From contig KV918910.1 in assembly GCA_002049455.2 (NCBI GenBank), forward strand, positions 1 to 64,000: a DNA stretch of 64,000 nt, written 5' to 3'. Shown here piece by piece: positions 1 through 64,000 of the stretch. The notes below the pieces were generated by a model. It ran no database searches, was not told where the DNA came from, and saw nothing but the letters and a program-made list of their open reading frames with translations. Positions within the stretch are counted from its first letter, which is position 1. Each line of letters begins with the position of its first letter. The position numbers were made by a program, and so were the translations under genes. The DNA comes from Porphyra umbilicalis (Eukaryota; Rhodophyta; Bangiophyceae; Bangiales; Bangiaceae).

Positions 1-532
1 GCCCCTGCCGCAGTCGTGGCGGCCGTAACACCCGCCGACGACCGCCCCTCCGGGGCGGCGGCAGACGACGCGGCGCACGCCGCCACCGGCACGCGGTCGC
101 CACCGGCAGGCAACACCACCCGCCGGCGGCCCGGCGTCCAGTCGGCGGTCACGACGGCCACGGCGGCGCCGAGCGGCGCGTCGAGGCCAACGACCGAGTC
201 GGTGCCGCCGCCGCCGCGGGCAGCGGTGGAGGCGGAGACGGCGGCGGCGGCGGCGCTGCCGCCGCGCAGGCCGTCGCCGCCAGTCGCGCCGCGGTCGTCG
301 CCGAGCAGCGACGGTGACGGGGGGGGGAGGCGGCCGCTTGCCACCCCCGGCGCCCACGTCGGCAGCGGCGGCGGCGCCGCGGCCGCCGCGGCCGCCGCGC
401 CGCGGGCGTCCGACTTGGGCGACCGCCGCGGCGGCGGGGGCGGCCACGCGAGCGGCGCGAGCGACGCGCGCGTCGGGCGGCGCGCCGCGGTCGCGCGCCG
501 CCGACCGTCGGCGGGCGTCGACGCCATGCTGC
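1..532. other. GC-rich low-complexity sequence, no supportable gene
   Basis: This stretch is extremely rich in GCC/GCG triplets. Both strands stay open for long distances and translate only as Ala/Arg/Pro/Gly runs. I see no recognisable domain, splice pattern or RNA gene. Confidence 0.5.
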
Positions 533-3315
533 TCACGCTCGCCTCCCCGCGGGGCCGGCGGGTGGCCGCAGAAGGGGGGGGGGAGGCGGGTGCCGCGGGC
601 GCGGCGGCGCCGTAGGGGGGGGGGTCGCCCCGCGAGGGGGGGGGGGGGCGCGCTCCGCGGTGGCCGCCGCCGGCGCGGCCGCCGCTGCCGATGCCGCTAC
701 CGCGCGAGCGCCGGGTGCTGCGTCTGCAGGCGCCGACGGCGCGGGCGCGGGCGCGACCGCCCCGGCGGCGGGCACCGCCGCTGCCGCCGGCGCGTCTTGC
801 CTCCACGGGCGGACGGCGGGGGGCGGGGGTGCGGGCGCCAGCGCCGCCGCCGCCGCCGCCGCGACCGCCGGCACGACGTCGGCCATGGGGGCACGCCCGC
901 CACCGTCGCCGCCCACGGGGGTCCCCCACCCCGCCGACAGCCCCGCGGCGCTGCCCGCACACCCCTCATCCGAGGTGTACCCACCGTCGACACGGGTGGC
1001 ACCTCCCCCCTCGGGCGCGCCCGCGGCCGTGGGGCCGCCAGTTTGACGGGTGCTCGGGGTGTTGCGCCCGCTGACGGCGCCCGCCCGGGCGCCGCTGTCG
1101 TCCTCGTCGTCGCCGCCGTCTGCCACCGACACGCTGCCGGCGCTCTCATACGTCGAGTTGCCGCTGACGCCCGGCGTGCCGCCGCCGCCATCCGCGCTGG
1201 CGCCGGTGCGGTAGCTATCGCTGCCGCCATCCGCGCTGCCGCCGGCGCGGTGACTGTCGGCCGCCGCGACAGCACGGCGGGCCACGGCGCTGCCGCTGCG
1301 GCCGGCGGTGGACGCTGACGCGGCGCCGCCTGCACGGGGGGGGGAGGGGGCGGCGACTGCAGAGCCGCTGCCGCGGCCGCCGCGACCGCTGCCGTTGTGC
1401 GTCGCGGCGGCCGCCGGCGCAGACGAGCCGCCCCAGCCGCGTCCGCCCGCCGCGTCGGCGGCGGGTGGCGGCGGCGCGAGCGCACCACCGACCGCCGGCG
1501 GTGCCGGTGCCGGCGGCGCCGCCGGCGGCGGCGCCGCGGGCGCCGCCTCGGCGGCGACGGGCCCCCCGTCGCCGCCATGGCCGCAGAGTAGTAGCGCCCC
1601 TCCCGCTGCTGCAGCGGGGCGGCGCCCGCCGCCCGCCCCGTCGGCACAGTCCCCCCCGCCGCAAGGGCCATGCGGCTGTCGACACCCGCGGGCGGCGGCA
1701 CCACCCCCTCCATGGCATCCCCGGCCCGCTGCCCCACCGCCGACACAGGGCCCTGGAGGGGGCGCGCGTGCGGCGGCGCCGCCGCCGCCGCCGCGCACGC
1801 CGGCCCCGCCCGCACGACGGCGCCGAGGAGCGCCAGCGACGGCGCGCGCACGGGGGCGGGCGGGGAGGAGACCGCCCCCAGACCGTCGGTCGTCACCCCC
1901 GCCACCGACGACGGGGCGCTCGGCGGGGGGGGGCCGCCCCACACGGGCACCGCCGGCGACGCGCTGCCGCCCTGCCCCGCCGTGCTGTCGTCGACGGCCG
2001 CCGACGTGGCGGCGGCCGCGCCCGCTGCGGCGGCGGCGGCGGCGGCAGCGCTGTGGCTCGTCGCCATGGAGGGGGGGGCGCTCGGCCGCGGCGGCGCCCC
2101 GGGGGCGGTGGCCCCGCCCGCCGCCACGCGGGCAAAGGACGCCCCGGCGGGGGCGGTGCCGACCGACTCTTCCGCGTTGGCCGAGCCGCTGGCGGCGGTA
2201 CCCGCCGCCGGCGCCGCCGCGCCAGCCGCCGCAGCCGCCACGACGCCGCCGCTCGCCGGCGACGCGCCGCACGCGTCGCCCCCCGACGCGGCACGCAAAA
2301 ATGCACGGCCCGCCGCGCGCGGCGGCGGCGCGCCACGGCCGCGGCGCGCGCCCACCGCGTCGGCAGCGACGGGGCGGCGGCGAACCCCCCCCCCCGCCCC
2401 CCCCCGTCACTCGCGGCGGTGCGGTCGCTCGACGACGACAGCGTCGCCGTCGCCGCCGACGCGCCGCCGCCGTCGACGGCGCCGTCCCGCCCCCCGCCGC
2501 CGCCGCCGCCGTCGGTCGCCCAACTGCCGCTGGCGGTGCTCTTGTCGAGCACCGCCAGTCCCGGGGCGGGCGCCGCCGCCGCGCCGGCGGCGGCGGCGGC
2601 GGCGGCGGGCGAGCCCGACAACGACGGGGTCGGCGACGCGTACGCGCTGGCGGCGGCGGCGGCGCCGCCCGACCCGCCCGACGCGGGGCGCGTCGAGGAG
2701 CGCCACGGGCGCCGCGAGCACCAAGTCAATGGCCATGGCCACGTCGCCACCGGCGTCACCGGCAGGGGCCACGCCCCCCGCCGGCCCCGCGGCGGCGCCC
2801 AAATTGACGAGCGCCAGCAGCGGGCCGCCGGTCGCCGGCTCGCCGCCGGCGCCGCCGGCCCCCACCCGACCGCGGGGCGTCTGCTCGGTCGCCGACGAGA
2901 GGGGCCCGCCGCCGCCCGCCGCCGCTGCCGCCGCCGCGCCGGCGCCCCCCGTGGCCCGCAGCTGCGGCGACAGCGGGAGGTCGTCGAGCGAGCCGCCCCC
3001 GCCGTCGGCGGCGGGCGCCTCGGCGGCGCCCGCCGCCCACAGGGGCGGCGCCGGGGACCCCGTCGGCGACGGGCTGCGCTTGTGCCCGCCGCCGCCGCCG
3101 AAGGGGCTGCCGCGGGTGCTCTTGGAGGCGGCGGCGGCGGCGGCGGCCTTGCCCCCGCGCCGGGGCGCGGCAGACGCCTTGCCACCCCCGCCGGCGGGGG
3201 CCTTGACCGTCGCGCCCGCCGCCCGCCCGCGGCCGCGTGCGCGCCGTCCGCCGCCACGCGCGGCGCCCGTGTCGCCGGCGCCCCCCGGCGGCGGCGCGTC
3301 GCCAGCGTCTGACAT
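533..3315 (-). CDS. Possible continuation of a low-complexity protein, frame-broken
   Basis: Segments that look like real protein (Ser/Thr/Asp/Glu-containing, such as SLDDLPLSPQLRATG, VDGGYTSDEG and DGGDDEDDSG) occur on the minus strand. They move between frames near 2690, 2350 and 1570. Some switches lie at C or G runs, so they could be indels in sequence or assembly, or short introns I cannot define. No conserved domain is visible; composition is dominated by Ala, Gly and Pro. It may be the downstream part of the frame starting at 4366, because the frame switch near 3316 also sits at a run of five G. The alternative is that the whole region is non-coding and merely open because of base composition. 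Confidence 0.25.
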
Positions 3316-4366
3316 CCCCCTCGGAAGCCGCCGCGTCTGCGTCAGCGTCTGCCGCCGCCGCCGCCGCGACGGCGGCGGTGGCGACAGCGGCGGCGGGCCC
3401 CCGCACCGGCGGCGGGACGGGCGGTCGGCTGCCGACGCGTTTGCCCGACCGCAGCTGGTGGGCGGGAAAGGACGGCGCGTCGTCATCGGCGGGCGTCGGC
3501 GTCGCCCCCCGCCGGCCGCTGTGGATGGTGCGCGCCGTGTCGTCGGACGTGTCGCTGTCCGCGTCGGCGGCCGCGTCGGCCGCTGGGGCGTCGGCGGCGG
3601 CGGGCCCACGCCGCCGCCGCTTGGACCGCCGCTCCCCGCCGGCCGCCTCGGCCGCCGCTGCCGCGTCGCTCGGGTCGGGGGTCTCGGCCCGCCGCGCGCG
3701 GGTGCGCTTGGCGGGCGTGTCTGCGGCAGCGGCCGCCGCCGCAGCTGCCGCTGCCGCTGCCGCCGCCGCCGCCGCCGATGCCGCTGCCGCCCCCGCCGGC
3801 GGCCGCACCGCGTGCGACCCGTCGGTCGTGGCGTCGTCTGGCAGCGCCAGTCGCCGGCGGGTGGTCGTCCGGGCCCCCGCCGCCGCCGCCGCCGCCGCCG
3901 CGGCGGCGGCCGGCGTCACAGACCGCCGCGGGCGGCGGTGGGACAGGAGCCCCCGCGGGTAGTCGCTCGGCGGCACCATCTCCGCGTTGCCCCCCGAGCG
4001 GAGCGAGTAGCGCCCCGAGCGGAGGGAGTAGTGGGAGGAGGAGGGCGTCGGTGAGCCGACGCCGCGCGGGCGCGCGCGCACGGGCGTGCCCGCGGCGGGC
4101 GATCTCACCGAGGGGGAGGGGGAGGGGGAGCTGGGGGGGGGTCCCCCGCGTCGCGGCCGCCGCGCCGACTCCGCATGATGGTGATGGGGGGGGGGGGGGG
4201 GGGGGGGAACCACAACGCAAGGGGGGTGGTGGAAGGGGGACGGGGGGAAGGGAAAGACCGCTGACGTGCGTGACGTAGACGGCACACGGCCGGGGCGACG
4301 GGCTTGCCGAGCCACGCGGGGTCGGCAGGCCGGCAGGCGCGGGTGGCACGCCACGCGCGTGGCGGG
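3316..4366 (-). CDS. Possible basic, low-complexity nuclear protein (N-terminal part)
   Basis: The minus-strand frame from the ATG at 4366 runs without a stop past 3316. The peptide has features not expected of a random GC-rich frame: a repeated short motif (YSLRSG twice in tandem, then HQLRSGKR further on), basic clusters resembling nuclear localisation signals (PAKRTRARR, RRSKRRRRG), and acidic Ser/Asp-rich stretches (DADSDTSDD). A run of about twenty alanines lies between them. I recognise no enzyme domain. A chromatin-associated or other nuclear protein would fit the composition, but this is inference. The frame changes at the GGGGG run near 3316, so the true C-terminus is not defined here. 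Confidence 0.35.
4186..4207. repeat. Poly-G tract, 22 bases
   Basis: This is an uninterrupted run of 22 G on the plus strand. It is one of seven mononucleotide tracts of 18 or more G/C in the window and a likely site of length error in sequencing. Confidence 0.95.
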
Positions 4367-6208
4367 CATGTAGTATTTGGAAGGCTCGATCACGTACCGT
4401 TTTTTGGTGCGGAGACGCGCTCTCAGCTCTCCGCGCCCAGCCACCGGGTCACCACCGCCCCGTCTTCTCCAACATCAGTAGGCGCCGGTAATTTTCTCCC
4501 GCCCGCCAGTCGCCCGAGGGGCAAGTGTCTCTGCTCTGTAGCTACCGCCGCGGCAGCGGCGACCGCCCGCGTTATGGCGGTCGTGGCGGGCGTGTCATTT
4601 GACGAGGGTGCGGCGGCCGTTTAGGCGGCGACTAAGGCCCGTGTGGCTGCTGTTGGGCGGGCGTCGAGCGGGTGTCGAGCACAACGGCCGCCGCCTCTCC
4701 CCCCATCAAGATCAATGGCCAGCCGGCGGCGACGCCGCTGGTGGCGCGCGGCGTCGCCGCGGTCGCCAATGCACGGGAGATCAGCGACGCGCGGCGGGGG
4801 TTGGAGGGGGGAACAAGGTGCGCGTGTGCGTGCGGGTGGCCACGGCGGTGGTGGGCATGGTGGCAAGGGGCGGCGGCCGTGGCCGCAACGCCTGGGCCAG
4901 TGCCCCCATCTGGTGGGTGAGCGCCGCGCGGCCGTCGTCGTCGTTGACTGCCGCCACGTCCCACCGCAAGATTTAGCGGGAGTAAAGGGCTGCATCGACT
5001 GCGTGTTCCGCAGGGAGGCGGGCGCCGCGAGGCAGTCTTCGGCGTCAGCGCCCCCCCCAGCGCAAAATGTGTCGGCCGACCGGCGGCGAAACCGTGTGTG
5101 GCGGACGGCGTGGCCGTCACCGACGACGCGCAGACGGTCGTTGTCGCGCGGCGGGGGGTGGCGGGCACTTGGTGCTAGCCAGGTGTGGCGGCGGCGGCGA
5201 CCGCGGCAAGAGGTGGCGGCGATGACGGCGGTGGCGGTTGGCGGCGATGCTGGTCGCGGCGGCGACACGCGCCTGTAGCGTGCAGTCGCGCTGTAGCCGG
5301 GCCTCAGCGCCGCCGCACCCGACGCCGAAGACGTATGGCCGCTCGCATCGGCGCTGGCGCCTCACACCGCCGACGGCATTGCAAACACGATCTTGCCCAC
5401 CGGGGCCCTGCTGCTTGCACAGCCGCCGCTCCCGCCCGGCTTCCCCCGTCGACGGCCGCCGCGGCCGTCGCCGCGTCTGATCCGCTGCCCATGCGGGTGG
5501 GCGCTGCCGGTGCGGGGCCCGCCGTCGTCTATCTAGCCCGTTCCCGACACAGGCGGCGCCGCCGATTCCACGGCCGTTGGCCATTGGCGGCGGGCACCCT
5601 CATCTTTCTCGTCCCCGCGCCAGCCTACCCCAATGGGAGCGTACCCCGACGCGCTGACCGCGGTGAGCCAGTGTGGCGCCCGCGGCTCTTGCTGCCCTCG
5701 TTGCCCGCAGGGCGGCCGATGTGCAGTGTCGAATCGAGCCGGCGGTGTCGGCGGCGGCGGCGATGGCCCATGCAGGGACAGTCACGCCTGCCGCCTGCGC
5801 CGCGGCGGTGGCTGCGGCGATGAGATGGTCGGTGAGTGCAGCCACCCCGGTGGGGCGGGAGTGGGGGGTGGCGCTGTGCGGCACCGCGGCGGTTACCAGC
5901 CTCGCTTTGGGCGTAGATCAGGGACGTGGCGGTGGCGATGGAGGTGGCGAAATGGGCCGTTAAGAAGAGGGTCTGGGGGCAATGACGGGCGTGGGGGAGA
6001 GCCTACTGCTCTCAGACGGGTGTTGTTGCTTCCGCATACGCGCACGATGGCGCTGATACAGGTTTTTTGTGGTTCGTTCGCAGCCAGGGATAGAGGGCTT
6101 GCTGATGGGCTGAAGGAAGGATACCATCCGGCGCGGCGTGCTTGGTCGAGGGCGAGCACGGTCGAGGAGCACGTGGGCAACGACACATTCGCCAGTCCGT
6201 GGGCGCGG
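4367..6208. other. GC-rich spacer without recognisable gene
   Basis: Overlapping open frames exist on both strands, but none shows a domain, consistent composition or plausible start context. I see no RNA gene. Confidence 0.4.
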
Positions 6209-7231
6209 CTAAGCGGCACCATCGGTAGCAACGGATTCACCCGGCTCCTCCGCCGGCAGCTTGTCGATGTCATCGAAGATGACGGCGCGGCCTTGGAGAT
6301 CTCCAGCGACCGTCATGCGCTGTTCCTTCGACACGTAACCTTTTGTCGTGGCCCCGTCGAAGTCGAACAAGACGGCCCTCTGCCCGTCGTCGGTGACCAT
6401 GATGTTTGAAGTCTTGGCATCTCCCCAAACCTTGCTCTGTTTGTGCAGGTAGTCCATAGCCGACGTTACCTGCTCCTTCCATTGCTCCGCATGGGCCTTG
6501 GTCGCCGACGTCACGTTGTTGAGGGTGCGGCCAGGGAGAAAGGAAAACAGAATCCCATCAATCCACCCCTTCTTGGGCCCCACTACACCGCACAGACCGA
6601 CAATCGATGGGTGCGGCTCGAGGTCACCCAGGGTGGCAATCTCCTGCTCGAAGCTCTGGCCTTGGTGGTAGTGGTAGATTTGCTTCAGAATCATAGTGGT
6701 GCCACCCGACTTGACCTTGAAGATGTGGCGAGCGACCACGGCCTGAAGCGTGAGCTCGTCTGGGCGAAACACGCGCAGCGTCGGGTACACGTTTGCCACA
6801 GGTTCCGTGCTGTAACAACTCTGCACGTCGTCGTCGATGGCCACCAGCTGGCCGCCCACGGTGCGCACTTGCTTCTTCCGGGGTGCACCTTGAAAGTAGA
6901 GCGGATGCTTCACCCACGAGGGGTACTCCCACTTGCCCGGCTTCGCCCACAGGGCAATGTTGTCGTCAAGCAGGTCGTGGCACGCGTAGACGCGCGTGGA
7001 ATAGTTGGTGCCGTTCTCAACGTCCGACAATGCCCGGTTCCACCCCAAGGGGGCGGCGTCCAGGGCCGTGTTCTCCGCACAAACACCATCCTTTACCTCC
7101 CTGTTTCTCACCAAGGTGATCTCGTAGCGCACACCGTCCCAGCACAGCTCGATGAGCGCCGTGTTGTGCGTCACATCACCGTCCTTCAGCTGGGTCGCGT
7201 TCCTCCGTGCGCGTTTCCGACCTTCCGCCAT
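6209..7231 (-). CDS. Protein kinase-like protein with truncated C-lobe
   Basis: The gene encodes a single-exon protein of 340 residues. ATG at 7231 is chosen over the GTG at 7234. Residues 1 to about 165 form an N-terminal region I do not recognise, beginning with a basic cluster (EGRKRARR). From about residue 166 a kinase fold is readable: a lysine in MILKQ near 183 (beta-3 Lys), a following Glu in EQEIATL (alpha-C), a hinge-like DGILFSFLPG, a catalytic loop VWGDAKTSNIMV near 268-279 (HRD replaced by WGD; Asp, Lys and Asn kept), and a metal-binding LFDFDG near 288-293 (DFG read as DFD). Only about 50 residues follow, ending in an acidic tail, so most of the C-lobe is missing. It could be an atypical small kinase, a pseudokinase or a truncated copy. 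The start of its C-lobe looks intact; the rest is absent rather than frameshifted. Confidence 0.7.
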   Translation of the reverse strand: MAEGRKRARRNATQLKDGDVTHNTALIELCWDGVRYEITLVRNREVKDGVCAENTALDAAPLGWNRALSDVENGTNYSTRVYACHDLLDDNIALWAKPGKWEYPSWVKHPLYFQGAPRKKQVRTVGGQLVAIDDDVQSCYSTEPVANVYPTLRVFRPDELTLQAVVARHIFKVKSGGTTMILKQIYHYHQGQSFEQEIATLGDLEPHPSIVGLCGVVGPKKGWIDGILFSFLPGRTLNNVTSATKAHAEQWKEQVTSAMDYLHKQSKVWGDAKTSNIMVTDDGQRAVLFDFDGATTKGYVSKEQRMTVAGDLQGRAVIFDDIDKLPAEEPGESVATDGAA

Positions 7232-7502
7232 CACGACCGCCGACCAGAGAAGTCGCTAGCGACGGGATGACGGCAGGCGACAAGGTGGTGGTCGTTGCGG
7301 TTGTGCCGGCGGGCGACGCGCTGGCAACCGCGGAGCTTGTGCCGGCAATCCGCCGGACGGCGGCCGCGGAGGTCGGTGTGCCGGCAGTCGACAGGAGGGG
7401 GGCCGCCGGGGCCGTGAGAGCGGGCGACGAGGTGTTGGTGGAAAGTAGAGTAGTGCGAAATTACACTCGGTTAGTCTACGCTCCCCAATGGGTCATGAGT
7501 GG

Positions 7503-7518
7503 AGGTCTACGTAGACCT
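7503..7518. repeat. Perfect 16-bp palindrome containing TACGTA
   Basis: AGGTCTACGTAGACCT is a perfect palindrome. The shorter word GTCTACGCTCCC lies on each side of it (near 7472 and 7547). TACGTA is a known bZIP core (A-box), but no gene nearby lets me assign a role. Confidence 0.6.
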
Positions 7519-9399
7519 GCACGCACGGGCTGCATTCACACACAAGGTCTACGCTCCCACAACACCATTCAGGCCACACCAATCCCCCCCCCTGTCACAT
7601 GATCCCAGGCACGGGTCTCCAGGCTTGGAGTTACCGCACCGCAGGAGTGACGCCCAACTCCAAGTCTTCAACAGCTCTGCCTATCCGAGACACTCTATAG
7701 GATATATCCCAAGCGACGCGCAGCAAACGCTTCACCGTAACGATTATCGACATCCACAAGGTCAGAAGAATACCGGAACGGGGACACTGTGGCAATGACG
7801 ACCGTGGGGGTGCTGCTCAACGGCGGCGGGGACTGGCGGATGGACAGCGCGGTGGGGACCGTGGTGTGCGGGGAATGAGATGCTGGGGAGGGGGGGGGGG
7901 CTGAGGGGGGAGGGGGAAGCGGAGAGAGGGGAGCGGGGAGCGGGGAGCTGGGGGAGGGGGGCGGAGAAGGGGGGGAGACAGGGCGCGGCGGTTCTGCGAC
8001 GGACACGGTGCTTGAGTCACCGGCCATGGAGGGCCAAGTTGGCCACTCCACGACAAGGGGCGGAGGTGGGGCGGAGGGGAGACGACAATGAGGGTCCATG
8101 GAAGGGCATCTGTCTAGTAAAAAGAAAAGCATAATAAAATACAGAAGAGGAGGCGGCCGGTCACGAGGGAGAGGGAGGGCGGGGTGGAGGCCTGGGGGAG
8201 GGCAGCACAGGGAGCGGGAGGGGGCATGTGTGGATGCTTGTTGACAGCGGTCGCGTGCGGAGGAGTACCTAGCGGCATGGCAGGCAAAAGCGAGGCTGGT
8301 CCATAGGGGGGGGGTGTGTGACCGTGGTGGTACGACTGGACGTCAATGACGTCCGGTGATGACGTCCGAGGCAGGACGAAGGCAGGTCGACGTCGATCAG
8401 GGAATGGCAGTTGCAGGCCTGCAAAGACCTGCGGGTGCCGGTCCCCTCGCCGCGATCGACTCAGTTTGGGCGGGCAAGTGACGCGGATCAGCACCCACAC
8501 ATCGGCGCTGTGATTGGTTAGATCTGAACCATTGTCGCCACTACAGACAATCTACACGCTGATTGGAGAAGACTTGGCGCCTGGATTATGCGCACTTCCG
8601 GAGCAGCCACCGCCCTGAGGGCCAAAGCGGGCTTTGGCAACGGCCCCATCACCTCTGCTTCTACCTGCCGCGTCCTCTTCCCCCGCCCCCACCGTCAGAT
8701 TGAACCACCCCTCCTGCGCCCGCCCCCCCCTCCCCCTCCGCCCCCCCCCGGGTCGACCCTCCGCCGCTTCGCACACAGCTTCCGCCGCGGTGTCCTAGAC
8801 TCCGACCGCCACCACCCGCCCCCTCTGCTGGAGCTGCGTCCCGCCCTCTTCCCCCCTGCGAACCGTGGTCCCGTCTTGTATTCTTCTGAGGGCCCCATAA
8901 TCTTGTTGTTGTACCTGCCTGCATCCCCCCCCCCTCCCTCCTCCGCTTACCCGTTGCCACGCTGGCCGCCACGCCTCAGCGGTTCTGTTGTATCCCCACC
9001 TCACTAGTACCGTTCACCGCTCTACCCACGCTCCGCAGAGCTTGTCTGGCACTGCCCATACGTCCCCGGTCCCCTGTTGCCTTCAATGGACCCGAGCGTC
9101 AGTCGCCAGGTGCAAAGCGACCGGCAACCTGCCTACCAGCCCCGTCACTGCCAGCGCGTGACAGGAAAGAGCATTCCAGACGGCCATATTTGACACACAA
9201 GCAAAACGGAATACTGATGCTTTCGGTTCCCACATCCCAACATGTGACTAAGAGCCGGTTCTATAGGAGGACGGCGGGGTGGACCCACCTCGCTCACTGT
9301 TCCTATAGGTGCGACTACCTGTGTTTGCTGTTCAAGTAAAGTACGAGTCGAGAGTTGAACTCCTTGACATACTGTCAGGCCCCCTGGTGTTCCGTCGGG
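7519..9399. other. Spacer with G/C-skewed tracts, no gene supported
   Basis: Long purine-rich (7880-8060) and pyrimidine-rich (8690-9000) tracts dominate. Open frames here translate only as skewed low-complexity peptides. Three TGACGT-type sites cluster at 8340-8365. I see nothing else that can be supported. Confidence 0.4.
8340..8365. promoter_or_regulatory. Cluster of three TGACGT (CRE/bZIP-type) half-sites
   Basis: TGACGT occurs at 8347-8352 and 8360-8365, and its complement ACGTCA at 8340-8345, all within 26 bp. TGACGT is a known bZIP recognition core. No adjacent gene is identified, so a regulatory role is only a possibility. Confidence 0.3.
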
Positions 9400-9548
9400 T
9401 CCTGTACGGAAGGTGGGGTTAGGACAGAGGCATGAATATGATTGGTGGAGGCATCTTGAGACGCTGTAAAGGAGGGGGTGTCTGAATGCGCCACGTTGAC
9501 ATGAAAGCCGCGCTTTATAGTATGGGGAGCAGGGTGGGGTTAGGATGC
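9400..9548 (+). repeat. Dispersed repeat module, copy 1
   Basis: The module begins with a GTCC..CGGAAGGTGGGGTTAGGA-type block (9400-9424) and ends with an AGTATGGG..GGTGGGGTTAGGAT block (about 9520-9546). A diverged copy of the same order lies in opposite orientation at 15792-15930. Internal sequence is only weakly conserved; a TGATTGG word is shared. The pair could be ends of an old 6.5-kb element or simply two dispersed copies. Confidence 0.55.
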
Positions 9549-9789
9549 GTCAGCCAATCAGATACCTCGTCACAAACCTTGTTCACATTTCTCGCGGGAT
9601 GCGAACAGCAGTGCACTGCCTGTGAATCCCGCCAAAAAACAGGCGCGCAGCGCCGCACCTTGCCCGCGCGCGCGCGCCGCCCCACGACGGCCTGATACCC
9701 CGCTGGCCAGTGGGTGGCGCTCGCCGGTGACGCGGCCTCACTCGGCGGCGGCGGGGAAGGGGGGATGGGGGCTTTCAGTGTGGAGGCTC

Positions 9790-10146
9790 CCCGGGCGGAC
9801 GTGGCGGGGGCGGCGGCGGCGGTGGCAGCGGCGGCGGCGGCGGTGGCCGGCGGGGAGGGGCGGCGGCGGCGCGCCGCCATCAGACTCTGCGGCCGCAGCA
9901 GGGTACGGGGTCCCGTGTGCGGCCGGTGTCGGAGGACTCGGCGACGGCGTCGGCAGCGATCGCGGGGTGGAGGTGGAGGGAAGCCGTCGTCGGTAGGCGC
10001 CCCGGGCGGACACGGCGGCGGCAGCCGGGGGGGCGGGGGACGGCAGCACGCACAGGCGACGCGGGCGGTCTCGGCGGCGGCAGCGGCGGCCGCGGCGGGG
10101 GAATGGGGAGGGGTGGGGGTATCGTCTGGAGGCCGCCCGGGCGGAC
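9790..10146 (+). repeat. Three spaced copies of a CCCGGGCGGAC module
   Basis: CCCGGGCGGAC followed by GGCGG occurs at 9790, 10001 and 10136 in a GC-rich block. Each copy is preceded by a related GGAGGC or GTAGGC word. Frames here are open on both strands, but the translations are low complexity, so I call only the repeat. Confidence 0.5.
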
Positions 10147-10745
10147 CTGGCGGCGGCGGTGGCGGCCGTGGAGGGGTTTAGAGGGGGGGGGGGACGCTTG
10201 TAGGCGCCTGTGGCGGATTTGGTGGGAACTGGTGGGGGCTTGTCGCCTGCAGGCGCCTCAGTCGAACTCGACGACGGTTGTCGCCGGCGCCGCCGACGCT
10301 GCCGCCAGCAGCAGTGCCGAGAGCGCCGCGTCTCCGCCGCCGCGTCAGGCGCGGCGGCGACGGCGGCCACGGGCAGGTGCGGCTGGCTCGCGAGGGCGAG
10401 CGCCGCGCCGAGACGCGGGGCCGAATCCGAGCCGGCGGGGAGCAAGGCAGCCGCCCGTCGGCGTGGTTGTTGGCCGTCTTGACGGCGGGGGGCGGGGCGA
10501 GGGCGCCGTCGCCGTGGCCTTTGCCGCCGCCGCCGAATCTGGCGGCGGGGCTACCGCCGCTACCGACCGGCCGGAAGACCGGCCGCCGCGTCCGCGTCGC
10601 CGGCGGGAGCGGCCGCCCCCCCGCTGCGGCAGCGTCCGCCCTCCCGGCGCCAAGGCGTAGACATGGTAATTAAGTCGATTCCATGTTATGAACTTTAGGC
10701 GCATGGACGGGCGGAATGCGCTGCCGCACCCGACCGCCGCGTGTA

Positions 10746-11373
10746 TGGTGCGTGTCCCAAAAATGAGACATGCGCGTTTTCTGAAGGACTGACACATCAC
10801 TGCACGGGGGCAGGTGGGGTGGGGTACGAGAAAATTCTCGACTGGCCTCCATGGAAAGAGCCTCTCCCGACACGTTCTTGGCTGACAACTCCTTAGTACC
10901 CGTCTGTGGGCACTGTTCTGTGGACCTCTCAGATAGCCCCAATCTTGGAGCCAGTCTTTTTCAGGTTCTTGGGGTTACAGGTTTGCAATGCCAAAGCTCA
11001 TGTGCTAACTGGAGCTTCGATGAGGGGTATCCTAAATCGTGTTTTCTTCACAGGGGGCTACATGCGGGTCTTTTTCACGTTTTTATTGGTAAGGTGGTGC
11101 CCTTTTCTTCGTGCACAAATTGTCAGCACATGCCTGCTCTAGTATCTGTGCATTTGATTGGGCCGCGTGATCGTCACCTGTCGAAGTTGCAATGAATGAC
11201 ACTTTCCCCCATGACACGTCAGGATGTGCCGCCTCTGATCACACTGTCAGGGGCTGTTCTGGAAGCACAGTGGGACCGAGTGGGTCACATTACATTATCG
11301 GACCGTTGTAGAAGGCCAGTGGGCCGAGAAAAAAAGAAAAAACCGCGATGTCTCATTTTTGGGACACGCACCA
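10746..11373. mobile_element. 628-bp MITE with 26-bp terminal inverted repeats and TA target site
   Basis: The left end starts TGGTGCGTGTCCCAAAAATG and continues to 10771. The right end (11348-11373) is its perfect reverse complement over 26 bp, and an imperfect match continues a further ten bases or so inward. TA dinucleotides sit immediately outside both ends (10744-10745 and 11374-11375), the target-site pattern of Tc1/mariner-type elements. The interior is far less GC-rich than its surroundings, has only short open frames and no transposase, so the element is non-autonomous. Perfect ends suggest fairly recent movement. The transposase near 27 kb belongs to a related superfamily, but I find no copy of these ends beside it. 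Confidence 0.85.
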
Positions 11374-11404
11374 TAGGATCTCAAGAGAAACGGACCCACG
11401 TTCT

Positions 11405-11429
11405 ATTCTAGAGATTAAACCTCTAGAAT
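11405..11429. repeat. Short hairpin beside the MITE
   Basis: ATTCTAGAG and its reverse complement CTCTAGAAT are separated by seven bases about 30 bp outside the right end of the MITE. It is a small stem-loop with no T-run that would suggest termination. Confidence 0.5.
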
Positions 11430-12534
11430 CGATCGTGGGGGCCGTTTCCAACGCCTGAGAGGGGGTAGAGTTGCAAACGATTTAGATCCAAATCCCCCTC
11501 CTGACGCTATTGCGATGGGGCCACTTTCCGCGCCTTGTGCTGCTCATGTTCAATTTATCACCCGATTTGAAGCCATTGTAGCCTCCTCATTGCTCGGGGG
11601 GACCTCGCATTCACGCGATAAAACGGTCACACATGCCATGTGGCGGGGCGGGGGGCAGCGAACGGCGGCGCCTATACTGGGTGCCGGCTGCCGGTCTACC
11701 GCTGCCGGCCTGCCCATGAGCGACCGCGCCGCTGGCGCCGCCCCGCCGGCAGCCCAGGCGGCCGTCGTGGTGGCCGCGGCTGCGCGCGCCGCGGCCGAAA
11801 GGCACGGGGACGTGGCGCCGTCGGCGGCCGTGTCGACAGCCGAGCGGGCGGGGAGCGCCTCCGCCGCCGCCGCCGCCACCACCGCCGCCGGCTGCCAAGC
11901 CGCGTCACGCGGGGCGGTGCTGCCGGGGGGGGCCTCCCCGTCGGTCGCGGCGGGGGGGAGAAACGTAGCGTCGGCACCCCCCCCACCAGCACCCGATGGC
12001 CACCGGCACAGGGCGCCGCGGCCAGTGGTGCGCGGCGCCGCGGTGGCGGAGTGGAGTGAGGCAGCCTATGCGTGTCACGCCGCGGTACCCCCCCCCCACC
12101 AGCAAGGGCCGCCACGCGGTCGCCGTCGGCGGCGGCGGAGATCGCGGCGGCCGCTGCCGCTACCTCCCCAGCCACCGACCACCGCGCCGCGCGCTGCGCC
12201 GTGCCGCAGAGGGGAGATAACCGGCAGGCAGTGACGGGGCTGGACGGCGCAGCGTCGCTAGCACCGCGCTCGCTGGTGGCCCCAGCGGGTGGCAGCCTGA
12301 TCGTCGCCCCCGTTGCGGGCGCCGCGGCGATATCCGCCTCCACCAAAGCCGGGGACCGCCACGACGCCGGTGCCTCCGTGCTGGAGCTTGGTGGCACTGG
12401 TGCAGCAGCGGCGGCTTTTTCCGCGTCTTTGAACGGGTGAGGATAAGCCTCGTCATCGTCGGCGGCAGTGGCGGCGGCCCAGTCTACGGGGATACCTGCA
12501 CCGCCGCCGCCCCCACCGTGGTACCAAGCACGGA
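11430..12534. other. GC-rich island, coding status unclear
   Basis: Both strands are open. On the minus strand a stretch near 12380-12550 (ADDDEAYPHPFKDAEK) looks more protein-like than its surroundings. I cannot define a start, stop or domain, so no gene is called. Confidence 0.3.
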
Positions 12535-12861
12535 TTAAACATGCCTGGCCCACTTCTTAGGGTGGCCGCCCAGCAGGTGGAAGCCGGGCAGGGTGACCCA
12601 GGGGCGGTCGCCGCCGCTCCGCGAACTCCCCGCTGAGGTGCTGTGTTCCCGCGCAGTGCTGGGGCCGGTGAGGGGGCGGCAGGGAAAGGTACGTGCCCTG
12701 ACGCCTCCCACGCACCCGCCTCCACCGGTGCCGTGGTGCTGACAGCAGCGGTGGCAGCCGGACCGCTCGCTGCATCGCGGCCACCGACGCCGCGTGCAGA
12801 GGTGCATGTTCCCGCGCCGCCGTCGCCGCACCGACGTCGGCCGTAGTTGCCAGTAGGACAA
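12535..12861 (-). CDS. Possible exon with a SAND-like motif
   Basis: The minus-strand frame ends in a segment, about residues 86-108, reading PWVTLPGFHLLGGHPKKW. This resembles the W-V-x-P-x-x-F ... G-G ... K-(D/K)-W core of SAND DNA-binding domains, including the KDWK-like position. A stop follows three codons later, so if real it is a fragment or an exon whose continuation is spliced. The upstream part is Arg/Cys/Gly-rich and unconvincing. Other frames are open across the same bases. The similarity is by eye and short; I consider it a lead only. Confidence 0.2.
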   Translation of the reverse strand: MSYWQLRPTSVRRRRRGNMHLCTRRRWPRCSERSGCHRCCQHHGTGGGGCVGGVRARTFPCRPLTGPSTAREHSTSAGSSRSGGDRPWVTLPGFHLLGGHPKKWARHV

Positions 12862-15791
12862 TGGGTGGATGTGATGGCAGCAGCAGCGGGCACCGCAGCC
12901 ACGCCGCGGCAGCGGTTCTCACGCAATGCTCGCATGTGCGGAAAAGCACTGTTGATGGATACATATCGGTGCAAAACAGCATGTTGGTGTGAGTTTCAGT
13001 CTATTCTGACTGTATCGGCGTGATCAGGGACGTCACTTTACTCAGAGGAAATGATGAAGTCAAGGGCGGCACGACTTTTGTTTTTGATACCCTACTGTAC
13101 CAAGACGTGTTGCCCTTGCCCACTCGGCATGTCCATGGCATCCTCCGCGTTTTAGCAGACGTCCGACCCAAAAAGAACACCACGTCACAATCAACCGAAG
13201 AGCTCAAGTAGGATGGAAGACAATCCCTGGTCACGTCGGTGTGCTCAGAATAGTACCACAAGGGCTCCTTCATGCTCATATGACACCCTACCTGCTGCCC
13301 TTCACGCGTGCCCCGCGACCGATGTGAGCTTGAAACGGAGTTGGTCTGAGTGAATGTTGTAGAATACTCTAATCAGGTCCAGTGGTCAAAAGTTTTCTAT
13401 TCAACGTCGAGACGATGTGCAGCCTGAGTACAGCACGACACAACCGCAGCTCCTTGCATGCAACTACCATTGAGAGGCCTCAGAACGCTTGACGCCTGAC
13501 CGACACGGCTCCCAAGGCAGTGACCGTGCCACGAGACTTCAGTAACGTACGTCCAGTGAAAGCTGTCATCTGGACAGTATCTGATTGTCTGTTGATGGTC
13601 GCTTTTCGGCCTATTAGCTACACCCTCTCGCGCAGGATCTGCCCATGGGCCCCGTCAATCCGAGGCGAGGGTCACTGCCCGCACGCCGCCATGGTCTCAC
13701 AGCTCCCCCCTCCCGATCCTCGTATACGAGCAAGTGATAGCTCATACGTTCGCACAATGGGGGAAGGACCTAGGTGGGGTACACACGTGAGTGGAAGAAG
13801 CATGAGGTCACCGTTGTCGTGCCCGCCGTTGCGGCGGTAGCGAGCCATGGGGGATGTATTTGGCCACCTGCTGTGGAATGCTCCGGTGGACCGGACCACC
13901 GCTGTGCGCGTGCCAGCGAGAATAAACTAGGAGCTCATTGCTGGAGTGTCCCGGATTGTACGTCAAAGCAGTGCCAACACTGGCCAGTCCAATGGATCAC
14001 GTGCGTTTTTCTGGCACTGCCCCATCTTGTGGATACCGAATGTGCCTTCTGTTCCTGCCTATACCGGTTCCCATTGCTTTTTGTTGGAAACAGCACTGCG
14101 GCCGGTCTCTCATACTGTACTCTGTCCTTTCTGACCAGCTGGAAACAATGCGGGAATTCTATCTTCGCGCGTCTCTTCTTGTCCACCAGGACCTCCTTGG
14201 CAGATGACACGTCGGCAGCGGCCGGGTGGGCGGCCAGGCAGGAAAACACACAAAACGAGAAACCCTTGTAGTGGCGACGGGCTGTCAGTGGGGAGAAGGG
14301 CAGGGACGGCCGCGGTAGCCGAGGAGTGGGGTGCGGTGCGGCACTGACACAGCACTGGTTGGGCGATGGTATCGGCCACGTCAGCTCCTCTGCACGTGAC
14401 AGGCCAGTGTGCGTCGAAATTGACGACCCGCCCACAATGCCAATTTGCGCCCCCGAGCCCCCCTAGCACGCCGCTCAGCTCCCCCCGACCCCCCACCAAA
14501 CCCCCGCCCCAACCCGGCCTCCAACCCCTTCCCCACCCCCCCCCCCAGCACCCCCCCCCAGCACCCCCCTAATCCCTCGAATCCCCCCCCCCCCCCCCAC
14601 ACCCCCCCAGAGAGCCCCCACGATCTCTTGTAGCCCCACCCACGATCTCTTGTAGCCCACGTGTCATCGTGGGTCGTTTTTTTCGAGATACGACCCCGAC
14701 CGCCGAGTCGGCGTCAATGGCGGCGGCCGGGTGCCACACCCCCCCTGCGCCCATCGCTGTCGAGAATGTATGGGGTGTCCGCCTCCCTCCCAACCCTGGA
14801 CCCACCGCCGATGTCCTCGTCCCGCCACGCCCCCCCCAAGGTGGGGCACTAAATGTAGCACCAGGTCGTCTCCCGCCCGCCCCCCCCCCCCGCTGCGACC
14901 GCCGCCACGTTGGCGCGGACAATGGCAGCCAGCAGCGCCGCCGTGTTGACCACTCCAACGAAATCCACCTGCAGGCCGAGGCCCGCACCGCCCGCCAGCG
15001 CCGGCGCCAAGGCGAGGTCAGAGCCCGCGGCAGCGCCGTCGCCGCCGTCGATGCCGTCGCCACCACTCCGTCCCGCTGCCGGCGCCGCGCGTGCGCGCGC
15101 CGCTGGGGGCGGACGCGAGCATCCCCAGCGCCCACTGGACGGCGTGTAGGATGCCACCGAGCGGGGCGGCAGTGGACGCCGCCGTCGCCACCGTCGTTGT
15201 CCTCGCTGCCGGCCGTTCATTCGACGTCGGCGACGGGCACCGTGCCGGGCGGCGCCGCCGCCAATGCCACCAAACCCGCGCCTGCCGCCGTCGACGCTGG
15301 TGGTTCCGCTGCCGACCGCGCCAGCCTAACGCCAAGACGCGCGCTGACCGCAGCGGCGGCCGCCACCGGCCCCGCCAGGAGGAGGACTTGCTGCCCCCTC
15401 CCTGCCGCCGTCGCCGTCCTCAGCGCCGTCAGGTGTGTGGGCAGGGGGGTCAAGCACCCTTGCCCGCACCGCCAACGGCGGCGCATCGTCGGCAGAGGCG
15501 ACGAAGAGGAGCACCACGATTGTCCCCGCTGCCGAGACGAAGATCGTGGGTGGGGCGGGGGGGGGGGTGCGCGGCGCCCGAGAGGTTCATGGCGCGGGGA
15601 GTTGGGTGGGTTGAGCGGAGGGGGCGCCCAATGCCGGTCGGTGGAAGATGGGGTGTCGACGCCGGCACCCGCCCACGCCGGTAGTGCGGCAGGTGGGGGT
15701 CCTCGTGGAGCGGGGGCAAACACCCGTGCGTCCGCGCACGCCACAACAAGCGGCCGTCACAATACCCACTGCCGTCATAATTGATGTGAGT
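12862..15791. other. Spacer without supportable gene
   Basis: Moderate-GC sequence (12.9-14.4 kb) holds only short unrelated frames. It is followed by a C-rich tract (14440-14630, with a 16-C run at 14583-14598) and a GC-rich island to 15.7 kb whose frames are low complexity on both strands. Confidence 0.4.
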
Positions 15792-15930
15792 GTAATCCTA
15801 ACCCCATCCTTGCTCCCATACTAACAGACGCGGGACGCAACCACAGCATCCAGAATTCTACTGTCAAGCTTGTGCGTCTTCCAATCACCTTGAATCAACC
15901 CAGAATCCTAACCCCACCTTCCGAACGGAC
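15792..15930 (-). repeat. Dispersed repeat module, copy 2 (inverted relative to 9400-9548)
   Basis: Read on the minus strand, this copy begins GTCCGTTCGGAAGGTGGGGT and ends near AGTATGGGAGCAAGGATGGG. That is the same block order as copy 1 with roughly the same spacing. A perfect CRE palindrome (TGACGTCA, near 15956) lies just outside it. Confidence 0.5.
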
Positions 15931-18284
15931 TCACGGCGTCCGCGCCCGGACAGCTGACGTCACACGTCCGACATCATGATTGTCCGTGCGCAGGGACCAA
16001 TCGGCTGAGGGAGGGTGTGGGGGAATTTCATAGTCGTACTTACAGTTGCAGAAAGAGTAGAACTCCAAACATTTCCGTGTTCCGGAGGACAAACACAGCC
16101 ATGTGCGCCTCGCACAGTCGCCCCGTGTTGCCATCACGTGCGGCGTGGCACGACCGCTGCAACCAAACAAGGGATAAAATTCTCCCGAAGCGCCGCGTGA
16201 AATGCCCAAGACTCCATGGACCCAGGTGACACCCGAGAGACTTTTTCCGTCTTGATTGCGCTGCAAGCCGATAATGAACACAACGTCCTCGTACTGTGGC
16301 ATCCTACCAGCATTGACGTGCCGACAGGGACCACCAATCGACATAAAACAAGATCAAGCTGCGTCCAGATGATAAGGACGGAGGTGCTGGCGCCGGGACT
16401 TGAAAAACACCACAAGCTCGAGCTCGGATATCGACACATTGCGAATCTGCGAAAAGGGATGAAGATTGCCACTGTATTTGTACTAAATACAATCGTGGAC
16501 TGCATTCTTCTCGCCTGCTGCATTTGTTAACCAAAGAGCATTCGACTGCCTCGGCAGCACAATCGATCGGGCGAATCGGCACAGCATTTCAAGTCGAACG
16601 GAAAACTAGTTCAATGCTGCAATATAGAAGCAAGGACTCCCTCTGCACTGCGTTTCGCACAGCTGCGCGCTTTGATCGAAAGCGCCGGCAGCACGGTCGC
16701 TCCATGGCAGTCTGCGCGTGGTTCGCCGTGGCTTGTAGGAGAACATCCTCTGGACGAGAGCGTGCGGCCTATCACTTTATGGCTGCTGACCGATCATGAC
16801 GACTCCCAGGTGGTCTGATGTCTGGGGAACCAGATGTGGCCCAAACTACCTTCGGTAAGACAACGGTACGTCAGGGAAAAACACGCCTGCGCGTCAGCGC
16901 GAGTGAAGAGTTTCGCTGGGTCCTCAACCGTTTCCTCGAGTCGATCCATTGTCGAAAATTGCTTTCCCAGTTGTAAGGACGGAGTTTCGGCTTTCCCAAC
17001 AGCCGAGGCCGCCAATGGGAAGAGATCTGGGGCGGTGTCGGTGTGTTTCACACAGCGATCGTCCGTCCGATCAATGCCGGCTCATTTGCAGCCAAATGTT
17101 TCTCGAAACCGGGCCCCGTGGTGCCGCGAGATTGCCTTCCAGCGTACGACAGGTGGCTGAGAAGCCGATGCTGCGCGTTTCCGCTGGCTTGTATGCCATG
17201 GAGGGTCATCGACCACGCCCACATCGTCGGCAGACGCGCCCACCGCATCTCAGCCGCATCTCACTGCACTTCGGCTGCATGTTGCAGACCATCGCATTTT
17301 CGAAAGCTTCGCACGACAGGCCTGCAGATGTCGTCATATGTGAGTCCAGATGCATGGAATCTTTGCAAAGCAATGTCATCCGTTTAACCGGCTGCGGCGG
17401 GGGGATGTGTAATTAGATTAATTCATTTCCTACTTCCTTCAAGCCTTAACGGCTCGCTAATTCTTGTTCAGGCATCCGCCGGTTATCCCGTCACGGATGG
17501 AGCTTGCCGCCACTTGCCGTCACTTGCATGAAGTTGTCGCCACTTGACTTGAGCTGCCTTCCAGGCCGGCCACTTGACAGCCTGACATGAGCGGCCTGCT
17601 GTGTCTGGCACCCGTGTCGGGTGGTCAGACACACTGTCGCAGACACCGGGCACACCGCCCTGACACTGTCGTGTCCGGAAGCACAGCCGTGGCTGCTTCT
17701 GAACTGCGGTGCTGGGGCCCCGGGCGAGTCGGAGCTGTGCAACGGGCCAAGTCGAATTGATCAGGTTGCATTTTTACTGCACCTGCACTGCATCTCCGTT
17801 CATGTCAACCTCAGCACAGGTGCGTGCCTTCCACGTATCTCCTGGCCAACTCACCCGCCACAGGCGCGGGCGTCATGTCCCCAGCGCGTGAACGAAAAAA
17901 AGGGCTCATCACAGGCAACCAAGAGTAGCACAGGACGAGAAAAGGGCGCAGGGGAGGCATCAGTTCGTGCGTCCATGAAAAGCACAAGGTGGCGCCCCCC
18001 CCCCACACACACCCCCACCCCCCCCCCTCCCCCACCCCAACTTACGCCCACACCCGGGCCGCTGCCGCCACCGCCGTGGCCACCCGTCCCAGGTGAGCGG
18101 CGGCGCCCAGGGCGGCCTCCCCCCGCCCTCCCCCCCCAACTACGCCCAAACCCGCGGCAGGCCGTGGCCTAACGCCCCCAACCCACTCCCCCCCAAACAC
18201 ACACCTACACCTGCCAGCGGCCTCTTGCCGCGCTCCCCCGCATCCACGCCCAAACCCGCGGGCTGCGCTGCCACCCCACTGGTC
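15931..18284. other. Spacer, no recognised gene
   Basis: Base composition is more even than in the neighbouring islands. A minus-strand frame (15931-16344) and a plus-strand frame (16216-16530) overlap and both read like plausible protein, so I can choose neither. Four GCCACTTG-like words cluster at 17505-17580. No RNA gene seen. Confidence 0.35.
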
Positions 18285-18309
18285 TTACACCCCCCCCCCA
18301 CCCCTTCCC

Positions 18310-19000
18310 TTCAAACCGGGGTCGCCATCGCCGCCGCCACCGCCGTTGCCGCCGCCGTCGGGGGCGTCGCCGTCGCCGCCGCGACCACCCTTGCCGCCGA
18401 GATCGGCGCCGTCGGCGCCGTCGCTGCCGCCACCGCCGTTGCCGCCACCTTTGGGGGCGTTGCCGTTGCCGCCGCAACTTCCATTGCCGCCGCCGTTGGC
18501 GGCGTCGCCGTTGCCGCCGCCACCGCTTTTACCACCAACGCCGTTGCCGCCACCGTCGGGGGCGTCGCCGTCGCCGCCGCGACCACCCTTGCGGCCGACA
18601 TTCGCGCCGTCGGCGCCGTCGCTGCCGCCACCGCCGTTGCCGCCTCCTTTCGGGGTGTCGCAGTTGCCGCCGCAAATGCCATTGCCGCCGCCGTCGGGGG
18701 CGTCGCCGTTGCCGCCGCCACCGCTTTTACCGCCGCCTTCGGGAGCGTCGCCGTTGACGCCGCGACCGCCCTTGCCGCCGACATCGGCGCCGTCAGCGCC
18801 GTCGCTGCCGCCACTGGCGTTGCCGCCGCCGTTGGGGGCTTTGCCGTTGCCGCCGCCACTGCCATTGCCGCCGCCGTTGGGGACGTCGCCGTTGCCGCCG
18901 CCACTGCCCATGCCGCCGCCGTCAACGCCGTCGGCGCCGTCGCTGCCGCCACCGTTGCCGCCATTGCCGCGGCCGCTGCCGCCGCCGCCGGCGTTGTTGC
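18310..19000. repeat. Tandem array with about 45-bp sub-units in units of roughly 185-200 bp
   Basis: The plus strand translates as repeated GVAVAAATAIAAAVG-like 15-residue units. These are grouped in higher-order units that each begin with an LAAEIGAVGAV-like segment (about 61-66 codons). The minus strand gives an equally regular Gly/Asn/Asp-rich repeat (GGNGDAPDGGGNG-like). Because the period is a multiple of three, all frames stay in register. A repetitive structural protein on either strand is possible, but no signal peptide, start context or flanking domain supports it, so I record the repeat rather than a gene. Confidence 0.7.
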
Positions 19001-19238
19001 CGCCGTCGGCGCCTATGCCGCCATTGCCGCCGTCACCGCCGTCGCTGCCGCCCCTGCCGCCGCCGCCGCCGCCGCCGTCGCCGCCGTCGCCGCCGCCGTC
19101 GCCCCTCTCGCCACCACCGGCGCCGCCGTCGCCGCCGCCGTTACCGCCGTTGCCCCGCCGCCCCGTGGCTGCTCCACAACCACCGCATGCCCGTGGCCGG
19201 GCGGCCTAGGCGGGCGTCGGGTAGCGGCGACATCGGAA

Positions 19239-19269
<31 letters not shown>

Positions 19270-20576
19270 CGGTCGCGGTGGGCGCGCCGACCACCCCGCC
19301 GCCGACGGCGGGGGGTACGTCCGCCACGCCGACGGCGGCCGTGACGGCGGTGGCGGGGAGGGCGGTGAGGAGGAGGCGGCGGCACGAGGCCACGGCCGTC
19401 CACGTGTGGTGGCGGGGCCGCGCGGAGACGCCGCCACCGCCGCCGTCGTCGCCGCCGCCGCCGTTGTGGTAGAGGGCGGGTGGGTGGCACAGAGGAGGGA
19501 GAGGGCGGTGCCGGTGCCGGTGGTGGCCGCTGCCGCAAAGGCGGCCGTCGACGGCCGTCGCGTCACGGACGGCGCGGCGCGGCGCGTGGCCGCCCCGCCG
19601 CCGCCGCCGCCGCTGCCGGCCGCCCCGGCGCGCGGGGCGTCACGGCGAGCCGCGTGCGCGGCGGCGGGGCGGGGCGGTGCGCGGCGGCGGCGGCGGCGGC
19701 GACGGCGGCGGCGGCCGCCACCCACCATTTCCTCGCCGTGATCGAGGGGGACATCCCGCAAGCTCCCTCAAGACATACAGAATTATCCCGATCTCCAGTT
19801 CGCCACGGAGTTGACAGAACTATTTAGAAAACAACATCGAGCACTGATGTGCAAATGACGAACGATTTCCATTCAGGAACAAGAAATCGGAACTGGAAGA
19901 CGAGAAATAGCCGCCGAAGATGTGAACAAATACTCCGGTAGTGCAATTGTTGGATTCTACGGCCAATCACAGTGCTCATAGAAGACAGTTACACGAAGAA
20001 GTACATATTGATAAACGACTTGTTCAAGGATGCTTAAGAATTGAAATATTCTCAAGAAAGTTTTTGAGCACCTGACTCATCTTGAGATCAGTTCTATGAA
20101 TGCTCTTCGGTAGTTCTTTGTGGCGTGCTCGTGCTTGACCGCTGCGGCGGCGGCCGTCCAGACTGTGGCGGCGGCAAGGGACGCAGTTGCAAACAGCTCG
20201 TCAGGCACGGCGACTCTTGTGGGCGAGACGACACACGTGTGGCCGTGACCGTCGCGACAGTCCACCCGATTGTCCGCCATGCCCCCGCCCGACTGTCCGC
20301 CATCCCTTCGCCCCACTTTCCGCCTCGCCCCACCCCGCCGCGCCTCCCCGCCCCCGCATAACCCCCCTCCTAACCCGCCGCTGCCCCACAGGTACCGCCG
20401 CTCTGGCCGGCCCCCTCTCCCGCATCGCCTGTTTTCCTCCCTCCGCCTCCCTCCGGTTTTGGCGGCGCGCTGCCCGCCAAGCCCCATCCCCCCCGGCACC
20501 CCAACCCACCATGGGCGGCGGCGGCGGCACCGTCGGCGGCGCCACCCCCCCCCCCCGCCGCCCCCCTTGTCTGTAG
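19001..20576. other. GC-rich island, then a less GC-rich spacer
   Basis: To 19740 the sequence is CCG/GCG-rich and open on both strands. From about 19740 to 20110 it is much more AT-rich, with no long frame. No gene supported. Confidence 0.4.
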
Positions 20577-20898
20577 GGGGCGGCTGGACGTGGCCGCCGC
20601 CGACGCGGACCTGGTGCCGCGCGTCGCCACCGTGCGCGTGGGCGACATTGCGGGCGAAATTGACCAGGGGGGGTGGGCGGGTGGGGGGAAGGGGCGGGGG
20701 GGGGGGGTGCTGCGGTTGGTGCACCCTACAGACGCGGACCTCCACGTACACACGTACGTGCTGGAGGGGGGTTCCGGCTGGAGGGGGGTTCCACCGCCGC
20801 CGGCGGGGGGGGCGGCGCAGCCGACGGCGACGCGGGCCCCGACGGCGTCGCCCTTGACGGCGCCGAAATCAGAGCCTGAATCACTGCCAAACGTGTGA
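20577..20898 (+). CDS. Possible 3' exon of an unrecognised gene
   Basis: A pyrimidine tract ending in TCTGTAG lies just before this frame, which is how a 3' splice site would look. The first codons read GRLDVAAADADLVPRVATV and later VLRLVHPTDADLHVHTYV, more protein-like than other frames here. A Gly-rich stretch lies between them. No domain is recognised and no matching upstream exon could be fixed. Confidence 0.2.
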
Positions 20899-20983
20899 TA
20901 GAGATGCTCTCAGACGGCCTCGAAGGCCCATTTTTTGAGGCTCGCGCCCAGCCCAAGTCATTCGGGAGTGTCTTGTCCGTGAG
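20875..20983 (+). repeat. Direct repeat, copy 1
   Basis: About 109 bp starting CCTGAATCACTGCCAAACGT; a copy with scattered mismatches lies about 232 bp downstream. Both contain the words CTCAGACGGCCTC and AAGTCATTCGGGAGTGTCTT. Confidence 0.75.
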
Positions 20984-21106
20984 ACCTCTGTTAGCATCTA
21001 CATGTTTTTGCTGACATTGTACTGCATTGGATGACATTGGATGACATCTCACCCGTCAGACCTCTTCCACGAGTGGAAGCTCTTCGGGTCCTCGCCACAC
21101 CAAAGT

Positions 21107-21214
21107 CCTGAATCACTGCCAAGCGTGTGATGGAAATGCCCTCAGACGGCCTCAAATGCCCTTTTCCGGAGGCTCGCGCACAGGCCAAGTCATTCGGGAG
21201 TGTCTTGGCCGTGA
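21107..21214 (+). repeat. Direct repeat, copy 2
   Basis: Second copy of the 109-bp repeat at 20875, in the same orientation. A short tandem CATTGGATGA word (about 21024-21046) lies between the copies. The pair may be ends of a small element or a local duplication. Confidence 0.75.
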
Positions 21215-22257
21215 AAGCTGTTCAACCCAGAATCGTGGTCGCATTAGAGACGCCCGTCCTCGCTATGGGTCTCTCTGGTGGCGTCGAGAAGGCACACCTG
21301 CGTGATTGGCGATTGTTAGACCACAGGTCCAACGAATCATCTGCAATCAGTCCTGCACGGACTCGGTTTACTTCCTGTAGCCCCCCAGCACGTGGTCAAA
21401 AAACGTTCCTCGTGCTTGTTTATAGGCACGGCGACGCTCACTTGGGCCACTGGGCGCACTGGGGTGGATTGAGGACCCACCCTAACGCTTGAGATGTAGA
21501 TGATATGATGTCCTAACCGGATCGGAGAACTCCAGCCGACACAGTTGTTGCGGATGGCCGGATGGTTGCACGCATTTGCCTGCCTTTGGTATCATTATGG
21601 ACTGACCTAAGGCCAGGTTGGCGGTCAAGTCCTCACGCTCCCAGTCTTAGAATCGACCGGTCGCGGCCGAGGACATTGCAGCAGAGAAATGACATATACG
21701 GACTAGAAAATGACGACAAGATGCAAAAAAGTATTTCTTGGAGCACGTCGAGAGCCGTCCCAATGTCATGTACAGCGCTCGAGATGCGGTGCGATGCAGA
21801 AAATGACATCCAGATGCAGGTGGGCACGGCTGCCGACGATGCGGCCGTGACATGATCGTCCTTGTCGCCCCACCACCGCTCTCTTGCTGATGATGGTCCT
21901 CGTCGATGCCTCTTTTCCTCTCCCGCCGCGGCTTCGTGACCACCACGCTCCCGCGCTGACCTTGTCATCTTGACCGATTGACGAGTCTCTACGCCGCTCT
22001 TTTTGTGTTCTGTTTTGACTGGTGAGCCCCATGCAACAACTAGGCCATCCTCCTCCCCATCCCCTGCCATCCGTAGGTCGGTACATGACCGACTCATTTG
22101 CGTCGTTGTCATGTGTGTCTGTACCTTTCATGATGTCTGTGGGCGCCTGTTTGCAGTTTTTTGATTTTTTGGACGCTGCTAATGCGCTTCCAACATCCCA
22201 GCCTTTGACTTACTGGCGCGCCGCGAGCGCGCTCACCCTGATTGACTATGACCCGAC
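21215..22257. other. Spacer without recognised gene
   Basis: Short frames on both strands, none with a domain. No strong repeat beyond those listed. Confidence 0.4.
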
Positions 22258-22728
22258 CAAGACCGTCGTCATCTATTTGTGGACCAAACTGTGGTCGTGA
22301 CCGGGCCTCCGCCTGGGCACCATTACCGCGTCGTCGGCGTGGACGACCACCCTCAGGCGATGCAGACGCCGTGGAGTTTCAACTTGGTGGCGCAGGCCTT
22401 TGCGGCTGCGACCGCGACCGACAGCGACTACCTTCGCCGCACGTGGGCGAGCCAGCCAGGGTGGCAGCGGCAGATGGAGGTGCGCCTGCGGGAGCTCGGG
22501 TGGGCGCCCAACGCCGCGTCGCCGCCGTGGGTGCCGTAAGTGTATGTCCATACGGAGGGGAAGACCACCGCCCGCCGCGCGGCGGACGTGGCGCAGACGG
22601 TGGGTGTGCCGGTAAGGTGGTGGGGGAGCTATGGGCAGCCGGCGTTCTTGAGGCTCGGCGTGCCCTTCCCGACGATCCAAGATGTGCTCTTTGCCGCGTG
22701 GGCGCACGCGCTTGGCAAGGCGGGCTAG
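22258..22728 (+). pseudogene. Relic of an unrecognised gene with an in-frame stop
   Basis: One continuous frame has convincing protein character (VDQTVVVTGPPPGHHYRVVG ... PWSFNLVAQAF ... WASQPGWQRQM ... VRWWGSYGQPAFLRLG ... PFPTIQDVLFAAWAHAL). It is interrupted by a single TAA at 22537-22539 and ends at 22728. Tryptophan and aromatic residues are more common than chance GC-rich frames would give. I do not recognise the family. The frame is closed upstream near 22245, so the N-terminus is missing or in another exon. It may be a broken gene or a gene with an undetected short intron around the stop. Confidence 0.4.
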
Positions 22729-25675
22729 GCGAGGATCGGGTACAAGATTATTCTTTGGTTGGCTTCGAACTGCTGTCCACACCGCCGGCACAGGGTCAGG
22801 CGCCCGCTCGTCGGAACTGGGGGCCATGCGCCGGAACTGGGGGCCATGCGCGCGCGGGCGCCGGCGGCAGCGAGCTGCCCGCGCCCCCCCCCACCCACGT
22901 CGCCGCGCGGCGGTCCAACCTGCGTGGCGGCGGGAAGGGGAGCAGCGTCGCTCCCCCCCCCCCCATACCAGCGGCCGCACCGGGCGGGCGCCCCCCACCC
23001 GTTTTCCACAGCGCGAGCCAGTGAAAAAGACAGTGGCGACTGCCGTCGAGTTTTTGGGGTTACTTCTCAGCAGCGCCGGTGCGCCTACCCACCCCACCAC
23101 CCCCCCAGCGCCCGAACCGCGTTGCGGCGTGCGTCAGAGCGCGGTTGACCCCCCCCCCCCCCCGCCCCCGCGTGCACGCCGAGTCCAACGCGCACCTGAG
23201 CGCCCGCCACGCGGCGGGCGGCGGCGAGCCGTCCCCCCTTCCCCCGCCCTGACACCACCGCCGCGCGGGCAGCGCGCCGCGCCGCCGCCTCCGTCGCCAC
23301 CGCGTCGCGGTCACCCGCGCGGAGCACCGACCACGCCAGCGCCAAGGCGTCAGCGGGGGTCAGGGGGCCGAGGAGGGCCCCGCGTCGGCGGTGTTGAGGG
23401 CGTCGACGAGCGCCGCGGCGGTGGCGGCAGCAGAGGTCGCCACGGGGGTGTTGCCACCGTCAGCGTGCCCGGGGCGGGGGGGGGTGCGGTGGGGAGCGCC
23501 CCCCCCCCGTCGCGGCAGCAGCTGCCCGACGCCGACGAGCTCCGCGGCGGTGGCGGCAGCAGCAATTGCCGCGGGGTTGGTGCCGCCGCCGGCGTGCCGG
23601 GGGGGGGGCAATGCGGTGGGGAGCGCTTCACCCCCGTCGCGGCAGCCTCTTCCCGACGCGCCGCTGCTGCCGCCGCCCGACGGCGTAGAGGCGCCCTCCG
23701 TGGCGCGTACCGCGTCCACCGCCGCCGCTGCAGCCCGTCGCGGGCGTCGCGCCGCCGGCGGGCGCCGCCTGCCCCCATTTTGGCCACCGATGGGCACCAC
23801 GCGAGGCCGCGGCCGTACTGCGACCGCCAGACACAGACGCGGAGGACGGCGGCAAAGCGTCGATGGCGGCGGCTGCGGCGGCTGCAGCCGTGGTGCCGGG
23901 TGAGAAGCACCCGCAAGGGCGGCCGCCACCAGTGACGGCTTCGCAGACGGTACGACCGCCGCCGCCGGCCCCACCGGAGACACCAGCCCCCAAGCTGCCT
24001 TCAGGCGGCAGGACGACTCCCAACTAACTGTCGAATAGGCGACTCTGGCCTCCAAGAAAGCGGCCGCCACCACTGATCGCGCCTCTCCTTCCGCCCGATG
24101 CGCAGCAGCCGATGACAGAAACGTCGAGGCTACAGGGGGATCAACGGGGGTGGCCCGCAATCACGCCGGCGCCGGCCGACTCACGCTTCGGGACGGTTGC
24201 GGACGAACTTGAGGCGTCGGCGCTGCTACGCCTGCCCGCGCCTCCTCGGAAGCAAGTGCAGCTAGAAAGGTGCTGAGGGGACGGCGGCGACGTCCGTGAC
24301 GCGAGCTGGCGCCGGAAAGGTAGCAGCCACGGAGGCGATTGCGGCTGCCGGAGTCACTGCGGCACTGCGTTGGGCGTCGCCTCCACCGCCGCAACCGCTC
24401 CCGCCACGGCTCCCGGCACGGCGGCTGCCACGACTTCCGCCACGGCTCCCGCCACGGACGCCACCACGGCACGAGCGTCGCCGTCATGGGAGACGGCCGG
24501 TGCCGAGGAATGCGGCGGTGCCGGCGACGGCAGCGACACGAAAACACGCGAGGTGGGGGCGACTCCCAGAGCCGCAACGGGGGATGCCCCGCCTCCCGTC
24601 AGCGGTTTGGCCACTGCGGCAGCGACGAACGGCAGCGGCAATAGGGTGACGCCGGCCCCCCCCGTAGGGCCCATCAGTGGCTTCATGAGTAGCGCCTCCG
24701 CCCGCGGCGGCAGCTGCCATGGCCGACTTCCCACCAACCGCACCATCGCGCCCGTCGGCCCCAAAAGCGGCACGCTCTACACTTGAAATGATCCATGGGG
24801 GGTGGCCGTCAGCCCGTGGCGGCAGAACGGCAGACCGCGAGCCCAAATAACGTCGCTGGTGCTGGCCGATCGGCCAGCAACGGACGCAGACGGCCGCATC
24901 CGCACTGGAAAGAGTCGGAACGCCCATCCAATCTCACCCATATATCCTCCCGGGCCCATACAACAGAATTGAACACGCGAGCGATCAAGCGCAAAAAAAA
25001 TAGCAGTTTATGAGCCAACAAACGGCGGCTCGAACACATGGCCGGGGCACGCAAAATCTGCGGCCTCAAGAGGCCGCTGTTGCGGATGCGCCATCAGCCG
25101 CCCACCACGAAGCTCATATCGGCCGCGCCAAAAAGAAAGGATCACTCGGCGAAAGCAAATGACGGCAAACAAAATCACGTGCCGGGCAGGTTCTCGCCAA
25201 AAGTCCACGACCTCCTTGCAGAGCGACATGTCCACAGAAGCCGCACGTCATCCTGACAGCCCTGACGACTGATCGAGGTCGAGAGAGGCTCGACGGGCAG
25301 GCATCGCCAGTACAGAAAAATGCAAAGATATGGACACGTTAGACACAGTTTGAGCGCACCGGACCCAGGGAGGTGAGGCGAGCCAATCACTGTGCCACCC
25401 GGGAGGAATACAGAGGTCACCTCACGAGGAAAAAACAAAAGCTGCCTGTGACACGGCACAACTGACACCGACCGTCGCAATAACAAATGAAAGCGAGAGG
25501 ACAAACACATACCAGCCGTAGTGCTGCAGTCAGCTGTCCGATTGGACCCGAACCCGTCTTCAGTGTGTCAATATCTCACACAGCGAGGGGTGTAATGACT
25601 GCAGAGATCAGCGCTGGAGAAAAGGACGCGACGCTCACCGCTTGAGTGGCGCAAGAAACGGGACCCATGTCGAAA
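22729..25675. other. GC-rich low-complexity region, no supportable gene
   Basis: The sequence from 22.8 to 24.7 kb is open on both strands with Pro/Ala/Arg-rich translations and a 16-C run at 23148-23163. Imperfect CCGCCACGGCTC-type repeats occur at 24380-24480. From 24.8 kb composition is more even but shows no gene. Confidence 0.4.
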
Positions 25676-25775
25676 ACGGCGACAACGACGGCGACGACGA
25701 CAGCTACGGCGACGTCGACAGCGAAGATGCGGCTGCCGACGACGATGACGACGACAACACCGGCGACAGCAACCT
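25676..25775. repeat. Degenerate GAC/GTC trinucleotide repeat
   Basis: About 100 bp made mostly of GAC and CGA units. The plus strand would encode an Asp-rich run and the minus strand a Val/Ala-rich run; neither is supported as coding. Confidence 0.7.
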
Positions 25776-27032
25776 CGACACCCCCCCCGACTGTCCGGCT
25801 GTCTGGGGACACCCCCCCCCACAGTGATGCATAAAACGCTGTTGCGCAACAGCCACCCACCTCCAGGACACTCCGAGGCACCACCCTCTCCTCAAGGCGA
25901 GTTGTGGTGCGATTCTGGGCCGGGACCCGCGACAAAAGCCACTTCTTCAAAAACATCCCGTTTCGAGAGAACAAACGCTCGAGAGAGTCGATCTGCGCGG
26001 ATTGAAACGACCCCGTGTCCACTGATGTGCACCGGACACCGTTCCCATCTCGTTGGGAAGGCGTGAGAGTGTGTAAATGCAAAAACTGGTGGACCACTCG
26101 ACAAAATTGAACTTGTTCGACTTGCAAGAAATCGGCAAGTGCGGCCGTCACGGCCTGGGCTGCACGCCTGGGGCTGCCATCGAAGCCTGCCACACCAGGG
26201 GACCAGTCCACGAGAAGTTCCCTTCTATGATGCTTGCTTGGTGCTCTGTTGATGTCGAATGGACAGCGAAGAGACGAAGGAGACAGCGACGTGGGACAAT
26301 GTCAACTGCTTGTGTCGAATGTGAGAGGAAGCACACAAGAGACTCCACGGTCACCGCAGGGGACGGCATCCAACGGATCGATGCACCGCGCGAAACCTTA
26401 TGTCACAGCGGTTGCTGCAGTCACAGACGTGCCGTGCTGAGATACTGTTGCTGAAAACACCTATCGCGCCCACGTCTCGGCCTGGGTTGGAGGCGTTGTT
26501 CAAGAAATGTGAGCCAAGAGTTCATGCTCATCGATGGCGTGGCTGCAGATGCTGAACGACTACGTACATACCCCCAGTGGTGGCGGGACGATCATGACGC
26601 ACAGCAGTCCGATATAGTAGATCAACACAGACCGTTCAATCAACAGAAGACGATCGATCACGTCGATTGAATGTTCAGGCAGCTGTCGACCATCTCAGGC
26701 CACGTGCTCCAACCACTCCCTGTCAGATCAAAGATGCTTTCCAGACGCGCGAGCGACGACATCGCTGGAGGAGGGTCGATGCGACGCATGAAGACGACAC
26801 ACTTGCTGTCAGTCGCTGCTGGTGAATATGAAGGATTGCTGGGGGCCAACAATCTGTCCGTCCGATCACGAGCGACTGGAATTTATTCAACAAGGATCGA
26901 TGCTAGGACCTTGTCGACACGATCAAATTGGCCGATTACTTGGCGGCGCGTGATGGAGCTTGCCGCCCGGGCCTGCAACAAGTGCGGATCGTCGAGCAAA
27001 TCGGATCGCACGTAGACCAGGTTTCGGAGAAT
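25776..27032. other. Spacer, includes sequence downstream of the broken transposase
   Basis: No recognised gene. The part near 26870-27032, read on the minus strand in the transposase frame, looks like its lost C-terminal tail. The rest holds only short frames. Confidence 0.35.
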
Positions 27033-27079
27033 CACCTTCAGGTCGTTGAAAACACCTTCAGGTCGTTGAAAACACCTTC
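27033..27079. repeat. 20-bp tandem duplication inside the transposase gene
   Basis: The unit CACCTTCAGGTCGTTGAAAA is present twice in tandem (27033-27052 and 27053-27072), followed by seven bases of a third copy. Twenty is not a multiple of three, so the duplication shifts the reading frame of the transposase on the minus strand and brings in a stop. Confidence 0.9.
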
Positions 27080-27901
27080 GATCGGCTGCAGGTCCGGGCT
27101 GGAAGCAGGAAGACGCAAAAACAGTACGCCGTTGTTGCCCAGGAAGGTGTCGCCCGTGGCATTGTGTATGGGCGCGTTGTCAATCATGACCACGCAATTC
27201 GACGGCTGTAGATGCCACGGCCGCCCAGGCACGTACACACCGAGCTTCGGCAACAGCAGGTGCAGAAAAATACGCCAGTCCGCCGCCCTCAGCCCCCCAT
27301 CGCGCACAACCACAGACTGGAAGCCGAAAATGCTCCCGTCGGACGAGACCGCTATCTTCGTGCTGGTCCAGGGCACAGACCGCGGATCACGGCCGCGCTC
27401 CTGGGATCGCTCTTGGGCCAGCGCCCGTCCGTTACGGCGGAAAACGTCGCCGCCATCCGTGTGCGTCTCGTCGACTGATACGATGCACCTCCGAGGGATC
27501 CTCGCACGAGCAACGGCGTGGGCCCTTCGAACGGCGTCGAGCGACTCGCTAAAAAGCCGCAGGATGACCTTTCGCGTGAAACCCAGCCGTCGCATGTGAA
27601 GGTCAACTGTGCTGCGTGAGCACCGCAGACCCACAAACTCCCCGCTTGGGTGGTCGCGCTTCGCGGCGAGCCTCGCCGCGTGCTCGCGCAGGAGCGCCCG
27701 GGGGTTCTCCCGAACGAGGATGATGAGTGCTGAAATCGGGCGGTCATCGAACCAATAGCTCGTCGTGTGGAGGTTTCGGTGAACGGGGTCGCGCCAGGGG
27801 GATCCCTGGTCGCGATAGTGCGCCGCCCACCGTTTGAGGGTCGACCGCTTGACGCCGACGTTATCGTGGATGACGTGACGGACTACGCCGTTGCGAAGCA
27901 T
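27038..27901 (-). pseudogene. IS630/Tc1-mariner-type transposase, frameshifted near its C-terminus
   Basis: ATG at 27901 gives 287 residues; a GTG seven codons earlier is also possible. An N-terminal helix-turn-helix (NVGVKRSTLKRWAAHYRD) is followed by a DDE catalytic domain. The first Asp is in CIVSVDETHT, the second in VVMIDNAPIHN, and Glu in LPASSPDLQPIE, with 33 residues between second Asp and Glu, typical of the DDE_3 (IS630/Tc1) family. The protein ends NDLKVFSTT because the 20-bp duplication at 27033-27072 shifts the frame. With a single copy the frame would continue for tens of codons. The catalytic residues are all present, so damage looks recent or is an assembly artefact. No terminal inverted repeats were found by eye. 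The 77-bp array begins just upstream. Confidence 0.85.
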
Positions 27902-27975
27902 GGCGAGCGCAAAAAACCTCACTTCAATACTGTACGTGTCCGCTCAGGTCCACAGCGGCCTCTCCCTCTTACTAC

Positions 27976-28790
27976 CGACGACCGCACGACTTGCTCCCCA
28001 TCGACGATGCCACAAGCAGCAGCGCCGCGTGTGCGCGGCAACCAGCGGCCGACCGACGACCGCACAACTTGCCCCCCATCGACAATGCCACTTGCAGGAG
28101 CGCCGCGTGCGCGCGGCACCAGCGGCCGACCGGCCACCGCACGACTTGTTCCCCAACGACAACGGCACGCAGCAACGCCACGTGTGCGCCGCAGCAGCGC
28201 CCGACCAACGACCGCAGGACGTGCCCACCAACGACGATGCCACGAGCAGCAACGCCGCATGCGCTCCGCACCTCTGGCCGACTGACGACCGCACAAATTG
28301 CCCTCCAACAACGCTGCCACGAGCAGCAGCGCCGCGTGCGCGCCGCACCTCCGGCCGACTGACCATCGCACGACTTGCCTCCCAACAACGATGCCAAGAG
28401 CAGCAGCTTTGCGTGCGCGCCGCACCCCTGGCCGATTGACGACCGCACCGTACGCGCCGCACCTCCGGCCGATCGACGACCGCACGACTCGCCCCCCAAC
28501 GACATTGCCACAAACAGAAACACCACGTGCGCGCGGCACCAGCGACCGACCGACGACCGCACGACGTGCCCACCAACGACGATGCCACGAGCAGGAGCGC
28601 CGCGTGCGCGCGGCACCAGCGGCCGACCGGCCACCGCACGACTTGCCCCCCAACAACAACGGCACGAAAAGAAGCGCCGCGTGCGCGCGGCACCAGCGGC
28701 CGACCAACGACCGCACGACTTGCCCCCCAACGACGATGTCACGAGCAGCAACGCCGCGTGCACGCCGCACGAGCGGCCGACTGACGATCT
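27976..28790. repeat. 77-bp minisatellite, about eleven copies
   Basis: The anchor CGACGACCGCACGACTTG or a close variant recurs at about 27976, 28054, 28131, 28206, 28283, 28360, 28437, 28474, 28551, 28628, 28705 and 28782. Spacing is almost always 77 bp (one short 37-bp unit). Each unit also holds CAACGACGATGCCACGAGCA and a GCGTGCGCGCGGCACC block. The period is not a multiple of three, so open frames in the array drift through all three phases and are not evidence of a gene. Confidence 0.9.
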
Positions 28791-30223
28791 CACGACACGC
28801 GCGTCCACGAAGATGCCACCGCAGCGTCCGGTCCCTGCCAACGACTTGACCGTCCACTGCACCGACACCGCAACTCGACAGACGTCCCCCGGCCACTCGA
28901 ACGCCGGCAGCCGAGACCCCGCAATGCGACAGACGCCGTGCAACCAGCGCCGCGAGCGCAGCCCCCCAACCACCTGACCGCACCGAGCGCCTCTTCCGCG
29001 ACGCAACAGACGCCGCGAGACCACGGACGCGCACACCCGCCGTCAACGCCTAGGGCGCACGCGGCGCCGCGTGCGCGCGGAAAATGACACCGCCTGACGA
29101 CCGCCGCGTCCGCCCCCGCCAATTCATGTGACCGCACGCGGCGCGGCGACCGCGCGGCAACAAACGCCGCACGACAATCGAGGCGCCCGGCCCCCCCCGA
29201 CGACTCGAGCTCACGCGACGGGGCGTCGGCGCCTTGACAGATGTCGCGCAACCACTGCCGCGTCCGCCCCCGACGAGCCACGTGACCGTACGTCCTACTG
29301 CCGCGTCTGCAGCGAAACCACCCGAAGACTGCCACCCGACGACGACAGAGAGACCCGCTCGGGACAACGTCGTGCCCTTCAGGAGCCCTGCCGCTGCGCT
29401 GCCTCGCTGCCGCCCAGAAAGGGGCCGGCCCGCCCCCCACTAACTGCGGATCCGCCCGCGGTTCCGCGGCTGCAGCGGAAACGCAGTCGCCGCCCGACGA
29501 CGGGCCTGACAGCATCCGCCCGACGACGTGCTCGCCCACGGCGCCGTGGCTGCACCGCCAATGCCGCCTCAAGACAACCGGCAGGCCCGCCCCTCGCCGA
29601 CGACGTACCCGCCCAAAGCGCCTCGGCTGCAGCGCCACCACCACCACCGGGCGACGACCCGAGCCTGTCAACTGCTAAGGACGTGTCCGCAACCTTGCAC
29701 CGCTGCCAGCGACGGGTCCGAGGCGTTGGGGCTGGGCTACGCCGCAACAAACACCGCCCGATGACGACGCGATGCGGCCCCTGGTGTCGCGCCAGGCACC
29801 TCTGCCGACCGCGTTGATACGATTGGAGGAAGGGGGAACAAGGGCAACATGCCGACGATCGGCGAGGGGGGGGATACCAGACTCGAGGGTGGCCGTGATG
29901 CAAAACAGCTGGCTGATGGGAAACTCCAGCTGGCTGGCCTTGCATTTTTCTGCGGTCGGCTGCGTATCTCAAAAGAGGTCTCAGTAGAGGAAACCGTGAA
30001 TGGTCTGTGCACCCGAGATGCTTGGAAACTACTACCGGTCCACAAACGCGCTCATGCCATTGGCTGCTGATGCCACACGTTTGCTGACAGCACGTTTCCC
30101 GGCATGTGTCGCCGGCAAAAGGAGGGGGTCCATAAAGTAATGATCTGCCATACGGCTCAGTAGCAATGGAAAGTGAACAGTCTCTGTTATTGTTGTGGCA
30201 ACTTTCCAACTGGTGCATGTAAG
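28791..30223. other. Degenerate repeat-like GC-rich spacer
   Basis: Words related to the minisatellite (CGACAGACGCC, CCGCACGACAATCG and similar) recur irregularly to about 29700, suggesting an older decayed array. Beyond that the sequence loses GC bias toward the RPT1 promoter region. No gene supported. Confidence 0.4.
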
Positions 30224-30300
30224 TGTTGACGATGTAATTAACATACAATAAATTACATTTCATAAAAATTTGCGTGAAAATCGTATTTAGTGACAGCAGC
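30224..30300 (+). promoter_or_regulatory. AT-rich candidate promoter region of RPT1
   Basis: The only strongly AT-rich segment near the gene (GTAATTAACATACAATAAAT and following) lies about 260-330 bp before the RPT1 ATG. It could hold the core promoter; no precise TATA position can be fixed. Confidence 0.3.
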
Positions 30301-30555
30301 TGGTGCGGGCTGCATCAGACGCGGTCTGTGACAGCACGGCAAGGTCCGTCACGCAACTCCCCAACCTCCGACCTGTCTTCACCGTGCTTCTCGGCCTGGT
30401 CCCTCCCTTGCTCGACGTGGTGCCTCCCGGCTTCTCGACTGTCCACACTCTGCGTCGCCGAATTAGCGGCTTGGAGCTGTTGGGACCTGCGCACAAGGAC
30501 CGCATTGCTGCTGGCGCCTCCCTGTCAGTTGCGTCGGGTAGCCGCTGGCGGCGCC

Positions 30556-31848
30556 ATGGGGGCTGCCGACACGGACTCGAAGAAGGAGGACGGCGGGGAT
30601 GCCGCGCCCATCCGCACTCTCGATGCCGGTGACATTGCTCTGCTGAAGACGTACGGCCTGGGGCCGTATGCCACTTCGATCAAGAAGCTGGAGGAGGAGA
30701 TTGAGGAGAAGGCCAAAGCTGTGGACGCACTCTGCGGCATCAAAGAGTCGGACACCGGCCTGGCGCCTCCGTCCCAGTGGGATCTCGTCGCTGATAAGCA
30801 GACGATGCAGGAGGAGCAGCCGCTGCAGGTGGCCCGCTGCACCAAGATTATCAACCCCAACACGGACGACGCGCAGTATGTCATCAACGTCAAGCAGATT
30901 GCCAAGTTCGTTGTCGGCCTCGGCGAGCGCGTGGCCCCTACGGACGTGGAGGAGGGCATGCGCGTTGGCGTGGACCGTAACAAGTACCAGATCCAGATCC
31001 CGCTGCCGCCCAAGATTGACGCGTCCGTCACGATGATGACGGTCGAGGAGAAGCCCGACGTGACGTACGCGGACGTGGGCGGCGCAAAGGAGTCGATTGA
31101 GAAGATCCGCGAAGTGGTGGAGCTGCCGCTGCTGCACCCCGACAAGTTTGTGTCTCTTGGCATTGACCCGCCCAAGGGCGTGCTGCTGTACGGGCCGCCC
31201 GGGACTGGTAAGACACTGCTGGCGCGAGCTGTTGCCAACCGGACGGACGCCACTTTCATCCGCGTCATCGGGTCGGAGCTGGTTCAGAAGTACACGGGTG
31301 AGGGCGCGCGCATGGTGCGGGAGCTGTTCCAACTGGCGCGTACCAAGAAGGCGTGCATTGTCTTCTTTGATGAGGTCGACGCCATTGGTGGCGCCCGCTT
31401 TGACGACGGCGCCGGCGGGGACAACGAGGTGCAGCGGACGATGCTTGAGATTGTCAACCAGCTGGACGGCTTTGACGCGCGGGGCAACATCAAGGTGCTC
31501 ATGGCGACCAACCGGCCTGACACTCTTGACCCGGCGCTGATGCGACCGGGGCGGTTGGACCGGAAGATTGAGTTTGGGCTGCCAGACTTGGAAGGCCGGA
31601 CGCACATCTTCCGAATCCACGGGCGCAGCATCAACTGCGAGCGTGACATCCGCTGGGAGCTGCTCGCCCGGTTGTGTCCCAACACCACGGGGGCCGACAT
31701 TCGGTCAGTGTGCACCGAGGCGGGCATGTTCTCCATCCGCTCCCGCCGCAAGACGGTGACGGAGAAGGACTTTTTGGACGCGATCAACAAGGTCGTCAAG
31801 GGCTACGCCAAGTTCTCGGCCACTCCCAGCTACATGGTGTACAATTAA
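30556..31848 (+). CDS. RPT1: 26S proteasome regulatory ATPase RPT1 (PSMC2 family)
   Basis: A single exon encodes 430 residues, close to the usual family length. ATG at 30556 is preferred over the longer open frame because it sits in a good context (GCGCCATGGGG) and starts where the family starts. In order: an acidic N-terminus, a coiled coil ([19 protein letters not shown]), the OB-type ring domain, and one AAA+ module. Walker A is GPPGTGKT at residues 213-220 and Walker B is [10 protein letters not shown] with D272-E273; the arginine fingers lie in the [16 protein letters not shown] segment. The C-terminus ([20 protein letters not shown] ... [12 protein letters not shown]) is diagnostic of RPT1 rather than RPT2-6. 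It is one of six ATPases that unfold ubiquitinated substrates and open the 20S gate. No odd features. The next gene is convergent. Confidence 0.96.
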
Positions 31849-32634
31849 GCTGCGCGCACAGGCGGGTGCACACGTGGGCCGTGCGACAGCACACACGCAC
31901 AGGGTTGGGGGCAGCTGGTGGTTGCGTTTGGGCAGTGGTGTCGTGACCGACGACGGTGGCTGGAGGCGGCGCATGGCCCGGGAGGACGTCGAAATCGCGA
32001 AAAGGTCAGTTGCTGTGGGCCTGTGCCGTGTACGGGGAGGGGAACTGGCCTTGTTTTGGTTGGTTGCGGATGGCTGGTATGCATCTGTGCTCGCTTGTAT
32101 AGGTGTGCAAAAGTCCTTGTGGTGGTGTGCTTGCACGTGGCTCCCTGTGTCACCGTCATGCTGGGGCGTTCCATCAAGGTCACGCCCGAGTCATACCACA
32201 GATGCCTGTCGGTTGTTCTGGGTCCACCACAGGTCCAACTATCATGCAAAACTGCTGGCGTTGCCGCGAAAGCGGATCTGGAGCGCAGCTCGCAGGCAAC
32301 GCAGGCAGGTGTGCGTCCGTCGTGGTCGCAAGACTGGTGCTGCAAAGAAAATTTTGACACATCGCCGCAGGCTCCACCGTCCACGCAATCATCGAGAACG
32401 CTCTTTGCGGCCCACGTCAAAGAGCTCCACAGCATACCCCAGGCAGAAAAACAAGGAAGTAAAAAAAAAAATGGCCATCTAGAACGTCTTCTCGCCTGCA
32501 AAACGACAAGCGCGCACCTTTCAGGCCGCGTACGACCCATGGCCGCCCGCCACAACGCCGCCCCACGCCGCGCACCAACGCGGCGCTCGGCCGACGGGGC
32601 GCGGCTCGACGCGCCAGTGGCGGGCGGGCGGCGC
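31849..32634. other. Intergenic region between convergent genes
   Basis: Holds the 3' flanks of RPT1 and of the minus-strand membrane protein gene. No further gene or strong signal is seen. Confidence 0.5.
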
Positions 32635-33454
32635 TCAAGAGCCGAGCTCCTCGTCGGGGGCGACCTTGTGGCTACGGTCCAAGCTCGCCCGAAACGACGG
32701 CAGCGGCAAACTCGCAATCGACGAGCGAAAGGAGCTGTGGCGGCGGCCCTCCTCCTCCTCCGAGTAGCGCGTCAAGTCCCGGGGCGTCACCCCGTGCGAC
32801 GCCGCCCGCCGCGACCGACAAAAGAGCAGGGCGCCGCCGGCGGCGATCACCGCCACCACCCCCCGACCGCCGCGCCGATAATCACGGGCATGCGGGATTT
32901 GCCCTTCTTCGCCGCCCCGGCCGGGACGGCGAGCCCCGCCGCGTTGTGCGACGCGACCGACGCCTCGTCCCGGCGGAGGGCCCGCCGCAGCCGCACCTCG
33001 TACAGGTCCGAGTCGGTCCGCCGCTGCAGCGCCGTCGACGCGGAGCCGTCCGTCACCCACGCGTTGAAGGTGGTGAGGGTCGTCGGCCGCAGCTCGGCCG
33101 GGCGGAGGGCCATAAAAAAGGACACGACGACTTCTTTTTGGGTGCCCCCCGACGGGGGCGGCAACGCCTTGCGCCGCACCGGCTCGATGCGGTCGGCGGT
33201 GATGCCGCCGAGCGGCGCCTCCATGACGCGCCGCAAGTCGGCAACCGCCGAAGATGCCGACACGGTGGCGGGCAGGCGGAGCGCCAGCTGCGTGTAAAAG
33301 TAGGTTTCCCCGGGCGACCGCCGGGGGAGCGTCGTCATCAGGTACTCGGAGCTGGCTGCTTGTTTGACCGCCGTCGCCGCCGCCGGCAGCGCGAGCGCCC
33401 CATCCCCGCCGCCCTGCCCGGCCAGACGAGGCGGCCAGGCAGGCGTCGACGGGG

Positions 33455-33492
<38 letters not shown>

Positions 33493-33497
33493 TCCGC

Positions 33498-33537
<40 letters not shown>

Positions 33538-34189
33538 CCGGCCGCCGCCGGCGTCACCGCGCCGCCGGCCACCCACGGGGGACGCGGGGCGGGGAGCCGC
33601 CCCGCCGCCACCGGCGGCGCCCACCCCCGGCGGCCGCCCAGGCGCCCTGCAGCGGCGCCGCCACCGCCGCCGCGGCGGCGAGCAACACCGCCGCGGCGGC
33701 GGCGGCCACCGACGGCGCGGCGGGGGCCCAGTGGGCCCGCCGCCGGCGGCGCCCGCCGACGCGCGGCCGCCCGCCGCCGCCGCCACGCCACGCCGCGCCG
33801 CCGCCGCCCCGGCGGGCGGCGGCCGCGTCGACACGCCCCGCCCATCCCCCCCCCGCCCCCAACCCCATCGTCGTCGACGCCGGCACGGTCGGTCGCGCAC
33901 CGTCTGCCCCCCGCGCCCGTCGCACCGTCACGACCGGCCGTCGACGCGGGGGGCGGCGCGCGAGCGTGCCGACGCGGGCGCGCGTGGCGGGCACCGTCGG
34001 AGCGACGGGTCGCACGGGGGGGCGGGGGAGCGCGCGGCGGTGCGCACCGGCCGCGACGCGGCTGTTGGCGCGCGCGCGCGCACGGGCCGGGGCCGACGGC
34101 GGGCGACGGGGCGTAAAAGACCCCCCCCACCGGCGCCGTGTCTCGCCCAGACGCGTGTCCCCCGCGAGGAAAACGCGCTCCGTATCCAC
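32635..34189 (-). CDS. Probable type I membrane protein, frame broken at two G runs
   Basis: The secure part runs from about 33390 to the stop at 32635. An ectodomain segment (YLMTTLPRRSPGETYFYTQL ... FFMALRPAELRPTTLTTFNA) is followed by one membrane helix (around MPVIIGAAVGG, continuing VVAVIAAGGALLFC), basic stop-transfer residues and a Ser/Glu-rich cytoplasmic tail ending KVAPDEELGS. The frame slips within a run of six C (plus strand 32859-32864), exactly inside the helix; one extra G on the coding strand restores it. Upstream an Ala-rich linker leads to a second slip at 33624-33628, again repaired by one G. Beyond that a frame from ATG 34189 carries a hydrophobic, signal-like segment (APSVAAAAAAVLLAAAAAVA). 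The membrane-proximal domain resembles SEA-type modules only loosely. Function unknown. Errors in homopolymer length explain both slips better than real mutations. Confidence 0.5.
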
Positions 34190-36094
34190 CGATACTGTAT
34201 GAGCGCAGCGTCACCCCGCCCCGCCGTCGCGTCGCGGTGCGTGCGTGCGCCGCTGGGCGACGCCCCAGCACACAAGCGTACGCGGCCGGCGCGCGGTGGT
34301 CGTGGACGCGACGCGCGCAGCGGTTGCAGAGGGGGGGGGGGCGCGGACCCGCGCACGCCCCCCCACCGATGCGAGGGTGGGGGGACCCCCCACCGGGGCG
34401 GCGCGGCGCGCAAAGCGCCGCCGTCTGGGAGCCCCCCCGGGGGGCCCCCCCCCCCCCCTCCTCCACACCCCACTTTTGCGCGCGGTGCGGACACCGCCGA
34501 CGGCGGCGCGGCGGCGGGTCGGCGGCGACACTGGAGCGGCGGCCGCGGGGCCCCGCGGCCCCCGCCGGGGGCGGCCGCCGTTGACAGCGCCGCGCGCGTG
34601 GGGGGGGGGCCCGCGCGGGCACCCCCGCCCCCGCCGCCCCGGCCGGGCCCGGCCGACGGCGGGCGCCGGCCGCGGGCGCCCGAGGGGGACGTGGGAGGGC
34701 CCCCCGTGCGCCCCGTTGCGGGCGGCCAGCCCGTCGGATCCGCCTCTGTCGGCGCGCCCTCGCTCGTCGTCCACGCAGGGGCGCGGGAGGCGCGTACGTA
34801 ACGTAGGTAGGCGCCGCGGCCGCGGCGCGCTGCGCGGGGCTGGGTCTCTCCCGACCGTCGCGCGGGGATGGGGCGGGGGTGGATTCGACATCTAGGCCAG
34901 ACGCCCACAGGAGTCCTGCGTGAAAGGACCCCCCACTGCCCCAGCTTATCTCCAGAGTGGGGCGGATTGACAGGCCCCACCGTCCCGCGCGCTGCGTCGC
35001 GCAACGTACCGGCCTGCAGCGCGTGGTGCTCGGCGCCACGAAAATCTTGGTGCACTCGTCGGAATTGTGGCCGTTCGACTTGTTTTTTACATGGCGACCC
35101 CACGGCCTGTGCAATTACACCCAGGCCACGTCAGTCGTGCTTGGGGATCTCGGGCTCAACGGACCCGGGGCGACGCGCGCCCGCCCCACGCCCCACCCCC
35201 GCCGCCGCCGGGGTCCCCCCCCCCACGGAACTCGCCGCCGGCCGCGCGGCGCCACGCACGACCGCCGCGCACGTGCGCGGCGGGGCCTCGAGCACCCCCC
35301 CCCCCCCCCCATCGATCACCCGCGTCTGCGCCCGCCCGCCTCGTTCCCCGGTCCGCCGCCCCGCCGGCGCCGCCACCGCCCGCCCCCGCCCACGCGTGTC
35401 CGGCACGTGGGGGGGGCGCGGGGGGGGCCACCCCGCCCCCCCCCCCCCCCGCCCTCTCGTCGCCGTGCCATAACCACTGCCGGCCGCTGCTGACAAGCCG
35501 CCGACCCGGCGGCGGGCGGGGTGCGCGGCGCGCCCGTGCGCGCCCCCGCCGTCACGGCGGTGGGGGGGGGCCGCCCGGACGTCAAGCCCCCGCCGGCGGC
35601 GCGCCCCCGTCGGCGGCACGCCGCGGGGGTGTCGGCGGCGCAGCCACACGGTCCCGCGAGCCGCGCCGCGCCGCCGCCGCCCGTTGGCCGTTCCGCTCGG
35701 GCGGGCGGGGCGGTCGTTTCTCACCCCCCCCCCCCCCCTCTCCCCCTCTTTCCCCCTCCTCCCCACCCACCGCTCGGCGCGGCGCCTCGGCCGCCCACTG
35801 CCGCCGCCGCCACACTGTCGGTCGGTCGCGACGGCACGCGCGCGCGCGCGCGCGCGTCGGCCCACCCCCCGCGCGCCCCCGTCTGCCAGTGCGCTGTTGT
35901 CTGCGCGGCGCGAGGTGACGGTGCGCCCCCGCGGTGGGGCACCCGCGCGGGCGCCGCCGCCGGCCGGCCCGCCCGCCGGCGCCCGCAGCGTCGGCACCCG
36001 CGTCGGCCCGCGGCGGTCGGGGGGCGGTGGGACGGCGGGGACCGGCAATGGCCATCCCGCCGTCTGCCCGTCTCTGCCTTCCCCCCCACCATAA

Positions 36095-36121
36095 CCCCCC
36101 CCCCCCCCCCCCCCCCCCCCC
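36095..36121. repeat. Poly-C tract, 27 bases
   Basis: Uninterrupted C run on the plus strand, followed by further C-rich sequence. Confidence 0.95.
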
Positions 36122-36338
36122 TCCCCTCCCCCCTGTGATCTGTCTGTGGGTGGGGCCCCGCGGCCAATGTCGTTTTCCGACGGTGGGAGCCGCACGCCGC
36201 GTACGTGCCGGGCGCGAAACGGCAGCCACCGGGGGTGTGGCCGCACCGCCGACCCCCGCCGCCGCCTCGTGCAGACAGTGACGGCAGTGCTGCGGCCGGC
36301 GGCCGCGCCGCCACCGCCGCTGCCGCCGTCGCCCGCCG

Positions 36339-36371
<33 letters not shown>

Positions 36372-36671
36372 GTGAGTGTCGGCGGCGGGCCCCCCGCCGG
36401 CGGGGCGGGGCGGAACCAGGGCGGATGGAGCGGGAGGGAGCGGGCGGCCGGGAGGGGGGGGAGAGGCGGCGGGGGGTGTGGCGCTGCCGGGCGCCCCCCA
36501 CCAGTGTGGCGGCGCGCCAACGAGCGGCCAACGGCGGGGCGGGGCGGCTCGGGCCGACGGCGGCCCCACTCGCAGCGCAAAATGGCCACTGCCGCGACGG
36601 CGGGTCGGCCCGCGGCGCGCGCGGCCGCCCGTCGGCGGACACCGTCGGCGTCGCGGTGGCGACAGGGTGGA

Positions 36672-36689
36672 GGGGGGGGGGGGGGGGGG
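36672..36689. repeat. Poly-G tract, 18 bases
   Basis: Uninterrupted G run on the plus strand. Confidence 0.95.
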
Positions 36690-37580
36690 TGCCTCGAGGC
36701 CCCCAAGCGGATCCGCCGCCGATGTGGCCGCCGCGGCCGCCGGCCGGCCGGCCGGCCGCGCTGCCGCGCGTGCGGCGGTGAGTGGCGCGCGCGGCGGTGG
36801 GACGGGGGGTGGAAGGGGGGGGGTGGCACCTACGGGGGGTGGTGAGTGGGGGCTGCCGCTCGGGCGGGCGTGTGTCAGAGGCTGGGGGACTGCGCGACGG
36901 GAGTGGGCGGGGGGGGGCATGGGGGGGGGGGTGGGGGGAGTGGGGAGAGGGCGGAGGCAGTCGCCCGGCTTGGGTGACGTCGCGGCCAGTGGCGCGTCTG
37001 TGGCGTCGGCGCTGCGGTGCCGCAGCGGTGCCACGCCTGCGGTGTCGGCGCTGCGGCGCCGGGGCGGCGCCGCGACTGCGGTGTCGGCGCTGCAGTGTCG
37101 GGGCGGCGCCGCGTCGGGGCGGAGCGTGTGGGGGACGCAGCAGCCGGTGTCGGGCGTGGACGGCGTCGTGTGCGACCGGGGCGGCGTGCGGGTCGTGCCG
37201 CGCGCCCGCGCGGGCGTCGTGCGTGGTGTTCCCCCCGCCGCTCCCTCGCGTAGCGGCAGAGGCACACGACCGAGCGCAGGTTGTACAAACGGGCCGGCCC
37301 GCCTCGTGGCTATTTACAAACGTCCTACACGAGTATCGAGCGTGGCACACTGCAGCCTCACGCACCACGCAACGCCCGCGCCCGCGCCGCGTGTCCCCCA
37401 GCCGCCCGCGTATACAGGCGCCGTCGGTCACCGTGCCACGCACGTCCACGCGCTCACACGGGCAACCACGGGCAATGATGACCAAGGGAAGAAAAAACAA
37501 GCAGAGAGAACCACCAAAAAAAAAGAAGAGAAAAAAAGGGAAAGGGAATGGGAATGGGAACCCACACAAACCGCGCCCGC

Positions 37581-38414
37581 TCAAAAGGGCGTCCCCGTCG
37601 GCGGCGGCGCCACCGCCGCCGCCTCGGCCTTGGCCGCAAAGAGGGCGGCGAGGCGGCGCTCCGTCTCCCCCCCCCCCTCCTCCACGGGCCCAATGCCCGC
37701 CAGGAGCGCGCGCCCCCGCTCCTTGAGGCCGTCGACTTTGGCGCGCAGCGCGGCGGTGCGCGCCTCGAGCGCCGCGTGTTCCCCCTCCAACGCCGACAGT
37801 TTGGCCTTGGCGGCGAGGCGCGACCGCAGCGCCGCCTCCCGGTTCCGCATCGCCCGCGCCGCCTTCTTGTCGACCGGCCGCGCGGGCGGCGGCGGCGGGG
37901 CGGGGGGGGTGCCGCCCCCCCCACCCACCCCCGACCCACCCCCGCGCTGCGCCGACGGCGACGCTGCCGACGCGGCCGACGCGGCGGCGGCGAGGAGGTC
38001 CAACTCCATCCCGACCGCCCCACCGCCGCCGGCGCCGCCCCCGCCGCCGCCGTCGGGCGACGACGGCGGCTGCCGGCCGTCGGCGGCGCCGGGCGACGGC
38101 GCCGTCGCGGCCTTGGCCCCCGCCCGCCGCGCGGCCATGCGCGCCGCCCGCCGTGCGGCGGCGACCGACACGGCACTCGGCCGGCGGGGCGACGGGGGGA
38201 GGCGCGCAGACGTCGTCGCGCCCGTCAGAGGGGGCGGGGGGGACCAGGGGGCCGCCGCCCCCGCCCCCGCCGCGCCGTCGCCGCCGAGCGGGGGGAAGGG
38301 CAGCGGCGACACGGGCGCCGCGTCGAGCACCCCGTCGGGGTCGTTGGCGCGGGGCGTCAGGGGGGAGACGGGGAGGAAGGGGCCCCCGCCCCGCGCCACG
38401 GGCGCCAGACCCGT

Positions 38415-38450
<36 letters not shown>

Positions 38451-38987
38451 CACGGCCGGCGGCCGCGAGGGCGCGCACCCGAGCATAGGCGCGGGCGTCG
38501 CGCCGCCGCCGTCAGCCGACGACCGCCCGTCAGTCACGACCGTCAACTGGGAGTACCAAGTGGGTTTGATGGGTGCCGCCACCACAGCTGGCGCCGACGG
38601 CGCCGGCGCCGACGTGGGCGCCCAGCCGAGGCAGCCGGCGGCCGCCGGCGTGGCCGACGTTGGCGGCGTCACCGCGTCGACGGCCGCACCCCGCATGTCG
38701 CCGCCGACAAAGTCGAGGTAGTCCCCGTCGAGGACCGTGATGGTCAACTCGGACACCGACTGTGGCCGCTTGCCGGCGGCCGCCGACGAGGGGCACGCGC
38801 CGGTCGTGGTCGCCGTCGTGGCCGCCGTCGGCGCCGTCGACGCGCCGTCGCTGGTGCCAAGGAGGTCGTCGAGCAGGTGCCCGCCGTCCAGGCGGTGGGC
38901 GCCCGTCCGTAGTGGGGAGGTTGCGGGCGACTCGCCGCGGAGGGCCGCTTCGCACTCGGCAATGGCCGTCATGGTCGCTCCGTCCAT
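37581..38987 (-). CDS. bZIP transcription factor
   Basis: A single exon encodes 468 residues. ATG at 38987 (MDGATMTAIAECEA) is preferred over an earlier in-frame ATG at 39038. The basic region is KKAARAMRNREAALRSR near residues 374-390, with the invariant Asn (382) and Arg (390) spaced N-x7-R. A perfect leucine zipper follows: leucines at about 400, 407, 414, 421 and 428, each seven apart. Upstream are an acidic, hydrophobic segment (LLDDLLGTSDG) that could be an activation region and long Ala/Pro/Gly-rich linkers. A C-terminal Ala-rich helix ends the protein. It should bind ACGT-type DNA as a dimer in the nucleus. Subfamily is not assignable by eye. Its frame is intact despite neighbouring G/C tracts. 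Confidence 0.92.
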
Positions 38988-39267
38988 GATGAAGGGGAGG
39001 GAAGGGGGGGGGCGTCCGTGCCAACACCAAGACGCCAAGGCAACGACAACAAACCGCGGTGTGGGCTGCCGGGGGGGGGGCGGGGGGAGAAGGCACCACC
39101 AGCGCCCGCGCGGACAAGAAACGACTTGGCCGCAGCAGACGGCGGCGGGCGTCGTGGTCGTGGCGCAGGCGCCCCGCGTCCACGTTCTTTGTCGCTGTCG
39201 CGGGGCGGGCGTGTCGCTTGCGGGGTGCGAGCGCGCCCAACTCCCGTCGCCGCCCGCGCGCGGCAGC
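38988..39267. other. 5' flank of the bZIP gene
   Basis: GC-rich leader region between the bZIP start codon and the TATA-like element; presumably its 5' untranslated region. No separate gene is seen. Confidence 0.4.
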
Positions 39268-39273
39268 TATATA
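39268..39273 (-). promoter_or_regulatory. TATATA element upstream of the bZIP gene
   Basis: TATATA stands alone in an otherwise GC-rich region, 281 bp upstream of the bZIP start codon on the minus strand. It is the best candidate TATA box for that gene; the motif is palindromic so its direction is not proven. Confidence 0.4.
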
Positions 39274-39413
39274 CGGTCGCGGCGCGGGCGGTGCGTGTTG
39301 CCGGGCAGACGGTGGCGGCCGGTAGCGGCACACGTCCCCGCTGCCGGTGACGGCACGTCCCCGCTGCCGGTGGCGGCCCACACACTCGCGCGCGGTGGGG
39401 ATGCGGGGACGCG

Positions 39414-39441
<28 letters not shown>
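39414..39441. repeat. Poly-C tract, 28 bases
   Basis: The longest single-base run in the window, plus strand C. Confidence 0.95.
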
Positions 39442-39444
<3 letters not shown>

Positions 39445-40079
39445 CCCGCGCGGGCGCCACTCCTGCGGCGCGGTGACCGTGTAGCGCAGGCGGATGCCCG
39501 CGGGACGCGCGCGCGCCCTCCCCCCCCCCCCCCCGAGCGGGGTGCGCGGCAGGGTACCTCCTTCCGACCCACCGCCGTCAGCAGCCGGTGGCGGCGGAAA
39601 AAGCGGCCTCGCACAGGGCCCCCCCCGCCCCCCCGTCCGCGGGGGCGGCCACGTACAGCGTCGGCGGGGGTGCAGACACGGGTGGCACGCCACCGCGCCG
39701 CGGGCGCGGCCGCGCCCAGAATAAGTCTGACGATCGGGGGGGGGACGGAGCGGTGGCCGACGAGGTGGGAGGTGCGGCGCTGGGCACGCCCCAGCACCGA
39801 GTGCCCGCCGCGTGGCGCTCGAGAGTTGAGGGGGGGGGGTGAGAAACTCGGGGCACCACAAAACGCACACGGGGGTGGCGGCCCCCGCGGGATGAAAACG
39901 CGGCCGCGCGGCCGGCCGGGCATCTCGGCTTGGTGGGGGGGGTGCGGGCACACGCCCGCGCTCTCCCCCAGCCGTGCAGAGCAGCGGGCAGTGGCAGTGA
40001 AGGAATGGGGGCGCGTCGGTGTATGGAGGGAGGGCAACAACCGACTTGCTCCTGCTGAGAAACGCGTGGGGGTCGTGGT

Positions 40080-40102
40080 GGGGGGGGGGGGGGGGGGGGG
40101 GG
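40080..40102. repeat. Poly-G tract, 23 bases
   Basis: Uninterrupted G run on the plus strand. Confidence 0.95.
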
Positions 40103-43100
40103 TCGGGCCCGCCAACGGGAGCAAAGCCGGCCCTTGTGTGGCGCCGCGCAGGCGGATCACCGCCCGCCGATGCCATGCAAGGCGAGCGCCACGGCAACGC
40201 CTCTCGCGTGCCCGCCCTGCCACGCCTCGAGGCGGGTACGTTGCCCGCGTCGCGGCCGCGGGTGCGCGGGCGGAGCGAGCTGGGGGCCCGGTGAGCGGTG
40301 GAGACGCGCCCGGAGAGGGCCACCGCTGACGCGGCGCCCCGCCGAAGGGGTGCCACGAAGTGTCCAAACGCCGAGGCGGGGACCCGCAATCTCAGAGTGG
40401 GGGGGGGGGTGGGGGTGCGGGCGTCGCCGCCGCGGCGGCGCGTCTCGCGTCCCCACGGCGTGTCCCGTTGCCCCCCCGGCCGACCACACACAGCGTGTCC
40501 GCGGCCGCGGGGCCGCAGCCCCCCCCCCCCCCGCGGCGGGGGGTGCCGGGCGCGCAGCGGCGGCGGCGGCGCCACACCAGCGGGGCTCACGCGCTCCCCC
40601 CCCGCCCGTGACGCACGGGCGGATTGCGTGGGCGCGGCGGGCACGCCACATCCCCCTGACGCGTGCGCGCGGTGGCGCCGCCGACCGTGGCACTCCGCCA
40701 TTGACGGCTGACACAAGGCGGGGTGACTATGGAAGGCACTGCTGTCTGGGCAATGTGAATAAAAGAGGGGTGGGTGAAACGGGTCAGCGTCAAGGGGGCA
40801 GTTTCTTGCGGTGGAGGAGGAGCCCCGCCGCGCGCGCGTGAACCCCCCACCCCCCCCCGCTCCGCCCCCGCCCCGCCTCGTCGCACCGGACGGTGTGCCT
40901 GCCGGGCTGGCCGTCCACTCTGCGCATGCAATGGAGCGCGGCGTGCCGCCCGCCGGCGGGCGAGCACCGATTCCCAAACCGCGCGCTGGTTGGCCCGTCA
41001 ACGCGCGACTGGCGTGGGCGCGCCCCGGGTGCTGACGCAAGGCCCCCCACGCGGGGACGCGTCGCGCGCCGTGCGTACCGGCTCGGCGGTTCGGTGGGGG
41101 GGGGGGGCGGGGCTCGACCGCGGCTCGCGTGGCTACAGTGCGGGGGCGCAGGCGTCGGCCCAGACACGTCGTTCAGTGTGTCATTTGACTGCTGCGGGGC
41201 AGGGGCGCGCGGAGCAACGCCGCCGCCGTGTCCCGCCGCCCCAGCCGCCCCTGGTGCTTGACGGGCCACCGATCAGCGGGACAGCGGCCGCCCCACCGCC
41301 ACCGCCGCGCAACGATCTGATCCGCGCGCGTCAACAACGCACGGCGGGGGGGCGGGCGCTGGCGAGGCGAGCTCGCGCCCGCAACCCCTCGTCCGCTCGT
41401 CCCGCAGCTCACTCCACGGCAGCGGGCGTGTGGAGCAGCCTGGCGTGCTGCCGGGAGGTACTGTCCGGTGCCGGCCCCGACGTGGCCGCTGGCGCTGATC
41501 CCAACGTGCCAGCACGCCGTCCAGCGCTGCTACGTGACGAACATTCGTCTGGTGGAGATTCGACGCTGCTCCGCGCGGGCCCGCTCGTGTCCGCGTGGAA
41601 GTGCGCCGCGCATCCCCGCTGCGCCGACCGCCTGCCGGTGCGTCAGGCGGCCACGCGGTCGGCCGTCGTGGCGCGGCAGGCTGCCGGTGGCCGTACTCCC
41701 CAGTGTGCTGCGCGGCACTGGAGTGCGGCACAACCCACACCGTAGGGCCGCGGTGAGCGTCGGAATGGCCGCCGCGTCTGTCTTGAGGAATGTGTGGGGC
41801 GCGCGGGGACAGACATGTCGGTGACGCCTGACCTCGTCACGCCGGCCTCCTCACCACGGTGTTGCCACGACAACGATCATGTCGTGCTTTGCTTTGTGTG
41901 GGCAGGGGGATCCAATAGGGGGTGATTGGGACCCAACAGATGTCGTCTGAGCTGACTGTGCCACCATCTGTGCCTGTACGCGTGTGAACCGACGTGCCCC
42001 GGGCGAGGGGGTGTCTGCAGCCGCTCGCTCCACGTCAGCGTCGAGATCCTAGAAATTTTGACCGCTGCACCTTGAGAGGAGTCTTTGTCGCGCCTCCAGC
42101 GCGCGCCAGGTGAGGGCGCGAAAAGAAAGCGACTTGACCTGTCCCGCTCGCCCCGACGAGGTGGCGCACGCGGTGGTCCTCAACGCCGCCTTCGGTCGCT
42201 TGTCTGCTCCTTCGCGTCCACCCCGTCTGTTTCATACGCGACACCTCCATCGGCTGGCCACGGTGCCCCCGTGCAACTGTGTGGGGGGCACTTGCCGAGC
42301 AAGGGGAGTCGGCGCTCCCCTCTCCGCCAGGCGGCTGGCGCTGGTTTGCTGCAGATCAACCACATCAGCTCTTCCCGCATCCTCGGGCGTGCGCTTTGGC
42401 CGCCCCTCGAGCTCGCCCCGCACCTATTTGGTGGCCGCCGCTGCGGGCGATACGTTTCGGCGACCATCATGATGGGTGGGCACGCGCGGGCCGGGTTCTG
42501 TCCCGACGTGGGCTGACCGGGCCCCACTGTGCGCGGCAATGAAGTCGGCCTCACGCCACCCGTGTCATCGACCACCCAACCAGTGGGCAACTACGCCAGT
42601 TTGGGGCCTGTCCCAACGATAGTGACGGTCCCCGCACATGCCAGTGTGCGGGTACGTGCTTCTGCCTGAGAGCATTCGCCGAGCTCGTGCTCGCGCCCTT
42701 GACCACCTGCTGAGATTTCCCTTCAGCCTCGCGTGGCCGCCGTGGCCGCCTGCCACGGTGGGGGCCGTGGCGACCGCCACGGGTGGCACCAGCCGGGGTG
42801 CCACGGGCACTCCCGATACCGCGTGCCGAGAAGTCGGCGGGGGGTACGTGCGCAGCTGCCACGGCACAATAACACAGTGGTTGCAGACCCGGTGTTGCGC
42901 CGGTGCCGGCGTCGCACACGGCGAACAGAGATCCGCCGTGGAACAGCCCTCGCTAAGCCATTGGTGTGCCTCTCTTTCCGTGCTTTGGTGAGTCCAGCAC
43001 GAGTGTGTGGCTCCTGTGCGCCGGCAATCATGTCGCAGACGGGCTCGGCATGGCCGCCACGGCACACAAAGGCGTCACCAGGAAGGGCGCGGGACGCACG

Positions 43101-44334
43101 CATCTCCTTGGCCATGAAGGGCCGGTAACAGCTGTCACTGCGTGTTGCTTTCATTTCGTGGGAGGCGGCGCGCTCCAAAGAATACCTGTACAACATGGCG
43201 GGGCAACGCCGGAGCTTTACGCGTCTATCCTTGGCAGCATGCCGTGACCGCTGGTCCCTGTGGGCGAGAAATGGGCTGACGAGGCAGTCTACCGCGCGCC
43301 ACGGTTATCTAGACGTGTTCTCGCCGCTGGGTTGGAGCCCCCCGACGTCGTCCGTCAAAGCTCGTCAGGTTGAGGGCGATCACGGCAGCAGACGGTGTCC
43401 GCGTCCCGCGGGGCACCCGCTGGTGGCGCCACGGATCATTGCAAGGGGAGGAGGGGAAACATGTTGGCGCGCTCTCCGTGTGGGGGGAGAAAAGGCCTCG
43501 AGGCTGTCTACAGACAGTCTTCTATCCACGCCCGGTCGCCGGGGGTCACTGGTAACATCACTCGTCGCCCACCGCTGCTTTGGGTGGCCATGCGTGGTGG
43601 TGCTATGGAGGGCCCCACCGACAGCCTCACTTTTTTTCTGTGGAGCGTCTTCAGCCAAACAAGCCGATGCTGTGGGCTAACCGCAAACGACGCCTCGCTG
43701 TGGGAGCGCCATCGTCCCGTTGGAAGTATGGTCCTCAGCCGGGCTCTACAGGGGGCTTTGCAAGAAAATCACCCACGGAAAAGTGGCACCTACTTATGCA
43801 ACAGAGTGCGGGAGATTCCTTGAGGAGGTACCTTGCGCTGCCGCGGCGAGATTCTTTGTTGCACTGGAAAGCGCGGTATGCAGGCACGCTCGCGCGTGAC
43901 GGATCAAGCTTGGGGGTGCGAGGACCCAGTGCAGATGCCCAGGCTTGGGTGCCTGTCTGCCGCATGCCACTGCCGTGGCGGACAGGGTTGCCTCTGCGTG
44001 GCGTTGCGCTGACCGTGCCACGTCTGTGCGGGTGAAACGCGCATTGACACGAAAGTGGACGCGGCTCGGGCGAGGAGAAAGCAGAGAGGTCCTCGGGTCT
44101 GCCGATCCCGCGCCTGCGTCTTGACTGCCCCGTTTGGCCAGACTTCGGCGTGCGCTTGCGCTGCAGAGAACAAAGGTACCACTGTGAGCTGCCATTTCCT
44201 TCCCAGTCGAGGCTGGGAAGCAGCTGAGTAGCGCCAAAAACCAAACGAAAGGAGCAGCGTGCCAGGCTCGGACGACGTCATCGGCAACGCAATCGGGCAT
44301 GTGGTCTCGATGCTCGGGTCGTCAGGGGCACCTA

Positions 44335-44436
44335 CGCAGTGGTGACTAACCGGGGGTGGGATACAAACGACATTTGGCCATGTGGAAAAGCCAGAGCGAC
44401 GTGTGGGGTTCCCACCCCCGGTTAGTCACCACTGCG
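44335..44436. mobile_element. 102-bp foldback element with perfect 27-bp inverted repeats
   Basis: The left arm (44335-44361) starts CGCAGTGGTGACTAACCGGG. The right arm (44410-44436) is its exact reverse complement. Only 48 bp lie between them. The arms would form a strong hairpin. It could be a very small MITE, a foldback element or a recombination footprint; no clear target-site duplication is visible directly outside. Confidence 0.8.
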
Positions 44437-47329
44437 CTGGGGATGACGTACTTTCGATTGGGCAGTAGAAGAGTCTTACTTCCCTTGCTGTGCAGGCACG
44501 AGTGGCGCCGCTGCCGTTCTCGGAGTAGCCCCGATCCAGGAAGGTGGACGAAGCTCAGGAACACGCATCGCAGAACAGAAAATCAAATCGTAGTTGTCGC
44601 ACCAAGAATTCTTTCTGAGCGCACGCACCTGTAGTTGTTGCTGTGGATTTCATGCGAACTGAATAGACAGAGCACCCGCACCCGGCCCGCACCCCGACTT
44701 CAGCGTCCTGCTCACTCGCCAACCCACTCACGCCCACCAAACGATACCGCCAGCACACGTCGCCGCCCTCTGCCTCTCAGCCCGTGACAGCCTGTTCGTG
44801 GAGTGCACAAAGATAGAGCAGGGCGGCGAAACACCGGTGAGGTGGGCCCATCTGGGGTGGGGCTCACTCGCAGAGTCGGCGGAGGATACGTTCCGCTACG
44901 GGTCGGTGTGTGCGCGATCCACACGGTCAGACACTCAATCCGCCTCCGGCGGTGGTGACGGCAGGGATGAGCAGACGGCAAGCGAGTATGCAACCCCGGT
45001 CTGCTGCCCCCACTGCTACACTCCCTGCTCTCCTCTCCTCCCCACCCCCATCCCCCCGCGCAGCACGTGCCATGGAGGTTGCTGCCGTCGCTGCCGCCGC
45101 CGCCAGCGCCGCCGCCATGCGAGCGGCGTGCAACCCCAACCGCCCATCCTCGCGTCGCACAACTTTAAAACGCAGCATCACTGCCGACCAAAGCGTCCCC
45201 ACAGAGACGCATCGACGCACGCAGTGGCGGCCAAGGCGCGTCGACCGTCCGCCAAAGCCACACCGGGATGGTGCCGCTGCGGGCTGTCCGTGAGGCCAGG
45301 CCCGCGGGGTGCCGCCTCCCCCCCCATTGAGCAGACGCTGGTGTCGCGCGGCGGACGCGGCGCGTGCGCTCCAACGTCAGCGGTGGCCGGTGGTCCCGAC
45401 ACGTTTGCGGGAAGCCGGTGGAGCGGTCCCCCCGCGCCCGGCCGGCTGCACGGCCCGCGCGATCGCCGCCGCTCACGCGGCGGTCACTGGGACAACGGCG
45501 GTCCCGCGACGGTTGGTCGTTGCCGTGTGCAGCGGACAAACCGCGGGCGGCGGTGGCAGCGGCGGTGGCGCCCATCCTGACGACCCCAACGGCGCGGTCG
45601 CTGCCATGGCGGCCGCAGCAGCCGAGTCGGCGGATCCGTTGATAAAATCGCACGGACCGTTGCCGCCCCCGCGCAGCGGAAAAGTCTGCGTTGACCGCCG
45701 CCCGCACCATCGCCCGCGCTACAGCGTCGACCACAGCCGCCGCGTGCCCGCCGGGGAGCCACGCGACCGACCTCAGGGTCGCCGCGGTGCCGGCAGCTGC
45801 CGCCACCGCCACCCCGTCGCCGTCACCATCCACAGAGACGGCAACGACGGGGGCGGCGGCGCGGCCGGCGCGTGGCTGACCGTCGCCATCGCCGGCGCGT
45901 GCCGCGCGCGTGCACCGCGCGCCGACGATGGTGCGTCGGGGGGTGCATTGGGGGCGCCCCCACCGGCTGGGTGCCGGCAGACGAGCGCCCCCCTATATGA
46001 CACGCGGCGGCGACGTGTCGGTACCCCCGTCTGCGGAAAGGACGGGTGGCGGGTGGGGGGGGTGGAGCGGGCAGCGGGCGCCGTTGTACCATCCAGCGCG
46101 TGCGCCATTGGCGGTGGTTGTGTCAGCTGCGGGGGCGGGCGCGGCGCCGCGGGCGCGCGGCACGCGCACCATTGGCCACCCCGAGCGACGCGGTGGGGGT
46201 GGCAGCGAAAGTGGTCAGGGGGGGGGGGGGGGGGGGGGGCGCCGTCAGTGGAAGGCGGTGCTGGCGGCCAGATTGACAGGTCGAACGGCCCCAACCCCGT
46301 CGACGGGGGTGGCGCGGCCGCCCGCAGGCGGCACCGACACGGCCGCCTCCCCAATCATCCACACGGCGCGGGCACGCCGGCCAGCCCCGCGCCGTCAGCG
46401 GGCGTCTGCATGCGCGCGGCGGCTGCCGATGCGCATCGACGCAACCAAATCCGCCACCGCCCCCGGCGGCGGCGGCAAGGCGGCCGCCAACGCGCGCCCT
46501 CGAGCGTCCCGCGCAGCGGTGGCGCCGCCGCTGGGCCATGCCAGCGGCTGCTTGTGGTGCGGTCAGAGCGGGGACACCCCCCCCTCACTTTGGAGGCCCC
46601 GTCTTGGGCGCCCCCGCGGCGTGTCGTACGCGCAAAAAATAAAGCAAGTGGCGCGGACGGTCGGCCGTGGGCGGGTGCCTGCCGCCACGGCGACGGCGGG
46701 TGCACCCGGTGCGGCGGTCGGCCGACCGCGGTGCTGTTACAATTGTGAGCTGGGGCCTGTACTCCCGGGCTTTGATCCGGCAGTTGATCCGGCCGTTGGA
46801 TCCACGGAATTACGGGCGACACGTTGACCAATTGTCTGCCGAGGGGCAGGAGAGGGACGGGAGAGGGACGGGAGAGGGACGAGAGAGGTGCGCGGGGGGG
46901 GGCGGGCCAGTGCGCGCGGGGCGGCGCGGGTCTGCCCACGGCTGGGCGCTCGGTGCTGGTGGGCGGGCGTGACCCTCTACGAGTAGATAAGAGGCGGGAC
47001 GGTCGTGTCGGGAAGGACGACGACGTGGGTAGGAAGACAGAGCCTTTTATCTCACAACAATGACCACCACCAGCGTCGCGAGCGTCGCCAGCGGGTTTTC
47101 CACCACGGCGGGCGCTGCTGGGGACACTAGCGGGGATGGCAGTGGCCCCCAGCGTCTGGCAGACGCGTCTGCGCCTAGACGCTGCCGTGGACCGCGGCGG
47201 AGACGGAGACGGGCGTCGACGGTACAGTAGCCGGGGCGCTTCCAACAGGCAAGTGCTACCGGTCCGTGAAGCGCATTTGGTAGTTCTTTTTCGCGGACTT
47301 TGTCTGAAAGAAGCTGGATCAAAGCAGCC
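44437..47329. other. Spacer with GC-rich island, no supportable gene
   Basis: An island from 45.0 to 46.7 kb is open in several frames on both strands. Individual segments look protein-like (for example LRSVAWLPGGHAAAVVDAVA on the minus strand near 45770) but I cannot define a gene. A 22-G tract lies within. Confidence 0.35.
46218..46239. repeat. Poly-G tract, 22 bases
   Basis: Uninterrupted G run on the plus strand. Confidence 0.95.
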
Positions 47330-47345
47330 TCGCACCGAGCACCGG

Positions 47346-47412
47346 TAATGGCAGCATTCAATCCCAAAGGAGATGGGATTGAAGGGGTGCGAGGGGTACA
47401 ATCCCATTGGGC
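47346..47412 (+). repeat. Left terminal-type inverted repeat of the putative element
   Basis: Order of blocks going inward: TAATGGCAGCATTCAAT, then GATTGAAGGGGTGCG (47377-47391), then CATTGG. The same blocks in the same order appear on the opposite strand at 59431-59504, with the 15-bp middle block identical. An internal hairpin (CAATCCCA and TGGGATTG) lies inside this copy. Confidence 0.65.
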
Positions 47413-48402
47413 CCACGTGTAGGGGGGGCGTATAGGATCCAACCGCTGACAGTTGCGGCTCATTTGGGGGCTTGCAGCTGGCCACGTTGTTCTGCCAAAC
47501 GGCAGCGACCTCTGGTCCCGGCGGCGGCTCGCTCGCTGGCTTGCTCTCACTCACGCCCGGAGGACGCCCGAGTCGCTCTTCCTCGTCGCCTTGGCACTGG
47601 GGCCGACGTGCTCCCACCCCGCCCCGCCGCGCACCCTTCCCCCCCCCGCGCCACCTCACCGCCCACCCCCCCACCCCCCGCCCGCCCGCGCCGCCTCGCC
47701 GCGCACCCCCCCCCCCCCTCGCCCACGCCGACTCCGAGCCCACTCCACCCTTCCCGCTTTTTCACCTGTCGCCACCCACGCCGCCCACGCCGCCTCCCCG
47801 GGCAATTCCCCCCCCACCCACGCAGCATCCGCGCCTGCCCGCCCCACCCCGCCCATGCCGCCTCCCCGTCCACGTTGGCCTTCCCGCATTTCTACCTGTG
47901 GCCACCCACCCCGAGAGGCCGCGCCTCTCCATTTCTTGCCTCCCTACCACGCCCCCTCTTTGGCCCCGAGATCCAGATCCCGTCCGCTGCCCCCGCGTCC
48001 AACACGGGCGGGGGAACTGCGGCCTTCTCACGAAAACGGCCGAGGGGTGCGGATCCGGTCGCAGGCCGGCCTGCTCTCCGCGTTTTTGGTGTGCGCTGCG
48101 CCCCGGCAAAGACGTCGCTGTGTGGGGTGGCGGCCCTTACCACCTTGAGCGGCCGAATCGGCAGCGTGCTGCCGGTTGCGGGGTCAAGGAGGGTCGTTCG
48201 GGCCCCTTTTCCGCGTCGCCGCGATGCTCCCGTGGCGGTTGTGTCTCGCCGCGCCTACGACAAGGCTGGCGTCAATGTCGGCGGGCCCGCTGCCGGGGCG
48301 TCGGGGGGTGGGACCGGGCAGCGGCATACCGGCGGTCGTGCGGGCGGTAAGGGACGGCCAGTCGGGACGAGGCGGGACACGTGGAAAACGTTGTCAGCCG
48401 GC

Positions 48403-51400
48403 ATGATGCGGGCTGTGTGCGCGGCGGTTGTGCACGGCGGGTTTGACTTTTTGGTTCGGCGTCTCTTCCCTCTCTCCCCACCCGCTGAGTTTAAGGACAA
48501 GCTGTTCTCGGACCTGCAGGAGCGGGCGGAGGAATACTACAGGGGCGAGGTTTGGCCGCTCCGCTACGCCTTTGGCGTATTGTCTCGATTTATCAACGGC
48601 ACGACGGACGAGAACGGCAAGGTGCTGACGCCGGCGGTGGTGACGACCTGGTTGGGGGAGGGTGGCTTCATCTCGTGCTCGTGCGTTGGCCAGAGCGGCC
48701 ATATCGCCCATTTACGGGCGTCTAGTCGAGGCCGAGCGTCCGCCGCAGCCGCTACGCCGGCGAGTGACGAGGCGTGTGGAGCTGCTGATGGCAGGGCTGC
48801 TGTCGGTGTTGCTGCAGATGGTGGGGCTCCGATCGGGGCTGCGCTCGCGGGCCCAACCGGTGTGGCCGTGGCCGACGCCAACTGTGCTCACGCGCGCACT
48901 TTTGCGACGACGATTCAACGGCTCTGCCGACGTCTCGGCGTACCCGTCTCCGATTTCCGGGCGGCAGTGCCGGGCGTTTTTGGTAACAGCGACGCGGCCG
49001 ATGGTGATGCATCTGCTGGTGCTGTCGGCGGATCGGGAGCCGGGGATTGGGACGCAGAGGGCCCCCTTGAGATCTTCCAGACGGGCCAGAGCGTCGTAGC
49101 GGTGGTAGTGTCGGGCCTGGGTCCTTGCAAGGTGGTAGCGCCCGTGCGGTGCACGCTGCACGTTACGAGCTGCTCTTTTTGCGACAATGCCGCTGGCTTC
49201 TCGTGCGTGCACGCGGTGCGGTGCCGGGGTGTATCTCGCGGCGGCGGCACGGGCGCCCGCGGCGCTAACGCCGTGAGCTTGGAGGACGACTGCGTCGACG
49301 GTGCCAGATCACGGTTGGCGCTGCCCATGTACAACTGCAAGAAGGCCGTTTGCGCCAATCTGGACGTGTGCGAGATGATGCGGGAGGGGAAGCCGCTTGT
49401 CGTCCAAGCCCCGCCGATGTGCGACAAGTGTGGCACTCCCAGGGGCTGCGACACGCGCGTGGACGTGGAGGAGGGGGTCATCATGTGCAGTGGGGGCTAC
49501 TGCGTGATGCAGCTGCAGTCCTTTATGTGCACGAACGCCGAGTGCCATATGCGCGTCTTCCCCGACGGGCGCGACGCGGGGGTGGTATTGTTGAGCTCGT
49601 CCACGGCGGCTACTGTCACGATCATGCGGGACATTGCGCATGCGATGACTACGGGCGGATCGACTTTTGGCTCGTGCTACAAGCAGTGGCACTCCAACTA
49701 CGCCAGCGTCCGGGACTCGGGGCGTTACCCCTGCATGGCCACGGTCCCGACGCGGTCACGGCAGACCATGACCACGCTCTTCTGGTGGACGCTGCACCTC
49801 ATGACCAAGTCCCCCCCGCTGTGGGCGTTCAAGTGCGGCTCGTGTCAAGATAAAGACGGCCGCTTCCGCGTGTTGACGGCCGACGGCATCTGGCTCGGCT
49901 ACCTCAAGCGGCTCGCGTCGGGCCGCTACGTGAACCCGTGCGAGGAGTGCAAGTCGGTCCAAAAGACGGTGGAGGCGGCGTCGCTCCACCCGTCCGAGTG
50001 GGTTCGGCGGTTCGTGCGGAGCGTTCTGAAGCAGCCTGTTAAGGCGGTCGTGATAAAGGCCGGCCAGCTCGGCAGCGCGCAGAGGGCGCTGGCTTTTTTG
50101 TGCCCCGCGGCCCTCCCCAACGTGCGTGAGCCGGACGTGACGCCGGCTGGTACGCTGGCACTCACCCGCCTCCGCGCTCTACTCTGCGCGGTGTGGAACC
50201 TAGAGCAGGCGACGCGGACGCTCTGCGACGCCATTATCACGCACGTGAAGAAGCTGATCGCGCCGACCAACGCGTTGCCGGCAAGCACCGTTGACGCACA
50301 TCGGCGCACTCTTCAGGACCTGGCAGCATGGAAGGCCCGCGTGGCTGGACTCCCCGTTGCCCTCGCCCAACCAGTAGCTGCGATCAACCTGGGAGACCAA
50401 GGTGCCCCAGCGGGTGGTGACGTTGGACTCGGTGGCGGCGTTGAAGACGGCGGCGGTGATGAACCGGTTGACGGTGCTGCTGGGGTGGGGCAAGGCGCCG
50501 ACTCCGACGCTCCTGACGGGGCTGGCGCTTTGGGTGGCGGCGTCGGTCGGGCACGTGGAGCTGCCGGCCGGGCCCGGCAGCCGGCTGCGACCGCCTGCGC
50601 GCATCACTACGACCGCACGACCGCCGAGCCAGGCGACCCACGGTGCCTGCGGTCGACGGTGAAGGAGCTGGGCACCTCCCTCTACAAGGACGTTTGCTCC
50701 TTCTGTGTGGCGGTTGCGATCGACCCTGTTGTGAACGGTTTCAAGCCGCGCCACGTCGCGTCGCTCACGCAGATGAGCGACGTGCTCCGCGGGGCGGATG
50801 CGGCTGCCAGGTTGGACACGCTCATTGCGTATTGCCCGGGGCGTGCGGAGGCGATTGCCGCAGTCAACGAGGAGGACGTTGCTGCTGCCGCGCTTTTGGC
50901 GGAAAACCGCATGCTTCTATCGTTCCTGTCGGCCGTCTCCTCTGACGCGGACCTTTTTGCTTCCATACGCTTTGTGGTCGCCGACCTGCTGCTGTCCATC
51001 CGCGCGACCATTGAGAACAACCACACCCTACGGGACGGCACCGACGGCAGCTCCATGCGCTACTACTCTAGGTGGGGCGACCCGCGCCTCACCCCGGCCG
51101 AGCTGCGCGCACGGTTCGTAGCCGAGTACCCCAACACGCCCGAGGAGCCGCAGGTGACCGGCGCGTTCTTCCCCGGGCTGTCGCGGTGCCGGCCGAACGC
51201 TTTCGCGACGGTGGAGGAGGCGGATCTTGGTACGTGTGCCAAGCACTACAAGGACGTCCACAAGCACTACTCGCCGGGCACATTCACCATTTGCTGCGCG
51301 TGTACGCACCCGAAGATGATTGGTTTTGTGGTGCTAGACAAGCGTGAGGGGCCGCCCGCGCTTCTCAACACTATCCTCTCTTACTTTGCCTTGCTTCCCT

Positions 51401-51897
51401 CCTTTCTTGTTTACGATTTCGGTTGTGGTGCGCTCCGCTCCGCTATTGGCAAACTGGGATTTCTCTGTGCCCTGGTTGTCTTTGTGTCGGATCTCTTTCA
51501 TATTGTCAACCACCTGTGCAGTGACGCTCCTCACCCCCGCTCCTACGCGGGCTTGGACAGTGCCAACACCGTTGCTCACGAGCAGCGCAACTCCCCGATC
51601 AACCTGATGCGGCGGTCACTGCGGGCATGCGGGCAGCAGGAATACATGACGATGCTGCAGGTGGCGAACATCTTGTACAACGTCATGGCGCACGCGAAGA
51701 GCACCTCCCCCTACCCACTGCACGACGAGTACAACTACGCTCAGTTCTATTTCTCGCACAACCCGTGCTGCTGTGGTTGCGGATACGCGCCGCCGACACC
51801 CGAGCTACCGACGGCACCCGCTGTGCCCGCGGCAGCGGCACTTCCTGTCGCAGCGGCCATGACCGATGATGTGTGGATGGAGGGCGACGATTGGTAG
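48403..51897 (+). CDS. KDZ (Kyakuja-Dileera-Zisupton)-type transposase
   Basis: 1164 residues from ATG 48403; the frame stays open back to 47407 but that part is C-rich and low complexity, so the true start may be upstream or in another exon. Zinc-binding clusters come first: a SWIM-like C-x2-C-x7-C-x-H (C257, C260, C268, H270) and later CDKCGTPRGC, MCSGGYC and FKCGSC. The RNase H-type catalytic residues fit the KDZ pattern: Asp494 in TADGIWLGYLKRL, Asp1005 in VYDFGC and Glu1060 in AHEQRNSP, with a conserved SDLFH (Asp1030) between the last two. An ICCACTHPKMIGF cysteine motif precedes the second Asp. Residues about 650-750 are a Gly-rich insert. The pattern is also seen in animal HMGXB3-like proteins derived from such transposases. 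The frame is intact, so it could be functional. Confidence 0.8.
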   Translation: MMRAVCAAVVHGGFDFLVRRLFPLSPPAEFKDKLFSDLQERAEEYYRGEVWPLRYAFGVLSRFINGTTDENGKVLTPAVVTTWLGEGGFISCSCVGQSGHIAHLRASSRGRASAAAATPASDEACGAADGRAAVGVAADGGAPIGAALAGPTGVAVADANCAHARTFATTIQRLCRRLGVPVSDFRAAVPGVFGNSDAADGDASAGAVGGSGAGDWDAEGPLEIFQTGQSVVAVVVSGLGPCKVVAPVRCTLHVTSCSFCDNAAGFSCVHAVRCRGVSRGGGTGARGANAVSLEDDCVDGARSRLALPMYNCKKAVCANLDVCEMMREGKPLVVQAPPMCDKCGTPRGCDTRVDVEEGVIMCSGGYCVMQLQSFMCTNAECHMRVFPDGRDAGVVLLSSSTAATVTIMRDIAHAMTTGGSTFGSCYKQWHSNYASVRDSGRYPCMATVPTRSRQTMTTLFWWTLHLMTKSPPLWAFKCGSCQDKDGRFRVLTADGIWLGYLKRLASGRYVNPCEECKSVQKTVEAASLHPSEWVRRFVRSVLKQPVKAVVIKAGQLGSAQRALAFLCPAALPNVREPDVTPAGTLALTRLRALLCAVWNLEQATRTLCDAIITHVKKLIAPTNALPASTVDAHRRTLQDLAAWKARVAGLPVALAQPVAAINLGDQGAPAGGDVGLGGGVEDGGGDEPVDGAAGVGQGADSDAPDGAGALGGGVGRARGAAGRARQPAATACAHHYDRTTAEPGDPRCLRSTVKELGTSLYKDVCSFCVAVAIDPVVNGFKPRHVASLTQMSDVLRGADAAARLDTLIAYCPGRAEAIAAVNEEDVAAAALLAENRMLLSFLSAVSSDADLFASIRFVVADLLLSIRATIENNHTLRDGTDGSSMRYYSRWGDPRLTPAELRARFVAEYPNTPEEPQVTGAFFPGLSRCRPNAFATVEEADLGTCAKHYKDVHKHYSPGTFTICCACTHPKMIGFVVLDKREGPPALLNTILSYFALLPSFLVYDFGCGALRSAIGKLGFLCALVVFVSDLFHIVNHLCSDAPHPRSYAGLDSANTVAHEQRNSPINLMRRSLRACGQQEYMTMLQVANILYNVMAHAKSTSPYPLHDEYNYAQFYFSHNPCCCGCGYAPPTPELPTAPAVPAAAALPVAAAMTDDVWMEGDDW

Positions 51898-52909
51898 TTG
51901 CTGGCCTGTGCTTCGCCTCGTTTCTGTTCCCGTCTTTTTTCTCGAGTCTTGCACATGTCGTCTCTTTTTTTGGACGCTGAGGGCAAGAGGGGCAGTATGG
52001 GAATACAAACAAATGTGAGGCACACGTGCCCTTCCTTCGACCTTCGAGACAAAAGGAAGATATGGGCGCCACTATGCTTCCGTGGGGGGCTGATTTCCCG
52101 CGCTTGCTGCTTGTTGTCTCATTGTCGGTCACTCATGCGCGGTACTGGGGACGTAAATGGGCGAGTAGCACTGGAGACACGCGGTCAGATGAGAGACATG
52201 AGCGCGTACAGCCGATGCGCCAAAAGTTTGCACGATGCCAGTAATTTGAGGGTGCTACTATGCGGCATCGCTTCACGACTCCCCGATCTGCAGGCTTCAA
52301 TGGCATTCTATGGAGGCCTATTTGGATTTTTTGAAAGGTGGTCCCCGTTTGCAACTGAGCTCGCTGTGCTGTTGTGCCTTCCTGGTGCATTCGCTGGTCC
52401 CGTGCAGCCCTCTGTCCCGTCCTCGCCCCCGCCCTTGAAGTGTGCATGCTCAAGGCTGCATAGTACAAGTAGAGGGGCTGCAGGGTTGCTCTTTCCTTCC
52501 CTGAGGGTCTGCAGGCAAGAGACTGCCTCGTTTCGTACACACAACGGCGGAGGAGGCGGACGATGCCCCACTGCATCGCGTGGCCCCCGAAGGACGAAAC
52601 CTGCCCAGCGGGTGAGTCGGGTGTGTGGCCAGGACGCAGAATGTCGCCGCGACCTTCTTCGGCGCTAAAAATGTCGATGCATTTCCTGGGGCTAATGGGG
52701 GGAGCGGCAGTGCCGCCCCCCGCACTGCCTCCCCCCGCCGCTCGCCTTTCAATAGGCCATTCAGAACTGGCTGGCAGACCGTAATAACACAACATAGGTA
52801 TGCCCTGGCCCTGCAGATGCCCCCAGAGCTTGCTTTTCTATTACCGCGTCGTTTTCCCCTTGTGGTGCACATGAGCACACGCAGTCCATTCTCCATGTTC
52901 CATTTGACC
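51898..52909. other. Spacer inside the putative element
   Basis: Short frames only; no domain recognised. It separates the transposase from the inverted duplication. Confidence 0.4.
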
Positions 52910-53024
52910 ATGAAGGAGGCAGAAGATGACGGTTCTGGCGGCACGGGCGCACTCAGCACAGTTGCTTTACCCAGAAACGTCTTCTTAGTCCCAGTTTGTC
53001 GACTATTGTTTTTGGTCGCACACT
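52910..53024 (+). repeat. Inverted duplication, left arm (MKEAE arm)
   Basis: Translated on the plus strand from an ATG at 52910 it reads MKEAE, then GGTGALSTVALPRNVFLVPV. The arm at 53084-53197, read on the minus strand, gives MKEAE and EGTGASSVAELPRVAFIPTV. The two arms are 115 and 114 bp, face each other, and are about 60 bp apart. Similarity begins at the ATG in both and about half the residues match, so they may be 5' ends of two related small genes or decayed element ends. Confidence 0.65.
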
Positions 53025-53083
53025 CGGTCCGAGTCGGCAAGCCCTCCGGTCCGTACCCGACAAGCACGCCAGATCGGCGCCCG

Positions 53084-53197
53084 AGTGCCGTCAAAAAAAA
53101 AGGATGCACAAACCGTGGGAATAAACGCTACTCTGGGTAACTCGGCTACGCTGGATGCACCTGTGCCCTCAAAAGCGGACAATTCTGCCTCCTTCAT
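53084..53197 (-). repeat. Inverted duplication, right arm (MKEAE arm)
   Basis: Minus-strand partner of 52910-53024, beginning with ATG at 53197. DNA identity between arms is roughly two thirds, with a shared TTCTGCCTCCTTCAT block at the outer end. No stop-free gene of convincing length continues from either arm. Confidence 0.65.
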
Positions 53198-54732
53198 GCC
53201 CAAAAGACCCCCTCAAGAAGTGAATACACACTGTGTGCTTACAATGCCGCTTATACAGGCTGGACATAGGGAGGAGGGAGTCCCAAAGAGTATCTGCGGT
53301 TGCTATATAGGGTATGTGCCGCTCATTCGCATAAAAGGACATCCGCTGGGCCAGGGTGACCCGAAATCTGTCGTCACAGAGGTAGCTTTGCCCCCGGCTG
53401 GGAGTACGCTGCGATTCTCATGGCCATTGAAGATGGTGTGCACGGCCACTCAGGTATGTACCGCCGACAACTGCCATTCTCAAATGGGCTAACCGAGTGC
53501 GAGAACATACTAGGGAGCGATATCCTGTGCGGCAGCATGTCCAGCTTCGGCTCCGAGCGCACTGGCTTTAGAAAGGACGCAGTCGACCCACGACCCTTCC
53601 GAATCTTTTGCTGTTCATGAAGTGCAAGGGGCGTGCCATCAAGTTCGATAGGTTCATAATCGGACCGGTCAAGGAGGCCGTCTGGCCTTCTATACAGAGT
53701 ACCTGTGCGGCTCTTGGCCCCTTGGCACAATCAAATGTGCTCGCCACGGTTCACCAAATGGAGAGAACTGACGCTTGTGAGACGGTATGAGCATGTCCAC
53801 ATCCGGCAGTGCCCACACAGGGCACGTGAGAGGGTGAAGCGCTGCAGGTACGCCGACCGGGCGACGCAAGAAGAAGGGCGAAACTATCGGACTTATCTTT
53901 CTTTCTGTAGTGAGAGAAGACAATTCGTGTATTGTCTGCTTCCCGAGCAGTTCATGGATGTCAATTGATTTTTCCACCTCGTGTGCGCTCCCGCAACGTT
54001 TGACCGCTGGGTCATGCCCAGTGCGACTGTTAGATTTGACGTGGCACTGTTTCTGGCCACAGACGCGTTGCACCTGCTTGATGGCTCATTGCTCAAGGTG
54101 GCTGAGAAGCAATGCTTTTTGTTTATGGGTCATGAAGGGGACGTCTGACGTTCGCGCGTTTTTTTGAGCCCCCGAGATCATACCTGGGCAAGCTCACCTG
54201 GGAGCGTCAGATTCGGCTGCTTGGTGTTTCGCTTTTGCTGACCGGCGGCGATTGTGTCCTCCGCATGCAGCGCCATACACAGTGTGCGTCTGCTTGCTCC
54301 GCCTTTTCGTTCCCGCTTCATCACACGGGCCGTTGGGGCGCGCCGCCTTTTTTTCTGGCAGGCCCGACCGCGGACCTCTCCAGACGTGCCGCAAACGAGC
54401 TGCCGCGTGGCGCTTCGGCGCGCGTTCCCGCGATTTTTGATCTCGCCCCACACCGGCGGTAGGACCCCGGCTGCTCCCTCTCGCTCCCCCCGCTACCCTC
54501 GCAACCCCGACACCCCGTAGTCCCGGTGTCAGAGCCCCCCAGCCCGCGCGTACGTGCTTTTTCTCCCTCTCTCACCCCTTGCGTGCCCTGTTTCGTTCAT
54601 CCCACGACGCTATCCTGTGCTGATCTGTGGCGAGGCGGGCACCCGCCGCGGCTGCCTGGTGCCTCTGCGTGCCGAGCCCCCCGACCGCGGCTGCAACGGT
54701 ATCGTTGGGCACCCGCGCTTCGGCGGTGGCTG
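53198..54732. other. Spacer upstream of the helicase gene
   Basis: No recognised gene. The last 300 bp are pyrimidine-rich, as seen upstream of the transposase start. Confidence 0.4.
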
Positions 54733-54752
54733 CCCCCCCCCCCCCCCCCCCC
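54733..54752. repeat. Poly-C tract, 20 bases, six bases before the helicase ATG
   Basis: Uninterrupted C run on the plus strand ending at 54752; the helicase start codon is at 54759. It would lie in the 5' untranslated region. Confidence 0.95.
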
Positions 54753-54758
54753 TACGCC

Positions 54759-56195
54759 ATGGCCACTTTTGACCTCGACCCCTCGCAGCAGCAGGCGTGG
54801 GAGCAGTTTTTGGCCCGCAAGAACGTGGGGCTGTTTGGACGCGCCGGCAGCGGCAAGTCGACGGTGTTGGGGCGGGCGATCAGCCATGCGCGCCGGGTGC
54901 ACGGCGTCGCCAGCGTGGGCGTGGTGGCGTGGACCACCACGGCCGCCAGCATCATCGACGGCTGCACCTTCCACAAGTTTTTGGGAATCAAGGTCGATGA
55001 CCGCGCCAAGGAGGTCATCCTGAAGAAGGTGTCGGGCAACAGGTTCGTGCGCGACAAGCTCAGAAAGACCAAGGTCATCTTCGTCGACGAGGTGCCGCAG
55101 TTCGACTCCAAGTGGTTCTCGGTGTTTGAGTACCTGGTGAGGCAGCTGGCACCGCCGTACAAGCACGCCCTACCGTGGGGCGGGGTCCAAGTGGTGGGTA
55201 CGTTTACGGGTGGCTGCGGTATCTGCTTGTGCCCTGTCTGTTCCCACTGTGCTTGGGTCTTTTGCACTGTCTCGTTCTTTCTGCATATGCTCGGCTGACT
55301 GACGTGGGGCCCCTTTCTTGTTCCTTGTTGTGCTGTAGTGGGTGGAGACCCATTGCAACTGGGGCCTGTCTGTCGAGTGAAAGAGACTGCTCCCCCCCCC
55401 CCAGTGTTTATGTGTCGTGTGTTTCGTGATTCCTTTCTCTCCCGCTACGGCTTGCTAGTTTTCCTCCTGGGTACGCACCGGCAGTCGAGCGGGGGCTGGT
55501 TCGTGCAGTGCCTGGACCGTATCCGCGTCGGCACCTTCACAGACATGGACCTGTTGGTGCTCAATGCCACTTCCGCAGGTGTCACAGACGCGGAGTGGGC
55601 CAGCCGCACGCAGTTGCGGGCGCTCAACAAGGACGTGAACGAGTTCAACAGGGAAAAGCTCGCGGAGCTACCGAGAGCCACGACCGTGTACACCTGCGCC
55701 GACACAATCAATCCTCGCATCACCCACCCCGCGCGCATCGAGTACATCAAGAAGCGGCTGCAGCAAGTCGCGCCGCTCGACGTGACGGTGAAGGCCGGCG
55801 CCGTCGTGATGCTAACCCGGGAGGTGGAGGGCATCCCAACGGCGACGCAGGGGACGATCGAGCAGTGTGGCGAGGTCTCGGTGGACTGCGTGTTTGGCGG
55901 CAAGAAGGTGGTCGTGCCTTTAGTGCCATTTGACATCATCGACAACTGCGGGACGCTGCTGGGAACCCGCAAAGCCATGCCCCTCTTGCTCGCGTGGGCC
56001 ATGACGATCCATCGCGCCCAGGGGGCTAACCTCGACTCGTTGGCAGTCGACTTTTCCAATTTGCGTTGGAGGGAGCCGGGACTGGTGTACTCGGGCATCT
56101 CCCGCTGCCGTTTGTTTGAGCATTTGTACGTGCGTGGCCTGACCCGGGACCAGATCGTTGTGTGTGCCGATGCGATGAGTTTCTACAACCTGTGA
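54759..56195 (+). CDS. Compact PIF1-like DNA helicase, two exons
   Basis: Exons 54759-55197 and 55339-56195 encode 431 residues. The superfamily 1B motifs are in order: motif I GRAGSGKS (27-34, K33), motif Ia AWTTTAASIIDGCTFHKFLG, motif II VIFVDEVPQF (D110-E111), motif III GGDPLQLGPV (148-157, restored exactly by splicing), motif IV LGTHRQSSG, then GAVVMLTRE, motif V AWAMTIHRAQGANLDSL, and motif VI VYSGISRCRLFEHLYV. It is little more than the helicase core and lacks the long N-terminal extensions of nuclear Pif1. It should unwind DNA 5' to 3'. Lying between a KDZ transposase and the right end repeat, it probably serves the element's transposition or replication rather than the host. Frame and motifs are intact. 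Confidence 0.9.
55198..55338 (+). other. Spliceosomal intron of the helicase gene
   Basis: 141 bp, starting GTACGT and ending CTGTAG, with pyrimidine-rich sequence near the 3' end. Removing it joins CAAGTGGTGG to TGGGTGGAGAC and rebuilds helicase motif III in frame. Confidence 0.9.
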
Positions 56196-56307
56196 GTGTG
56201 TGTGCGTGTTCGTGATGCTTGCTTCATGCCCGAATGTTCTTCTCTTTCTTCGCAAAAACATACATTGCCATGCGATCAAATCCCGTAACGCTCCCGCCCG
56301 CAAACAC

Positions 56308-58556
56308 TCAACAAGAACACATGTACCTCGCATCCCAGAGCAAAAACACACGCTGGGGTGCCCCGTCAGATGGCACGGTGTCTGCCATCGTCTTGGGCAG
56401 CACATCATCAAAGTGTTGCTTCTTGAAGTGGGCATACGGTGCGCTCTCGTAAAAGGCCATCGTGAAAGGATAATCGGCCGCGGTTTGCCCGCTTGCGCAC
56501 GTCACCCCAAATACTTCCACCGCAGGCATATGAGCGACGATAGCTGCCCTCATCTCCAGCTCGGATGATCCCCCCGCTGATGACCCCCCCGCTGTCGAGG
56601 GCGGGACGGCGGGCGAAGCGGCGCGCCACACGCAAGCCGTGCCCAGAAAGGCAGCCCCGGCTTCGGCCGGCGGTCGGTCAAACAAGCGCACACGAGGACT
56701 GCGCAAAGGAGAAAAAGGTGTCAGATATCCGCAAGAGGTACAGAGCAATGGCCAAACGAAAAGGGAAACCTCAGTCGTTGAGAAGAGGAGCACTGCACAT
56801 ACCCAATAGACTCTACCGGCCAGGCGATTCTGTACGAGGGGGAGATTGATTGCAGAGGAACAGGCTCGGACGCGGGGTTGCCTTTCTCAAGGCACAGTAT
56901 CGGGTCTTGCCCAAAGGGATAAGTGACGCCTCCACAGCCGTCTGCCACTCTTCGTAGAAAGCAAGGAACAACGGAGAGAGGAGTGGGGCTGTTGTGGTGG
57001 GTGCTCCACTCGGGGTGCAAATCGGCGGTGGCCACCACCCGCCCGTCTGCCATCAACGACCCCGCGCGAAGCTCCTTCACGACAGCCTCAAACGACCAGC
57101 TCCCGCTGTCGGCATGACCCACGCCGGCCCTTCCACGCCTCCCGCCCGTCTCCCGGCCAGGTGCTGCGGCTGCAGCGACCCCACCACCCCTTCCAGCTGC
57201 ACCGTCGCCGACAGTGGCTCCCCCGTGACGTTGGGATCCCGCCACGGTGGGCGGCAGCGACGTAGAGCGGCTCCGCTTGCGGCTCTTGCTTCCGCCCAAC
57301 GTGGCCGACGGCGCCGTAGTCTCGAAGGGAGCCATTGCCCCGCGGGAAAACAGCCCTAGCAGCCACAAGAAGAATGGGTCCTTGAGAGCCTTCATGCACA
57401 GCACGACAGCGAGGGAGGTGGACGTCTTCATGTGGTGCGAGTTCTTGAGCAGCGGAGTGATGTGCTCGATCGCCTTATCCTCCAGGTTGAACTTCACCAT
57501 CAAATCGCGCAACGCGTCAGGCGTCAAGATGGGGTAGGGGTGGGAGACGGGGACGGCTGGAGGCTCCGACAAGGACCTCTCAACCAGCGTGTCGACCACA
57601 AACTTGTAGAGAGCCGAGAACTCAACCAGCCGCTTGCGCAAGGACTCGGGGCGGTTCGGCACCGACAGCTCCGAAATGGTCTCCTGCACCAGCGCGTCCG
57701 GAATCTCGAGCGGGTCCTTCTTCACTGGCGGCGGCTCCCGCCTCGACGAGCCGCGACCGGTGGCCATGAGGATGCGGGCGGGGGGAACGGTCAAGCCCGG
57801 CACCGTGAAGTTCTTGGGCAAGGTGTAGCCATCAACCACGGGTGGAAGAGCGGGGGAAGAGCGGGGAGACGGTGAAGGACCGCGAGACGCCGAGGAGCCG
57901 ACAAGGGATAAAGAGCGGGGAGCGTGCGAAGGGAGGGGGGGTCGCGGAGGGTGGGGAGGAGGTGATGGGCGAGGACGGCCACCGTCTTGAGCCTGCTCCA
58001 ACGTGGCCGCACCCCCAGCCGCCGCCGTCCCACCGGCCCTACCGTCATCTGCGCGCCCCGCCTCACTGGGCTGCAGCGCCACATCTATGGAAGTGGCACC
58101 GCCGTTGGCAGCGTCCACGTCCATACCCTCCCCGCCACCGAACTCATCAGCTACACAGCCGTCCGTGTCAACCCCTGCTCGGCCACCCTGCTGCACGACC
58201 GACGGCGGCAGGTTGACGTCGTCCATCGGCAAACGTTTTTCGACAGCAGACCGCTTCTCGACAGCAAGATCCTGCAGCGCGGTCACGACGCCATCCACCG
58301 CGACGGACACTTGGTGCTCCAACTGAGTGGAGATCGGCCCCGTCGTGTCGCCGTCCACGTAATTTGAGCAGAAGGCGAGCATGGCGTTGCGCCCATCATG
58401 GCGCACCATGGTCACCGCCAGCAAGACCTCGTTGCCAGTGCTCTCCTGCACCTTTTGACAGGTTTCTTGCAGCACCTGCGTCAGGTAGACGCATGCATGC
58501 GTTGACGAGCAGCCCAACAATCCCGCAGCAGATGAGCTCGTCGGCAAGATGTCCAT
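56308..58556 (-). CDS. Element-associated protein of unknown function, two exons
   Basis: Exons 58556-56803 and 56698-56308 give 714 residues from the ATG at 58556 (MDILPTSSSAAGLLG). An in-frame ATG at 58685 would add 43 residues that begin with a hydrophobic, signal-like stretch. N-terminal part: a compact segment (VLQETCQKVQESTGNEVLLA ... AMLAFCSNYVDGD). A Pro/Ser-rich linker follows. The middle has a helical domain (RPESLRKRLVEFSALYKFVV ... TSLAVVLCMKALKDPFFLWL) and then a basic cluster (SKSRKRSRS). After the splice: PRVRLFDRPP ... EMRAAIVAHMPAVEVFGVTC ... PYAHFKKQHFDDVLPKTM. I recognise no family. It converges on the helicase gene, 112 bp apart. Position inside the putative transposon suggests an accessory role such as DNA or end binding, but this is inference. 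Confidence 0.75.
56699..56802 (-). other. Spliceosomal intron of the unknown element gene
   Basis: 104 bp on the minus strand, starting GTATGT and ending TTTGCGCAG after a pyrimidine tract. Splicing joins ...VESIG to PRVRLFDRPP in frame and avoids a stop 14 codons after the donor. Confidence 0.8.
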
Positions 58557-58723
58557 TGCTGCCCCCCCTCGCCAACCACCCCCTGACACGAGCAGCCCCC
58601 CCACAACAGCCCCACTGCTGGTCCCCGCGTGCCCCCCCCGCAACAAGAGGAAGCAAACGAAGAAGCAGCAGGTCCTCACGCACATCAGCCACGGACCCCC
58701 CTCAGAGCCTCAAAGTGCCACCG

Positions 58724-58826
58724 GTGCCCCTGGCGCGCCCGGCGGCGCGCCGCCCCCCAAAAACGGCCCACACCAGGCCCCTCACAACGGACGGGCGCGC
58801 GGCGGCCCCGCTACCAACGGAGCAGC
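58724..58826 (+). repeat. Direct repeat in the right arm of the element, copy 1
   Basis: About 103 bp containing CGCCCCCCAAAAACGGCCCA and AACGGACGGGCG; a copy lies about 185 bp downstream. Confidence 0.75.
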
Positions 58827-58907
58827 GAAAGGGAAAAGCAGCAGGCAGAGACATACACAGGCCGCGAAGCTCAGCTCGGTGCCGGCGGTGAGCCGTGGGC
58901 TGCAGGC

Positions 58908-59011
58908 GGGGCCCCGGGCGCCCCCCGCCGAGGGCCGCCCCCCAAAAATGGCCCACGCCAGGCCCCGCCCAACGGACGGGCGGGCGGATGCCCCAAGGCC
59001 AACGGAGTAGC
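58908..59011 (+). repeat. Direct repeat in the right arm of the element, copy 2
   Basis: Copy of 58724-58826 in the same orientation, with CGCCCCCCAAAAATGGCCCA. Subterminal repeats of this kind are common near transposon ends and may bind the transposase or an accessory protein. Confidence 0.75.
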
Positions 59012-59430
59012 TGCAGGTCACAAAAGCGCCCAAAGAACAGGAAGAGAAAGCGGCTTCGCGCCACCCGTGCCCTGCAGGGACGCCACCGACCCGCGCCGAC
59101 GACAGGCACCGGACGGGAGACGGCCCCCCCCAGTGCCTCGGCACACTCGCTGCACAGGCGGGGCGCACTCCAAAAGACGGCGCTGCCCGCGAGAGTGCCC
59201 CACGGCGTCGTGGTGAAGAGTGCACAGGCGTCCAGGAGGTTGCCCATAGGACCCGTGAGGTGGACGGCGGGGGTGGGCGACGGGCGGCCGCGAGGTCATG
59301 CGGGACGGTGCACACGCGGGAACGACGCGGCGACGGCGAATCGGGCGTGATGACCGACACGTTGCATCGTGGATGGCATTCCTGAACGATCATGTAAGCT
59401 TATGAAACCACCAATGAGGGGCATGCGATC

Positions 59431-59504
59431 GACCAATGAGATGCCGGCGCACCCCTTCAATCGTATCGGCCTGACTGCAGGGGTACAATTGTATGCTGCC
59501 TTTA
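59431..59504 (-). repeat. Right terminal-type inverted repeat of the putative element
   Basis: Read on the minus strand from the outside: TAAAGGCAGCATACAAT, then GATTGAAGGGGTGCG (59462-59448), then CATTGG. It matches the left copy except for an 11-bp length difference and scattered substitutions. It ends about 140 bp before the ornithine carbamoyltransferase start codon. Confidence 0.65.
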
Positions 59505-59644
59505 CTCCACTTGTCGCACCCAATCTCCGCCCATCCCCTTTGCCGCCTCGACCGCCCCCCCCCGAAACGATACCGCCTGCTGCGCTCGTCCCCGCCCGCC
59601 TCGACCCCCTCCCACCGCGTGTGCGCACCCCCCCCCCCGGTGCC

Positions 59645-60796
59645 ATGGCTTTTGTAGGTACCCCGCTCCCGTCGGTGCGCGCCTCTGCCCAATCAGGCAA
59701 TCCCCTCGGTGCACTGCGGTCGCGTGGGCGGGCGCCGGCGCCGGCGCTGCGCGCCGCCCGCGGCGCCCGCGCCCGCACGGTCGTGAGGGCAGCGGCGGCA
59801 CCTACAACGTCCGATGCTCCCCTCTACCCTCTGACGTCTACATTGACGTCGGGGCTGCCCGCCGGTCAGCGCCACTTTCTCCGCGTCGACGACTTGAAGA
59901 CCGAGGAGCTGCGAACCGTCCTCTCGACGGCCGCCGCCCTCCGCGCGCGCATCGAGGGCGACCCAGACTACTCGCCGCTGTCCAAAAAGACGCTCGCGCT
60001 GCTCTTTGCCAAGGCGTCGGCGCGGACGCGGGTGAGCTTTGAGACGGGCGCCTTTATGATGGGCGGCCACGCGGTCGTCCTCGGCCCCGAAGTCGGCGTC
60101 GGCACCCGCGAGTCGCCCAAGGACGTGGCGCGGGTGTTGTCGCAGTTCAACAACCTGATTATGGCGCGCCTGTTTGGCCACGACCAGCTCCTCGAGTTGG
60201 CCGCCGCGTCCACGGTGCCGGTCATCAACGGCTTGACCGACTACAACCACCCGTGCCAGCTGCTCGCCGACGCGCTCACGATCATCGAGTGCCGCGGCTC
60301 GGTGGACGGCGCCAAGGTCGTCTACGTGGGGGACGGCAACAACATGGTGCACTCGTGGTTGGAGCTCGCGGCGGTGTTGCCGATGGACTTCGTGTGTGCG
60401 TGCCCACCGGGCTACGAGCCCCTCCCCGAGGCGGTGGCCGCCACGCGCGCCGCCGGCCTCAGCACCGTTACCATTAGCCACGACCCGATGGACGCGGTCG
60501 TCGGCGCCGACGTGATTTACACGGACGTGTGGGCGAGCATGGGCCAAAAAGAGGAGATTGAGGCGCGGGAGCGCGCCTTTCGGGGCTTCACCGTCGACGC
60601 GGCCATGATGGCGGCGACAGGCAAGACCGACACGCTCTTCCTCCACTGCCTGCCGGCGGAGCGCGGGCGGGAGGTGACGGACGAGGTGATGGAGTCGGCC
60701 GCGTCGGTTGTCTTCCAGCAGGCGGGCAACCGCATGCACGCGCAAAACGCGATTGTGCTGCACTGCCTCGGGCTGTTGGACACGGTGTCGGGGTGA
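59645..60796 (+). CDS. OTC: Ornithine carbamoyltransferase, plastid-targeted
   Basis: 383 residues in one exon from ATG 59645 (context GGTGCCATGGC). The longer open frame upstream runs into the element end and is not used. Residues 1 to about 48 are rich in Arg, Ala and Ser with almost no acids, like a chloroplast transit peptide. Carbamoyl-phosphate site: SARTR at 125-129; HPCQ at 202-205; ornithine-binding SMG in DVWASMGQKEE near 298; catalytic HCLPAERGREV from 334 with Cys335. The sequence is closest in style to plant enzymes. It converts ornithine and carbamoyl phosphate to citrulline in arginine synthesis, in the plastid. It is convergent with CSN2. No damage seen, although its promoter must be very short or lie partly within the putative transposon end. 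Confidence 0.96.
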   Translation: MAFVGTPLPSVRASAQSGNPLGALRSRGRAPAPALRAARGARARTVVRAAAAPTTSDAPLYPLTSTLTSGLPAGQRHFLRVDDLKTEELRTVLSTAAALRARIEGDPDYSPLSKKTLALLFAKASARTRVSFETGAFMMGGHAVVLGPEVGVGTRESPKDVARVLSQFNNLIMARLFGHDQLLELAAASTVPVINGLTDYNHPCQLLADALTIIECRGSVDGAKVVYVGDGNNMVHSWLELAAVLPMDFVCACPPGYEPLPEAVAATRAAGLSTVTISHDPMDAVVGADVIYTDVWASMGQKEEIEARERAFRGFTVDAAMMAATGKTDTLFLHCLPAERGREVTDEVMESAASVVFQQAGNRMHAQNAIVLHCLGLLDTVSG

Positions 60797-61474
60797 GCGC
60801 GACGGCGCTCGGGTGGGTTGTGTGCGAGGTGAGGAGCGTCTGGGGGGGCGGGGTGGATACTAGGGGGGGGTAGGTCCGCGACATGAAAGGCATTTTTTTT
60901 TGTGCTTTGCCACAATGGCGTGGGGACCAGAAACGTGAGGGGCAAGGAGGGCTTCAAAGCCCGCGGCCGCCCAAGGCAACGCGCGAGGAGCTCACGCACG
61001 ATAACGGCAAAGAACAAATTGTATCGGTAGTCCGTACAAGGTCTGCTCGTCATGCCCGTTCCATACCCGCCTGTCGTCCACACCGACTGCCAGGCGCACG
61101 GCGCCGGCCCATCCTCGCCGCCGCCGTTTCGTCGCACACCCAACGACCGACGCGTCAGTACGTGAGGCACACCGGCCGCGCCGCGACAGACGCCAGCTCG
61201 CACGGTACGAATGGCCGAGACGGACGGGGGTGGGCGGCAAGAGGAGGAGCAGGCCTCAAGGCGCGGGTGTACATGCAAACCGAGAGGAACCGCGACGGTG
61301 GCGACAGCGGCGGCCGCGGCGACGGCAGGAAGTAGACGAGAGACCAGTGACACAGAGCGGCGGGCGCACACGATCGCCAGCGAGAAGTCGGCTCATCCGC
61401 CGCAGGCGCGCGGTGCGTGCCACCCACAAAGGACGGCGCGCGCGCCTGGAGCTGCCCTCACTCAGTGACTTGGG
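60797..61474. other. Intergenic region between convergent OTC and CSN2
   Basis: 678 bp with no convincing frame. Presumably holds the 3' untranslated regions of both genes. Confidence 0.5.
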
Positions 61475-62797
61475 TCACAGCTGCAGCTGCGCAGTCACGG
61501 CGGCCTGCAGCTCCACCACGCGCTCCCCCCAAACCTCGATGGCCTTGTACTTGGCGTCCCATGCGCCCTCCGTCTCGAGCACCACCTCCCGACGCACCTG
61601 GTCAATCTTGCCCTTGACCTTGCCGTCGAGGATGAGGCTCACCAGCAGCGCCTCGAGCTCCTCTTCCGGCACGTTGAGCCGCTTGGACGCATATGGAAGA
61701 CCCATGCGGGTGTAGCCGACCAACAGCCGTAGCAGCACCTGCGTGCGTACAGTGCGGAGCAGCTCCGCCAGGTGGTCGGCCACAAACGCGTCGCCCATGA
61801 TGGACTGCTTGTGGGTGGCGAGGATGCGTTCAAACTCGCCAATGTCCTTGGACGAGTAGGCCGCCCGCAGGGCCGTCATGCTCACAATCTCGGGGTTGGA
61901 CGTGTACGGTTTGGCTTCGGGCGAGTCAAACGGGTCAATGTCCGACACGGCTAGCATGTTGGCCAGCACCAGGTACTTCAGGCAGGCGATGCGCTTGGCT
62001 ACCCCCGCCTCGTCATAGTTCTTGAAGGCTTCGAAAAAGTCCGATTGGGCCGCCTCGTACTCGCGCTGGCGCATGCGCATCTTGCCGCCACACTCACGGA
62101 TGACGCCCATAATCCGCGGGTGAGGGATGGCCGACTTGACCGTCAGCGCCCGCTCGTACAGCGTCTTGAGCCGCTTGTTGTTCTTGGTAGCCGTGTACAA
62201 CTGGATCTCCAGCGCAAACACTTCGAGCAGCTGGGTGCCCTTTTTCTGGTCGTCTTGGCCGTCGTCGCCGATGCAGCTGCGGTGGAGCTCCTTGAGCACC
62301 TTGGCCAGCCGCCCGTACTGGCCACCGTCAAACCAAAGTTTACCGAGCTTGAGGTTCGTCTTGAACCAGAGGCGCTCGTTGGACGCCTGCGCCAAGGCGC
62401 TGAGAGTGGTTTCGTAAAAGGAGTGCAGCAGCTCTACCTGTTGGGCAGACTGGGCGGTCGACACGTAGTCGAGGATGCTGTTGATGACCTTCTCCGACAC
62501 GTTACGAGTCACGGCGGAGCGGATGTAGCCAAGCAGCTCCGAGTAGCGCGTGAGCATCGCCGAATAGTTGCCTTGGCGGAAGTGCAGCTTGACAATCTGC
62601 TTCAGTGCTTTGAAGCCCCAACCGCCCGGGGTGCCCTCCAGCTCGATAACGCCCTCAAAGCCAGAGAGCGCGCCAGGGGGGTCGGTATGCAACAACCCCT
62701 TGGCGGCATAGTAGGCGTTCTCAATGGCGACATCTTCTTCTTCATCGTCGTCCGTCTCGTACTCAAAGCCGTAGTCCTCCTCCTCCATGTCCGACAT
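61475..62797 (-). CDS. CSN2: COP9 signalosome subunit 2
   Basis: 440 residues in one exon, about the usual length for CSN2. It starts MSDMEEEDYGFEYETDDDEE, the acidic N-terminus typical of the subunit. Helical repeats follow, with strongly conserved blocks: GGWGFKALKQIVKLHF, YIRSAVTRNVSEKVINSILD, FYETTLSALAQASNERLWFK, KKGTQLLEVFALEIQLYT, IPHPRIMGVIRECGGKMRMR and DFFEAFKNYDEAG. A PCI domain covers about residues 250-420. CSN2 is a scaffold of the COP9 signalosome, which removes Nedd8 from cullins, and it contacts the cullin substrate. The PCI family is shared with proteasome lid subunits (RPN6), but the matches above are CSN2-specific. No irregularities. Confidence 0.95.
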   Translation of the reverse strand: MSDMEEEDYGFEYETDDDEEEDVAIENAYYAAKGLLHTDPPGALSGFEGVIELEGTPGGWGFKALKQIVKLHFRQGNYSAMLTRYSELLGYIRSAVTRNVSEKVINSILDYVSTAQSAQQVELLHSFYETTLSALAQASNERLWFKTNLKLGKLWFDGGQYGRLAKVLKELHRSCIGDDGQDDQKKGTQLLEVFALEIQLYTATKNNKRLKTLYERALTVKSAIPHPRIMGVIRECGGKMRMRQREYEAAQSDFFEAFKNYDEAGVAKRIACLKYLVLANMLAVSDIDPFDSPEAKPYTSNPEIVSMTALRAAYSSKDIGEFERILATHKQSIMGDAFVADHLAELLRTVRTQVLLRLLVGYTRMGLPYASKRLNVPEEELEALLVSLILDGKVKGKIDQVRREVVLETEGAWDAKYKAIEVWGERVVELQAAVTAQLQL

Positions 62798-63308
62798 GTT
62801 GCCTGCCTACGAAAATAAAGGGGAGAGGGGGGTACCGTGGGAAGCGTAGAGGTGTCGGCGCAAGGAGTGCGCAGGAGGAGCAAGTGTCACGTCTCAACGG
62901 CACAGCTAGACGAACAAAGCCACGAGAAACGCGACCAGTTGGAATAGCCCAAGAGATGCCCGAGAAACACAGGAAAGACAGAGCAGATGCCCTGATCAAT
63001 GAACGACCTGCGCCGTAGCTGGCGCGCGTGAAGGATGTCGTGAGCAGATAGAGCACGTCAAGCCTTCAGGACCGACGAGGGTGGCACGTCTTGATGCTGC
63101 AACAGGACAAAGCTTGGTATTATGCTAAGCAAAGTGGGCAGATACGATTTAATACTATGGTTTGTCAACGTCCAGGAATTTCGACGGATCAATTACTGGT
63201 AGCAAGCAACTATGCACGCGAGACCGATAGGATCTCACCGGAATGCAGCCAACGCCTGAGAGACACGTGTAACCCGTGCGCTGAAAGCGGGAGAGTGCAG
63301 GGCTTTTT
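62798..63308. other. Upstream flank of CSN2, nothing further recognised
   Basis: Contains the short CSN2 leader and promoter, which I cannot delimit. No second gene is seen. Confidence 0.4.
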
Positions 63309-63398
63309 TGGCAGCCGGCGTGGGTGAGGCCGACTGCTGGGCGCCCGGCGCCGGTGAGGCCCGACAGCTGGGCAGCCGGCGCCGGTGAGGCCGACAGC
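63309..63398. repeat. Three tandem copies of a 29-31-bp unit
   Basis: Units at 63309-63337, 63338-63368 and 63369-63398 share GGCAGCCGGCGCCGGTGAGG and CCGACAGC with small length differences. Confidence 0.85.
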
Positions 63399-64000
63399 AA
63401 GAACTAAGACTTGAAACGGACGTCACCCAAGCAGCACACACGAACAAAAGAGACCCCAATGCTCCTCCAGGCTTCAACCAAAGAGCCATCACACGCTCTA
63501 CCTGTTGACCAAGACACTTGGAGTTTCTGAAGCACCAGCGCTGCTGCTGCATTTTTGGGCAGCGTCTCGTTCGTATGGAGGGAGCGCGCAACTAGGATAT
63601 CCCAATCGCCTACAGCTCAACCGAGGACACACCTCAAAACATGACGCGTGTCATGGGTGACAACGTGGAAGGGGGAGGCAAATGTGTAGTCATCGACACA
63701 AGCAATGCAATGGTGAAAGAGACACAGACAAAGGACACAAAAAAACACGACGCCAGCACATTTTGTAGAGTTACACGGAAAAAACAGAAGAGGCAGCCAA
63801 AGCACGCAAATAGTGCGGACGCGGCCGGTCTCCATGAAACAAACACCTCCTCACACGACCAAGCTCCACGACGGAGCAAGCATGGTGCAGCACAGTACTG
63901 CGGGGAGGCACTCCCTCCAACGGCGCAAAACAAGTCCCCCCAAGGTGCGCCCGTCGAGTTCCGAGAACAAGACCCCCACAGAACCTACAGGATCTCCACA
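63399..64000. other. AT-richer spacer, no gene supported
   Basis: Only short frames; a minus-strand frame at 63634-63933 is Cys/Phe-rich but without any recognised domain. Confidence 0.4.

Follow-up and report, generated by a model that had tools for sequence, protein, structure and literature searches.

A probably autonomous KDZ-lineage DNA transposon carrying a PIF1-like helicase in the genome of Porphyra umbilicalis

The window analyzed here (64,000 nucleotides from the start of contig KV918910.1 of Porphyra umbilicalis) contains a KDZ-type DNA transposon of 12,177 bp that harbors three genes, encoding a transposase, a PIF1-like helicase and a conserved protein of 714 residues. Comparison with copies located elsewhere in the genome placed the element at positions 47337-59513, with termini 5'-GAG...TTG-3', bordered on both sides by a perfect 7-bp duplication, TCGCACC (47330-47336 and 59514-59520). 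At the left junction TCGCACC is followed by GAGCACCGGTAATGGCAGC..., the first element base being 47337, and at the right junction ...CTCCACTTG, whose last base is 59513, is followed by TCGCACC. The block 47330-59520 delimited in the initial annotation corresponds to this element plus its two duplications, and the alignment of copies, proposed there as a boundary check, fixed both ends. The related inverted repeats were also seen in a local alignment of the ends, at 47345-47410 (plus strand) and 59433-59505 (minus strand); they are imperfect, about 70 bp long and gapped, and begin 8 bases inside the ends. The C-rich left part of the element contains a tandem repeat (47632-47724); dozens of short DNA matches to this part (query bases 280-545) were considered as possible family copies and rejected as low complexity. 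The suggestion of a red-algal host is likely correct, as a phycobiliprotein-rich plastid-type contig fits it.

The transposase gene (48403-51897, plus strand) encodes 1164 residues from the first ATG. The frame is already open from position 47383 and, by eye, the region upstream of the ATG resembles the related copies C167 and C325; translation might thus really begin in an exon further upstream. An hhalign comparison with four canonical KDZ proteins from this genome gave a probability of 97.9 (E 4e-13) and aligned D1005 (YDFGC), D1030 (SDLFH) and E1060 (AHEQRN) of the predicted catalytic core (51415-51582, plus strand) with D559, D586 and E617 of the canonical proteins. In addition, a core search using a single window-lineage core directly recovered 22 of the 28 loci matching the Pfam KDZ model PF18758, for instance C162 at E 6e-9. 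The initial assignment to KDZ, with an intact Asp/Asp/Glu triad, was thus upheld by profile-profile comparison, but with the qualification that this is a divergent lineage, since PF18758 itself matched none of four lineage members at E<=1. Together, profile comparison and core search identify the protein as the transposase of a divergent KDZ lineage with a predicted RNase H-like D/D/E core. Residues 330-436 (49390-49710, plus strand) form a putative zinc-cluster region with a weak CxC4 match (E 0.0047; 17.2 bits, under the Pfam cut-off of 26.9), obtained for one of four lineage members; the paired cysteines of the region are invariant in all four aligned rows. No relatives of the transposase were found in viral contigs.

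The helicase gene, also on the plus strand, comprises two inferred exons (54759-55197 and 55339-56195) encoding 431 residues. The SF1 motifs can be read from the sequence: exon 1 carries GRAGSGKS and DEVP, which we take to be Walker A and motif II, and exon 2 carries GDPLQLGPV, TIHRAQG and SGISRC. The Pfam PIF1 model PF05970 matched this protein at E 1e-16 and the profile of the PIF1 structure 5o6b at E 1e-28, in agreement with the compact PIF1-like helicase described at first; its predicted identity is that of a compact PIF1 (SF1B) helicase. A role in relation to G-quadruplexes was considered and discarded, as the element contains 10 such motifs against 29 in the equally long left flank, which is more GC-rich; these counts lend no support to the idea.

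The third gene is convergent with that of the helicase. It lies on the minus strand and consists of two inferred exons (58556-56803 and 56698-56308), the second of which encodes the well conserved C-terminal part; as in the helicase gene, splice sites were placed by GT..AG signals and homology. The product has 714 residues, the same length that had been given initially. A four-row alignment of this protein had no Pfam match and no PDB profile match better than E 0.5, and no relative was detected in viral or prokaryotic contigs; it represents a conserved family for which none of these searches found relatives outside these elements. Its C-terminus was located at 26 sites in the genome, at all of which it is tail-to-tail with a PIF1 helicase, with a spacing of up to 256 bp in 25 of the 26 pairs. 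This arrangement is kept down to about 30% identity without any change in orientation. None of the inferred window genes contains an internal stop, which agrees with the absence of obvious lesions noted before.

The search for copies, which covered one genome, revealed five elements whose three genes are arranged and oriented alike (window, C9, C167, C6 and C9b); in the first three of these the genes lie between mapped ends. The existence of such copies, sought at the suggestion of the initial annotation, implies that the block is not made of separate host genes. All six elements for which both ends were located share end motifs and are flanked by perfect 7-bp duplications, namely TCGCACC (window), TGTGAAG (C9), TGGCTGT (C167), TGCAGCC (C1), CGAAACA (C41) and CACATAG (C298). 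Because C9 and the window served to set the register of the ends by visual inspection, the remaining four elements constitute independent tests, and the four of them passed; the chance of a matching 7-bp duplication is about 1 in 16,000 per element. The terminal inverted repeats (TIRs) match at 22 of 22 bases in C167 and at 23 of 23 in C9. When the window-lineage end pattern was used, end motifs were not found in C6 and C9b, nor was the right end of C325.

C1, C41 and C298 are non-autonomous copies of 2.39 kb, 97.7-99.0% identical to one another. They have their first 83 bp in common with C167, resemble C9 at 80% identity over 118 bp, and at the opposite end share about 60-100 bp with C167; these copies show that such ends were mobilized recently. 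Between elements, dN was lower than dS for the three genes. In the comparison of the window with C167, dN and dS were 0.26 and 1.24 for the transposase core, 0.34 and 1.23 for helicase exon 2, and 0.49 and 1.38, and 0.31 and 2.0, for two segments of the third gene; the C167 segment of residues 543-655 (dN 0.55, dS 2.2) was left out because it contains a stop, probably where the segment extends into the intron. For the cores of the close copies C9 and C28, dN was 0.036 and dS 0.024, with one stop, and selection was not seen in the C9 copy.

The association of the helicase with KDZ transposases was evaluated across three groups of cores. The window lineage comprised the 38 cores with E values no higher than 1e-25 in a core search, of which the best 150 of 185 candidates were scored, and a 61%-identical fragment (C41) added by hand; the PF18758 group comprised 28 Pfam hits, and the remaining cores of the scored list were grouped as others. 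Among the matches listed, a PIF1 helicase was present within 12 kb of 22 of the 39 window-lineage cores (1.5 expected by chance), 17 of these helicases being downstream on the same strand. The same was true for 23 of the 28 PF18758 loci (1.1 expected; 18 downstream on the same strand), as compared with 9 of the 88 other related cores from the best 150 of 185 candidates (3.5 expected). The presence of PIF1 beside the D/D/E transposases of two KDZ groups, set against these other cores, provides a built-in comparison for helicase function. For the cores as listed (best 150 of 185), the counts in the three groups were 22/39, 16/28 and 5/88 with the compact helicase as the only query, and 18/39, 22/28 and 9/88 with PF05970 alone. 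Among the matches listed, 17 of the 39 window-lineage cores, but none of the 116 other cores, had the third gene within 12 kb.

Five loci placed among the others (C230, C261, C142, C12:357517 and C26) all have a PIF1 helicase within reach, and moving them to the canonical KDZ would change the counts, among the matches listed, to 28/33 and 4/83. Six of the nine PIF1-bearing loci counted among the others score within the PF18758 range and may belong there, a membership suggested post hoc.

Our preferred reading, to which we assign a probability of about 0.9, is that the block represents one entire DNA transposon, probably autonomous, from a divergent lineage of the KDZ (Kyakuja-Dileera-Zisupton) superfamily, equipped with a PIF1 helicase and a conserved 714-aa protein. 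The ends and their duplication, the gene order in relatives and the repeated co-occurrence all support the original proposal of a single KDZ transposon with its own helicase. In the mechanism that we propose, the transposase would recognize the inverted and subterminal repeats and generate the 7-bp duplication by staggered cuts, and the helicase would unwind or strand-displace DNA at the transpososome; alternatively, it might act in gap repair or re-synthesis at the donor or target. The third protein could be its partner, as suggested by the tail-to-tail arrangement at every third-gene site. PIF1 would accordingly form part of the mobilization machinery rather than being cargo, and the 2.39-kb copies would have been moved in trans. 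We consider it fairly probable that the helicase has a role in transposition. More tentatively, PIF1 might be a core transposition component in two red-algal KDZ groups, acting with the D/D/E transposase, and with the partner protein in the window lineage, in a helicase-assisted and perhaps partly replicative process. The defined ends, the short like-ended copies and the lesion-free three-gene element make these ideas testable in a reporter assay.

The helicase and the third gene could instead be cargo that favors persistence, for example by evading silencing or by easing replication of the host region, with no part in the transposition reaction. KDZ elements do carry accessory genes, such as TET/JBP in fungi (PMC12730594, available text), and among the matches listed no PIF1 was detected within 12 kb of 17 of the 39 window-lineage cores, while the frequency at the other related cores is little above chance. 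At C325 neither the helicase nor the third gene was present within the 28 kb read. Transposase copies with no such genes detected in their vicinity, which the initial annotation had regarded as contrary to its proposal, do occur and to that extent go against it, but other copies keep all three; some of the copies that seem to lack them may get by with only a transposase, or may be broken. The maintenance of the helicase-third gene pair at low identity in a fixed orientation, the dN values below dS between elements and the presence of PIF1 in two KDZ groups argue against a cargo role, which we regard as possible though rather doubtful.

It is very unlikely that a separate helicase-third gene element landed within a KDZ element. 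Such an insertion might account for the 5 of 26 pairs that have no window-lineage core inside 30 kb (cores as listed), and for the four loci where the nearest helicase is upstream of the core on the opposite strand. Nevertheless, gene order and orientation are constant in the five elements mentioned above, 13 cores (among the matches listed) have their nearest third gene downstream, on the opposite strand and no more than 12 kb away, and in the window, C9 and C167 the three genes lie together inside the outer ends and their duplications. Still less credible is a Helitron remnant inside the element. Helitrons are rolling-circle eukaryotic transposons that typically bear a PIF1-type helicase, and the genome contains 16 near-full-profile PF05970 hits, in frames of 796-1866 residues, which may correspond to Helitron or host proteins; however, the 431-aa gene is complete and conserved across elements, no Pfam match to the Rep (HUH) family was obtained with any of the three element proteins, and the sole Helitron match among PDB profiles, Helraiser 7lcc, was weak (E 6e-6) relative to that of PIF1. 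Finally, the idea that host genes merely cluster here by chance, or that the block is a segmental duplication, the latter brought to mind by the large duplications in C9 and C463, is already contradicted by the shared end structure of six elements with different perfect duplications and by the scattering of related genes over many contigs.

In the literature searched, the founding KDZ papers being outside its scope, we found neither a description of helicase-assisted transposition for eukaryotic RNase H-fold transposases nor a paper pairing KDZ with PIF1. The window element resembles Helitrons in being a eukaryotic transposon with a helicase, but differs from them by its TIRs, its target-site duplications and the lack of a matched Rep domain. 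With the KDZ superfamily it shares the D/D/E core, large size, TIRs, a short target duplication and accessory genes, although its transposase falls below PF18758 detection. According to the available text of PMC12730594, in which the word helicase occurs once, in reference to Helitrons, target duplications are of 8 bp in Zisupton and Dileera, unlike the 7 bp of all six elements studied here; Kyakuja has the same 7-bp duplication, but CA..TG termini and no TIRs, in contrast to the GAG..TTG termini and TIRs of our elements. The Cryptococcus elements KDZ1-KDZ3, whose movement has been demonstrated, are of similar size (about 9-11 kb) and also possess TIRs, but these are of 139-241 bp and the duplications of 8 bp (4-8 bp in KDZ2/3); the main text of this report, as available, does not contain the word helicase (PMC12810828). 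A combination of a DDD/E transposon and a helicase also occurs in KolobokH and Kolobok-1_CCri, the latter from a rhodophyte, as described in the available part of PMC9587614; these elements belong to another superfamily, and the helicase that they carry is RecQ instead of PIF1.

A search with the whole 12.2-kb block against the 83.8-Mb assembly, in which the window is contig C150, was proposed as a check in the initial annotation and recovered diverged copies on contigs C9, C28, C463 and C167. Translated searches revealed that the three genes are arranged alike in these copies, in both order and orientation, whether a copy is complete or truncated at a contig end or by a rearrangement; the C463 copy is devoid of its left part, and contig C42 carries only the left part of the transposase. 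In the window, TCGCACC is found directly on each side of the block. The span previously delimited as a possible transposon (47330-59520) holds a real block, but it comprises the element together with both 7-bp duplications, the element proper being 47337-59513. It encodes the transposase (a frame of 1164 aa), the PIF1 helicase (two exons, 431 aa) and, convergent with the latter, the third gene (two exons, 714 aa). The genes inferred for the window, with exon junctions predicted from homology and GT..AG signals, contain no internal stop, in agreement with the absence of obvious lesions noted at the outset.

The likely start codon of an ornithine carbamoyltransferase gene (frame to 60796) follows 132 bp downstream of the element (59514-59645 in between), implying that the element is located within the promoter or 5' leader of this gene, which has a minus-strand gene for a PCI-domain protein (61475-62797) as its neighbor. 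The window also harbors a tandem array of ~77-bp units at 27974-28879, with 10 copies in one family, and a GC-rich array of 9-48-bp units at 18267-19193, possibly low-complexity coding sequence. On C9, most of the element is repeated in a 7.74-kb internal tandem duplication (420721-436088, 98.9% identical), and ~164-bp satellite repeats form an array of at least 10 kb upstream of the element (405001-415326). A direct repeat of ~5 kb (96%) flanks the C463 element (20001-26761 and 39940-45342).

The ends common to the copies define the termini 5'-GAG...TTG-3'. With the end register set visually from the window and C9 copies, the 7-bp duplications were perfect in the window, C9 and C167, and their sequence was different at each. 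A genome search with the end motifs gave 6 left-end and 7 right-end matches, and none with reversed controls. This search identified three further two-ended places, on C1, C41 and C298, of 2,391-2,395 bp and mutually 97.7-99.0% alike, in which no sequence resembling the coding regions of the window's three genes was found. At each of them, the register set on C9 and the window again gave a perfect 7-bp duplication; therefore, 6/6 two-ended elements carry a perfect duplication, whereas C28, C463, C70 and C325 are one-ended places.

The assignment of the transposase to the KDZ type was upheld by profile comparison but not by Pfam: PF18758, the Pfam KDZ family, matched 0/4 lineage members, and only a weak match to a CxC4 cluster was obtained, in one of the four. 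A profile-profile alignment of these four members with four PF18758 proteins of the same genome extended over 342 columns (E 4e-13, probability 97.9) and brought the YDxxC, xDxxH and xExxx motifs into register. One lineage core used as query retrieved at least 150 related cores, including, among the matches listed, 22 of the 28 PF18758 loci. On the basis of sequence, we call the window transposase a divergent KDZ lineage. At one PF18758 locus (C162:97301-99900) the transposase bears a C-terminal Ulp1-type protease domain (PF02902, E 1e-15).

The PIF1-like nature of the helicase was confirmed by matches to PF05970 (1e-16) and to a solved PIF1 structure (1e-28). The third protein has relatives on C167, C9 and C6 (45%, 43% and 25% identity, respectively), and no match to it was found in Pfam, PDB, viral or prokaryotic sequences. 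Its 75-residue C-terminal piece, used as a genome query, located 26 places at E up to 10, all with a PIF1 match tail-to-tail with the third gene (25 within 256 bp, one at 2.6 kb). This number is a lower bound, as at least one further pair escaped detection, that of the distant member C9b, which has all three genes, its PIF1 being split by a ~5 kb insert (C9:472533-477498). Eighteen of the 26 pairs had a lineage core at a distance of up to 13 kb and three more had one at 17-27 kb; five had none within 30 kb.

Conversely, PIF1 matches, taken as the union of two genome searches, were found within 12 kb of 22/39 lineage cores (17 downstream on the same strand; 1.5 expected under uniform placement), 23/28 PF18758 loci (18 downstream on the same strand; 1.1 expected) and, among the matches listed, 9/88 other related cores (5 downstream on the same strand; 3.5 expected). 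The contrast between the first two groups and the third is large; the groups were set by score and family match, and the counts rest on distance, with mapped ends at few loci. The third gene lay within 12 kb of 17/39 lineage cores and, among the matches listed, of 0/116 other cores. Transposase copies lacking the helicase and the third gene had been named at the outset as evidence against a transposon with its own helicase; no PIF1 was detected within 12 kb at 17 of the 39 lineage cores, and no helicase in the 28 kb examined on C325, and both results count against the KDZ-PIF1 pairing. At the one PF18758 locus read in detail, on C356 (40440-42659), a distinct and longer PIF1 helicase frame of 739 aa follows downstream.

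Selection was evident between the window and C167 elements, with dN/dS of 0.263/1.237 for the transposase core, 0.339/1.233 for helicase exon 2, and 0.489/1.383 and 0.309/2.005 for two parts of the third gene, synonymous changes being near saturation. Comparisons between close copies gave little or no such signal: the transposase cores of C28 and C463 are identical, that of C28 differs from C9 with dN 0.036 and dS 0.024, and C463 versus C9 gave 0.024/0.039 for the helicase and 0.035/0 for third-gene exon 2. The C9 core contains a stop, and this copy looks to be decaying.

Regarding the host, contig C665 contains eight near full-length and two partial phycobiliprotein matches, with allophycocyanin beta matching chains in PDB (E as low as 1e-96), beside genes that we take to encode ATP synthase. 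This content fits a red algal plastid, in line with the probable red alga initially proposed; alternatively, the host could be a glaucophyte, or the contig could stem from a cyanobacterial contaminant.

We propose that the KDZ core would make staggered cuts, that the short copies may have been moved in trans, and that the helicase and the third protein might act jointly on DNA, either within the transpososome or during repair. In the portions available of the literature on KDZ, Zisupton, red-algal transposons and PIF1, the KDZ-PIF1 pairing was not found; papers joining transposons with PIF1 helicases concerned Helitrons or Helentrons, apart from one on olive wilt, and a fungal orthogroup table, seen in part, lists KDZ and PIF1 as separate groups. 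An earlier mention in the founding Zisupton (2012), KDZ (2014) or Bostrychia genome (2025) papers is possible.

According to one report, Zisupton and Dileera generate 8-bp duplications, and Kyakuja 7-bp duplications with CA..TG termini and no TIRs (PMC12730594). The window lineage differs from the former two in its 7-bp duplication, and shares this length with Kyakuja but ends in GAG..TTG; judged by these end features, it matches none of the three named KDZ groups. A precedent for a helicase in a D/D/E transposon is provided by KolobokH and the rhodophyte Kolobok-1_CCri (PMC9587614), which resemble the window element in this respect, although their helicase is a RecQ whereas that of the window element is a PIF1.
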